64,000 nucleotides of DNA. Origin: Thuidium tamariscinum (lineage: Eukaryota; Streptophyta; Bryopsida; Hypnales; Thuidiaceae). Within the stretch, counting starts at the first letter, position 1; the number at the start of each line of letters is the position of its first letter. The stretch covers positions 16,554,001 to 16,618,000 of the forward strand of contig OX344753.2 in NCBI GenBank assembly GCA_947034885.2, written 5' to 3'. Shown here one piece after another: positions 1-64,000 of the stretch. Under the pieces are notes generated by a model, which was not told the origin of the DNA, did no database searches, and saw only the letters and a program-made list of their open reading frames with translations. Both the position numbers and the translations under genes were made by a program.

Positions 1-796
1 AAGATTATGAATCATTTTGTTTTGTGGGCAATAATAATAAGATTTTGAAATTGTTTGAGATAGGATTCATTTTTTACTTCAATTTTAATTTTTTTAAAAG
101 TAGTTTTGTAGTATTAACATTGATTAATCGAACAATCTCACCATTGGGATTAGCATTTCTATTTCCACATTTTCACCTTAGAGCTATTAATTTTTTTTCC
201 TCTACGATGTACCTTCTACTTAATAATTTAAAATAAAATGACAACCACATTATTTTTCCTACATTCTCAACTTAATTTTGAATGTTATATTAAGTTAAGA
301 TCTAAAGTGAAAAATTTTTAAGTTAAGAAAATCAAATCTCTTAAGCTAAAGTAGACCAACCCATTTCCATTTGTAACTCTATTCCACCAACTAGACTAGC
401 CTATTTTCGTCACTCTAGTTTTGGCCCCATTTCTACCTCCCCCCCCAATTCCCTTCATTCTATGACAAAATCAAGGATTTTATGACAAGTTGGAGTATTG
501 TGTCACTATTTAAATAGAAAATATTTAGTTGTTGATTAGGTGGTTATACAATGTTTATAAGTTGTTTGTGATCCTAGCCTAAAGGCGGTTTTGTAATTTA
601 GGATTGTCTACTTCAAAAATTCATAGAAATTACGATTTTGATTGAAAAATTATAATTTCATTTGGATTTGATTCAAGAAACATGTGTTCATTTCAAATAA
701 ATATGTACCCCTCTTAGAATTGACTCCAATATAGCTAGATTGCAAATAGGCATGTCTACCTTAGTTTGTCATTGTCCCCTAAAACATAGTTTTTTC
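1..796. other. AT-rich intergenic DNA, no gene seen
   Basis: Only short, low-complexity open frames are present, with no recognisable protein, RNA gene or terminal repeat. A short poly-C run lies near 441-447. Confidence 0.6.
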
Positions 797-1483
797 ACTT
801 TGAATGCAATTATCTTGCAATCTATGTGGTGAAAATTTTTTAAATTTTTTTCACATATTCTTATAGTATAATATTGTAAGATCCTTCCATTACATTTGCA
901 AAAAATTCCATTTAAAATTTTTTTTGCTCTTTATACTAGAAATGGCAGTTTTGAGTGTTTTTTTGGCAATTGCAACAAAGAGGTCGCCCACCCGCGGTCG
1001 CCCCTTGACCAGAGGTTGCCCCTCGACCAGAGGTCGCCTACCCGAGGTTGCCCCTAGACAAGAGGTCGCCCACCCGAGGTCACCATAGTCCCCCAAAACA
1101 TAATTTCTACACTTTGAATGCAATTATCTTGCAATCTGTGTGGTGAAAATTTTTGAAATTTTTTTCACATATTCTCATACTATAATATTACAAGATCCTA
1201 CCATTATATGTGAAAAAAATTTCATTTCTAATTTTTTTTGTTTTTTGTACTAAAAATGGCAGTTTTAAGTGTTTTTTTTGACAATTGCAACAGAGAGGTC
1301 GCCCACCCGCGGTCGCCTCTTGATAAGAGGTCGCCCCCAAACCAGAGGTCGCCCTCAAAATTGGACACGTGGTCGCCCTATTTTGAAGCGCGGTCGCCCT
1401 TCCCGAAGTCGCCCTCAAAATTAGACACGCGGTCGCCCTATCTTGAAGCGCAGTCGCCCCACCCGAAGTCGCCTACCCAAAGT
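797..1483. repeat. ~315-bp tandem duplication with nested GGTCGCC minisatellite
   Basis: Two copies of a unit of about 315 bp begin near 801 and 1117 with the same TGAATGCAATTATCTTGCAA sequence. Each copy ends in a GC-rich minisatellite built on GGTCGCC separated by 7 to 17 bases: about 7 units at 979-1085 and about 10 units at 1295-1480. Open frames across it are periodic and are not treated as genes. Confidence 0.8.
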
Positions 1484-2765
1484 TCCACGTCACTCTGAAC
1501 AATCTGCCACGTATGCCAAATCCATTTATCGTAGGGTAAATTTTTTTTACCTTACTCGACGGGCTGCGACGGGGTAGCGACATGTTGTCATCTGCGACAC
1601 GCGACGTCGGACGTCCTACACGACACCAAAACCCAAAAATATGTCCGACAAGAAAACCCTGCTTCGACTGTTGCGGCTAGAGCGGAAGGTTTTCACTCTA
1701 AAATTATCAGGCAATTTTAGACGAGGCGCCATCGGATCGGAAGTTTGGAACGTAGACCCCAATTCACAAAATTCAAAGATCAAGGAAAACGGCAACAAAT
1801 TGAAGATGATATGCAAGGAGCAATAGAAAGCATGCACCGTGAGTTTGTGAGTCGTGCTTTTAGAGATCGAAAGCAGGCTTTTTAAGGAAGAAGCCACGCC
1901 AAGCCGCCAACATTCACCGATTAGTGAAGCAACAATCCCAAAAATTTGATCAGCAATGTAATCAAAGCGTCCATTTTTTTCAATGCAGTGAATGCAAGAG
2001 ACTACCAGACCGGTGTCTACAAATCTTCACAACATCACAAATTGGCGCTTGCGATTGCAAACGACGGTGCTCCAACGCTCCAGCAGCGATCAGGTGATCA
2101 CATTCAAAGCACCAAAGATCCATTTTTTGAACGTTGATCATGAGTTAATGATGACTTCCCCCTCAAATCGAAAATCCCTCATCTCAACAATCTCGAAACC
2201 AAGCAACACAAGAGATTGCACGAAGCAACTCCAGCAAAAAAAATTGGAAATAGTATCAGTAGCACAGTAGCATTGCAGGGTTTAGGCAGCTGCTAAACTT
2301 ACACAAATGCCAGAGACGAAGTTGCTAATGAGGAATCCTCGCCTGGGATCCCACCCTAATTTCATTTGCGAAAAGAACGATGGAGATGCAGCCGTAATTG
2401 CTCAAGATCGATGGTGCTCATTCTCCTAAGGCGAACAGGTGTTACATAACGTGGCGTTTTAGTGCGCCAGAAAATTTGGATGAGAAGCTTCGTTTGTGAG
2501 CTTCTGTTCATCACAGCCGCGAAATGGCTAAAATCTTTGTTTCTTCCACAAATCCCACCATGCACATTTAGCACAAGATTTTTTTCAGTAAAATTTGGCG
2601 AATTTTAGCCACTTCTGTGAACGCTGGTGCTGTCCATATTACAAGCATCATCTCCACATCAACCATATATGATATATGATATTTGAATCAAACTGAAAAA
2701 TCCAAAGCATTTTGCTACCAACTTTGATGTTTTTACTCTTTAAATGCAAAGGCCAATTGATATAG
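1484..2765. other. GC-richer unassigned sequence
   Basis: The stretch is less AT-rich than its surroundings, especially 1550-2400, and holds several short overlapping frames of 60 to 93 codons on both strands. None has a recognisable domain. It could be a decayed gene or transposon fragment; no function is assigned. Confidence 0.4.
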
Positions 2766-2916
2766 ACTATAAGAAAATGGGGGTATAAATGACTTATTCA
2801 CAATGACTACACCGACAACAATGATTGCAAAATGACTACAAAATGACTATTTTGCAATCATTGTTGTTGGTGAAGTCATTGTGGACAAGTCATTTATACC
2901 CCCATTTTCTTATAGT
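2766..2916. mobile_element. 151-bp near-perfect hairpin MITE with CACTA-like ends
   Basis: Arms of about 68 bp (2766-2833 and 2849-2916) are reverse complements with only a few mismatches around a spacer of about 15 bp. The right terminus read inward is CACTATAAGAAAATGG, close to the CACTACAAGAAAA end typical of En/Spm (CACTA) elements. The left end has G in place of the first C. No clean 3-bp target duplication is visible, so the superfamily call is tentative. Confidence 0.7.
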
Positions 2917-3639
2917 GACAACATTTAAAGATATGTGTTGTATCGAAGGAGAAACAAGATGCACTCTGCAAATCAAATGCTAGAGCACCTATGGCAAGTA
3001 AGATCGGTCTTGTCCTCGTGTTGCTTGTCAAACCAGCCTCAAAAAATTTGGCAAAGTTTCACTGAATCTTGTATCATTAAAGCACTAGATACTTTAACAC
3101 AATGGGTGAGAAAATGGATGTAAATATGAAAAGCTTCTCAAAAAATATCAGATGCTAACAATAGTTGGATGAAAGTAACTACAAATAGATAATTTCATGG
3201 GTGAATATACACATATAGATGACTCAATCCAATTTTTCCTTTTACATGCATGTTATCCAAGGTGCAAGTTAGTCTAAACTTAGGAGGTCTACAAAGTGGG
3301 CAACTTCAAAAAGTGTTCCCTATCACGTAGGTACATATTGCTTTTTTCAATGTACCAAGTTCATTTGTCAACGTGCCAACACTAAACATACCCAGGATTG
3401 AACATGTTTTGAGCTTTAAGTGATTCCAACTTCAAAATTCATAGCTACTTCCATGAAGGTCCAAGAATACGAAATGGCTTGGGTTTGATGCCAACTCCAC
3501 ATCTCTTTTCAAGAATAATTTATTGAAAATATTTCAAGAAATATCCACAAAAAACCTTCTCATTCCTATTCCCTTCTGCTTTGAACACTTTCTTCAATTC
3601 TTCAACACTTTCTTCATCAACATTGTAGTGACTGGTTTT
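2917..3639. other. intergenic, nothing recognised
   Basis: AT-rich sequence with one open frame of 62 codons (2935-3123) lacking any known motif. Positions 3575-3615 form a partial direct repeat with 4668-4705 (CTTTGAAYACTTTCTTCA), so the foldback that follows is flanked by similar sequence. Confidence 0.4.
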
Positions 3640-4660
3640 TTAGCCATAACTTTTGTTTTTTAGCTCCAAATGATTCAAATTTTTTTAAATGTGTACTCAT
3701 AACTATTATACATCATTTAAATTTTTTGAGGATTTTTAAAATATATTTTACTATTTTTGAATAGCCCCCAATTTTTTGTCACACATTCCAATTTAGGGGT
3801 TTTTAGTACTATTTAGAACCCAAAAAAATGAATTTTGAGCTGAAATTTTGAGAGGATGTTTTCTTAGTAGAATTATAGCTTATCTCAAAAGGAATTTCAA
3901 AAATAGTCATTTTCATGTGGTGTAGAAGTCTACAAAGAGACCTTTTTTCTGCTTGCTTTTTGAAACGTGTAAAACATTTTTTTGGTGATTTTCTTGGTCA
4001 AGCCTTATCACCAAAAAGTCTTCTCAAATGGAAAATTTTTATTTTTATTTTAAAAAATGTTTTTTATTTTTTATTAATTAAAACATTGAAGTATGTATTT
4101 TCTTCACCGGAATTCTATGTGTTCTATGTCCAAAATTCTAGTGAAGAAAAATACAACTTCAACATTTTAATTTGTAAGAAATAGAAAAAATAAATTTAAT
4201 GAAATCTAAAAATTGGCCATTTGAGAAGACTTTTTGGTGATAAGGCTTGACCAAGAAAATCACCAAAAGAATGTTTTATATGTTTCAAAAAGCAAGTAGA
4301 AAGAAGGTCTCTTTGTGGACTTCTACACATCAAAAAAATGACTATTTTTAAAATTCCTTTGGAGATAAGCTATAAGTCTACTAATAGAATATCCACTCAA
4401 ATATTCAGCTCAAAATTCGGTTTTTTGGGTTATAAATAGTACTAAAAACCCCACAATGTCAAAGTGTGACAAATTAACAAAATTGAATTTTAAATATCAA
4501 ATGATTTTCTTAAATTTGTAAGAAATAAGGATAATAATGTGAGTCAAGATATCTAGGAAGCATTTTTTTATTTTGGACACTTAGTTTTTTATTCAAAAGT
4601 TAGAGCCATCTTAAAGCGGTCAACCCCAAAAAATGCAACAAATAGTACAGGTGTTTCGTG
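3640..4660. repeat. long foldback (inverted repeat, ~265-bp core arms)
   Basis: The core arms 3772-4035 and 4208-4475 are imperfect reverse complements, with weaker pairing continuing outward to about 3640 and 4610. The loop of about 170 bp is AT-rich. Internal motifs such as GTACTAAAAACCCC and GTGTGACAAATTAAC recur in the 5-bp-target-duplication TIR family elsewhere in the window, so this looks like a rearranged head-to-head member. A transcript across it would form a long hairpin. Confidence 0.7.
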
Positions 4661-5192
4661 CATTCACCTTGCTTTGAATACTTTCTTCAGCTCTTCAAGG
4701 TCTTGAGCTCTTTAGTTTTGGTTTTATTGTAACTATTTTTGTGGTGAGAAAGTAAGTGGCTTTTGGAGCTTTTGTAATATATATATGTGATGCATGATTT
4801 GTGTTATTACAAAGCTTGTTCACAAGCTGAAATCAACAAAGGTTTGAAATAAGAATTGGGATAGAGGATGCATGTTGGACCATTGTGTTGCAATAACATT
4901 CTTAACCAGATGCCATATTGAGTTTCATTGTTTCCTTACAACTAACTAATATTTTGTTAAAATGGTAGTATTGTACAAACTTGGCAGTTTTTCAGTTTAT
5001 ACTGTAGAGTATAAAATCTATTTAGTTTTAGACTTTAAGGCTAAAGGAAAAAAAATAGAAAAATGATGAACTTCTCATGGCTAAAGAAAGAATAGAATGG
5101 GAAAATGACGGATTTCATATACAATTTTAACAAAATTTCCCTTAATGGCCTCTTCAAAGTGGAAGAAGGGTTGAAATTGTAAAAATTAAATA
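4661..5192. other. intergenic, nothing recognised
   Basis: AT-rich sequence without a supported gene, RNA or element boundary. Confidence 0.4.
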
Positions 5193-5465
5193 AGGTAGGT
5201 ACACCCAAAAGCACCCTGTTCCTAAAAGCGCCATCTACAGTGCACATACATTTCCAAAATTAGTCATGTTCAGAGGATGTAGATGGCACTTTCAAAGATA
5301 GACTTTGACCGTTAATAACTTTTGCATACGGTATCCAATTCCTGTGTTCTTTGGTGCGTTGGAACATGCGTTCACTTGCCAACAAGACTGCATAAAAATA
5401 TGAACTACCTAATAACAGGAACTAGGCACAGTATGAATAAGTGGCACTTTTGGGTGTACCTACCT
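5193..5465. mobile_element. MITE, AGGTAGGTACACCC family (TA target)
   Basis: The element starts AGGTAGGTACACCC and ends GGGTGTACCTACCT, with TA dinucleotides directly outside both ends (5191-5192 and 5466-5467). Length is 273 bp with no coding capacity. TA targets suit Tc1/mariner-type (Stowaway-like) mobilisation, though the terminal sequence is not the usual Stowaway one. Other copies: 15755-16006, 49490-49762 and 61484-61735. Confidence 0.85.
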
Positions 5466-5751
5466 TAGTGGGGTTCAAGAAACCATATGCAGATAGTGTT
5501 GACATTGAAGTCATGGCGTTCAAAGCTTCAAATTGCAGAAGCTATATTGCATATTATATGATTGTTATATTTTATATTATACCTACAATCATATAATCAT
5601 AACGCAATTATATCCACGATCATATAATCATAACCATATAATACTGTTATATGATAGTGGGTATTACCATACTACGAGTTGAATATCGTAGTATCAAACT
5701 ATCAAACTTCAATTTGTAAGCTAAAAATAGTAAAATATGTATCTAGACATG

Positions 5752-6484
5752 GGTCGTTGCAAGAAATACTATCCATTTTCCGTAGCGTTTTGGAAATAGA
5801 CATTGTTTTCTTTGGGAGTACTATTTAACTAGAAAATCAATTTAAAAAAAATATGAAAAATATGTCTAATGTATAAACCTTAAAGAAGAAGATATCCTAT
5901 GAAGGAAAAACTTAGGAAAATTCTCCAAGTAGGAGAACTAGAAAAATGGAAAATCTCATGAAAATGGGTGTATTTACATTTTAATTTGTAAAAAATAGGT
6001 AAAGTTATTTTTCTTGAATCTAAAATTTTTTTATTTGGAAAGAGTTGATGGTGATGACATTTCACCAAAAAAATAATCTCAACTCTATTATTAATGGTCA
6101 GAAAATGTGTGCAATGGGAGTGCTGTTTGCATGCATGTGGAGGACATAAAATAATGTATTTTTAGATTACCTTCAATAGAAATATGATTTCCTACTATGG
6201 AAATGAACCATTAAAATTTCAACTTTAGATCATTAAATTTGGGTACTCCTAATGTAGTAAAAAACCCTAAACCTTAGTTTGTGACAAATTAACAAAAAAT
6301 AGTTTTAAATATAAAATGATTTTTTTTAATTCTTAAAAAATAAGGGATGTAAAAATCATCAAGTTAGAGACGTCCAATAATTATTTCATATTCTCGAATA
6401 TTTTAATTCAAAAGTTATAGCAAAAAAAAAAAACATCACTCCAATTGTGACGGGAAATAGGACCAGTGTTTCTTGCAATCACCC
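5752..6484. mobile_element. TIR element with 5-bp target duplication (ACATG)
   Basis: The left end reads GGTCGTTGCAAGAAA and the right end TTTCTTGCAATCACCC. Direct repeats ACATG flank both ends (5747-5751 and 6485-6489). The 733-bp interior is AT-rich and non-coding. It belongs to the same family as 12572-13272, 13958-14661 and 29845-30610. Confidence 0.85.
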
Positions 6485-6489
6485 ACATG

Positions 6490-7030
6490 GTCTTTAATGA
6501 CTTTTGAGGCCAAAATGATGAAGTCTATATTTAATTATAGAAACACAATATCTTTACCAAACAACTCCATTCTTAGTGACTTATATGGGGTTTGCCTAGT
6601 TTTCCTTGAGGTCTCTAGTCCTAAATCTATCTCTTGAAATTTTTACATTTATTGCATTTATTTCCTTGTGTCTATACAAATATGTTACTTATTTCAATTT
6701 CATGAAGTATATTAATAGGAGAGTTTCCCTTAGTAAAGATTCAAATACCACTTGAAGTCATTTGGATGAACCTTCACTTTATAGGAAATACTTTCAATCT
6801 ATAACACCAAATTATGAATTTGGGGGCTTTAAGAGATTAAGAGGAATTGTAAAATGGAAGTTTGGAACTATTGGTACCTTGTAATAGTCAAGTAACACTA
6901 CAAGAGAAAGGGGTGTTTTAAGTAATGTCCTAGACATCACGTCTTTTAAGTAATGTCTTTTAAGTAAGGTTTTAAGTAAAATTTTACTAAAAAGACTATC
7001 TTTTTTTTTATTGAAATCACGTGGCTTTCC
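6490..7030. repeat. intergenic segment shared with 22995-23960, plus CACTA-like end
   Basis: Sequence from about 6590 to 6895 (for example CCTCTAGTCCT and CCACTTGAAGTCATTTGGAT) recurs at about 22995-23940, where it is broken by a MITE. From 6897 it runs into CACTACAAGAGAAAGGGGTG followed by CTTTTAAGTAA repeats, which resembles one half of the hairpin element at 7690-7858. Confidence 0.6.
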
Positions 7031-7689
7031 TGGATGCCTTATGGTTTGTTAAATCTCAAGGTATCAAACAAAACAAACAAACAACCTAATTTAAGGTATA
7101 GATTAAATTCCATCTTATTTCGCATAGTATAAACATTGTATTTTCACATGGAGGATACATGTGTAAATACCAAGATCTTTGGTATCCTCACATGGTACCA
7201 TTAGCTCTTCAAATTCCCACCTAATATACTACCTCTTGGTTTAAGGTAGGAGGTTTTTAATCTGACCACGTTCTAAATGCATCCCCTATCTAGGAAAGCG
7301 TGACATGCTCCTTGAAATATCTATTACAGTCATTGATGAGGTAGGGAGGTTTAAATGGGCAATTTATACACCTCCTACCTTATGTGAGGAAGTTCGATCA
7401 AGAGGGCTAGTGTACTTGTTGCTGAACTTGTACAATTTGAGTTATTTCAACCTTAATGCAAAGCATGGTTTGCATTCCTCAAGAAAAGACGATAATTATG
7501 AAGGTTAACACGACAAGTCCTTATTTCTATTCAAGAGCAAGCTTGAAGCTAGTATGATGACTTATACTCCTTAACACATAGGTAATCAAATACGGAACTG
7601 AGTAAAAAATTTGCATCGCACAACAAAGAATCACTCCTAGTGTAAAATGCAAAGATGCAAGAGAATTCATTCAGGCAATAACACCAAAC

Positions 7690-7858
7690 ATCCTCTACAA
7701 GAGAATAGGGTCTTCTAAGTAGTGCCCTAGACATCATGTCTTTTAAATATTGTCTTTTAATGCGTCTTTTAAGTAAAATTTTATTGAAAAAACAATCTTT
7801 TCAGTAAAATTTTACTTAAAAGACGCATTGAAAGACAATATTTAAAAGACATGATGTC
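7690..7858. mobile_element. hairpin MITE with CACTA-like left end
   Basis: Arms 7730-7790 and 7799-7858 (GACATCATGTCTTTTAAATA and its complement) form an almost perfect hairpin. The copy in unit B (29226-29400) preserves a better left end, CACTACAAGAGAA. This is consistent with a short CACTA-derived element whose right terminus is lost. Confidence 0.65.
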
Positions 7859-10240
7859 AATGACACTTTCACATTTTAATTTGTATTAAATAGAAAAATA
7901 ATTAAAAATTATAACTTGTACATTGTCCATAATTGACTATTTGTAAAATTCTTTTAGTGAATGTGTATCATATACTGATTGTTTGTAAAATAATTTCATA
8001 TAACTTCATTTGAATCTGAGCTTCAAAAATTTTAGAGTGGATATTTTTAAATACTCCAAATCCTTGAAACCACAACAATGAGACATTTACAAAAAACAAT
8101 AATTCCTACTAAATTAATTTTAGAAAAAAGGCCTTATTGACCTTTCCCAATGAATTCCAACTAGTTTACTAACTCATTATTTTCAAGACTTTCATGTAAT
8201 CCTCCATAATCTTGCTAAAATTACATGTAAAAACCAAAATTAGGTTCCCTTAATAATGTTGTTCAAAGTAATGCAACGTGATTGACTCTTTTGAATATCA
8301 ATTGAAGATAGAGTTCTTTAAAAAGTTTTTCACTCTCTACTTGGTAAAGGTGATTGCAAAAAACAATGTATTATTTTCTATAATTATTTTGAGCAGTATT
8401 TGTGGTCATAATTTTTTCATTATACCTAACTAATCCAAATGCAAGGTCACACATAAGACTATCTATATATCTTGATTTTTCTTTTATTTATTTTTCAACC
8501 ATACTATATAGTATTTGTAAATTTTCCTTGATTACAAGTCATTTTTTATATTAGAGACTTTTTACTATTTTTAGCCATATTAAAAAAATTTGAGTTTGAA
8601 AATTGCATGATGAGGTAATTTACTTGGAATGTAAAGATTGATGATGCTCTAAAATAATCAAACATTTTTTTTGCATGTATCTAAAATGCACTCTTTGAAT
8701 TATAGATTTTATTTATTGGAATTTGATTTGTCAAGGAACTCTTTCAGAGAAGTGATTCTATAAGTTGGAAAATGATAAATGTTTGTTAATTTTATTGAAT
8801 ATTCTTGAAATTTTCTAAATATAAAAATACCTATATAAAAATTTAAAAATATTTCCATGAAATTATTTTTGTGCATAATTCTTGAAGATGTTCATTTGAT
8901 CTGACTTTTCTTGAAATACATTAGTTTTAGTATTTATCCTAATTTTTATTTCAAAAAAACATGATAAAATTTCCATTTGTTACAAAATTAGCTTTTTTTT
9001 TTGTCAATTACTCTAAAATATATCCTTAGATAAGACCTTTTATTTCTTTATTGTCAAAGATTGAATTTAAGCTAATTATATTCTTCACCTTATATTAGTC
9101 AAACTCTACATTTGGAAAAATAAAGTCGCTTTTCTTTGTGTCTCAAGTCCCACCAAATTCTTAAAATTTGAATGGTAGAGTGTTGAAAATAGGAAATGGG
9201 GTTTTCACACTGCAAAGGCCCAAGGTCGACAGCCAAGTGCATTCAAGAATGCCTACTTGATAGTGTTTTTCTAGAAATTTTGACACTAAAAAAGTGGGAC
9301 TTATGACTCTAGGTTGAATTGAATGGAGATATAAAAAATGGAGACTCAGCTTGGGATCCAAGAATCACATTTTTTGTGCCAAAACCTCTATAAAATGTTG
9401 CCCTTATAAACAATCTTTAGAGCACCAAGTTAAGGTGTAAAGCCCCAATTATTTCTCTACCATTTAGATCTTAAGAAATTTAGTAGGACTTTGGAAGTAG
9501 TGAAACCCAACCCTTTAATCCATAAAAGACATTGCAAATCTAATGGACATATTGAAAGTCAATCCTCAGTTTTCACACAATTCTTGTTTATAAATGCTTT
9601 TAAGCTCATCTAAAAAAATGTAGCTTCAATCATTTTCTTCTTATTCCATATTAATTTTTTCCAAAATTGTTAAAATCTTATTTTTTGTGACACTTTGAAG
9701 GTAGCATCTTGAAAGATTATATAATATACCATTTTGGAACTTTTTTGTCAACTTTTTCTTGGTGTGAATTCAAGGAAGTAAAATTTTAGTAAATTACTTA
9801 GTAAATTTTTTATTTTAATTCAATTGCAAAACTAACTTTTTGTAAACACTATGATGTTCATCACTATTATCTTTAATTTTCTATAAAATTCATATTGTTT
9901 TAATCATTTTAATAATTACTATAACTTTTACAAAAAGTTACTTTAAAATTAATATAAAATTTATTTTAATGCTTTTTATTGCACAAAATAAAAATAAGTT
10001 TTCTATTACTAAATGAGAAAATTATCAAAATTTTGAAAATGTGTATTTTAATATAAAAAACCAAAGAAGTTTCACCAAATGGGAAATTGAATTGTTTTTA
10101 AGGGCTAAAGTATTGCTTATAGTTTTTCTCCAACTTCTAGTGTTTGAAAACATTTCTTATGGTCCTTCAAATGATTGTATAGAATGCCAATTTGAAGGTC
10201 CGACATATTTTGACAAGAAATAAGATCCTCCGTCCCTTAC
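7859..10240. other. unit A intergenic DNA
   Basis: AT-rich, non-coding by inspection, and co-linear with 29401-32556 of unit B. Unit B has an extra 766-bp TIR element here (29845-30610). The matching site in A, near 8305-8312, is uninterrupted. Confidence 0.5.
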
Positions 10241-10250
10241 TATCAAGAAA
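10241..10250. other. empty target site of the 15-kb transposon
   Basis: The decamer TATCAAGAAA occurs once here, between …TCCGTCCCTTAC and CCACTCTTGTATGC. In unit B the same left and right flanks are separated by the 15.3-kb element, and the decamer is present on both sides (32557-32566 and 47866-47875). This is the uninserted state of the same locus. Confidence 0.92.
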
Positions 10251-12571
10251 ACCACTCTTGTATGCTCCACTAAATTATGATGATTGCCATTCTATGTGGT
10301 CTCTTTATGTCAAGTACTTCAATACAAAAAGACAAAAAAAAATATTGTCATGATTATATGTTGACTCTCTTTTACTATATAATTAGTCTTCTTGCTTTCA
10401 TTAGTATCTTTTTGTGGATTTAGATGTTGTAGCCTAAAGCTGTATAGTGCATCAATTTTCAAGCATGCCTTTAATGTCAATCAATTTGGAGGGTCACTAT
10501 TAGTTAGTTTGGAGGGCCAAAATTTAAACAACTATAAAGGATGCTCTTACTATGCTTAACTTCATGATTTGTAGCTTCCATGTTCAAAGCTTTCAACTTC
10601 AATTCACTTTTGCTCAATGGAATGCCAATTTGAAGTGTATTGTAAGAGATTTGGATATTGAAGGCTTAGTAAGTCATTCTGATTTTTTCTACCCTTTGTA
10701 ATTGTACAATTCATTCAAACTTTAAATTAGAAATATAAATGGTTTGAGATGGCCCCAATCTACCACGTGATGTGGTGAGGGATCCAAATTGAATGTTGTG
10801 GCTATATGTTTGATACTTGGCAGCGACATGTCCTTTACTTTGTGTGAAATTAGTCTTTCTCCTTGATGGAAAAACATGACGCTAAACTCGTCATTCAAAG
10901 GTGGGCTTGCAAGATGAATTTTGTATTTTGCGTAGTAATAGTAAAAAAAAGGCCCGCTATATTGTATTGTCTTAATTCCCTCCTAGCAAATTTGGGGCCT
11001 TAAATTGCAAAGAGGAATTCAAAAATTTGCAAATTTTATCATGTGTGGCAAATAATAAAATTCTTGTGTTTTTTGTTCTCTAGGATTTAAAATTTACCTT
11101 TTTTCTTTTTTTATTCCCGAATCAAATGGAATTAAATTCGCCTTTGAAGCCCAATTCCAATTATGGAAAAATCCTTCTACTATTAATGCTTTCTGAACAA
11201 GCTTGTTTCAAAAAAAAAAAAAAAAAAAAAAAAAAAATAGAAACCAATTGACTTTCCCACATTTGGGTAACTCCGGTCTTTTAGATATGTTCCTTGCCTT
11301 GCAGTCCCATGATGACACTCATGCCACACCCAAACTGGAGAAAAGGGGTCGAGTTTCCTCTTGTGGAAGAAGTTGGGAAAAAAGAACACCCTTGGGCATG
11401 GGCACCAAGCTTTTCTAAGGGGCACTTCACATCTAACTTAGAGGCTGGCCTAATTTGTTGTAGAAGAGGCCTCAATCCTCACTTGTGATTGGACAAAACG
11501 CTCAAATTCTGCAATGGGCTTCAAGGAAAATTGGCCCAGCTTCTAGGTATAATGTGTCCCTAAGGCCACTTTTACTTGGGAGAAGCCTCAAATTCTGATT
11601 GAAGAAGATTCAATACTTTTGATCTTAGTCGCAATCAAGAGTTCCCTTTTATTTGGGAAACCACTCCAAAGTTCATTAGAAGGAATTTTCTTTTTCATAT
11701 TTTGAAGAAATGGGAAAAAAAAATTGAAACTAAAACTGTGATTCATATATGATAGATGGACTTTATTCCCTTAAAGACAATTTGATCTTTACATGCCATT
11801 TTGAATGGATCTATATGAAATTTGACACAAGGTGTAGAAGTGTATTACCTTCTTGGGAATATAGTTTTTTCTTTCTTTCCCCCATTGAGTGTCCACGCCA
11901 AGAGTTATGCTATCCAAAAAAATTGAGGCAAGACGGGTAATTAGGGAATCTTTTGCTAAACACCACATCTACCTCAGGAAATTTGGTGGGTATGTAGCTC
12001 ATATCAACGATGCTAGCATGTGAGCCTAGAAATGTGAGCCTAGAAATTTGAGCCTACGAGCCTTGAGCCTAGACATAAGTAGGTACCCTACAACCATTGA
12101 AGGTGTTTATAACATATGTACCTATAACGTAAGTGCTCTATGACCATAGAAGGTGCCTATAGCATAGGCATCTAGATTTATGGGCTCAAGATCCTAAGCT
12201 CACATGGTAGCAACCGTATTTAAGCATAGGCACAAAAAATCTTTTTTTTAAAACTTCAAACAATAGAATCTTTTAATCCATGTCATTAAACTTTTTGAAA
12301 TATTTCCCACATTTCTAATCGATAGTCTAGTACAAATTTACATGATTGAACTTCAAAAACAAATTTTAAAATTTTTTCTTGCTAACCTAAAAGAGTTAGT
12401 TTTTCACAATATATGCTAAAATGTACTAAAATCTTTTAGGGGTTCTTCCCACCCTTATAGAATTTTTGGCCATAAAAATTGATGTAATAAATTTGGACAA
12501 GAATTTACTATAAATATTTAGAAATGATTGACTTCTTCAATAAATAAATAAAATTCCATTTTATAAATTTG
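10251..12571. other. unit A intergenic DNA
   Basis: No gene is supported. It contains a run of about 28 A (11211-11237) and a short GAGCCTA-rich repeat near 12005-12075. A 63-codon frame at 11749-11940 is identical in unit C because the DNA is nearly identical. From about 11370 to 12646 unit B instead has unrelated sequence with an LTR. Confidence 0.45.
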
Positions 12572-13272
12572 GGTAGTTGAAAAAAACGTAGCCTATTTCG
12601 TAGCATTTATGCAATTTCTTTTTTACTATAAAATTAGAAACCAAATAAAAAAACAAATGACCAACATATACACCTTTAAGAAGAAGGTAACTTAAGAAGG
12701 AAAAACATAGAAAAATTCTCTAAGTAGGATAACTAGAAAAGTGCCAAATCTCAAGAAAATATATACTTTGACACTTTAATTGTAAAAAATAGGGAAAACA
12801 ATTTACAAATAAATTAGAAATTGGTAATTTGAGGGGACTTGATGTTGATGAGATTTCACCAAAAGAATGATCTTGAAACCATCTTCAATATTTGAAAGTG
12901 CTCGCAGCAGGAAATCCTATTTGCATCAATGTGGAGGACAAAAAATAATAAATTTTAGACGCCCTTTAGTAGGAACATGCCTGTACACTATGGGAATAGA
13001 CCACATAAATTTCATCTTTGGATCATCAATTGTTGATACTCCGTAATACTCAAAATCACCAAACATCAAAGTGTGATAAATTAGCAAAATTGAATTTACA
13101 TATAAAATGGTTTTATTTAATTTTTGAAAATAAAAGATATGATTTTGATCAAGACAACCATCTTCAATAAAAATTTAAGTTCATTGTGTTTATTCTTCAA
13201 AAATTATAGCAAATTACATCTCCATCACTCTAAATGTCATGCAAAAAGGATCGGTTTTTCTTGCAATCACCC
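12572..13272. mobile_element. TIR element with 5-bp target duplication (ATTTG)
   Basis: The left end GGTAGTTGAAAAAAAC is diverged; the right end is TTTCTTGCAATCACCC. ATTTG flanks both sides (12567-12571 and 13273-13277). The interior is 701 bp, AT-rich and non-coding. The same insertion is present in unit C (58319-59006), and its right part in unit B (to 51432). Confidence 0.8.
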
Positions 13273-13277
13273 ATTTG

Positions 13278-13957
13278 CATAATAATAAACTTGAGTTGAT
13301 ACTTGCAAATAAAGTTCTTAACCAACATTGAACTATCCTTAAATGTGACCTATAATAAGAATATGATTGGTCAATTCTTTGAGCCATGAGGTTAGGAAGG
13401 GATCTAAAAAGGTAGTTTAATTAAATATTTAGGAAATAGAAATGGAGTTTGAGAACTAGATAAGGTTATTCTACCTTTTTTAATAGACAAGGTTGGTTAT
13501 AAAGAGAAGTATTCTACATCTAGTATAAAATATCTCTAAATGTTTTCACACAGGCAAGAATTTTGATAAGTCTATTTGTGATTACCAATCTTTGGAGGTT
13601 AAAAGCTTTAACAATCCTGTATTTATAATCATGAAGGACCATGATCATTTTGAAATGAGTGATAAAAAAATTACCACTAATGCATAAATAAAAACAAAAA
13701 GCATTATTTTGAAACTCAACCGTACAAGCTCATACTAGAATAGTATGGAAATTTGTAGACCACATAGATAGTAAGATAATAATGACATGTTTGAATTTTG
13801 AACCTCCCCTTGCCCAACAAGGCTAGGTTGACATATGTTGTTTTTGGCATACTTGGAAAAATCCTTTACCCAAAACAACAAAATAATTATGTAGAAAAAC
13901 AATGATTAGATCTTAAAGTCATCTTCTTGAACATCAACATAAAAAATTTACAACTTA
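13278..13957. other. unit A intergenic DNA
   Basis: Non-coding by inspection, and conserved with 51438-52112 (B) and 59012-59690 (C). Confidence 0.45.
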
Positions 13958-14661
13958 GGTCATTGCAAGAAAGACCTGCTGAAAAGCGAAGCGTTTTGCA
14001 CAGTACTCACTTTTTTCTTTGGGGGTACTATAAAAAATATGTTTGATGTATACACCTTTAAGAAGAAGATACCCTAAGAAGGAAAAGCATAGAAAAATTC
14101 TCTAAGTAGGAGAACTAGAAAAGTGCTGAATTTCATGAAAATTATAACTTTCACTATAGTTTCACATTTTAATTTGTAAAAAATAGGGAAAGTAATTTTT
14201 CTTAAAACTAAAAATTGAAGACTTTATAGTAAAGGTATTTCACCAAAATAATGATCCAAAAACTATCTTGATTGTTCAAAAATGTGCGCGCAAGGGAGGC
14301 TTGTTAGCACAAATGTAGAGGAAAGAGAATAATGATTTTTTAAATTTCCTTTGGTGGAAACATGCCTACTTAGTTTGGGAATAGAGCCTAGAAATCTCAG
14401 CTCTAAATTATTTATTTAAAGTACTCCCCAGTACTAAAAAACCCTAAACCATACAGTGTGACAAATTAGAGAAATTAGAATTTAAATATAAAATTATTTT
14501 TGAAAATTTCTGAAAAATAAGGATTTTGATAACCATCAAGTCAACCATCTTCAATAAAAATTTCAAGTTCAAAGAATTGATGCTTCAAAAGTTATAGCTC
14601 ATGACAACTCCGTCACTCAAAGTGTGACGCCAAATAGTACAAGTCTTTCTTGCATTCACAC
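13958..14661. mobile_element. TIR element with 5-bp target duplication (ACTTA)
   Basis: The left end is GGTCATTGCAAGAAAG and the right end CTTTCTTGCATTCACAC. ACTTA lies at 13953-13957 and 14662-14666. Unit B at 52113-52117 has a single ACTTA with no insertion, which gives an exact empty site. The element is 704 bp with no coding capacity. Confidence 0.88.
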
Positions 14662-14666
14662 ACTTA

Positions 14667-15754
14667 TGAATTTATAAGAAATTAGAGATTATACATATTA
14701 GACATAATTTTTAAATTTTTTGGCACTTGTAGACACTTGAAGAGTGTAGCATTTTGCTAGCACCATTATCAATAGCTTAAATAGATAAAGAAAAAAAATG
14801 CTCCATAAACACCTTAATTGGAGAGATTGCCGGGGAGATTGCGTCTTCATCCAAAATGACTCCAAATGATTCTAGAAGAGAGCTACAATTTGAAAGTTGT
14901 TTCGAAGAAGCACATTTATTTACACGATAATTGCAAGAAACATTTTCCATTTTTGGCTCAAAATGGTTGGAGTATTGGAGTACTCTAACTTTTGAAATAA
15001 ATTTTTTTAAATAAAATAAAATATGGATAATTTATAAAGCATTAAAAATAGTATGTGTGAGAAAATTTAGGCCTAAAATATTATCTCTAAAACTTAAGCA
15101 CAAAGAAAGAGTGTTGAAAAAAGCAAAAAAATAAATACTTTGGAATTTATTTTTTAGAAAACAGTAAGAAAATCAAAAAAATAAACTAAAAGAAGTCATC
15201 TTTTCAACTTGAAGATTCTTTTTCTCAACCTTTTGCATCCTTGACGGAAAAAAATGTATTTTTTTTCTACATGTGCAAAGGTAGTGCACTTTGAGCACAA
15301 TCATGTGGAAGATGGATATCCAACTAGAAGGTAGGCATGTTTTATGATAGGAGGTCCAGAAAGCAACCATGTAAGAAGAAGAAGACCTCTATAAAGAATT
15401 GAAGGCACTCGATGAATATTTTCAAAATTGAAATGTAAAGACAAATTAGTGACGTAGCACTTGCAACCTCCATGAGAATTTTATGAGCCAAAAAATATTA
15501 ATTACAAATTTATGAAGGAAGAACACAGTAGGTACCTATTATTGTTCATAGGTAGAAGTTATAATGAGCACACTAGTGGCAATGAGGAAATGAAGGACAT
15601 CCTAGAATGCATGAAAGCATTGCCAATAAAACTTTCTGGAAGTATTCATAAAGTTTGGTCCTTGTATCCCAATTTTGACCTTCAAATTTGCATTTTTGGG
15701 TTGGTAACAATACTAAGACTACTCTAGTAAGATTATTTAACTGGGATTATAATA
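14667..15754. other. unit A intergenic DNA
   Basis: AT-rich, conserved with B and C. Open frames at 15173-15370 and 15512-15727 recur in C only because the DNA is duplicated. No protein family is recognised. Confidence 0.4.
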
Positions 15755-16006
15755 AGGTAGGTACACCCAAAAGCACCCTGTTCCTAAAAGTGCCATCTAC
15801 AATGCACATACATTTCCGAAATCAATCATAATCACAGACTGTAGATGGCACTTTTAGAAACAGACTTTGACTGTTAATAACTTTTGCATATGGTATCCAA
15901 ATCTTGTGTTCTTTGGTGCATTGGAACATGCTTTCATTTGCCAACAAGACTACATACAGGAACTAGGCTTAGTATGAATAAGTCACACTTTTGGGTGTAC
16001 CTACCT
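15755..16006. mobile_element. MITE, AGGTAGGTACACCC family (TA target)
   Basis: 252-bp member bounded by AGGTAGGTACACCC and GGGTGTACCTACCT, with TA at 15753-15754 and 16007-16008. Unit B (53234-53235) keeps a single TA at this point, so the insertion and its target are exact. Confidence 0.9.
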
Positions 16007-16008
16007 TA

Positions 16009-16519
16009 GTACCTACTAAGATGGTAATAGTATATTACAACCAAGTATATCAACTATATCTACCTATCACAGTTGATATTAGATAATATGATTACTAATG
16101 TGACATATGGTAGTGATAGTCATCTTATGATAAAGGAATCTAGTAATGAAGATCTAGCATTGGTGATGAGGACTATGTATACATATAATGTGGACTATCT
16201 TGTGATCACCATTCACCAATGGTTTACTGATCGATATTCACTTATGATCCACTAACTAATACTCATTACCCATCATTAATGAACATTGGTGACTAGTCCA
16301 TGACTCCATGCTCATCATTGTCTATTATCCTAATTACTGTTGATTCAACCATTCAACCATGACATAAAACATAAAGTGCAACAATAACAAATAACATCAT
16401 TTTCTTATATATAATTACAAATTCAACTTAAAAATAAAATTGCACACCTACATTCTTCAAGTCAAATTTGTATGTCACCAAAATCGCCAAGGAAAAAGGA
16501 AATCTTGTTGTTGAATATA
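16009..16519. other. 3' flank of F-box gene 1
   Basis: AT-rich sequence, conserved in all three units, downstream of the F-box stop codon. No polyadenylation signal is assigned with confidence. Confidence 0.4.
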
Positions 16520-17749
16520 TTATGGAGGACAAAGACTAAGACAGAGATTGCTTTCAAAAAGAGTACCTTTGTTTAAAACATTAGAAACCACTGGACACGT
16601 ATGCCACGTCCTGTTGGACAAATTGAACACTATGCAGGAGCAAAGGAAGATAGAATTTGCCAACCCAATGACAACTCCCCATGCATGGTTTAAGAAAGAC
16701 TGGATATGGACATTATTATGTGCTAACTGGACTATCATTTCCCTTCCCAACGTTGATAAATGTATGAACTCCCTTCTTGCAAGGATGAACTCAATAATCT
16801 CAATAGAGTTCAGTTGATCCATCTGGTTAGTACTCAGGAGCACACAAAATAAGCGGCCATCGCTTACTACCAGATGGGGACTAACATGATGATCATGATC
16901 ATAAGGGGCATCAATCCCAAGGTCAGAAACCACACATGTCACCTTATTGTAAGAAAGGAGCCTGGCATGCAACTCATCCTGATGAGAAAAGAGAGTGTAA
17001 AATTCATCCTTTAAGATGGCAGAAGCATAGCCCACCTTACACCATCCACTCAGAGCATTAAGGTGCCCTAGGTCCACGGCAGATATCCTCCAGCTTGCTG
17101 TCTTCGACTCGTAAATGTAAGCAACATTTGGCTGTCGGGCGTCTTCAGCAAGAACAATAAAAAAGATCTCATACTCCGTTGAATCCCTATTTGTGGACAT
17201 CGCAACCCATTCAGGTCTTTTCGACCATCCTGCAAAGTACAGAAGCTGCTTGACAGTTTGTAATACAAGATTGCACACAAGTAGTGCGTTGGCGTGCGTT
17301 TCCAGTTCAGAACAAGATCTGCACCCATCATTGATGTAATACGACAAACAAAACAGCCCTCCGTCAGCTACCAGAATGGTCCTCTGCGGAGAGCGCCATC
17401 CACACGTTCGAGGGCAACGCACAAGAATTCCCTTCTGCCTTATAAACTCGGCAAGGAAGTCACCGCTTAAATAGAAGAACCTCTTATTGGCCACATCCAG
17501 AACCTTCCAACCCCGGTCACTCCAATCCTCCCAGGCACCCCAATCCTTCCGGAGACTAATAAGAACGTATTCTTCTAGAGATGAGGCTCGAGCATGACGT
17601 GAGGCAAAGCCGGGGTGATTTATGAATCTGTTCCATTCCTTTGAGACCGCCCGAAACCGACACAAAGAGGCGAGTGGAAGAAACGTCACGACCACCTCAA
17701 GTAAATCCAAAGGAAGTTCTCTCCACACTCTCTCCATCCTGCTTGTCAT
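16520..17749 (-). CDS. F-box protein with beta-propeller-like C-terminal region (gene 1)
   Basis: An uninterrupted 409-residue frame on the minus strand. Residues about 10-50 are an F-box: LPLDLLEVVVTFLPLASL, then CRFRAVSKEWNRFI. F-box proteins of this plan use the F-box to bind a SKP1-like adaptor in an SCF ubiquitin ligase, while the C-terminal part selects the substrate. The remaining ~350 residues have kelch/FBA-like strands such as LLVCNLVLQTVKQL, YIYESKTASW and VFNLSNRTWHTCP. No substrate can be inferred. The start could be either of two nearby methionines (MTSRMERVW). It is one of three paralogues here and closest to gene 3. Relative to genes 2 and 3 it lacks the SHDPDF spelling after the F-box (NHPGF). 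No intron is needed, so it is probably a single-exon gene. Confidence 0.88.
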   Translation of the reverse strand: MTSRMERVWRELPLDLLEVVVTFLPLASLCRFRAVSKEWNRFINHPGFASRHARASSLEEYVLISLRKDWGAWEDWSDRGWKVLDVANKRFFYLSGDFLAEFIRQKGILVRCPRTCGWRSPQRTILVADGGLFCLSYYINDGCRSCSELETHANALLVCNLVLQTVKQLLYFAGWSKRPEWVAMSTNRDSTEYEIFFIVLAEDARQPNVAYIYESKTASWRISAVDLGHLNALSGWCKVGYASAILKDEFYTLFSHQDELHARLLSYNKVTCVVSDLGIDAPYDHDHHVSPHLVVSDGRLFCVLLSTNQMDQLNSIEIIEFILARREFIHLSTLGREMIVQLAHNNVHIQSFLNHAWGVVIGLANSIFLCSCIVFNLSNRTWHTCPVVSNVLNKGTLFESNLCLSLCPP

Positions 17750-18760
17750 GACGAGCCTCTGATGCTGAATCGCAATTCATGGTGGGCTTGCTCGTGCTTC
17801 AGAGTACGCTCCCTAGCGATTCCTTATGCTGCAACACAAGATAGCAAGTACTCAGATCATGTAGATCACACATTTGACAGGAACGGCTGACTATTTCTGA
17901 AATTTTCACGCAAGTACTTTTCTACATGCTCCCACGATCGCCAAAGAACAGGATTACTGCATTAGATCTCTTCAGCAATGCACGTCACGATTCGGTTATA
18001 GTCAAAATACTTGGGAGATTGGTAATACAAGTTACTGAATATTATAATACTGCTGGGCTAATACCTCATACAATACAAACCCCCACCCCTTTCAAAAATA
18101 TACCACAAACATCCAGCAATGATGCCAATCGATTGGAAACATGGGAGAGATGAGACACTCGCATATTTCTCAAATCGATCGGAAAACATGGGAAACATTA
18201 GAAATAGACGAGAGTATGTTAACGACAGAAAATCCTGCAGAAGGTAATACAGTTTGCATCCATGATTGCTGAACAACTTGCAGATTCCAACTACATATAG
18301 CGTGACACGAACGAAATTCGATCATTTTTTGAAGATGTGCTGAAGCGTCTGTAGGCAGGAACCAGGCGGATTAAGAGAATAACTGTACACAGACCTTCAA
18401 GCCTCGTTTTCTTCGTCCAACTCTCCACAGAAACCCTAACAAGTGCAGGTGTGTGGGTCTTGCTGGCAATGTACGATAATTAAGATGCAGCATGCATCGC
18501 TGGAAACTTCAGTCCACACCAATTTGAATTTCAAATTCGTACACTTCAAACTTGAATCCGCATACAACCTAATCCCTAATTGAAACCGCAAAAGCCATCA
18601 AGAAGCTCCACAAAGCCGATCGATCTGCTCACCCGTTGCTAAAGAGCTTCCCCAGTCGCACGAAGGAGAGCGGCTAGCGTCCTCAAATCATCGACGTATA
18701 TGACTGGAACCAGATTATTATGCAGTTGCAGATGAATTAGATAAATATAAACTTATATAT
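17750..18760. promoter_or_regulatory. conserved 5' flank of F-box gene 1
   Basis: About 1 kb upstream of the start codon is strongly conserved in all three units (compare 55034-56030 and 63482-64000) and less AT-rich than the rest of the unit. It probably holds the 5' UTR and promoter. A 75-codon frame on the opposite strand (17926-18153) persists in all copies but accumulates amino-acid changes, so it is not called a gene. Confidence 0.5.
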
Positions 18761-18794
18761 ATCCGAAGTTGCCTTTTACTTTCCGACTTGCTGG

Positions 18795-18853
18795 AAGAAA
18801 CTTCGGATTTATAAATATAAACTTACATATATTTATAAATCCGAAGTTTCTTC
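18795..18853. repeat. short perfect hairpin, ~25-bp arms
   Basis: GAAGAAACTTCGGATTTATA and its reverse complement flank a short AT spacer. The same hairpin is in unit B at about 56202-56261. It may be the core of a very small MITE or a structured UTR element. Confidence 0.6.
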
Positions 18854-19218
18854 TAGCTAGTCGTATTTCGTACCAGTTCGAATCAGTCGTCAACATGGCA
18901 AAGCATTGGGTTCAGCTTCCTGCTTGCATCCAAAAACGTGATCAATCGAATTGGATCTCAAACACTGTATCGTATGGCAGATGCTAAGTATCCTCAGGCA
19001 TGGAGTCTTTGAAGATCAACCCACTCGTGAAGAATCGCTGAGAAAGGTGCCTGAACTCGTTTATTCGGTTGATATTTGACCTCTTTGAAGTATTTTGGGT
19101 ACATTATTGGTTGCGTCGTTCTATTCCGTCTGAAATCAGAGTTATTCTCTTGTCTTTGATTGGTTCCCTGTCTCGGACATTCGATGTATGTTTTGTCAGC
19201 TCACAAAGTTTGTGAGAA

Positions 19219-19428
19219 GTGTGTTCGGGTCGAATCTCGCCTCTACTTACAAGCCATGCACTAGATTGTGACGCATCAGTTAATCTGTGGCAGGAAATAG
19301 CAGAGCTTGAGGCGGAGTTAAAAGTGAAGGATGCATTGCTTGAGAAGCAAAACAAGCATTGGCAGCATTGGCAAGGTCTACTGGAAGCTCAAAAGGACAT
19401 CCACGTTCAGGAGCTCGAGCGAGTCTAA
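19219..19428 (+). pseudogene. coding relic with charged coiled-coil segment
   Basis: A 69-codon frame contains LDCDASVNLWQEIAELEAEL followed by KVKDALLEKQ and a WQHWQGLLEAQ motif, a heptad-like charged helix. This pattern reminds me of the C-terminal helices of Mediator subunits such as MED28, but the match is from memory and weak. The frame has no good start or upstream exon and ends at a stop after QELERV. The less AT-rich sequence continues to about 20040 and resumes past 22850, so a gene relic appears to have been split by the Mutator-type element at 20049-22841. Confidence 0.35.
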
Positions 19429-20048
19429 GCCACTTCATAGTATCATTTTTTCTTCCGTGCTCAGGCCAGCGTTTGGGACTACTGGTTTGGTGATGGAGGC
19501 CGTGGGTTCAGCTACAACCTCATTGGGTTACAGACGATAATCGGAGCTGGTGTATGACACACAAAGAGTCGAAAGGACAATCGATTTGCCTTACAACAGG
19601 GGAGGCTTGAGGTTGGGGTGCATCTCAACCCCGTTTCTAGCAGATGGTGTAAATTCTCTACAAACAGCGTACTTCTACAGAAGCGCTCTCTTTCCAGGTG
19701 GTGCTGTTGCTCTGCCTGCATTTCGGCCGTTGTCCCCCATAAACTGAGCTATGTCTGAATTTCACGAAGTTGTTGTAAGGTCTCACTGGTCGCCAAATGC
19801 AAAGAGTGTCGGAATCGAGCACAGAAATGTTTTCCTGATTCATTTGTCTACCTTAGTGGCTGCGGATTGTTACTAGGTGTCGAGTAAACTTTGTCACTGA
19901 GGCGAATGGTAACGAAAGGATGCATCTAATCGTTGGTTAGTTGGTGCCCAATAGTTTCTGGGCTGCTGAGCTGTCCATTACGATCCTTGTTGCTATTTCC
20001 TGCCCGACATTCCTCGGTCTGGGTTGCCATGACATCTGTGTCCGCCAC

Positions 20049-22841
20049 GGCCAGGGCGAATTGACCCCCTTATTGCCCCAAACTGGATGGATGCGGGGCA
20101 TAAGGGGGTCTGTTTTCTGTCCTCAAGCTTTCTCGACCCCTATCCTCCGACCTCCTTCCCCCGACCTCCCCAGCGACCTCCCCCAGCAACCTCCCCAAGC
20201 GACCTTAGCTGAGGTTCAGGGTTCAAAACTTAATGTTGATATAGTTTTCAACTTAAATATTTTTAGTGATTTTCTCGTCCTACTATTTTTTTCATCAAAT
20301 TTTTAATCCTTTTAAATTTAAATTATTGCACTATAATTTTTCAAATTCAAGTATTTTATATAGAACAATTGAATTAAAGTTCTCAAAAAATTTTAATTTT
20401 AATTCATATTTTATTTTCATTTTTGAAAAAAATTCTTGCATAAAAGTAGATACAATATAAAAGGAAAAAATGAATCATCAATAGTTCTAATATGAGATAA
20501 AAACATATCAATCCTAAATGTTTGAGAGATTGTTGTACAAACAATCAAAGTTCTGTATTGGTTTTTTTGTTTTTTTAATCAAAGAATTACAAAAACCACA
20601 AAAGAAAATATAATTCAATTTAGTTGTTTCTTAAGTACATGAATGGTACTTGCAAACAAAAAGACCATTTAAAACTTTTCTAACAAAAATCTATTTTGTT
20701 TACAATCATCGAAGCTATTGATTTAAACATAGACATAGTTACAGAAAAGACCCTTGTAAAATGTATTAGAAGTTAAATTCATTCTACTGTAAACAAAATT
20801 ATTTTTCCTATTAAGCACAAATTGAAAAAAACTAATACCTCTTCCAAGCTAATAGATATATATTCGTTAACCCCTAAACCAAGAACAATTTAGTACAATT
20901 TTTAGAAGTTTGGATACATTCACATGAGGTCAATTTTGAATGTATTTCTCCAAAGTTTCTATACAAAATTTATATATTGTTCCTTTGATAGAAGTATTTT
21001 TTTTAATGACATGTCTTGAACAATTATTATATACATTGCCCAAATTTTTGTAGGTTTAATAACAATTCTAATTGCATACAATAACACTTCTTTGCTTCAT
21101 AAATTTGACAAATAAGTCACTAATATAAAAGAAGGTGAAACTATCTACACAAAAACTATTAGCAATCTAAAATCTCACCTCAGGAAGATTTAAAGTTTGG
21201 AATCCTATTATGTATGGTTCAAAAATTATATCATCTCACTAAAAATGCTAAAATATTTTAATTAAAGTTCTCTAAATTTTTAACATTATTTCCATGCATA
21301 CCTCTTTAATTGAATTATTTAATTTATATAGTTATTTTTCTTTTCTTCATTCATTTTTTAAGTTCATTAGAAGTAGGGATTTAAAAAAAAATTCTAGGCA
21401 AAATGTACCATTCTAAACAAGCATTTACAATTCAAGTAATGTAGACAATAAAGCTTGATTCTAATATTATTGATGAGTTGTTTTTTCATGCTTCCTTTAA
21501 GTGTGCATGTACAATAGTAATTTGATGAAGATTTTGAAAATGAGTTTTTGAAATTGGATTCATAGATCACATCCACACAATTACATCAATTCCTCTACTA
21601 CCTAATTTTTTAAAATTATATTAGAAACTAGAAATTCATAGTTTGACCTAAAGTTGATGGTACACTGAATGTTTGTGATTCACATAAAATAATTTTTTTC
21701 TTATTCAATATTTGATGTTTCATTTCCAATCATCTTTCAAAACTTTGTTCTACTTATTGATTCAAATCATTTGTAAGAATTATTCTTTAATTTGTAGAAA
21801 GTAGTTGTAGAGGTCAAACATATTTATATCTATTGAACTATGCAAGACTTGCAAAGTGAAGTTGTAAACACCTAGACTTAAAACATGTAAGAATTCTATG
21901 TAGAAATGAACAAATTTACTGAAATCAATGGAACAAAAATAAAACTAATGCACTATTCAAGCAATTCTAGTTTTGAAGCATTTGTAGTAAGCCTTTATAG
22001 GAACCAAAATACAAATATACAAAAATCATATTACAAGCTACATTGAAATATTTATATTAATGTAATCAAGACCAAATGAGACTAGCCAAAGCACTCACCA
22101 CATAACTAACCTTTAAACTACAATGACATATAAACCATACTAATGCCTTCATACTAAATTGAGATGAGGATACACATTCTTTTTTTAAGCAATTGAAATG
22201 GCATTCTACTATGAGAAATAAAAACCATACCAATCAATCACAAGCAACTAAATCTAGTGGGACAAACATACCCAACCCCACCCTACCTAACAAACGTGAT
22301 AAAGGAAGAGAATAACAATATTGTTGCATGGGAGGTGAGCATAATTTCTACACAACCAAAAATATATTGCATACCTCACAGATATAGAACGAATGGACAA
22401 TTTCAATCACGAACTTGAAAACTAAGCTTTCATTTCAGTAAACAAGAATTCTCAAACTTCAACTAATCCAACTTTAGCAGATCAAATCCACCTGTTACAA
22501 AGCCTAAAAAAATTTGAAAAAGCCTCTGTAGGAGCATGCCCTTGTTCGAACATATTACAATAATAAAAGAACCCTAAACCATGACAAATCTCGCAGCTTG
22601 AAGACAATCGCTGCAGATAAGAGGAGGTCTGTGCTGCCGAACTCCGGAGAAGAGCGTAGGTCTGCACTGGACTCTGGAAAAGAGCGACAGGGAAGGGGAA
22701 GGAGGTTGCTGGGGAAAGGAGGTTGGAGAATGGGGGTCGGAAGAGGGGGATGGAGGTCGAAAGGGGTCTGAGTCACGAAGCCAGCCTTCATCCCTTCATC
22801 ATCCCATCATGGGGCAATAAGGGGGTCAATCCCCCCTGGCC
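20049..22841. mobile_element. 2.8-kb non-autonomous Mutator-type element with 9-bp target duplication
   Basis: The left end GGCCAGGGCGAATTGACCCC and the right end (read inward) GGCCAGGGGGGATTGACCCC continue as matching TIRs for about 32 bp. Pyrimidine-rich CGACCTCC blocks follow on both sides. Perfect 9-bp direct repeats GTCCGCCAC flank the element (20040-20048 and 22842-22850). A 9-bp duplication is characteristic of the Mutator superfamily. The interior is AT-rich without a transposase, so it depends on a partner in trans. Its TIRs do not resemble those of the 15-kb element. Confidence 0.9.
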
Positions 22842-22850
22842 GTCCGCCAC

Positions 22851-25751
22851 TTGGTGGATGTTGCTGATTCACCGTTACTTAGGCACCTAGTTGTGAGTTG
22901 TGACCTTGCATTCACATAGTGTGCAATTGTGCGAAGGAATACTTGAATATGGCAATGTAGTTGAATATCGTAGTATCAAACTATCAAACTTCAATTTGCA
23001 TTGTTAGCTTTCCTCAAGGCCTCTAGTCCTGAATCTATCTTTTGAAGTTTTTGCATTTATTGCATCTATTTCCTTTGTCAATACAAATATGTTACTTATT
23101 TCAATTTCATGAGGTAAATTATTAGGGGAGTTTACTTTGGAAAGATTCAAATAAAATAAGAGGTCCTAAAATAGAGTGGGCAATAAAATGGTGCCCTATC
23201 TTAAATGTACAATGTTTGTACATGCATAAGAGGATTTTTCAGGGCTTCAGGAGACCGTTTCAGCCCTGTTTCCTTGTGTGCAAACGCGTCAGATAAAAAA
23301 ATAAAAAAATAAAAAAATTTAAAATTTAAAAAAAAAAATTATATTAAAATATTATTAAAATAATTTTAAAATAATTTAAAAAAATAATTTAAAAAAATAA
23401 TATTAAAATATTAATTAAATATGATTATCTGATGTGGCAGCCTCTTGGCCACATCAGATCGCCTCAGTGGCAGTGTTCAGAGAGTTCCCATGGCCTGAGA
23501 ACTCACGATCTTCCAGAGTAGCTAAAAAACCTCTTATGTTGCTTTTTCATAGCCTTTAGTAGTGCATTGATAGTCTACATTTTAGCTAGGGCACCATTTT
23601 AGAGCCCTGTGCCCTTTCAACTTCCATAATTTGATAACTAATTCCCCAAAGCTACAAAATATATGAAACAATTGTCAACTTCACTTGTCTTTCAAGGAAA
23701 ATATATTGAAAATTATTTCAGGATGTTTCACCTCCCTACAATTCAATTTCAGCCTTTAGATGGTCCATTATAGGACCTTCTACCTTGCCACTTGAAGTCA
23801 TTTGGATGAACCTTCACCTTAAAGAAAATATTTAAAAGTATGATACCAAGTTATGAGTTTTGGGGCTTTGAGAAAGGAAGAGGAATTGTAAAATGGAAGT
23901 TTGAAATTATTAATACCTTGTACCAATCAAGTAAATAGTGTCGCTTTTTTTGAAGTAAGTAGAATTGGAATCATTCGCGATTGATCATGAAAACTTAGAT
24001 ATTGAAAAGAGAAATCAATAAGCTCTTAATTCAATTTGATTGAAAAAAATAATTGTATCTTGGATATATTTGGGAATCTACTTCCTAGTTTATGCTTCAA
24101 AATAAGTTTAAAAATATTTACCCATATATTATATAATATCATATAACATTTTATAGAAATAAAGAAGATAGTTTTGGATGTCCATCTAAATTTCTTTGAT
24201 ACTCTATACTGTACAATTTTCTCTCGGTACCTTGAAAATTTGTTTTTTCTTCTTTAATCATTTCTAATTGTAATTGCCTAAATATAATTTTATTTAAATC
24301 TTGAACTTGAAATCTTAAAATGCCATCTTGCATAAAGTGATTATGTAAAAGATGCTTCTACATCATTATAAATTGAAAATCATTCAATCTTCAAAATCTG
24401 TGGTATGGATTTCAAAACCTAATAAGAAAAGGTCTACAAAACTTAAGAGTAGAAACTTTAAAAATCTAAAAAATTATATGAAGTATTCAACATAAAAAGA
24501 ATAAAACCAATCTCAAAACATAAAACCTTGGGAATGAATCATTAGTGAGAGCAATAAGACTAGGTGTTGGTGAAGCAAAATTTGGACTTTCCTTAATCCC
24601 TAAATTCTAAATGTGTCAAAAAGCACCATTGCTTTTCAAGCCTTATAAGTCTACATGTTGCCGAGGTATAAAAATCTCAACTATACAATCTTGTAATGTG
24701 CATATTGTAGATGATATGAACCAAACTTGGAGTCATTTGATTGCATAGATTGCAAAATTATATTGTTTTAGTGTTAGAAAAAGATGTTGAAATTTTCCTA
24801 AAAACACATTTGAAGGTGAAATTCGATTTCTAAACCTATTCAAATGAAAAGACTTTAAGCTATTAAGATCTTCAAAACCAATATACAAACACATTGGTGA
24901 AAAAATATGTCATTCAATTGACTCATTGTGTATGCAAAATGACTTTGAAATGTCAAAAAAATAGGAGAAAAGGATGAAGAAGACACATTTGTATCTAAAC
25001 CTCCTTCTACTAAAATGCTTCTCAGTCACTCATAACTTCTTGTATTGATATGAAATTTTAGCCACACAAACTAAACTGGAATGCACAACTTTTCCAATAT
25101 ATTAAAATTAGAAATAGACACCATATGAAGAAGAAACAAGCCACCAAAGTTCATTGTAATCCAAAAATATTTAGATTTTGAACTTTGAATTGGTCCCAAC
25201 TATTCCAAACAACTTGGAATGCCATGAAAATTTCACCACAATTGAATTATTTGTGAAGTCCACCCCCCACTTTGGTCATGACTTTTAGAAGTTGAGAAAG
25301 CAACTATATATAGTCGAAGTGTCAAACTTTTTTGCAAGATACTTATGTCACATGACTTCCAAAGTGGGGACCAAACTTTTTTAGGCACCATTTTGATGGA
25401 AAAATAAGTTTCATACCCACTTTATTTTGACTTTTTTAACTCAACCGACCTTTTTCATAAAACTCATGGGTTTAAACCCCGGTTTAGGGTACTTTACGAA
25501 TAACTCAAATAACTACACTTTTAGAGGAATATAACCCAACACATTTTATTTGAAATAAAGATTGGATGGAGATACAAACTCCTAAAGTTGTAGCCATGAA
25601 TTCAAATTGAACTTGTGAACTTCAATTGGCTCCCAAAAACTCATTACATCTTAGATTGATCTAAATTTTTTATCACAAAACCTAGACTAGTATGCACAAC
25701 TTTTTCAGCAAGTTTTCATTGAATTTGGACAATGGATGCAAAAGTTGCCCT
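22851..25751. other. intergenic DNA with duplicated segment and one MITE
   Basis: The first ~100 bp resume the relic sequence interrupted by the Mutator-type element. Positions 22960-23000 repeat 5680-5720, and 22995-23940 repeats 6590-6895. From 24000 to 25750 nothing is recognised. Confidence 0.45.
23226..23537. mobile_element. short MITE, ATAAGAGGATTTTT family
   Basis: The terminal inverted repeats are ATAAGAGGATTTTT and AAAAAACCTCTTAT. Internally there is a small palindrome around GATGTGGC and GCCACATCA. A related element in unit B (52203-52547) has an empty counterpart in A. The target duplication at this copy is unclear. Confidence 0.7.
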
Positions 25752-26350
25752 AAAATGCGCACTTCTGGGACACTTTCTCCATAGACAATAGTTACTCTGG
25801 GTGTCTGACTTAGCCATATGCGCTGCATTTGTTTGCAGTTCGGAAGTTGGTGAGGAGACAAATTGCTTGAGGGTGTGGTTAAGCTCGGTCCTTCAGCAAT
25901 AGTGAGGAAGCCCGTGAACTTGCTTCAACTTTTGCATAGAGACAAGTCACCTTTTGCATGGGGATCGTGTGTTTCAAGATCTAGGGAGTGTGACTTGCAT
26001 CTCCAAACCTCTGAGCTGCATTTGGTGAGTATAGTTTCTCAGTTTGGATCAATGTCAATTTCTGAATTCTGGCGCAATTGATCTTAGCGTTCAATTGGAG
26101 GGACAAGGGCTGCCCTAAAGTGCAAACTTCTAGGATTCTTTTGCCATTCGAGACAATACTCTATGTATCTAACTCAGTCATTTGTGCTCTGGGCATTTGT
26201 TTGCAACTTGAGCGTTGGTGAGGAGCCAAATTACTTGAGGGTGTGACCTAGAGTGCTGGAGCTTGGTCCTTCAACGACACTTCAAAAGCCGTGAAGCTGG
26301 GTTGACATCTGCACGTTTGCACGGAAAACGTTTGTTTCTAGAGCTAGGGT
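25752..26350. repeat. diverged ~360-bp tandem duplication
   Basis: Sequence at 25752-26001 (for example GCATTTGTTTGCAGTTCGG, GTTGGTGAGGAG and CTTGAGGGTGTG) recurs at about 26112-26350 with substitutions. It lies immediately upstream of the kinase relic and may be its duplicated promoter or 5' exon. Confidence 0.65.
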
Positions 26351-26371
26351 GCGGAACGAAAAGATCCGGAA

Positions 26372-27701
26372 GTGGTGCCGCATGAGGTGGACCTGGCCTC
26401 CGGCGTTGCAGAGAATCACAAACCTACAATGGCGGAGAATCGCACACCCAAAGAACTGACAGATGTGGATTCCATTGGTGGACACGAAGACCAAGGGTCT
26501 ACGTCCGTAGCTTCAGTGCCTACCACATTTTGTTTTGAGTTTCATTCCGCACGGATTGAGAGCATGTTATCCAGGAGGAGTGAATTCAAGACAGAGCTTG
26601 AATATCGGACGGCACATTCCAAAGTGCACTGGAGCGAATTGAGCCATCATAAGCGAGCTTCTAGCAATGATGAGTCAAGATCTGGTAGTGGGGAATGAAG
26701 AACCGGTAGTGGAGTCGTAGAGATCAGTGCAGCATGGATCAGTCTGGTGTGGATCGCCGACAATACTTTGAGGAGCTGCAAAAAGATGCGATTTGGGGGA
26801 GATTTTGCAGTGAAGTTGCGGGCATGGTGTTGGGGAGGAAGCTCGGAGAGGGAGCGCAGGCAATCATCTACAAAGCTCAAGTCACTTTTGCAAATGAGAG
26901 TTATTGTAATAATAGAATGGTTGGAATAAGTATGGCTATATGGTGAAGGTGATGAAGTCTGGTTATGCACTTGAAGACCTTCATCGCCAATGGCCCCAAG
27001 GAGTTGCGGCTTTGAAAGATACGACCATGGGGTCAATGACGTTTGCTTTGTACGGGGCACTCGTGAAAGACCATGCTCTAGGACGAAACCTGTTTGGATT
27101 CGTCATGCACAAGCATTGAGGAGATCTTCGAAGGCTCATCGATCTACAGATGGAACGCAACAACGTTGAAGGCTTGCCCATTTCTACTCTACAAGTAAGG
27201 GCCATCATGGCTGCGATTGCTTTGGAGATGGGTGATTTGCTTAGAAGAAATATCATACATAGGGATTTGAAAGCTGCAAATGTATTACTCTCCCCTGGCA
27301 AGGAGAATTGTGCTCTGGTATCTTCCAATGATCCTCATTTCATTTTCCCATATGTGGCTAATTGGGAATGTTCAGTGGGTGTGGTGGGAACGCGGTTCTG
27401 GAGAGCACTCTAGATCCTACAACAATTGAAGGATAGGACTTCGAGTTCCACGTTGGTGTTCACTAAGGAGATGGATGTCTACAGCTTTGCTATGACATAC
27501 TATGAGATTGTCACGGGATTGTTGCCTTTTGAAGGCCTCCCATGCTATGGAACGCGAGATGCTATTCTTGATGGAGCCCGACCGGAATTGCCACATGATA
27601 TGGAACCAACCATCAAAGATATCATCAGCACTTGCTGGGACCCCAATCCTTCACTTCGGCCTAGTTTTGAAGATATTGCAGACAACCTCAAAAAACTTTA
27701 G
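26372..27701 (+). pseudogene. protein kinase pseudogene
   Basis: The kinase core reads in order: glycine-rich loop (LGRKLGEGAQAIIYKA, near 26830), VKVMK region (26940), catalytic IIHRDLKAANVLL (about 27250), activation segment SVGVVGTRFWRA (about 27375), then helices with MDVYSFAMTYYEIVTG and a conserved end, CWDPNPSLRPSFEDIADNL. A living member would phosphorylate Ser/Thr or Tyr. This copy is broken. The frame shifts by one base near 26925, there is a TGA at 27117-27119, and the APE-like motif is cut by a TAG at 27411-27413. The DFG-equivalent aspartate is also replaced (ANWEC). An N-terminal frame at 26372-26698 is in yet another frame. HRD and the C-lobe remain clear, so the decay is moderate. 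Confidence 0.85.
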
Positions 27702-27708
27702 TAACTGA

Positions 27709-28558
27709 AATGAGTTTGTAGCATTTTCGGCATTTTTTTGTGAGTGTCATTGTTGATGGTTTGTTTAGTCTTTTATTGTCAAATAAAGGGATTGTAAATA
27801 GCTTTGTAGTACCCAATTTGATAAGAAACAATTTGTTTTGAGAGAGTTGTTTGGTGTTTTTGATTAGTAAGTCATGAGAGGTAGTTATTTCCAATGTGCT
27901 TGGAAAATGGTAGAATATGTAGTCGAGATCCATTTAAATGTAGTGTTGGTGTTCATTTGAAAACACAACATTCTGTATTTCCAGCATGCTTCTATTTTTC
28001 CCAGGAAAGCCACATGATTTCCAGGCAATGCGGCTTAGTTGCAAGGGGAGGATGGCGCCTTGTTGTAGGATGACATTGCCAAGAATGATAGTCCCTGGAG
28101 CCCTTATTCATGTGAAAGCCTGAGCCTAGACGAGGCGATGCTGCACTCCTTCCTTTTGGGTTCATTGAGTTTGTGACTTTTGAATCACCCTGCCTGCTAG
28201 AAGCATGCCCCCATTGCGCAAAGCGTGTAGGTGGTCTATAGTGTGAAAAGTTGCGTTGTTGGTACAAATAGAAAGCTCTATGCACAAAGGAGTGGAAGCG
28301 CTTTATTTTGTGGCATTTGGGCATGCCATGTAAAAGTTACAGTTTTTTCAAAATAAAAGATAAGTTAATTCTATTTTTTTAATTTTAAAAATCCATAACT
28401 TTCACATCGTAGGTCCAAATGCCACAAAATTAGCACGAATAGAAAGCTCTGTGGATGAAGGAATTCAATAACTTTCACACTGTAGGTCCAAACACCGTGA
28501 AACAAAGTTTGTGCACCTTTCCTTGCCAAGAGCTTCTGAGAGGTACCAAGACCGCCAC
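27709..28558. other. intergenic, nothing recognised
   Basis: No gene is supported. A phrase around AATAGAAAGCTCTRTG occurs twice (about 28268 and 28440) near GGTCCAAAYRCC repeats, suggesting a small diverged duplication. Confidence 0.4.
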
Positions 28559-29225
28559 TGGATGCCTTATGGTTTGTTAAATCTCAAGGTATCAAACAAA
28601 ACAAACAAACAACCTAATTTAAGGTATAGATTAAATTCCATCTTATTTCGCATAGTATAAACATTGTATTTTCACATGGAGGATACATGTGTAAATACCA
28701 AGAGCTTTGGTATCCTCACATGGTACCATTAGCTTTTCAAATTCCCACCTACTATACTACCTCTTGGTTTAAGGTAGGAGGTTTTTAATCTGACCACGTT
28801 CTAAATGCATCCCCTATCTAGGAAAGCGTGACATGCTCCTTGAAATATCTATTACAGTCATTGATGAGGTAGGGAGGTTTAAATGGGCAATTTATACACC
28901 TCCTACCTTATGTGAGGAAGTTCGATCAAGAGGGCTAGTGTACTTGTTGCTGAACTTATACAATTTGAGTTATTTCAACCTTAATGCAAAGCATGGTTTG
29001 CATTCCTCAAGAAAAGATGATAATTATGAAGGTTAACATGACAGGTCCTTATTTCTATTCAAGAGTAAGCTTGAAGCTAGTATGATGACTTATACTCCTT
29101 ATACCAACGCATAGGTAATCAAATACGGAACTGAGTAAAAAATTTGCATCGCACAACAAAGAATCACTTCTAGTGTAAAATGCAAAGATGCAAGAGAATT
29201 CATTCATGCAATAACACCAAACATC

Positions 29226-29400
29226 CACTACAAGAGAATAGGGTCTTCTAAGTAGTGTCATTGACATCATGTCTTTGAAATATTGTCTTTTAATGCGTCT
29301 TTTAAGTAAAATTTTATTGAAAAGACAATCTTTTCAGTAAAATTTTACTTAAAAGACGCATTGAAAGACAATATTTAAAAGACATGATGTTTAGGACACT
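29226..29400. mobile_element. hairpin MITE with CACTA-like end (unit B copy)
   Basis: Starts CACTACAAGAGAATAGGG. Arms of about 60 bp (29263-29322 and about 29332-29391) pair almost perfectly. It is the orthologous copy of 7690-7858. Confidence 0.7.
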
Positions 29401-29844
29401 TTCACATTTTAATTTGTATTAAATAGAAAAATAATTAAAAATTACAACTTGTACGTTGTCCATAATTGACTATTTGTAAAATTCTTTTAGTGAATGAGCA
29501 TCATATATTGATTGTTTGTAAAAGAATTTCATATAACTTCATTTGAATTTGAGCTTCAAAATTTTTAGAGTGGATATTTTTAAATACTCCAAATCCTTGA
29601 AACCACAACAATGATACATTTACAAAAAACAATAATTCCTACCAAATTAATTTTAGAAAAAGGGCCTTATTGACCTTTCCCAATGAATTCCAACTAGTTT
29701 ACTAGCTCATTATTTTCAAGACTTTCATGTAATCATCCATAATCTTGCAAAAATTACATGTAAAAACCCAAATTAGGTTCCCTTAACAATGTTGTTCAAA
29801 GTAATGCAATGTGATTGACTCTTTTGAATATCAAATTGAAGATA

Positions 29845-30610
29845 GGTGATTGCAAGAAACACTTGTCCTATTTTGTGTCACACTACGTGTGCTGATCTGG
29901 TTTTTGGCCATAACTTTTGTGTTTTGTTTCCGATGGACTCAAGATTTGTAAGGAAGGTACTCAAAACTATCATAAACCTTCCATAATTTTTTCATAATTT
30001 TCAAAAATAGTTTACTATCCAAAAGTAGGCCCCAATTGGATGTCACACTTGGCAATTTAGGGATTTTTAGTACTATGGAGTACCTTTTTTTAATGATTAT
30101 AAGATGAAATTTGGATGAGACGGTCTTCTAATAGACTTCTAGCTCTCCAAGAAAGGATTTTTAAAAATAGTTAATTTTATGTGGTGTGGAGGTCTACAAA
30201 GTGATCTCCCTTTTGCTTGTATTTTGAAACATATAAAATATTATTTTGGTAAGTTTTTTTGTGAATGACCATCTCCATAAAGTTTTTGAAAATGGACACT
30301 TTTAATATTTTGAAAATATCTATTTTTCCTATTTTTCCTTAATTAATACATGAAGTTATGTATTTTCTGGACGTTTGGCACTTTTCAAGTTCTCCTACTT
30401 AGAGAATTTTTCTATCCATTTCCTTCGGTGAAAACCTTCATCTTAGAGGTATATACACTATTCATATTTTTCAATTTTTTGAGAATCAATTTTCAAAATT
30501 TTTTTAAATTAATTTTCTAATTTTCTTAAAATTAATTCTCTAATTTTAAAGTACTCCCGAAAAAATCAGCCAAACGCAACAAAATCGGCAAGTATTTCTT
30601 GCAATCACCC
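29845..30610. mobile_element. TIR element with 5-bp target duplication (AGATA)
   Basis: Ends are GGTGATTGCAAGAAAC and TTTCTTGCAATCACCC. AGATA flanks at 29840-29844 and 30611-30615. Unit A has a single AGATA with no insertion near 8305-8309. The 766-bp interior is non-coding. Confidence 0.9.
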
Positions 30611-30615
30611 AGATA

Positions 30616-32556
30616 GAGTTCTCTAAAAAGTTTTTCACTTTCTACTTGGTAAAGGTGATTGCAAAAAATATGTATTATTTTCTATAATTATTTTGAGCAG
30701 TATTTTTGGTCATAATTTTTTCATTATACCTAACTAATCCAAATGCAAGGTCACATATAAGACTATTCTACATCTTGATAGTTTTTTTTTGTATTTTTCA
30801 ACCATACTATATAGTATTTGTAAATTTTCCTTGATTACAAGTCATTTTTTATATTAGAGACTTTTTACTATTTTTAGCCATATTAAAAAAAATTGAGTTT
30901 GAAAATTGGATGATGAGGTAATTTACTTGGAATGTAAAGATTGATGATGCTCTAAAATAATCAAACATTTTTTTTTTGCATGTATCTAAAATGCACTCTT
31001 TGAATCATAGATTTTATTTATTGGAATTTGATTTGTCAATGAACTCTTTCAGAGAAATGATTCTATAAGTTGGAAAATGGTAAATGTTTGTTAATTTTAT
31101 TGAATATTTTTGAAAATTTCCAAAAATACAAATACCAAGATACATATTTTAAAATATTTCCATGAAGTTATTTTTGTGCATAATTTTTGAAGATGTTCAT
31201 TTGGTCTGACTTTTCTTGAAATACATTAGTTTTAGTATTTATCCTAATTTTTATTTCAAAAAATCATGGTAAAATTTCCATTTGTTACAAAATTAGCATT
31301 TGTTTTTGTCAATTGCTCAAACGCCATTCTAAAATATATCCTTAGATAAGACCTTTTATTTATTTATTGTCAAAGATTGAATTTAAGCTAATTATATTCT
31401 TCACCTTATATTAGTCAAACCCTACATTTGGAAAAATAAAGTCGCTTTTCTTTGTGTCTCAAGTCCCACCAAATTCTTAAAATTTGAATGGTAGAGTGTT
31501 GAAAATTGGAAATGGGGTTTTCACATTGCAAAGGCCCAAGGTTGACAGCCAAGTGCATTCAAGAATGCCTACTTGATAGTGTTTTTCTAGAAATTTTGAC
31601 ACTAAAAAAGTGGGACTTATGACTCTAAGTTGCATTGAATGGAGATATAAAAAATGGAGACTCAGCTTGGGATCCAAGAATCACATTTTTTGTGCCAAAA
31701 CCTCTATAAAATGTTGCCCTTATAAACAATCTTTAGAGCACCAAGTTAAGGTGTAAAGCCCCAATTATTTCTCTACCATTTAGATCTTAAGAAATTTAGT
31801 AGGACTTCGGAAGTAGTGAAACCCAACCCTTTAATCCATAAAAGACATTGCAAATCCAATGGACATATTGAAAGTCAAACCTCAATTTTCACACAATTCT
31901 TGTTTATAAATGCTTTTAAGCTCAACTAAAAAAATGTAGCTTCAATCATTTTCTTCTTCTTCCTTATTAATTTTTTCCAAAATTGTTAAAATCTTAGTTT
32001 TTGTGACACTTTGAAGGTAGCATCTCAAAAGATTATATAATATACCATTTTGGAACTTTTTTTGTCAACTTTTTCTTGGTGTGAATTCAAGGAAGTAAAA
32101 TTTTAGTAAATTTCTTAGTAAATTTTTTATTTTAATTCAATTGCAAAACTAACTTTTTGTAAACACTATGATGTTCATCACTATTATCTTTAATTTTCTA
32201 TAAACTTCATATTGTTTTAATCATTTTAATAATTACTATAATTTTTACAAAAAGTTACCTTAAAATTAATATAAAATTTATTTTAATGCTTTTTATTGCA
32301 CAAAATAAAAATAAGCTTTCTATTACTAAATGAGAAAATTATCAAAATTTTGAAAATGTGTATTTTAATATAAAAAACCAAAGAAGTTTCACCAAGTGGG
32401 AAGTTGAGTTGTTTTTAAGGGCTAAAGTATTGCTTATAGTTTTTCTCCAACTTCTAGTGTTTGAGAACATTTCTTATGGTCCTTCAAATGATTGTATAGA
32501 ATGCAATTTGAAGTTCCGACATATTTTGACAAGAAATAAGATCCTCCGTCCCTTAC
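30616..32556. other. unit B intergenic DNA
   Basis: Non-coding by inspection and co-linear with 8310-10240 of unit A. Confidence 0.5.
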
Positions 32557-32566
32557 TATCAAGAAA

Positions 32567-32640
32567 GAGGAATGCTGGTATGTGAGCAGGGAGCGGCGAG
32601 CGGGGAGCAGGGAGCAGGAAAAAGTGAGCATGGAGCAAGG
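32567..32640. repeat. left terminal region with phased 7-mers
   Basis: Fifteen terminal bases (GAGGAATGCTGGTAT) are followed at 32582 by consecutive 7-mers: GTGAGCA, GGGAGCG, GCGAGCG, GGGAGCA, GGGAGCA, one degenerate GGAAAAA, GTGAGCA and TGGAGCA. They mirror the right end and are likely transposase-binding sites (inference). Confidence 0.88.
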
Positions 32641-33691
32641 ATTTTAGGAAAAAAGACCTACCTAATCCTATTACCGTGGAAAAGGGTACCTAAAACCGTG
32701 TAATTAGTTTGTTCCAAAAATATTAAATTTGAATTTTTTTCAATCCAATTCTAATCTAAAGCCATGGAATTTTGGAAGCTTAGATCTATAGCTATATGAT
32801 ATAAGCATTATGATCATGTAATTTCAAACATTTAAAGTTCTCTACAAGAGCAAAGAATAGAGATAAGAGAACCAAAAATGATTTATTAAAGTTTAATTTA
32901 TGAAATTTAAGAGACCCTATTACCGTATAATTTTCATAAAAATTTAATTTGTATTAAAACGGGCATGTAAAGCCGTGGATTGTTAAGGAAATTTAGATAC
33001 CTAATAAAATGATGGTTTCTAGTTTTAATAAAAATAGAAGGAAATCTATGACCATGGATTTTTGTCATTTAAGACATTAGATGTTTTTTGGGGCATTTAG
33101 AAGGCTAACATTGTTGAGAGATTATCATGCTAGATTTTACTATATTTTTAATTAATTATTAATTTAAAAAAATCAGTTTTTTGTTTCATAACTTTCTGAT
33201 TTTTTTTTTTTTTTTTTTTTTTTTTTCCTTCAAAAAATTTAGACCAGCAGTCGCTGGTTCATTGCACAGTGAACAGTTTTAGGGAAGAACCCTGAAATAG
33301 TCTCCTACGGAGCAAAAAAACATCTAATACTTATAATAGAAAGACCAAGTAGCTTAAAGAAATTGAATGAAAAACTATAATACTACAATACCACTCAAAA
33401 AAAGACATATATAGTTATGGCATAATATTGCAACCATTAAAGTTATAAGCAATTGTGAATCATTTAGAAACAAATCTTTTGTTGTTTAAATTCACACAAT
33501 GAGAAATTGAATACTCACCAAGATAAGAAGATACAATAAGTTTAAATATGTGGGTCACTTGGATATAGCATTCAACATTTAGAGCACATAATCAAATGCC
33601 TGTATAATATATATATGATAAAGCAAATGCCATAAAACTGGAGGGCAATTTAGAGCCACAATAGTGAAATACACTGAAAAATGAAAACCAC
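32641..33691. other. left subterminal non-coding DNA of the transposon
   Basis: AT-rich, with a T-run near 33199-33227 and several ACCGTGG/ACCATGG-like words. It lies downstream of the methyltransferase stop codon and presumably holds its 3' UTR. Confidence 0.5.
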
Positions 33692-34639
33692 TCAAAGACC
33701 ACCACTGTAGCTACAGTCACTAGAGGTTGAACCTTTAATCTCAAATTCCTCTCTTTGATCTGCCTCTATATCCAAGAACTCCTTTACCTTTGGATCATAT
33801 CGAAGCTTTTGTCGATTCACTATTGGAGATGGAGCATCAACATATGCTTGAGCAATCCTCTCTGCATAAACCGGGAGAATGAAATTGAAAGGCAGACTCT
33901 GCTCATTTGCATCTTGTACTTGCTCTACTACAGTGTCTCTGCAAGACAAGAAAAAAAGGTTAGTAAAATACAATGTAATTCAAATATTCTTATAAAATGA
34001 AAAATGGTGACTTAACAAATGAATCACAACTTACGCACAAGAGATGAATCGATTCCTCTTTGGCTTCTTTGTAGGTGGCTGATCAAGCGGTGGGGTAGTG
34101 GCTCTATCCTTGGTTGTAGAAATAGAGGCTGCAACAGGGGCAAACGGGGCAATCATAGCCTTGAAAATGAGAGGATCATCTTCTAATGCTAAGATGTGCC
34201 GTCCAGTCTCCAAACAAGCCTTGATGGATGAACCTGTTGGAAAACAAAAAATATATGAATAAATTATGAAAAATCAGCTCCAAAGAATGATGAATAAAAC
34301 TTAAAATTGTAGAAGAAAAAAAATACTTGTTGCAGCTTTGCAATCAAGGACAATATCTCCAGGCTTGCAAAATTGTAGGATGAGATCTCGCATAAAGGGT
34401 AAGTTCTTCTCACGTGGACCTCTCCATGGAATTTTCTCATTCATAGAAAGGCTTTCAATATCCGTAAGATTGAAGAGAGCATCATTTTTCTCTAAAGGCT
34501 CACCATCATAAGAAGAATCACGGTTTTCTTGGAATGAAAACCGTAAAGGAATCTCCCGCCGAATAAACAATTGAATCCAAAATCGAACAGACTGCAAACA
34601 TTGAAAAGTTGAATATTAGAAAGAACTGTATCTCAGAAA

Positions 34640-35110
34640 TTACAATATCAAGAGAGCTACAAAAATTTCAGAAATCACAATGTCAAGGGAACTACAAAAA
34701 TTTCAGAAATCACAATGTCAAATAAATCATTAAAACAAAGGACTTTGTAAGTCTATTTTAGGATAGACTTTCTATAACTTTCTACAAACTACTCACAAAC
34801 TAAAACTTACAATGTCAAAGAAAATTTCAGAAATTACAATGTCAAGGAAATCGCAGATATTACAATGTTAAGAAAATTACAAAAATTTCAGAAATCACAA
34901 TGTCAAATAAATCACAAAAATGAAGGACTTCAAAGTTAAGGGTAGAGTAGACTTTCTATAAATTCCTACAAACTAAAATGTACAATGTCAAAGAAATAAT
35001 AGAAATTACAATGTCAAGGGAATTACAAAAATTTCAGAAATCACATAAATTTCAATGTCAAGGGAATTACAGAAAATTTCAGAAATCACAATGTCAAAGA
35101 AGTTACATAA
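34640..35110. repeat. degenerate copies of the intronic repeat (intron 9)
   Basis: Repeats of AATTTCAGAAATCACAATGTCAA-like phrases (here split by AAG/AAATAAATC variants) fill most of the intron between exons 9 and 10. They are the same motif family as the satellite in intron 4. Confidence 0.75.
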
Positions 35111-37575
35111 ACTTTTTCATTTACCGTTAATGATGGATCCCGTGCAGATGCAAGATGTAGCTCATTGATTCCCCACCAATCTTTGGCCAACTTCATATCA
35201 TACTGGTCGGCCAACTCATCAACTTCTTTTAGCAATCTTCGGTCATCACAATGTATGAGTAGGAGGGCACCATCATCATGCAAATACATATCAGCCATCT
35301 CAAAGAGAGTCTCAACATAATTCTCTTTGCGCGCGTTCCACTCTGGAATTGAAGTTGAAAGACCTGGAACAGGTAGATTCTCTGGAATGTCTGCAATGAT
35401 CAAATCAAGTCCTGTATGCTTGTATTCTTTGCAAAAGTCGGATGTGACAGTACGATTGCGAGTAGCACTAATCTGCACATTTCATACATCTAAAGTTAAA
35501 ATTAAAACCTTCAAAGCAATGCCATAAAAGATGAAATGTTGGAATTAAGTTGAGAATACAATACCTTAGCTATAGTGTCATGCAACCTTATCCATCGAGG
35601 ATCAGGGCCAGTGGACTCTTGTAAACTATTCAAGAGAGTGATGAGAGAAGTGCACTCTACAAAGAAATGAAGAGAGTCTTTAGGCTCTATCATTGAAGAG
35701 TTGGCTGAAGGGAACATGAATCATTTCTTCTTTCGAATTCGATTACCAGTGGCATGAACAACATTCGATAAAGAAGAATCTGGAGCAGCAGGTGCAAGGC
35801 CATCATCATGGCCTTGGTTTGACATGGAGGTAGTCTCATGACTCTGTGAAGGCGCGGCTACAAGCTCATTTGCTTGAGACTTCTGTCTTTCGGCTTCTTC
35901 TTTCTCTGCCTTCTCTTTCTCTGCCTTCTCTTTCTCCGCCTTCTCTTTGGCCACCCTCTCCATCTCTTCCTTCTCCTTCTTTGTGAGCCGCTTTTTCTTT
36001 GGTGCCTTCTCTTGTGGTTGATTGACTTCTTCTGCATCGTCAGGGTCAAGAATAGCAAGTTGTCCACCATCAAAAGCTGTCCTCTTTGCAACCTCTGAGT
36101 CAGGGGTGTAATTTCGATGACAATCAAGGTACCACCCTCCCGCTTCCAAATGTGTAGCTTTGAACTTCTTCAATTGCTCAAATGTAAACATACAAAGATC
36201 AGAGTCTTTTTGCAACCAAGAAAGGAAAAAGGGTGGTACAGCTTCTGCTGAATTGCATTTTTACGAAGTAGAACCCGCATGAAGTACCTGAAGTCAAGGA
36301 GACAAATGTCATGATTGGCAAGTAATTCATGAATGAAAACAATAAGAACAAACAAAGCATTTTCATCAACTTTTAGAAGTAAAGGTAACAAATAGGAACC
36401 AAAAATAAGAAACAATAGAAACTACATAATAAAATATTAAAGCAAGTAGATAAGTACAATAGCATGATAGTACCTGTATACAATACGTCTCACTGCACTC
36501 TCAGCTCCAGGGAACTCTTTAAATATAGACTTCTTTGTATAGAGTTTCTGATCTTTGTTTCCAAAGAACGAGATAAATGCTTTGTCCCAAAGCAAAATGC
36601 GCCAACTCTCCATATAATCAGAGGGCTTTCGAACACCTTGTATGGTCCAATCTACGACAATGTTTTCATCTTTGCAAATGTTTGTAACCATCTTAACAAC
36701 CACCTCCTCCATCTATTAAAATGAAATGAAGAATGTTAAAAATACAATAAAATGAAATCATAATAAGTGCAAGAAAGAAATGATTTGCGGTCACAATACA
36801 ATACCTTAGCCCAAAAAGATGCTTTATTGATCCAAGAATCCCAAAAGAGGTCTTTATCCTTGGACCCTGGAAAGCGATAAGATTGTCGAACTGTCAAGGA
36901 TGCATTCCACCACCTTGACCACCGTGCCTTGTGTTTTGCTTCAATGTTAACGGTGGCAATTTTTTGAAGCTTTTCAATCGTCATTTCAGGATTTGGATAT
37001 TCACTGAAGTGTCTATCGATCTGAGCACATAAAAACATTTATATTAGATTGAAATGATGCAATGTATAGATAAATTCAGAGATTACAAGTTTAAATGGAA
37101 TACAAATGAACTCATACCTCTTTGAGAAAATCATTTTCGTTCTTTGGATTTGCCACCGCTAGGTATTTGTCAAAGTCTTTGGCATGAACAGCCTTGACAA
37201 ACTTGTCTGAGGTATTTTTCATTGCTTCCCAAATGCCTGGAGCAGTCCTCTCTTGGAGTGGTGTCCGCATCGTGTACTCTCGAGCTGCTTCATCGGCGGC
37301 CAATGCAATCTCCCGCTACAATTGAAAATTACAAAAATTACAATGTCAAAGGAAATTTCAGGAATTACAATGTGAAAGAAATCATAGAATTGACAATGTT
37401 CATAGAATAACAAAAATTTCAGAAATTACAATGTCAAAGACACTACAAAAATTACAATGTCACAAGAATTACAAAAGATTTCAGAAATCACAATGTCAAA
37501 GAAATCATATAAATAGAGGACTTCAAAATTTATTATAGAATAGACTTTCTATAAACTAAAACTTACAATGCCAAA

Positions 37576-38336
37576 GGAACTACAAAAATTTCAGAAATCA
37601 CACTATCAAGGGAACTACAACAATTTCAGAAATCACATTGTCAAGAAAACTACAAAAATCTTAGGAATCACATTGTCAAGGGAACTACAAAAATCTTAGG
37701 ATTCACATTGTCAAGGGAACTACAAAAATTTCAGAAACTACACTATCAAGGGAACTACAAAAATTTCAGAAATCACACTATCAAAGGAACTACGGAAATC
37801 TTAGGAATCACACTATCAAAGGAACTACAAAAATTTCAGAAATCACACTATCAAGGGAACTACAAAAATCTTAGGAATCACATTGTCAAGGGAACTACAA
37901 AAATCTTAGGAATCACACTGTCAAGGGAACTACAAAAATTTCAGAAATCACACTATCAAGGGAACTACAAAAATTTCAGAAATCACACTATCAAGGGAAC
38001 TACAAAAATTTCAGAAATCACACTATCAAGGGAACTACAGAAATCTTAGGAATCACACTATCAAGGGAACTACAAAAATTTCAAAAATCACACTATCAAG
38101 GGAACTACAAAAATTTCAGAAACCACACTATCAAGGGAACTACAAAAATTTCAGAAATCACACTATCAAAGGAACTACAGAAATTTCAGTAATCACACTA
38201 TCAAAGGAACTACAGAAATTTCAGAAATCACACTATCAAAGGAACTACAGAAATTTCAAAAATCACACTATCAAGGGAACTACAGAAATTTCAGAAATCA
38301 CACTATCAAGGGAACTACAGAAATTTCAGAAACCAC
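37576..38336. repeat. 35-bp tandem satellite, ~22 units, in intron 4 of the methyltransferase gene
   Basis: Units start GGAACTACAAAAATTTCAG and recur every 35 bp without interruption (37576, 37611, … 38276, 38311). Variants alternate TTTCAGAAA with CTTAGGAAT. Degenerate units extend on both sides to about 37320 and 38460. The array lies entirely between exon 4 (ends 38512) and exon 5 (starts 37315). There are no unique spacers, so it is not a CRISPR array. Confidence 0.93.
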
Positions 38337-40005
38337 AAATTGAAACTTATAATGTCAAAAGAAATTTCAGAAATTACAATGTCAAAAAAATCACAGAAAT
38401 TACAATGCTAAAGGATTGTCAAAGATATTACAATATCAAAAGAATGTCAAAGAAATTACAGAAATGACATATAAATGTTGTAAGAAAAACAAATTGGAAA
38501 TGTGATTGCACCTTATACAAAAAGGAGATGAAGACATTGACTGTCAAAGAAAACCAACTCGGTCTCATTGCCTTCACCTTCTCACAATATTGGTACTCTT
38601 CAGGAGATATAAGGTCCTTGAAATCAGCAAGAGGTAAAACTCCAAAATTTTGAATTCGCCGCAATCGAGCTGGAATTGTACTCTTCACATGATCATGCTC
38701 AGTAGACCTACACATTATACAATGCATTTGCATGAGAATGAAATCAAATTTCATAGCAATGAATTCATATTTAGATTCTTCACAAATAAATTTAAATAGA
38801 ATAAGAAACGTACCAGTTAATATCACTCATTGCATTTAGCAAGTTTGCCACTTGACCTTTTGGATCCAATATAATGCAATGAACTCGCCAATGCCAATCA
38901 AGTTCTGTAGGATGATAGTTGGTGATGTGTCGCATCCATGCCGAGACACGATGATTTCCATCCTACACATAAAACATCTTACCTCTCAATTGGGCAAGGT
39001 CATCATCAGCCATCAACTCTTTCTCAAACTCCTCATTCACATGTTGCCAATGAGGATTCCACCTTGCAATTTCTTCTTCAGTCACGTCCATAGTTTTTTC
39101 GAAATTGTTGTATGGTGATATATATAGAACCCGATCACCATCTCGATAGCCAGTCATAAACTCACTCTCCAATCTCTGAACATCCATTTCACCAACCGGT
39201 CGAACCTCGTCCATAACAATCATTCGACAAAGAGGTATCTCAAGGCGTGATCTAGAAACTGGTTGGATACGCAATGTGTTGATGAGTCCTGTAGTGTTCA
39301 CTTTAAGCTGTTTGCGGTGGAGTTGCTCACTCTCCAATACACTTGTTACATCAGCTGGACATTCACATCTTGGTTCATCATCTTCAAGATCAATAGATGC
39401 AACCTTCAAAAAAATGATAGATAAAATGGCATTAGAGAAGAGAGTGATTTACATTTAAAACTTGTTATTTTGAATAATTGTACATACAGAAAGTAATGGA
39501 AAGGACATGAAGTTGAGAACATGTAGAAATTTCATTTACCTCAACAATTGGAGGTGCAACTCTTCCCGTTTCTCCTGTAACAACTCTCTCACCATCATTG
39601 TTGTTCTCACCTTCTTCCTCCTCGACATATGTGATTTCAGTTTCTTCTTCTTCATTCATCTGATTAGTTGAAATCATTGAAGAAAACTTGACATAAGTCC
39701 TCTATTATTTATAAATGAAGATGAAAGGAAAATGAACTCATTCTTGATTCTTGTTTACAGCATCGTAGTATACAAATAAGACAACACAAATACAACAACA
39801 TTGACAACTGAATTCCTAAATAATCTCAAAGCTCTAAAAAATTTCCACAATGCATATCCAATTTCGTTTGAATTGAAGTAAACGGCTAAAATCAACTAAA
39901 ATCAACTAAAAACTCATTCTATTAGAAAACTAGAGAAACTCAAAGAAATCATGAAATGGCATCTCTTCTCAAAATTCAGCCTAAAGTAGTACAAGTTATG
40001 GACAG

Positions 40006-40563
40006 CCTCGTCAACGAGGACTATATGAGTTGAGTATAGTTCAAACCAAAACATTGGCATTGATCCAAAGAATGTGCAAATATTGTCATTCAAAATTTTT
40101 TTGTTAAGAACAGCCCAACAATCTTAGCATTTTTCAATTAGATTCGAAGTTGTTTTGAGTGTCCTCGTCAACGAGGACTCCTCGAAATAGTCGTGCGTAA
40201 TTCAACCTAACGATCTAAACAAAGAATGTATAATTTTAGGTTTTTTTGTCAATGAAGATTTCCCAAAAGGGCTGTAAGCAAACCAATGTTGATTAGGGTA
40301 GCTGCCGTTTTGGGTATCCTCGTCAACGAGGACTCCTCAAAACTGCAGGCCCCGCAATTGCTGCCCCCCCCGAAAATACACAAAACTTTGAACTAGAAAT
40401 GACAGAGAAAAAATTAAAAGAGAAAACAAACCTCGATGTCTGGCTGAGTGTCTTCTTGCGTTCCACGCGAAGCCACCGCCGAACGCTCTGCAAATTCTCC
40501 CTCTTCCATCTGCAGCAACAATCACCACAAATCGTACGCAAAAAAGATGCCTCGTCAACGAGC
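40006..40563. promoter_or_regulatory. four copies of palindrome CCTCGTCAACGAGG
   Basis: Copies at 40006-40019, 40163-40176, 40318-40331 and 40550-40563 (last base differs). The first three sit in intron 1 at spacings of about 156 bp within a diverged tandem repeat. The fourth is about 40 bp upstream of the ATG at 40509. CCTCGT and ACGAGG are perfect inverted halves around CA. A binding site for a dimeric regulator is plausible but unproven. Confidence 0.65.
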
Positions 40564-41225
40564 GATCTTCCTCTACGCCAAACCCTCAGCAACTTCGACG
40601 CACGATTGGACTGGTTTGCAATGCTGGCCTCGGGGAAGGGGAAAAAAAAAAAAAAAAAAAAAAAGAGTACAAAATTGGTAGATTTAGGTCAGCGCTTTAT
40701 TTTGAATAGCAAATGTAATTTTGAGTAATTTGGTTTGAAATTTTTTTCATACGTAGATTATAACCTTACAGTTCACTCCAAATTTTTTTAGAATTTTTAG
40801 ACTCACTACTGATTTTACAAAAATCCTCAAAGTTCACAAAAAAGTTTGCAGGCAAGATTTGCCTAAAAATCTTCCGATTCTGAAGATTTCAGACCAAGTT
40901 CCAATCTGCTGAAATCGTTTTTAGGCCATAAAACATTCAATAACCATCCAATTTTTATGTGCCATATACCGTTGGAATCGTCTTCTTAAAATACACAAGA
41001 AGGTCTTCCCTGTCAAATGCAGCTCTACCAAAAAAAAATTCATACTAATTCAACAAACAACCTAATCATTTTGGTATCTATTCTTCTATACTTTCAAGCA
41101 TCTTCTGACTTTGTTATGTAATGAACTAGTAAATAAGTACTTAACAAGTGTTCTTCTAAACAAATTCTCACTACATCTTATTTACAACATCAACTTCAAA
41201 TGATCAAATAATATGATATACTTAC

Positions 41226-41600
41226 CAAATCTTGTCTACTTTGGGCAAGTTCTTCGCTATCTTCGTCACTCTCGTCCTCGCTCTCGTCCTTACTCTGATC
41301 GTCTTCTTCGCCATGTATGTTGTCCTCATCTCTTTCAACCATAGATACTGGTTCTTCAATAATCTTATCAAGACATGAAATACCGTCACCAACTATGTCG
41401 GCCACTTCTTGGTCACCAAAATCAAGTGCTTTAGACGTCTCACTATAGCTATGCTTTCATCTACTTAAAATTTTGGCCCCTCTCATCTTAGCTCTTGATT
41501 TGGCCTTCGGAGTTGTGTAATATAGTTTGCGTCTTTTTCTCTTCTTTTTTATCAACCTACTTGCAATCTGAGACTTAAGGATCTTGATTTCTTCAAGCAT
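41226..41600 (-). pseudogene. exon coding a basic-then-acidic protein; possible 5' exon of the methyltransferase gene
   Basis: An ATG at 41600 opens MLEEIKILKSQIASRLIKKK, followed by RKRRK, a strong nuclear-localisation-like basic block. It runs 125 codons to a consensus donor (TTG|GTAAGT at 41226/41225). The second half is very acidic (KDESEDESDEDSEEL). One TGA interrupts it at 41457-41459. The exon ends in phase 0. The next good acceptor on this strand (TGCTGCAG at 40510-40517) sits exactly before the ATG at 40509, also phase 0. It may therefore be the true first exon of the ParB/methyltransferase gene rather than a separate gene. The first 47 codons are easily missed because the stop splits the frame. 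Confidence 0.55.
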
Positions 41601-42828
41601 CTAATCTACCACACATACATTCCGAAACAAGCATCACAATGATACCGTCTTTATCACCTCCAAATTATCTATCATTCAATCCTACTAGCTGTAGACATAG
41701 TTCTAACAAACATTGAGTCTAATTTAAATAATGTTTTTGGCTATTCAAAGCCTTCAAAAATTGACAAAGGTGCATTATTCTCATCTCTCACAAATCTACA
41801 ATCTTCTTTCACAACAAGAGTAAAAATCACCTACTAGATGCATAGCTACTGTAACACAAACTCAAAATGCTTTCAAGACCAAAGAAGTATTACAATGATG
41901 TCCTACAACTTTAATAAAGATGGTAAGCAAGATGTACTAACAAGAAAAACTTAAACTCTCTGGCAACGATAAATGACAATTGTATAAGTCTGAAGTTTAT
42001 TCAAATTTTGAAATCTGACGGATTTGTTATTCTAAATGTTATTTTTTGTATAAATACTCTATCAATCTTCTACTATAACGTAAACCTGCAGGTGGATTTG
42101 GCGCTCCCACTACTTAAATGTTTGTATTTCCTTTGATTCTTTGTTCCTGTTTCATACAAATGACGGCTACTTCTAATGTGGGCTACTTCTAATATAGGCC
42201 ACTTCAAACTAAAATCTTCACATATACTATATTTCATTTATTTTTTAATTCATAATTCATATTTATTATTAAATTAATTAATGTTAGACATGTTTATTTT
42301 CAAAATCGGATCATCACTAATCTAACTATGTTGACCACTTCAAACCAACATCTTAACATATACTATATTTCATTTATTTTTTAATTCATAATTCATAATC
42401 ATTATTAAATTAATTAACATGAGACATGTTTATTTTCATAATTAGATTTTTATTAATCTAATTAATTTATTCAAGTTTATACTATTATTAATAAATTTGG
42501 TACTATGCTTTATTGTCTACTATGTCAGTATATCAGTATGTCAGTATGTCACCATTAGGTGTTTTTAGTTTGCTTCTCTTTTCTAATGAGGTTCTTTTAA
42601 GGGATCAAGATTAATGTCACTTCTTGAACTTTTGTCAGAATTCATCATTGAGAAATTTTCAAACGATTTCCTAACTATTGCTAAAGCCGTTGTAAACTAC
42701 TTCATCATCATATTTGCTAACTACATATTTGTTTCCAGCACAATCTATTTCTTTTCAATTCATTTCTTCTGAGTGCAGTATGGACGTAAATTAGAATGGT
42801 ATCTTCATGAGACTTCAATCTTTAAGCA
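41601..42828. promoter_or_regulatory. divergent intergenic region between the two transposon genes
   Basis: About 1.2 kb, AT-rich, between the minus-strand exon at 41600 and the transposase ATG at 42829. It contains a tandem pair of about 135-bp units (about 42197-42470) sharing CATATACTATATTTCATTTA. It probably holds both promoters; no individual site is assigned. Confidence 0.55.
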
Positions 42829-43290
42829 ATGGTAGACTTTACAGAGATGGCTATTGTAAGGGCGAATAGTGAAGGGATTCCAATAACGTTTCTAGTAGGC
42901 AAAGATGGATTTGCTGTGGTTTCTGCGTTTCGATTAAGTTTTAGGTTTCAGTTGAACGAGGACTCACTTTATATTGATGAAGAGGTGTTCGATGATCATA
43001 GTGGAGACCTTACTCACACAATTGGTCAAGTCCCTGTTTCAGATGGTGCTGGTAGATTGTGGCATTTGAAGCCTGGTCAATTTAGGGTGTATGGATTGCG
43101 TGAATCCATTATGGTAACTTCTACAAGTGTTTTTACACCTCGTCAGTCCTCTACGTCCTCTCGTGAAACACCTTTAACAACACAAGTTAAATTAGAGCCT
43201 GGTTTGAATGATGTCACCATTCTAAGTGATGATTCTGATGACAATTCTCCCAAGCAACTGCAAAGCTCTAAGATTCGATGTCATGAGTCA

Positions 43291-43488
43291 ACTTTACCAA
43301 GTTCTAGTACTTTGCCCAGTTCTAGTATATTGCCAAGCTCTAGTATTTTGCCCAATTCTAGTATTTTGCCCAATTCTAGTACTTTGCCCAGCTCAAGTAC
43401 TTTACCCAGCTCGAGTACTTTACCCAGCTCAAGTACTTTACCCAGCTCAAGTATTTTGCCCAGCTCTAGTGCTTTGCCGAGTTCTTAT
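43291..43488 (+). repeat. 18-bp coding tandem repeat (TLPSSS), 11 units
   Basis: In-frame hexapeptides T/I/A-L-P-S/N-S-S in the transposase exon 1, from 43291 to 43488. Third-position differences between units show it is not brand new. It forms a flexible Ser/Pro linker between the SUMO-related motifs and the Cys-rich module. Confidence 0.9.
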
Positions 43489-45093
43489 GAGCCATTATTT
43501 GCCAATCCCTCTAGTAGCAACGAATCTATTACATCTGTCATTGATTGTTTAAGAGAATTGCGTACACTGAAGGGATGTAGAAATGTCTTGAAAAAAATTG
43601 ATTATGACACTATTACTATTCATAGAGTGAGCGTATTACCTCCAACTTTCAATGGAGATGTCATTTTTGAGTTTCCACCACTTATTACCTCCACTGCTCT
43701 ATCTCAAGCTAAGCAAATGAGTGGGATGGATAAGCGGTATGATGCGCATGTCTGGTCTAAAACTATTACAACAAATATAACAAATACCATGGGATTATCA
43801 TTCCGTACATCTTCATGTGTAGGACATCTTCAGTGCATCAATCCAGGCTGTGAGTTTCTTAGTCGTATTCATCGAACCAAGCCTGTTAATGAACTAGAAT
43901 GGGAAGGGTTCACACCATCACTATTTGAAGTAGGAAGTGCACATCCTCAAAGATCAACACTTGTTTGTAAAATATGCAAGCAACCTCCATCCTGTATTGC
44001 TCGATGTTCTACAAGGGTATATTATGTGTTTGGAAAACAGAACTTCTCTCGTGCATTTGTACATCTTGACATTCATCAACATCCTGTCAAAGATGGTGAA
44101 CTCAGAGACATCAAGGAGCGAACCCGTATTCTTATTGGTGAACAAATGGAGAGAACACCAGTTGCGACAAATTCTTCAATTGTGTTGGAGGCTACAAAAG
44201 AACTTGTGGGAAAATTATTGCTACGTCCAGATGGAGTTCCAGTGAAGACCCTCAACATTGATGAACTTCTTCCAGTTCTTGACAAGTGCAAATATTTCAG
44301 CTCTCCAAATATTCGAAATGAGGTAACTTCATTCAAATACTTAAGGAGGTTTGGAGTTATGGATAGCATTACAAAATTGAGGGGTACAAGCTCTTGGGCA
44401 TTTGTTCAAGAGAATAAATTTCCAGGTCAAGGATCGGATATGGATAAAGTTTTTGTCTTCAAAATGTCGGAAGTTGGACCCGGTAGTGGAGTAGACTTGG
44501 TCAAGCGAATGCAACCCAACGGTGACCTTCAGGATGCTTGGTTAATGTTTGATCATATTAAACGTGTTAAAGATTGGACTACCATGGCATGTCATGTCTA
44601 CGACTCCATGTATTGTCGTGTTATGACTATTGCCATCTGTGATATGCAATCTGAAGACTGTGCTGCTCAAATTGTATTTTAGAAAAACTTGAATTCGGTT
44701 CTTGCAAGACATGGTGTATCTCACCTTAAATTCAAGGGATTTATGGCTGATAGTGCCCAAACAAATTGGAATGCTGTGAGGACAATCTATGGATCAGGTG
44801 ACATTCATATTCCAATGGAAAACCAAGAAAGGACTTGTCTTTTCCATTGGACTCAATCAATGGAAAAGCATACAAAAGCTGATATTCGATCAGACTTACA
44901 AGATCAGCATCGTTTGCTATGCAAACAATACAAGAATGCTATTTCCTCTGAAGAATCAGAAACTCGATATCTTGCCATCGAAGCTTGGTGGTTATCATCT
45001 GGTGCTACGACAGAAGAAGGACTTCATCGATTGGAACTTTGGCTATCGTTTTGGCATTTCCGTTACCACCAATGGGGAGGATTTGAACAACTT

Positions 45094-45711
45094 GTAAGTA
45101 TCTATTCTTCATCTATTCTATTTCAAATATCTATTTGTTTAAATCTATTTATAGCAAAAAATTCAAAATTTAATTTTATAACCATTACTAATCATTTGGA
45201 CAATGTCAATTTGAAAATGTATGTATAGTATACATGATTTCACTACAATTCTTATAATTACTATAAATAGATCATCAAAGACAGTATGGGTTATTATTTA
45301 TTGCATTATTAATCAAAAAAATTATATTAAATTAGAGACTAATAATCCTTGTCAACAAAGATCATGAGATTTGAATCTTCAATCATTTTATTTTTGTAAC
45401 ACTGAAAGTAGACATAATTTAGCATGTCTTGCCACTTCATCAACGACAATGACACAGCTTAACCTCCTTTCCTAGTTTTTTGATAAAAAAATGACATGAA
45501 CTAAAAAAGAGGTCTGTTTTCTTTGTCTTTGATGATAGAAAGTTTATTGTCTTTTCTTGATTCATATTATAATTTCCTTCTTACTTTGATTACTAGTTAT
45601 ACTATCAATATTAATAGTAATAATGTTATACTTACAATACATTTATATTTTTTTCTAACAAAATTTTCATTTTTGATTTCATTGTCATTTCAAAATCTGA
45701 GTGAATCTGAG
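45094..45711 (+). other. intron of the transposase gene
   Basis: 618 bp, GTAAGT donor and CTGAG acceptor, AT-rich, with TTCTAAC near 45653-45659 as a candidate branch site. Both sides are phase 0. Confidence 0.8.
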
Positions 45712-47162
45712 CTCGCGGAAATGCCTTCTTGCAATTTAGCCGAAACTGTCCATAACAAGTGGCTTCAACAATCTGGAAATCGAGGAAACGATTTATACAT
45801 TGCCACTGTTGACGACTATGTAAGAGCCTTTATGCAAATGGTCAAGTATTATCAATATCTTAAAGGCAATCAAGCTGGAACAGGATCTGGAAAGGAAGAA
45901 TTGTTACTCCGAGTTGCTCAACGATCAGCGCAACGATCGGGGAATCCAAAGGTGCTCACTGAAGCTATGTCCAACATTCCAGAAGTGAAAGAATTTCTCA
46001 ATAGGGAGCCTTGTCTTGAAGGTGAAGAAGTATTTGGATCACAAAAACGCAAGCCAGATATGCCATTGGGCTGTGAATATGATTCATACCGCCCGGACAA
46101 AGTGAATTTTTCTCATCCACGCATTCAAATGAGGTCGAAAAGAGCCTCCACAGTCACTCAAAATTTGAATCCTATTATTGAAGATGTTATTCCAACTGCA
46201 GATACTGAGATGGAGGATCCGATGACAACTGAGGGCAATTTAAGAGAAGGTTTTACTTACAGAGTTCCTCATGTGTCAGCAATTCAAGAGAGCAACTGTG
46301 ATGAGTTTCAGTGGCACATTGCAAGGCTTCCTAAATCCTCAGCAAAGGCTTGCTTTGCCCTCCAAGCTATTTCGAAGAAGAAGTATACAGCAAGGATTGT
46401 CCAAAGCAATATTGCTACAGCAGCACCAACGTATACAGGAATGATGACCAATTATAAGAAAAATCGAAATGAGCAAATGCAATTTTTCTTTTGCAATGAC
46501 GACATTGAACGTTGTGTGAAGGGTACAAGTCAGAAGTGGGTGTTGTCAAGACCTAATGTCCCTGCCATATGGCCTGTCAAAATGGGTACCAATTTGTCAA
46601 AGCAAGAGATTTTGGCATTTGAAACTGCTGGCTTTCAGCTTCCACAACGTCAAGTTATTTCACCCCGAAGACTATTTGGTGGAGAAGCAGGTTTAGATTT
46701 GGTCTCTGCTTATCCTGTTCCATGTATACCAGATGAGCATCCAAAAATTCGGTCAGGGAAAACCATTCGTCGGAATCCAAAGGCGCCAACAGTAAAACAC
46801 GCGAACAATTGTGCATCTGCAATTACACTAAAGGCATGCATTTGTCGGGTAACAATGGTTCCTCACCCTGGATTTGGTTGCATTGTTTGCCTTGACTCTG
46901 GATTGGAGCCAAAAATTGAACAATATATGCTTACTATTTCATCATTTCCAGAGTGTTCATGTCCATACTTCAAGAAATGGCTACAAAGTCATTAGGCAAG
47001 CGAGGACAATGGGCAAATTGTAAGCATCTCTATTTTGTTTTTACAATCATTTGCAACCTTGAGTCAGCAATAGATGCCTTCATTCATGCCCCAAGTTTCA
47101 GTTTCAATGAAGTCAAGAAGATCCTTCTTAGTGGGATATTAAATCATTTAGCTCTAAGTTAG

Positions 47163-47801
47163 ATTTTTTATTGTAAAACAGTATCAACTTTTGTACCTTC
47201 TGTACTCATCAATGTATATGTAGTGAGACTAAAAGGGCCACTACTTCCATTTCACTTTCAGCATTGAGATTACTGTATAATTTTTGTTGTTTTCCTTATA
47301 CCTATATTTTGCATTATGGTTTATTATATTCCATCATTGATATCATGTATTTGTACCTTCATTCTCTTCTAACCATTGTGTTTTGATTTTAATTTTTTAG
47401 TTTATAATTCAAATTCTCTCATTTGTTTTTGAAACAAAATACACAATCATCAATTCTAAAAATGTCCACGGTAATGGGTCTATTTGAGATTTATTATATG
47501 ACACAAAAGCAATTCAATTCAACTCTCAACTTCTTTGGTTTTAAGACAATTTATTTCCACGATCATAGGCACTGTCGTAGTGAAGTTACAATTTTGAATG
47601 GTATATATTTTGATTTTTACCTTTTTCATCTGTTCTTTTCGTCCATTGTCTTCTATTTTTGCATCCAACTTCATCCATTTTTTCCATCTACTTTCATCTA
47701 TTTTTCATCTACTTTCATCTACTTTCATCTACTTTCATCCATTTTTTCCATCCACTTTCATCCATTTTCATGCAACTTTATTTTTTTTCATCCCAAATCA
47801 A
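47163..47801. other. right subterminal non-coding DNA of the transposon
   Basis: Contains the transposase 3' flank and a short TTCATCYA-rich minisatellite at about 47685-47775. No gene is supported. Confidence 0.5.
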
Positions 47802-47865
47802 TGCTCCCCGCTCACAACTTGCTGCTCACCGCTCACCGCTCATCGCTCACGTACTAGGGACGTTG
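47802..47865. repeat. right terminal region with phased 7-mers
   Basis: Read inward from 47865, 15 bases (CAACGTCCCTAGTAC) are followed by 7-mers GTGAGCG, ATGAGCG, GTGAGCG, GTGAGCA, a degenerate GCAAGTT, GTGAGCG and GGGAGCA. The 15-bp offset and the single degenerate unit followed by two good ones are mirrored at the left end. Confidence 0.88.
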
Positions 47866-47875
47866 TATCAAGAAA

Positions 47876-49282
47876 TCCACTCTTGTATGCCCACTAAATT
47901 ATGATGATTGCCATTCTATGTGGTCTCTTTATATCAAGTACTTCAACACAAAAAGACAAAGAAAAATATTGTCATGATTATATGTTGACTCTCTTTTACT
48001 ATATAATTAGTCTTCTTGCTTTCATTAGTATCTTTTTGTAGAATTAGATGTTGTAGCCTTGAGCTATAAGGGCAAAACACCCATTCCCGTGCATGTTCCT
48101 TGGAATGGACCATAGATTTACCCAATCGTGTCAGTAGACTTTCTTTAATGTGTTCGCTACATGTGTAATTATAATTAGTTGACACAGTTGAAGGACACAT
48201 AAGAGAATCTGGTTGGCTGAATACTGATTTTCGCAGGGTTCAGTTTTGGAGGCACCTACTAGACAGTTTCACAAATTTAGGGAGCCAACACTTTGAAAAT
48301 TTGTAGAAATTACATATTGCATCGTAAAAATCTTGTTTTTTTAAATATTCATGATTTTCACTCGCTAATACTAGAAAAATGTCATTTTTAGAAAACACTG
48401 CTTCCAACTATGCTGAATTCCTTATTTGCACGGTTTTGGGTGTTTCCACTATATAGTGCATCAGTTTTCAAGCATGCCTTTAATGTCAGTCAATTTGGAG
48501 GTTCACTATTAGTTAGTTTAAAGGGCCAAAATTTAAACAACTATAAAGGATGTTCTTAATACGCTTAACTTCATGATTTATAGCTTCCGTGTTCAAAGCT
48601 TTCAACTTCAATTTACTTTTGCTCAATAGAATGTAATTTGAAGTGTATTGTAAGAGATTTGGATATTGAAGGCTCCGTAAGTGATTCTGATTTTTTCTAC
48701 TCTTTGGAATTGTACAATTTATTCAAACTTTAAATTAGAAATATAAATGGTTTGAGATGGCCCCAAACTACCAGGTGATGTGGTGAGGTATCCAAATTGA
48801 ATGGCGTGGCTGTATGTTTGATACTTGGCAACGACATGTCCTTTACCTTGTGTGAAATTAGTCTTTCTTCCTGATGGAAAAACAAGACGCTAAACTTGTC
48901 ATTCAAAGGTTTGCAAGACGAATTTTGTATTTTGCATAGTAATTGTAAAAAAAAGGCCCCCTATATTGTACTGTCTTAAACTCTTAATTCTATGTTCTTC
49001 CCTCCTAGCAAATATGGGGCCTTTGATTGCAAAGATGAATTCCAAATTTGCAAATTTTATCATGTGTGGCAAATAATAAAATTCTCGTGTTTTCAGTTCT
49101 CTAGGGAATAAATTCACCTTTCAAGCCCACTTCCAATCATGGAACAATCCTTCTACTATGTTTTCTGAACAAGCTTGTTTCAAAAAAAGAAAAAAGAAGA
49201 AGAAAAGTAGAAAAAATAGAAACCAATTGACTTTCCCACATTTGGGAATAGAGGGTAAATCCGGTCTTTTGGATATGCTCCA
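47876..49282. other. unit B intergenic DNA right of the transposon
   Basis: Co-linear with 10251-11287 of unit A except for the 380-bp element at 48069-48448. No gene is supported. Confidence 0.5.
48069..48448. mobile_element. 380-bp TIR element unique to unit B
   Basis: Absent from A at about 10446. Ends read AGGGCAAAACACCCATTCCC on the left and, inward from the right, TGGAAACACCCAAAACCGTG, both leading to CCGTGCA. CTATA is found at both borders (48064-48068 and 48449-48453), suggesting a target duplication. No coding capacity; family not recognised. Confidence 0.75.
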
Positions 49283-49860
49283 ACACGATTTCTGAAATCA
49301 TGGTTTGTTATTGAGCTCAATATGACCTGGAGGGATAAAGACAAGAAATCTTTTCACCAAAGACTGCATGGCACTAGCTGCAAACAGTTTCAGTTTAGCT
49401 CAATTCACAAATTATGGCAAATCTATGGCTCCTAGGAAATTGGACTGTCGAATGAGGATGCTGCCTAAGAGGCCCCAATGCAGCATATAAGGTGGGTACA
49501 CCCAAAAGCGCCACTTATTCATACTATACCTAGTTATTGTTATTATGCTGTTCAGATTTTTGTATAGTCTTGTTGGCAAGTGAAAGCATGTTCCAACGCA
49601 CCAAAGAACGGAAGATTTGGATATTGTATGCAAAAGTTATTAACAATCAAAGTTTGTTTTTGAAAGTGCCATCTATAGTCTGGATACATGACTGATTTTG
49701 AAAATGTATGCCCATTGTAGATGGCGCTTTAGGGTGAGGTGCCATTTTGGATGTACCTACCTTATTTAGGATTTTGGCTCCAAAATAACAACCCAAGGAT
49801 CGTGTATTCAAGATGCTTATCTCCGTGCTTCTTTTGGTGGCCAATGAGGCCCTCGCCCTT
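49283..49860. other. unit B-specific segment carrying a MITE
   Basis: About 575 bp is present here but not in A (junction near 11288). It contains the TA-target MITE at 49490-49762. Whether A lost it or B gained it cannot be told from the window. Confidence 0.5.
49490..49762. mobile_element. MITE, AGGTAGGTACACCC family (TA target)
   Basis: The left end is AGGTGGGTACACCC and the right end ATGTACCTACCT, with TA at 49488-49489 and 49763-49764. 273 bp, non-coding, in the reverse internal orientation relative to 5193-5465. Confidence 0.85.
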
Positions 49861-50020
49861 GCCTTGCAGTCCCATGATGACATTCATGCCACATCCAAAC
49901 TGGAGAAAAGGGGTCGAGTTTCCTCTTGTGGGAGGGCCTCAGAGCTTTTGGGGCTGCCAAGAGCCAACTAGCACCACTATTTTTAAAATACACTATATGA
50001 AATGAAATTAGTATTAAAAC

Positions 50021-50234
50021 TGTTGAGAACTAGTAGAAACCATAGTGTGAACGCTCTCCATAAGGCGTGACGTATTAGTCAACAAAGTATTTCTTAGCCA
50101 ATAGGAAGAGTGTACTATTGATTGTCTCTCTCTCTTTGTGTATACTTCCATTCTTCAATGTTAGATGGTATATTTTTCTCTTGCAACTTTGGTGTTTGTG
50201 TTTTAAGCTTTTGTTTCGTTTATTATACTCAACA
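50021..50234 (+). mobile_element. Copia-like 5' LTR fragment
   Basis: A 214-bp segment starts TGTTGAGAAC and ends CTCAACA (TG…CA with a 7-bp terminal inverted repeat). It is followed at once by CGTTATCAGCATG, resembling the GTTATCAGCA sequence next to many plant Ty1/Copia 5' LTRs (primer-binding region). No second LTR and no gag-pol are seen before unit homology resumes near 50806, so it is a truncated copy or a tiny LTR element. Confidence 0.6.
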
Positions 50235-50805
50235 CGTTATCAGCATGCTCTATTTTGTACTTTCATTTTTAGTTCTTTAAAGATTTTGTCCATCCGGTTT
50301 AGTTTTAGTTTTTGAGAGGAGGTTTTGCAACCCCCTTTGTGCTCTTCTTTATCTGCACTCTTTTGACCTATTTTCCAATCCCCTGGACTTCACCTCCATC
50401 TGATCCACCCCATCTGACCCCCCGACCCCCCATCTGACTCTCTATCAAACTCCCTATTTGGGCTCATCTTCCTTCCCCCATCTTCTCCTTCCATCTGCTT
50501 CCTTCCTACCTTCCCTTCCAAACCACTTGTTTGCAAGCTCACATTAGTTTTTAGTTTATTTTTATTTTTATTTTTTATTTATTTTTTATTTATAATTATT
50601 TTTCTAAAATACAAATATTATAATCTTTATCTTTATTTTTATCCTCTTCTTGATCTTCATCTATATTTTATTTTTACCTTATTAATTTTACATTTTAATT
50701 TTACTTTATCTTTATCTTCCTCTTTATCTTCTCTTTCTCTTTCTCTTTCCCTTTTTCTTATCTTTATCTTTATCTTCCACTTCATTAATCTTTATCTTCT
50801 ATTCA
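50235..50805. other. LTR leader and pyrimidine-rich low-complexity DNA
   Basis: C/T-rich at 50335-50530 and then TTTATCTTTATC-like at 50540-50795. No gene. Confidence 0.5.
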
Positions 50806-51432
50806 AAACAAATGACCAACATATACACCTTTAAGAAGAAGGTAACTTAAGAAGGAAAAACATAGAAAAATTCTTTAATTAGGAGAACTAGAAAAGTGCC
50901 AAATCTTAAGAAAATATGTACTTTGACACTTTAATTGTAATAAATAGGGAAAACAATTTACAAATAAACTAAAAATTGGTCATTTGAGGGGACTTGATGT
51001 TGATGAGATTTCACCAAAAGAATGATCTTGAAACCATCTTCAATATTCAAAAGTGCACGCAGCAGGAAATCCTATTTGCATCAATGTGGAAGACAAAAAT
51101 AATAAATTTTAGATACCCCTTAGTAGGAACATGCCCACCTACTATGGGAATAGACCACATAAATTTCATCTCTGGATCATTAATTGTGGATACTCCCCAA
51201 TACTCAAAATCACGAAACGGCAAAGTGTGATAAATTAGCAAAATTGAATTTTTATATAAAATAATTTTATTTAATTTGTGAAAAATAAAGGATATGATTT
51301 TGATCAAGACAACCATCTTCAATAAAAATTTAAGTTCATTGTGTTTATTCTTCAAAAATTATAGCAAATTACATCTCCATCACTTAGCTCTAAATGTAAC
51401 GCAAAAAAGACCAATCTTTCTTGCAATCACCC
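50806..51432. mobile_element. truncated copy of the 12572-13272 TIR element
   Basis: Homologous to 12647-13272 and ending TTTCTTGCAATCACCC, followed by ACTTG. Its left end was replaced by the LTR-bearing segment. Confidence 0.7.
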
Positions 51433-51437
51433 ACTTG

Positions 51438-53755
51438 CACAACAACGGACTTGAGTTGATACTTGTAAATAAAATTCTTAACCAACATTGAACTATCCTT
51501 AAATGTGACCTATAATAAGAATATGATTGGTCAATTCTTTGAGCCATGAGGTTAAGAAGGAATCTAAAAAGGTAGTTCAATTAAATATTTAGGAAATAGA
51601 AATGGAGTTTGAGAACTAGATAAGGTTATTCTACCTTTTTTAATAGACAAGGTTGGTTATAAAGAGAACTATTCTACATCTAGTATAAAATATCTCTAAA
51701 TGTTTTCACACATGCAAGAATTTTGATAAGTCTATTTGTGATTACCAATCTTTGGAGGTTAAAAGCTTTAACAATCCTATATTTATAATCATGAAGGACC
51801 TGGGTAATTTTGGAATGAGTGATAAAAAAATTACCACTAATGCTTTAGTAAAAACAAAAAGCATTATTTTGAAACTCAACCGTACAAGCTCATACTAGAA
51901 TAGTATGGAAATTTGTAGACCACATAGATAGTAAGATAATACTAAAATGTTTGAATTCCGAACCTCCCCTTGCCCAATAAGGCTAGGTTGACATATGTTG
52001 TTTTTGACAGACTTGGAGAAATCTTTTACCCAAAACAACAAAATAATTATGTAGGAAAACAACCATTAGATCTTGAAGTCATCTTCTTGAACATCAACAT
52101 ACAAGATTTACAACTTACGAATTTATAAGAAATTAGAGATTGTACGTATTAAACATAATTTTTAAAATTTTTTGGCACTTGTAGACACTTGAAGAGTGTA
52201 GCATAAGAGGATTTTTGGGCCCGCAGAAGACCATTTCAGGGGTGTTCCCCGAAATTGTTCCCACTGCTGCAAACCAGCCCCATGCTGGTCTGAATTTTTG
52301 AATTTTGAAAAAAAAATTAAAATTTTTTTTTTCAAAAAACTTCAGATTTTATTAAAGAGAGAAAAAATGATGTAAGAAAATTAAATTAAAAATAAATATA
52401 TTTAATATTTAATTAAAATTAATAAAAACTTATTATTTTCTGACGTGGCAGTCGCTCGACCACATCAGCATCACGTTCCCAGCATTCCCAATGCATTCCC
52501 AGCGTTTGGGAACTCACAGTTTTGTACAGCAGCTGAAAATCCTCTTACGCATTTTGCTAGCACCATTGTCAATAACTTAAACAAATAAAGAAAAAAAATG
52601 CTCCATAAACACCTTAATTGGAGAGATTGCGTCTTCATCCAAAATGACTCCAAATGATTCTAGAAGAGAGCTACAATTTGAAAGTTGTTTCAAAGAACCA
52701 CATTTATTTATAGGATAGTTGCAAGAAACACTTTCATTTTTGGCTCAAAATGGTTGGAGTATTGGAGTACCGTAACTTTTGAAATTTTTTTATTTTTAAA
52801 TAAAATAAAATATGGATAATTTCTAAAGCATTTAAAATAGTATATGTGTGAAAATTTAGGCCTAAAAAAATTATCTCTAAAACTTAAGCACAAAAAAAGA
52901 GTGATGAAAAAAGCAAAAAAATAAATACTTTGGAATTTAGTTTTTAGAAAATAGTAAAAGAATTAAAAAAATCAACTAAAAGAAGTCATTTTTTCAACTT
53001 GAAGATTCTTTTTCTCAACCACTTGCATCTTTGAGGAAAAAAATGTATTTTTTTTCCACATGCGTAAAGGTAGTGCATTTGAGCACAATCATGTGGAAGG
53101 TGGATATCCAATTAGAAGGTAGGCATGTTTTAGTAGAAGTCCTTGTATCCCAATTTTGACCTTCAAATTTGCGTTTTTGGGTTGGTAACAATACTAAGAC
53201 TATTCTTGTAAGATTGTTTAACTGGGATTGTAATAGTACCCACTAAGATGGTAATAGTATATTACAACCAAATATATCAACTATATCTACCTATCACAAT
53301 TGATATCAGATAATATGATTACCAATGTGACATATAGTAATGATAGTCATCTTATGATAAAGAAATCTAGTAATGAAGATTTAACGTTGTTGATGAGACT
53401 CTGTATATGTATAATGTGGACTATCTTGTGATGACCAATGGTTTACTCATCGATATTTAGGTATGATCCACTAACTGATATTTACGTATGATCCACTAAC
53501 TAATACGTATTATCCATCATTAATGAACATTGGAAACTAGTCCATCATCATCATTGTCTATTATTGTGATTATTGTTGATTCAACCATTCAACCATAACA
53601 TAAAACATAAAATGCAACAATAACAAATAACATCATTTTCTTATATATAATTACAAATTCAACTTAAAAATAAAATTGCACACCTACATTCTTCAAGTCA
53701 AATTTGTATGTCACCAAAATCACCAAGGAAAAAGGAAATCTTGTTGTTGAATATA
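51438..53755. other. unit B intergenic DNA with two empty sites
   Basis: Co-linear with 13278-16519 of unit A but without the 704-bp element (single ACTTA at 52113-52117) and without the TA MITE (single TA at 53234-53235). Part of the A sequence near 15300-15650 is also missing. Confidence 0.7.
52203..52547. mobile_element. short MITE, ATAAGAGGATTTTT family, unique to unit B
   Basis: Ends ATAAGAGGATTTTT and AAAATCCTCTTA; GCA is found on both sides. It interrupts GTGTAGCATTTTGC, which is whole in units A and C. A GACGTGGCAG…CCACATCAG palindrome lies inside. Confidence 0.8.
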
Positions 53756-55033
53756 TTATGGAGGACAAAGACTAAGACAGAGATTGCTTCCATAAAGAAT
53801 ACCCTCTTCTAAAACATTAGAAACCACTGGACACGTATGCCACGTCCTGTTGGACAAATTGAACACTATGCAGGAGCAAAGGAAGATAGAATTTGCCAAC
53901 CCAATGACAAATCTACGCATATGCCATGCATTTTTTAAGAAAGAGAGGACATGGACATTATTATGTGCTAACTGGACTATCATTTCCCTTCCCAACGTTG
54001 ATAAATGTATGTACTCCCTTCTTGCAAGGATGAACTCAATAATCTCAATAGAGTTCAGTTGCTCATGCCAATAGCCAATCCTCATGGTCACACAAAATAA
54101 GCGGCCATCGCTTACTACTAGATGGGGCAAAACATGAAGATCATGATTATCATAAGGGACATCAATCCCAAGGTCAGAAACCACACCTGTTACCTTATTG
54201 TAAGAAAGGAGCATGGCATGCAACCCATCATGGTGAGAAAAGAGAGTGTAAAATTCATCCTTTAAGATGGCAGAAGCATAGGGCACCTTACGCCATCCAC
54301 TCAGAGCATTAAGATGCCCTAGGACGGCAGCAGATGTCCTCCAGCTTGCTGTCTTTGACTTGTAAATATAAGCTGCAGCGTTTGGCTGTAGGGCGTCTTC
54401 AGCAAGAGCAATAAAAAAGATCTCATACTCCGTCGAATCCCTATCTGTGGACATCACAACCCATTCAGGTCTTTTCGACCATCCTGCAAAGTGCGGAAGC
54501 TGCTTGACAGTTTGTAATACAAGATTGCACACAAGCAGTGCGTTGGCGTGCGTTTCCAGTTCAGAACGAGATTTGCACCAACCCTCCGTGATGTCATACG
54601 ACAAACACAACAACCCTTCGTCAGTTGCCAGAATGGTCCTCTGGGGAAAGCGCCACCCCTCTGCAAGGTAACGCACAAGAATTACCTTCTGCCTTATAAA
54701 CTCGGCAAGGAAGTCACTGCTTAAATGGAAGAACCTCTTGTTGGCCACATCCAGAACCTCCCAACCCCGCTCACTCCAATCCTCCCGGTCACTCAGTTCA
54801 GCCCAAGCACCCCAAGCATGCCAGGCATCCCGGGCACTAATAAGAACGTACTCTTCTGGAGATGAGGCTCGAGCATGACGTGAGGCAAAGTCAGGGTCAT
54901 GACTTATGAATCTGTTCCATTCCTTTGAGACCGCCCGAAACCGACACAAAGAGGCGAGTGGAAGAAACGTCACGACCACCTCAAGTAAATCCAAAGGAAG
55001 TTCTCTCCACACTCTCTCCATCTTGCTTGTCAT
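53756..55033 (-). CDS. F-box protein with beta-propeller-like C-terminal region (gene 2)
   Basis: 425-residue uninterrupted minus-strand frame. The F-box at about 10-50 matches genes 1 and 3 (LPLDLLEVVVTFLPLASL, CRFRAVSKEWNRFI). It differs most from the other two. After EEYVLIS it has an extra Trp/Ala/Asp-rich stretch (AWHAWGAWAELSDREDW) that lengthens the segment by about 13 residues. Near the C-terminus it has KNAWHMRRF where the others have NHAWGV. The C-terminal strands (LLVCNLVLQTVKQL, YIYKSKTASW, FNLSNRTWHTCP) suggest a substrate-binding beta structure. The expected role is an SCF ubiquitin-ligase receptor; the substrate is unknown. Its open frame after long divergence suggests it is still functional. 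Confidence 0.88.
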   Translation of the reverse strand: MTSKMERVWRELPLDLLEVVVTFLPLASLCRFRAVSKEWNRFISHDPDFASRHARASSPEEYVLISARDAWHAWGAWAELSDREDWSERGWEVLDVANKRFFHLSSDFLAEFIRQKVILVRYLAEGWRFPQRTILATDEGLLCLSYDITEGWCKSRSELETHANALLVCNLVLQTVKQLPHFAGWSKRPEWVVMSTDRDSTEYEIFFIALAEDALQPNAAAYIYKSKTASWRTSAAVLGHLNALSGWRKVPYASAILKDEFYTLFSHHDGLHAMLLSYNKVTGVVSDLGIDVPYDNHDLHVLPHLVVSDGRLFCVTMRIGYWHEQLNSIEIIEFILARREYIHLSTLGREMIVQLAHNNVHVLSFLKNAWHMRRFVIGLANSIFLCSCIVFNLSNRTWHTCPVVSNVLEEGILYGSNLCLSLCPP

Positions 55034-56030
55034 GACGGGCCTCTGATGTTGAATCGCAATTCACGGTGGGCTTGCTCGTACTTCAGAATACGCTCCCTAG
55101 CGATTCCTTATGCTGCAACACAAGATAGCAAGTACTCAGATCATGTAGATCACACATTTGACAGGAACGGCTGACTATTTCTGAAATTTTCACGCAAGTA
55201 CTTTTCTACATGCTCCCACGATCGCCACAGAACAGGATTACTGCATTAGATCTCTTTAGCAATGCACGTCACGATTCGGTTATATTCAAAATACTTGGGA
55301 GATTGGTAATACAAGTTATTGAATATTATAATACTGCTGGGCTAACACCTCATACAATACAAATCCCCACCCCTTTCAAAAATATACCACAAACATCCAG
55401 CAATGATGCCAATCGATCGGAAACATGGGAGAGATGAGACACTCGCATATTTCTCAAATCGATCGGAAAACATGGGAAACATCAGAAATAGACGAGAGTA
55501 TGTTAACGACAACAAATCCCGCAGAAAGTGATACAGTTTGCATCAATGATTGCTGAACAACTTGCAGATTCCAACTACATATAGCGTGACACGAACGAAA
55601 TTCGATCATTTTTTGAAGATGTGCTGAAGCGTCTGTAGGCAGGAACCAGGCGGATTAAGAGAATAACTGTACACAGACCTTCAAACCTCGTTTTCTTCGT
55701 CCAACTCCCCACAGAAACCCTAACAAGTGCAGGTGTGTGGGTCTTGCTGGCAATGTACGATAATTAAGATGCAGCATGCATCGCTGGAAACTTCAGTCCA
55801 CACCAATTTGAATTTCAAATTCGTACACTTCAAACTTGAATCCGCACACAACCTAATCCCTAATTGAAACCGCAAAAGCCATCAAGAAGCTCCACAAAGC
55901 CGATCGATCTGCTCACCCGTTGCTAAAGAGCTTCCCCAGTCGCACGAAGAAGAGCGGCTAGCGTCCTCAAATCATCGAGGACATATATGACTGGAACTAG
56001 ATTATTATGCAGTTGCAGATGGATCGACAA
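55034..56030. promoter_or_regulatory. conserved 5' flank of F-box gene 2
   Basis: Counterpart of 17750-18760. Strong conservation over about 1 kb upstream of the start suggests shared promoter and 5' UTR. Confidence 0.5.
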
Positions 56031-56424
56031 ATGAAGAGAAGGAATCGCTTCCAATTTCTATGAAGAGAAACGGCGACAGAGTGTTGCACAGCAACTGATC
56101 GGTCACTCAACTGCAAGTCGGAAAGTAAAAGGTAAGGATAGATTTATAAATATAAACTTATATATATATCCAAAGTTACCTTTTACTTTCCGACTTGCTG
56201 GAAGAAACTTCGGATTTATAAATATAAACTTACATATATTTATAAATCCGAAGTTTCTTCCAGCTAGTCGTATATCCTACCAGTTCAAAGCAGTCGTCAA
56301 CATGGCAAAGCATTGGGTTCAGCTTCCTGCTTGCATCCAAAAACGTAATCAATCGAATTGGATCCCAAACACTGTATCGTATGGCAGATGCTAAGTATCC
56401 TCAGGCATGGAGTCTTTGAAGATC

Positions 56425-56846
56425 CTCAATCTTATAAACACGTATATACTTGGTTTCTCCCCTGCTCTTTGGACACAATTATTGAGTTTTCTAAATTCCT
56501 TTGGAATGAGTGTAGGGGATTGTACTTGACAAAATCCTATCCAGATTAGAGAGGACCCTGGCGTATTTACAGACAACCTCAGCATTCTCCACAAACACTT
56601 TCAAGTCAGGATTGGGGGGACTTCTTCTGCAGGACCTTAAAAAACATCAAAGTTAGAAGAAAGAAACACTATACAAACCTCCGGATCTTCTATATTAGTA
56701 CAAGCTAAGCTTGATACATATAATTATGATGCAGTAGTAAACTTGAGGATGCAGCAATTAGCTGAACTTGTGAAACTTACTGTTGAATATCAAAACTGTG
56801 GAGAACGGCGCCACATAACCTGAAAATTGCTGATACGATGCACTTA
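56425..56846. other. unassigned sequence right of unit B
   Basis: Not shared with unit A. A 63-codon frame spans the junction (56358-56549) but no family is recognised. Confidence 0.4.
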
Positions 56847-57147
56847 AGGTAGTATGCTCTAAAAGCGAGCGCTGTTCTAAAAGCGATCATGACACAGGGG
56901 TACATTTCGGATTCTGCAATGTGCTAGAGGTGTATATTTCAGCAGGTGGTTGCTTTTAGTGACCACTGCACTTGAACTTTAAAAATTCATAACTAATTCT
57001 ACACAAGTTCAAAAAAGATGAAACAACTTGGGTTAGATGCCAATTCCATTTTCCTTCCTATGAAAATTTACTGAAAATTGATTCAAGGAGTTTAGCTTCC
57101 CCAAAGGCAATCAGCTCTTAAATGGTCGCTTTTAGAGCATACTACCT
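56847..57147. mobile_element. 301-bp MITE with TA target
   Basis: The ends AGGTAGTATGCTCTAAAAGC and its complement (…AGAGCATACTACCT) extend over about 24 bp. TA dinucleotides flank at 56845-56846 and 57148-57149. The AGGTAGT start and AAAAGCG phrase resemble the AGGTAGGTACACCC family, so the two may be related subfamilies. Confidence 0.85.
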
Positions 57148-57149
57148 TA

Positions 57150-57376
57150 CTTGCCATACATTTGCACTCTCTGCAAAAGGCTTCTCAGGTTGAATTCGTC
57201 CTTGTTCGACCTCATGCCGAAGTTGTCATGCAACGTGAGCTCAGGCACTGCCACGGCTCGGAAGGCCCCCAATTCCATCACCTTCACGAGGTCACTGGCC
57301 ACGGTCACGCTCAAGAGAGCCTCCTTGTCCACCGAGGCCTTCCGACACACGTCGACCAGCTGCACCTGATTCTCCT
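57150..57376 (-). pseudogene. orphan GC-rich coding fragment
   Basis: About 75 codons on the minus strand with strong GC third positions, unlike its surroundings. It includes LVDVCRKASVDKEALL, VASDLVKVMELGAF and FNLRSLLQRVQMYGK. It looks like one helical exon of a larger protein, but I do not recognise the family. One edge abuts the TA MITE and the other is the unit C junction at 57377, so the rest of the gene is missing here. Confidence 0.5.
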
Positions 57377-58318
57377 GCAATCAAGAGTTCCCTTTTATTT
57401 GGGAAACCACTCCAAAGTTCATTAGAAGGAATTTTCTTTTTCATATTTTGAAGAAATGGGAAAAAAAAATTGAAACTAAAACTGTGATTCATATATGATA
57501 GATGGACTTTATTCCCTTAAAGACAATTTGATCTTTACATGCCATTTTGAATGGATCTATATGAAATTTGACACAAGGTGTAGAAGTGTATTACCTTCTT
57601 GGGAATATAGTTTTTTCTTTCTTTCCCCCATTGAGTGTCCACGCCAAGAGTTATGCTATCCAAAAAAATTGAGGCAAGACGGGTAATTAGGGAATCTTTT
57701 GCTAAACACCACATCTACCTCAGGAAATTTGGTGGGTATGTAGCTCATACCAATGCTGCTAGCATGTGAGCCTAGAAATGTGAGCCTAGAAATTTGAGCC
57801 TACGAGCCTTGAGCCTAGACATAAGTAGGTACCCTACAACCATTGAAGGTGTTTATAACATATGTACCTATAACGTAAGTGCTCTATGACCATAGAAGTT
57901 GCCTATAGCATAGGCATCTAGATTTATGGGCTCAAGATCCTAAGCTCACATGGTAGCAACCGTATTTAAGCATAGGCACAAAAAATCTTTTTTTTAAAAC
58001 TTCAAACAATAGAATCTTTTAATCCATGTCATTAAACTTTTTTGAAATATTTCCCACATTTCTAATCGATAGTCTAGTACAAATTTACATGATTGAACTT
58101 CAAAAACAAATTTTAAAATTTTTTCTTGCTAACCTAAAAGAGTTAGTTTTTCACAATATATGCTAAAATGTACTAAAATCTTTTAGGGGTTCTTCCCACC
58201 CTTATAGAATTTTTGGCCATAAAAATTGATGTAATAAATTTGGACAAGAATTTACTATAAAAATTAAGAAATGGTTGACTTCTTCAATAAATAAATAAAA
58301 TTCCATTTTATAAATTTG

Positions 58319-59006
58319 GGTAGTTGAAAAAAATGCAGCCTATTTGGTAGCATTTATGCAATTTTTTTTATTACTATAAAATTAGAAAACAAATAAAAAA
58401 ACAAATGACCAACACATACACCTTTAAGAAGAAGGAAAAACATAGAAAAATTCTCTAAGTAGGATAACTAGAAAAGTGCCAAATCTCAAGAAAATATATA
58501 CTTTGACACTTTAATTGTAAAAAATAGGGAAAAAAATTTACAAATAAATTAAAAATTGGTAATTTGAGGGGACTTGATGTTGATGAGATTTCACCAAAAG
58601 AATGATCTTGAAACCATCTTCAATATTTGAAAGTGCTCGCAGCAGGAAATCCTATTTGCATCAATGTGGAGGACAAAAAATAATAAATTTTAGACGCCCT
58701 TTAGTAGGAACATGCCTGCACACTATGGGAATAGACCACATAAATTTCATCTCTGGACCATCAATTATTGATACTCCCTAATACTCAAAATCACCAAACA
58801 TCAAAGTGTGATAAATTAGCAAAATTGAATTTACATATAAAATGGTTTTATTTAATTTTTGAAAAATAAAAGATGATTTTGATCAAGACAACCATCTTCA
58901 ATAAAAATTTAAGTTCATTGTGTTTATTCTTCAAAAATTATAGCAAATTACATCTCCATCACTCTAAATGTCATGCAAAAAGGATCGGTTTTTCTTGCAA
59001 TCACCC
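58319..59006. mobile_element. TIR element with 5-bp target duplication (ATTTG), unit C copy
   Basis: Same insertion as 12572-13272, with ATTTG at 58314-58318 and 59007-59011. Confidence 0.8.
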
Positions 59007-59690
59007 ATTTGCATAATAACAAACTTCAGTTGATACTTGCAAATAAAGTTCTTAACCAACATTGAACTATCCTTAAATGTGACCTATAATAAGAATATGA
59101 TTGGTCAATTCTTTGAGCCATGAGGTTAGGAAGGGATCTAAAAAGGTAGTTCAATTAAATATTTAGGAAATAGAAATGGAGTTTGAAAACTAGATAAGGT
59201 TATTCTACCTTTTTTAATAGACAAGGTTGGTTATAAAGAGAAGTATTCTACATCTAGTATAAAATATCTCTAAATGTTTTCACACAGGCAAGAATTTTGA
59301 TAAGTCTATTTGTGATTACCAATCTTTGGAGGTTAAAAGCTTTAACAATCCTGTATTTATAATCATGAAGGACCATGATCATTTTGAAATGAGTGATAAA
59401 AAAATTACCACTAATGCATAAATAAAAACAAAAGCATTATTTTGAAACTCAACCGTACAAGCTCATACTAGAATAGTATGGAAATTTGTAGACCACATAG
59501 ATAGTAAGATAATAATGACATGTTTGAATTTTGAACCTCCCCTTGCCCAACAAGGCTAGGTTGACATATGTTGTTTTTGGCATACTTGGAAAAATCCTTT
59601 ACCCAAAACAACAAAATAATTATGTAGAAAAACAACGATTTGATCTTAAAGTCATCTTCTTGAACATCAACATAAAAAATTTACAACTTA

Positions 59691-60394
59691 GGTCATTGCA
59701 AGAAAGACCTGCTGAAAAGCGAAGCGTTTTGCACAGTACTCACTTTTTTCTTTGGGGGTACTATAAAAAATATTTTTGATGTATACACCTTTAAGAAGAA
59801 GATACCCTAAGAAGGAAAAGCATAGAAAAATTCTCTAAGTAGGAGAACTAGAAAAGTGCTGAATTTCATGAAAATTATAACTTTCACTATAGTTTCACAT
59901 TTTAATTTGTAAAAAATAGGGAAAGTAATTTTTCTTAAAACTAAAAATTGAAGACTTTATAGTAAAGGTATTTCACCAAAATAATGATCCAAAAACTATC
60001 TTGATTGTTCAAAAATGTGCGCGCAAGGGAGGCTTGTTAGCACAAATGTAGAGGAAAGAGAATAATGATTTTTTAAATTTCCTTTGGTGGAAACATGCCT
60101 ACTTAGTTTGGGAATAGAGCCTAGAAATCTCAGCTCTAAATTATTTATTTAAAGTACTCCCCAGTACTAAAAAACCCTAAACCATACAGTGTGACAAATT
60201 AGAGAAATTAGAATTTAAATATAAAATTATTTTTGAAAATTTCTGAAAAATAAGGATTTTGATAACCATCAAGTCAACCATCTTCAATAAAAATTTCAAG
60301 TTCAAAGAATTGATGCTTCAAAAGTTATAGCTCATGACAACTCCGTCACTCAAAGTGTGACGCCAAATAGTACAAGTCTTTCTTGCATTCACAC
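59691..60394. mobile_element. TIR element with 5-bp target duplication (ACTTA), unit C copy
   Basis: Same insertion as 13958-14661, with ACTTA on both sides. The length is again 704 bp. Confidence 0.88.
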
Positions 60395-60399
60395 ACTTA

Positions 60400-61483
60400 T
60401 GAATTTATAAGAAATTAGAGATTATACATATTAAACATAATTTTTAAATTTTTTGGCACTTGTAGACACTTGAAGAGTGTAGCATTTTGCTAGCACCATT
60501 ATCAATAGCTTAAATAGATAAAGAAAAAAAATGCTCCATAAACACCTTAATTGGAGAGATTGCCGGGGAGATTGCGTCTTCATCCAAAATGACTCCAAAT
60601 GATTCTAGAAGAGAGCTACAATTTGAAAGTTGTTTCGAAGAAGCACATTTATTTACACGATAATTGCAAGAAACATTTTCCATTTTTGGCTCAAAATGGT
60701 TGGAGTATTGGAGTACTCTAACTTTTGAAATAAATTTTTTTAAATAAAATAAAATATGGATATTTATAAAGCATTAAAAATAGTATGTGTGAGAAAATTT
60801 AGGCCTAAAATATTATCTCTAAAACTTAAGCACAAAGAAAGAGTGTTGAAAAAAGCAAAAAAATAAATACCTTGGAATTTAATTTTTAGAAAACAGTAAG
60901 AAAATCAAAAAAATAAACTAAAAGAAGTCATCTTTTCAACTTGAAGATTCTTTTTCTCAACCTTTTGCATCCTTGACGAAAAAAAATGTATTATTTTTCT
61001 ACAAGTGCAAAGGTAGTGCACTTTGAGCACAATCATGTGGAAGGTGGATATCCAACTAGAAGGTAGGCATGTTTTATGATAGGAGGTCCAAAAAGCAACC
61101 ATGTAAGAAGAAGACCTCTATAAAGAATTGAAGGCACTCGATGAATATTTTCAAAATTGAAATGTAAAGACAAATCAGTGACGTAGCACTTGCAACCTCC
61201 ATGAGAATTTTATGAGCCAAAAAATATTAATTACAAATTTATGAAGGAAGAACACAATAGGTACCTATTATTGTTCGTAGGTAGAAGTTATAATGAGCAC
61301 ACTAGTAGCAATGAGGAAATGAAGGACATCCTAGAATGCATGAAAGCATTGCCAATAAAACTTTCTGGAAGTATTCATAAAGTTTGGTCCTTGTATCCCA
61401 ATTTTGACCTTCAAATTTGCATTTTTGGGTTGGTAACAATACTAAGACTACTCTAGTAAGATTATTTAACTGGGATTGTAATA
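60400..61483. other. unit C intergenic DNA
   Basis: Co-linear with 14667-15754 of unit A; no gene supported. Confidence 0.45.
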
Positions 61484-61735
61484 AGGTAGGTACACCCAAA
61501 AGCACCCTGTTCCTAAAAGTGCCATCTACAATGCACATACATTTCCGAAATCAATCATAATCACAGACTGTAGATGGCACTTTTAGAAACAGACTTTGAC
61601 TGTTAATAACTTTTGCATATGGTATCCAAATCTTGTGTTCTTTGGTGCATTGGAACATGCTTTCATTTGCCAACAAGACTACATACAGGAACTAGGCTTA
61701 GTATGAATAAGTGGCGCTTTTGGGTGTACCTACCT
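61484..61735. mobile_element. MITE, AGGTAGGTACACCC family, unit C copy
   Basis: Same insertion as 15755-16006, with TA at 61482-61483 and 61736-61737; 252 bp. Confidence 0.9.
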
Positions 61736-62248
61736 TAGTACCTACTAAGATGGTAATAGTATATTACAACCAAGTATATCAACTATATCTACCTATCACA
61801 GTTGATATTAGATAATATGATTACTAATGTGACATATGGTAGTGATAGTCATCTTATGATAAAGGAATCTAGTAATGAAGATCTAGCATTGGTGATGAGG
61901 ACTATGTATACATATAATGTGGACTATCTTGTGATCACCATTCACCAATGGTTTACTGATCGATATTCACTTATGATCCACTAACTAATACTCATTACCC
62001 ATCATTAATGAACATTGGTGACTAGTCCATGACTCCATGCTCATCATTGTCTATTATCCTAATTACTGTTGATTCAACCATTCAACCATGACATAAAACA
62101 TAAAGTGCAACAATAACAAATAACATCATTTTCTTATATATAATTACAAATTCAACTTAAAAATAAAATTGCACACCTACATTCTTCAAGTCAAATTTGT
62201 ATGTCACCAAAATCGCCAAGGAAAAAGGAAATCTTGTTGTTGAATATA

Positions 62249-63481
62249 TTATGGAGGACAAAGACTAAGACAGAGATTGCTTTCAAAAAGAGTACCTTTG
62301 TTTAAAACATTAGAAACCACTGGACACGTATGCCACGTCCTGTTGGACAAATTGAACACTATGCAGGAGCAAAGGAAGATAGAATTTGCCAACCCAATGA
62401 CAACTCCCCATGCATGGTTTAAGAAAGACTGGATATGGACATTATTATGTGCTAACTGGACTATCATTTCCCTTCCCAACGTTGATAAATGTATGTACTC
62501 CCTTCTTGCAAGGATGAACTCAATAATCTCAATAGACTTCAGTTGATGCATATAGTCAATCCTCATGATCACACAAAATAAGCGGCCATCGCTTACTACC
62601 AGATGGGGACTAACATCATCATCATGATCATAAGGGACATCAATCCCAAGGTCAGAAACCACACCTGTCACCTTATTGTAAGAAAGGAGCCTGGCATAGA
62701 ACTCATCCTGATGAGAAAAGAGAGTGTAAAATTCATCCTTTAGGATGGCAGAAGCATAGCCCACCTTACGCCATCCACTCAGAGCATTAAGATGCCCTAG
62801 GACGGCAGCAGATGTCCTCCAGCTTGCTGTCTTTGACTCGTAAATGTAAGCAATGTTTGGCTGTCGGGCGTCTTCAGCAAGAGCAATAAAAAAGATCTCA
62901 TACTCCGTCGAATCCCTATTTGTGGACATCGCAACCCATTCAGGTCTTCTCGACCATCCTACAAAGTGCGGAAGCTGCTTGACAGTTTTTAATACAGGAT
63001 TGCACACAAGTAGTGCGTTGGCGTGCGTTTCTAGTTCAGAACAAGATCTGCACCCATCGTTGATGTAATACGACAAACAAAACAGCCCTCCGTCAGCTGC
63101 CAGAATGGTCCTCTGCGGAGAGCGCCGTCCACACGTTCGAGGGCAACGCACAAGAATTCCCTTCTGCCTTATAAACTCGGCAAGGAAGTCACCGCTTAAA
63201 TAAAAGAACCTCTTGTTGGCCACATCCAGAACCTTCCAACCCCGGTCACTCCAATCCTCCCAGGCACCCCAATCCTTCCGGAGACTAATAAGAACGTATT
63301 CTTCTAGAGATGAGGCTCGAGCATGACGTGAGGCAAAGTCAGGGTCATGACTTATGAATCTGTTCCATTCCTTTGAGACCGCCCGAAACCGACACAAAGA
63401 GGCGAGTGGAAGAAACGTCACGACCACCTCAAGTAAATCCAAAGGAAGTTCTCTCCACACTCTCTCCATCCTGCTTGTCAT
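62249..63481 (-). CDS. F-box protein with beta-propeller-like C-terminal region (gene 3)
   Basis: 410-residue uninterrupted minus-strand frame, nearly identical to gene 1 (same LRKDWGAWEDWSDRGW spacing) but with SHDPDF after the F-box as in gene 2. F-box at about 10-50; C-terminal strands LLVCNPVLKTVKQL, YIYESKTASW and FNLSNRTWHTCP. The expected role is the substrate receptor of an SCF ubiquitin ligase in nucleus or cytosol; the target is unknown. Differences from gene 1 are scattered single residues, which fits a recent duplication of the A/C segment. Confidence 0.88.
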   Translation of the reverse strand: MTSRMERVWRELPLDLLEVVVTFLPLASLCRFRAVSKEWNRFISHDPDFASRHARASSLEEYVLISLRKDWGAWEDWSDRGWKVLDVANKRFFYLSGDFLAEFIRQKGILVRCPRTCGRRSPQRTILAADGGLFCLSYYINDGCRSCSELETHANALLVCNPVLKTVKQLPHFVGWSRRPEWVAMSTNRDSTEYEIFFIALAEDARQPNIAYIYESKTASWRTSAAVLGHLNALSGWRKVGYASAILKDEFYTLFSHQDEFYARLLSYNKVTGVVSDLGIDVPYDHDDDVSPHLVVSDGRLFCVIMRIDYMHQLKSIEIIEFILARREYIHLSTLGREMIVQLAHNNVHIQSFLNHAWGVVIGLANSIFLCSCIVFNLSNRTWHTCPVVSNVLNKGTLFESNLCLSLCPP

Positions 63482-64000
63482 GACGAGCCTCTGATGCTGA
63501 ATCGCAATTCACGGTGGGCTTGCTCGTGCTTCAGAATACGCTCCCTAGCGATTCCTTATGCTGCAACACAAGATAGCAAGTACTCAGATCATGTAGATCA
63601 CACATTTGACAGGAACGGCTGACTATTTCTGAAATTTTCACGCAAGTACTTTTCTACATGCTCCCACGATCGCCACAGAACAGGATTACTGCATTAGATC
63701 TCTTTAGCAATGCACGTCACGATTCGGTTATATTCAAAATACTTGGGAGATTGGTAATACAAGTTACTGAATATTATAATACTGCTGGGCTAACACCTCA
63801 TACAATACAAACCCCCACCCCTTTCAAAAATATACCACAAACATCCAGCAATGATGCCAATCGATCGGAAACATGGGAGAGATGAGACACTCGCATATTT
63901 CTCAAATCGATCGGAAAACATGGGAAACATCAGAAATAGACGAGAGTATGTTAACGACAACAAATCCCGCAGAAAGTGATACAGTTTGCATCAATGATTG
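63482..64000. promoter_or_regulatory. conserved 5' flank of F-box gene 3 (cut by window end)
   Basis: Counterpart of 17750-18266 and 55034-55550; continues beyond the window. Confidence 0.5.

Follow-up and report, generated by a model that had tools for sequence, protein, structure and literature searches.

A probably Mutator-like transposon family of the moss Thuidium tamariscinum carries an accessory gene with a methyltransferase fold and an altered catalytic motif

Comparison with sister copies delimits a DNA transposon of 15,299 bp (32567-47865), framed by a 10-bp target-site duplication, in the window, the 64,000-nucleotide stretch of Thuidium tamariscinum DNA analysed here. Two divergent genes lie on the element, a transposase on the forward strand and an accessory gene on the reverse strand (Table 1). 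Six sister copies are colinear with it, starting at 32560-32567 and finishing at 47836-47865, and the few matches beyond these borders come from dispersed repeats whose relative positions differ. By eye, a direct repeat borders six of the seven copies, the repeat of the window copy being checked separately; the duplication measures 10 bp in the window copy and four sisters and 12 bp in cA, and none was seen when the flanks of copy cE were inspected by eye.

Table 1. Features of the element, in window positions
Feature	Position	Strand	Remark or basis
Left target-site duplication	32557..32566		TATCAAGAAA
Element left end, imperfect terminal inverted repeat	32567..32606	+	26/40 positions identical to right end
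Accessory exon 12 (block E13)	33692..33938	-	through stop codon
Accessory exon 11 (block E12)	34035..34233	-	SSSIKACLETGRHILALEDD, remainder of motif I and following acidic residue
Accessory exon 10 (block E11)	34327..34591	-	ends in motif I position, DCKAAT
Shorter related tandem repeats	34633..35090		intron between accessory exons 9 and 10
Accessory exon 9 (block E10)	35125..35472	-	methyltransferase fold start; motif IV position DIPENLPV 35391-35368
Accessory exon 8 (blocks E8+E9)	35565..36287	-	Lys/Glu-rich stretch
Accessory exon 7	36474..36712	-	exon blocks, sister copies
Accessory exon 6	36805..37020	-	exon blocks, sister copies
Accessory exon 5	37118..37315	-	exon blocks, sister copies
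35-bp tandem array, 21.8 copies	37576..38337		intron between accessory exons 4 and 5
Accessory exon 4	38512..38707	-	exon blocks, sister copies
Accessory exon 3	38814..39403	-	N-terminal domain; DGNHR at 38962-38948
Accessory exon 2	39540..39659	-	exon blocks, sister copies
Accessory exon 1	40432..40509	-	exon blocks, sister copies
Transposase, first long exon	42829..45093	+	one in-frame stop in window copy
Transposase, later coding part	45700..47163	+	approximate borders; stop interrupts window copy
Element right end, imperfect terminal inverted repeat	47826..47865	-	
Right target-site duplication	47866..47875		TATCAAGAAA

At the first long exon of the transposase, a sister copy has an open frame of 800 aa, and a SWIM-like CxC...CxH motif was seen by eye in the later part of one sister copy. 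When the transposase parts of a sister copy were joined (low-complexity stretch excluded), no Pfam family matched at E<=10, and neither the MULE transposase domain nor the SWIM finger was found by Pfam profile. The accessible part of a survey of plant Mutator elements (PMC6446971) lists target duplications between 8 and 11 bp long, SWIM fingers and additional ORFs in antisense, and the element resembles those described there in duplication size, SWIM-like motif and extra antisense ORF; its terminal inverted repeats are present and imperfect. The words methyltransferase, ParB and moss do not occur in the main text of that survey. The first-pass annotation had placed the gene inside a Mutator-like transposon. 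Its position in a transposon is borne out by the element ends, the duplication, the sister copies and the recurrent divergent transposase; the Mutator-like assignment is plausible, with the 10-bp duplication and the SWIM-like motif in its favour and the lack of a Pfam match of the transposase against it. Judged from these sequence features, the element is probably one copy of a Mutator-like DNA transposon family of about 15 kb.

The spliced accessory gene runs from 40509 to 33692 on the reverse strand and encodes a protein of about 1,138 aa, in exon blocks that have GT-AG borders and are in frame save for three lesions. The model has 12 exons and not 13 because blocks 8 and 9 form a single exon in the sisters, which agrees in position and exon number with the model annotated initially (33692..40509). 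A chance exon model was rejected: every block is present in all six sisters, and the exons recur in diverged copies. The lesions of the window copy, absent from the first-pass annotation, are an in-frame stop right before the DGNHR motif, an early frame slip in exon 8 and a late in-frame stop in the same exon, and with two stops and a slip this copy was rejected as a working gene. The first stop is shared by cB and absent from the other five sisters, whose frame is open there, and all six are open at both places in exon 8. Stops of their own are found elsewhere in blocks E1-E12 in four sisters (cA, cC, cE, cF) and in E13 in cD and cF.

The gene belongs to a large family in this genome. Among 549 first-look candidates for relatives of exon 9, 150 matches were scored, and with 150 of 718 transposase candidates scored, a divergent transposase lies at a distance of 7.5-14.0 kb from 62 of these matches, among them 29 of the 34 close copies (at least 82% identity), compared with 1, 1, 0 and 0 in shifted controls. 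For 88 matches no divergent transposase was found among the scored candidates, part of which may be because just 150 of the 718 were scored, and six of the 88 have a transposase nearby in another layout. Four diverged copies preserve the exon order, 12 of 14 further ones have exon 3 where it was expected, and lineages that share about 36-39% identity across the aligned protein have the same gene layout. Median dN/dS was 0.11 for exon 3 (33 of 253 pairs used) and 0.21 for exon 9 (96 of 703 pairs, from 38 of 40 sampled copies, two being left out); pairs outside dS 0.1-1.2 were excluded and the pairs are not independent. These low medians indicate that both exons are under constraint. Host sequence is captured by Mutator-like elements according to the accessible part of PMC6446971, and a host gene or fragment taken up by one transposon lineage and carried as a functionless passenger would fit the stops in the window copy and several sisters. 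Such a passenger is hard to reconcile with the layout kept between such distant lineages, the retained exon 3 and the low dN/dS, and we consider this disfavoured reading very improbable.

Profile matches support a beta-class N6/N4 methyltransferase fold for exons 9-11. The accessory protein matches PF01555 with E=1.6e-6 (28.7 bits, cut-off 26.7), which together with the 150 scored exon-9 matches in this genome exceeds chance, and the family was found in five of five members at E<=10 (best 3.7e-7; score given for the first member). Profile matches in the PDB include DpnA (1.8e-5) and CcrMI (5.6e-5), and hhalign against the methylase portion of ParB-methylase fusions from phages gave 92.9% (E 3.8e-7, 192 columns), with 0.17% for the reversed control. 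The methyltransferase part alone gave chance matches and DpnA at 0.76 in a phmmer search of the PDB. The motif order is that of the beta class, DIPENLPV at the motif IV position preceding DIVLDCKAATSSSIKAC at the motif I position, as the first-pass annotation had read from the C-terminal part, and the profiles place these exons among the methyltransferases.

The catalytic motif is altered. Amino-methylation requires the [DNS]PP[YFW] residues of motif IV and the glycines of motif I. For motif IV we sampled 40 of the 150 scored exon-9 copies, chosen for diversity with near-identical ones excluded, plus five others; none of the 45 has DPPY, PP[YFW] or [DNS]PP[YFW], the aromatic residue being absent and the first proline usually absent. 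Instead, the usual form is an acidic D-x-P-[E/D]-[G/N]-L, with D at position 1 in 44, E or D at position 4 in 43 and the following L in all 45. A SAM-binding motif I of the FxGxG type is absent from five aligned sequences, which have D-C-[KT]-A-[SA]... in its place; the usual glycines are lost, and the aspartate remains, as does a glutamate further along. Because the catalytic motif is altered, 'methyltransferase' is not to be read as activity here. Since copies are common and under selective constraint, the protein probably serves the transposon in another way than by ordinary DNA methylation. The protein could still be an active enzyme with an unusual motif IV (D-x-P-E), possibly acting on another substrate and marking DNA or RNA of the element: the fold is kept, as are the motif I region and the following acidic residue in the five aligned sequences, and the altered motif IV is strongly conserved, as would be expected of an active site. 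Given that the sampled copies lack the aromatic residue and, in most cases, the first proline, and that motif I is without its usual glycines, we regard an active enzyme as unlikely.

The RMIVMDEVRP...DGNHRVSAW pattern, for which a ParB-like module had been proposed, does lie in exon 3. In ParB the P motif GxxR stands after a beta strand; the motif is described in the accessible part of PMC12704722. GNHR occurs in all 12 rows of a diverse exon-3 alignment, a short motif that does not prove a fold; a larger alignment has both the G and the R in 23 of its 25 rows. Exon-3 rows represent 20 of the 150 scored matches, picked as open; the diverse alignment includes seven of 12 newly located exon-3 loci, or similar ones, the rest being near-duplicates or split, and L062 is left out. 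At the DGNHR motif, weak matches were obtained to DUF1015 (best 4.3e-4, 10 of 25 sequences), the ParB-like phrog_1033 (0.022-0.054) and DndB (0.18). Unrelated families scored alike for exon 3 (transcription factor E 5.4e-4, KMP11 0.015, eL24 0.027), and reversed sequences gave STING_TM (0.14) and phrog_30896 (0.062) and no ParB-like family. The PF02195 profile has no match in the whole genome, with control matches in 10 of 14 genomes, and no ParB chain is among the PDB matches of the exon-3 profile. With hhalign, exon 3 reached 0.25-0.4% against ParB domains, within the range of 60 column shuffles; leaving out one ParB at a time, 17 of 18 rows scored 99.3-100%, and the only remote positive control, phage P1 ParB, likewise scored 0.25%, so that the comparison recognises near relatives and does not decide on remote ones. 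In silico removal of an insertion of about 36 aa did not raise the ParB signal, and tblastn of the exon-3 consensus against phages gave one irrelevant match. The conserved DGNHR motif and the weak, sub-threshold matches at it point to a candidate ParB-like domain in exon 3.

Fusions of ParB with an N6/N4 methyltransferase (PF02195 + PF01555) are described from phages (PMC12704722, section 7), and acquisition of such a phage or bacterial fusion by a eukaryotic transposon was the origin suggested initially. The methyltransferase half matches that of the phage fusions, for example of Streptococcus phage Javan244, in identical motif order; with a typed methyltransferase consensus as query, one phage match of high coverage, to Javan244 (H3), is a ParB fusion, and another match (H10) has its record and gene name in common with a ParB match. 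The domain order would agree as well, and DGNHR fits the P motif. The seven phage fusions used all have DPPY and 404-501 aa, whereas the accessory protein has D-x-P-E and is more than twice as long; they reside in phages, whereas this gene lies in a eukaryotic transposon and has a ParB half that is a candidate. Pattern scans found no relatives in viral contigs (two scans) or prokaryotic genome contigs (one scan), and a Wolbachia phage record has no annotated ParB-methylase and two hypothetical proteins without a Pfam match. Searches with the full read-through protein, flooded by its Lys/Glu-rich stretch, and with a five-sequence alignment gave nothing at E<=0.001 among about 8,000 candidates scored in each. 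Counted against such an acquisition are the missing PF02195 match, the low hhalign scores of exon 3, the equal scores of unrelated families, the difference in length and the lack of a close relative in the scanned contigs, and we consider it rather unlikely.

The explanation we tentatively favour is that the gene encodes a fixed transposon accessory protein whose methyltransferase-fold module is probably non-catalytic and would act on DNA of the element itself. The sequences show the anatomy, from the element ends and the repeated association to the fold, its changed motif and the constraint, whereas the loss of catalysis and the functions proposed here are inferred. The protein would combine the DGNHR N-terminal domain, a long middle part and the C-terminal beta-class fold, in which replacement of motif IV by a conserved acidic motif has most likely abolished DNA methylation. 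The old fold, perhaps together with a nucleotide-binding N-terminal domain, may bind element DNA and so help the element to move or to escape silencing. On the other side of an accessory function are the broken window copy, the unpaired 88 of 150 exon-9 matches (150 of 718 transposase candidates scored), copy cE without a duplication, and the comparison of exons with introns in the six sisters, where divergence is lower in exons in just four, equal in one and higher in one. To our knowledge, few transposons with anti-silencing or helper proteins of their own are known, and a literature search that reached subscription journals only in small part found no report of such an accessory gene. A constrained, widespread accessory gene built on a bacterial-type DNA methyltransferase fold whose catalytic motif has been rewritten would add a novel sort of cargo to those carried by this class of element, and makes it possible to test directly whether such folds are reused by transposons as DNA-binding or decoy modules.

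This role would be like that of VANC for the VANDAL elements of Arabidopsis, which, in the accessible part of PMC5735166, have a transposase, an extra gene that evolves faster and intron tandem repeats. The element here also has intron tandem repeats, and its extra gene is less conserved than the transposase (exon 9 about 37-48% identical where the transposase segment is about 60-64%). In four diverged copies we did not see the 35-bp arrays, which are reminiscent of VANC targets; this speaks against a VANC-like reading. VANC contains DUF1985/DUF287 according to the same part, which mentions no methyltransferase fold; the accessory protein has one, and no Pfam match to either DUF in a scan that covered exons 1 and 2 and the Lys/Glu-rich stretch incompletely. 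A further, improbable version is that a phage-type ParB-methyltransferase fusion became a nucleotide-switched, non-catalytic clamp on element DNA that blocks host silencing; it may load, for example, on the intron repeats and would be a convergent VANC counterpart built from a methyltransferase. A bacterial-type amino-methyltransferase in a eukaryote is also found in bdelloid rotifers, whose N4-cytosine enzyme makes 4mC and is active according to the accessible part of PMC8885841, whereas the gene described here sits on a transposon and its catalytic motif is altered.

The accessory gene in the window belongs to a two-gene transposon family that is real and widespread in Thuidium tamariscinum, and its protein carries a methyltransferase fold whose catalytic motif is altered. 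The genome (363 Mb, 19 contigs; the window is C5:16554001-16618000) was searched, and six further copies of exon 9 with 99-100% protein identity were taken together with 30 kb around each. Each of the six sister copies (cA to cF) aligns colinearly with the window, starting at 32560-32567 and ending at 47836-47865, and outside the element sister and window share only scattered repeats at differing relative positions. TATCAAGAAA flanks the window element on both sides, and its ends are inverted repeats that match at 26 of 40 positions. With the ends of the seven copies read by eye, a direct flanking repeat is present in six, measuring 10 bp in five of them and 12 bp in cA, and is absent from cE.

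The transposase and the accessory gene form a divergent pair. In one sister copy, the first transposase exon contains an 800-aa open frame, and the joined sister-copy transposase contains a SWIM-like CxC...CxH motif, read by eye, but matched no Pfam family at E<=10. The first-pass annotation had placed the accessory gene inside a Mutator-like element. The transposon itself stands, based on its ends, the duplication and the sister copies; since the transposase has no Pfam family, the term Mutator-like rests on the SWIM-like motif and on the duplication length, target-site duplications of 8-11 bp being given for plant Mutator elements in the survey PMC6446971.

The accessory gene was rebuilt from the sequence, and the 12-exon model proposed earlier proved right: two of the 13 initial blocks (8 and 9) are a single exon in the sister copies. 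Three lesions break the window copy: an in-frame stop immediately 5' of the DGNHR motif of exon 3 and, in exon 8, an early frame slip and a late in-frame stop. All six sisters are open at both exon 8 sites, and all but cB, which has the same stop, at the exon 3 site; several carry further stops elsewhere. The acidic open stretch upstream of the accessory gene is possibly an extra exon of it or a separate small gene.

Features of the transposon and its surroundings (window positions)
Feature	Position	Strand	Length	Remarks
Window element	32567-47865		15,299 bp	Colinearity with sisters, flanking repeat
Accessory gene	40509-33692	-		12 exons, GT-AG borders
Tandem repeats, ~35 bp, intron 4-5	37576-38337			Length differs in each sister
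Tandem repeats, ~35 bp, intron 9-10	34633-35090			Length differs in each sister
Acidic open stretch	41199-41456	-		Between transposase and accessory genes
Transposase gene	start ~42829	+		Opposite strand to accessory gene
Long ORF	16520-17776	-
Long ORF	53756-55060	-
Long ORF	62249-63508	-

The association of the accessory gene with the transposase is general. First-look searches of the genome gave 549 candidates for exon 9, 603 for exon 3 and 718 for a 175-aa transposase segment, and 150 of each were scored. A divergent transposase lies 7.5-14.0 kb from at least 62 of the 150 exon-9 matches, a lower bound since only 150 were scored in both the exon-9 and the transposase list; among exon-9 matches at least 82% identical it is 29 of 34. 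Six of the 150 have a transposase within 25 kb in another layout, and in controls with the transposase positions displaced by 0.3 to 1.7 Mb, 1, 1, 0 and 0 divergent pairs were left. The whole exon order is kept in four diverged copies (L027-L030; about 36-39% identity over aligned protein), and 12 of 14 further ones have exon 3 where it would be expected, on the expected strand.

Contig C11 (17.5 Mb, 4.8% of the genome), perhaps a repeat-rich or sex chromosome, carries 26 of the 150 scored exon-9 and 30 of the 150 scored transposase matches, counted by eye. On contig C6, at about 24.97-25.64 Mb, matches recur at spacings of ~232 kb and ~192 kb, a pattern like that of a tandem duplication of a large segment.

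Exon 3 had a median dN/dS of 0.11 (33 of 253 pairs, dS 0.1-1.2) and exon 9 one of 0.21 (96 of 703 pairs, same dS range), values that indicate selective constraint. When exons are compared with non-repetitive introns in the six young sisters, exon divergence is the lower in four, the same as intron divergence in one (1.86% each) and the higher in the remaining one (2.19 vs 1.74%).

The proposal that exons 9-11 encode a methyltransferase fold was supported by Pfam, profile and hhalign matches. PF01555 matched window exons 8-12 at 1.6e-6, above the family cut-off, and all five members at E<=10 (best 3.7e-7); against the PDB, the five-member profile found DpnA (1.8e-5) and CcrMI (5.6e-5), nearly full length. 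The methyltransferase consensus matched 237 phage records, and among the 30 listed were 23 annotated as methylases, four unannotated and three hypothetical proteins. Seven phage ParB-methylase fusions, compared in hhalign through their methylase half, matched at 92.9% (E 3.8e-7, 192 columns; reversed-profile control 0.17%), with DIPENLPV of the accessory protein aligned to DPPYNVNV. No homologue outside the source genome was found in the collections searched, which are mostly prokaryotic and viral.

Motif IV was compared in 45 sequences (40 diverse copies out of the 150, the window and four others). Positions 1, 3 and 6 are D (44/45), P (36/45) and L (45/45); position 2 is M (28), C (8), I (4), V (3) or Y (2), position 4 E (36), D (7) or K (2), and position 5 G (34) or N (11). 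PP[YFW] occurs in none of the 45, and in the six sisters the stretch is DIPENLPV or DIPENLPI. In five aligned sequences motif I is D-C-[KT]-A, as against the usual F-x-G-x-G surroundings, and the later glutamate is retained. In known enzymes, the residues missing here are catalytic. Conserved replacement, as opposed to decay, suggests that the function has changed.

A ParB fold at the N terminus is possible. GNHR is present in all 12 diverse exon-3 rows, and a 25-row alignment has DGNHR in 21 and DENHR, NENHR, DGNYR and NGNHR once each, in agreement with the P motif (GxxR) described for the ParB-CTPase fold in PMC12704722. DUF1015 matched 10 of the 25 exon-3 members at E<=10 (best 4.3e-4, under the family cut-off), and the matching stretches, where shown, span GNHR. 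Matches to the ParB-like partition protein phrog_1033 (0.054 and 0.022), DUF6551 (0.13) and DndB (0.18) were weak, and unrelated families matched equally well (transcription factor E, 5.4e-4 in 3 of 25; KMP11, 0.015; ribosomal eL24, 0.027). PF02195 had no match anywhere in the genome; its control was positive in 10 of 14 genomes. Compared in hhalign with a phage ParB profile of 18 rows, exon 3 reached 0.25-0.4%, with scores (12.3-12.7) not above those of 60 column shuffles (mean 12.1, maximum 22.95). In the control, 17 of the 18 ParB rows recovered the rest at 99.3-100% and P1 ParB only at 0.25%, thus the test misses remote ParB proteins.

Introns 4-5 and 9-10 (986-1820 and 533-1269 bp among copies) contain 35-bp and related tandem repeats. 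This is similar to VANDAL elements, whose VANC proteins, according to PMC5735166, bind motifs spread as tandem repeats, introns included, and remove DNA methylation. L027-L030 have no such 35-bp array, so the parallel is only a lead.

The three long ORFs in the window are very similar to each other and resemble F-box proteins.
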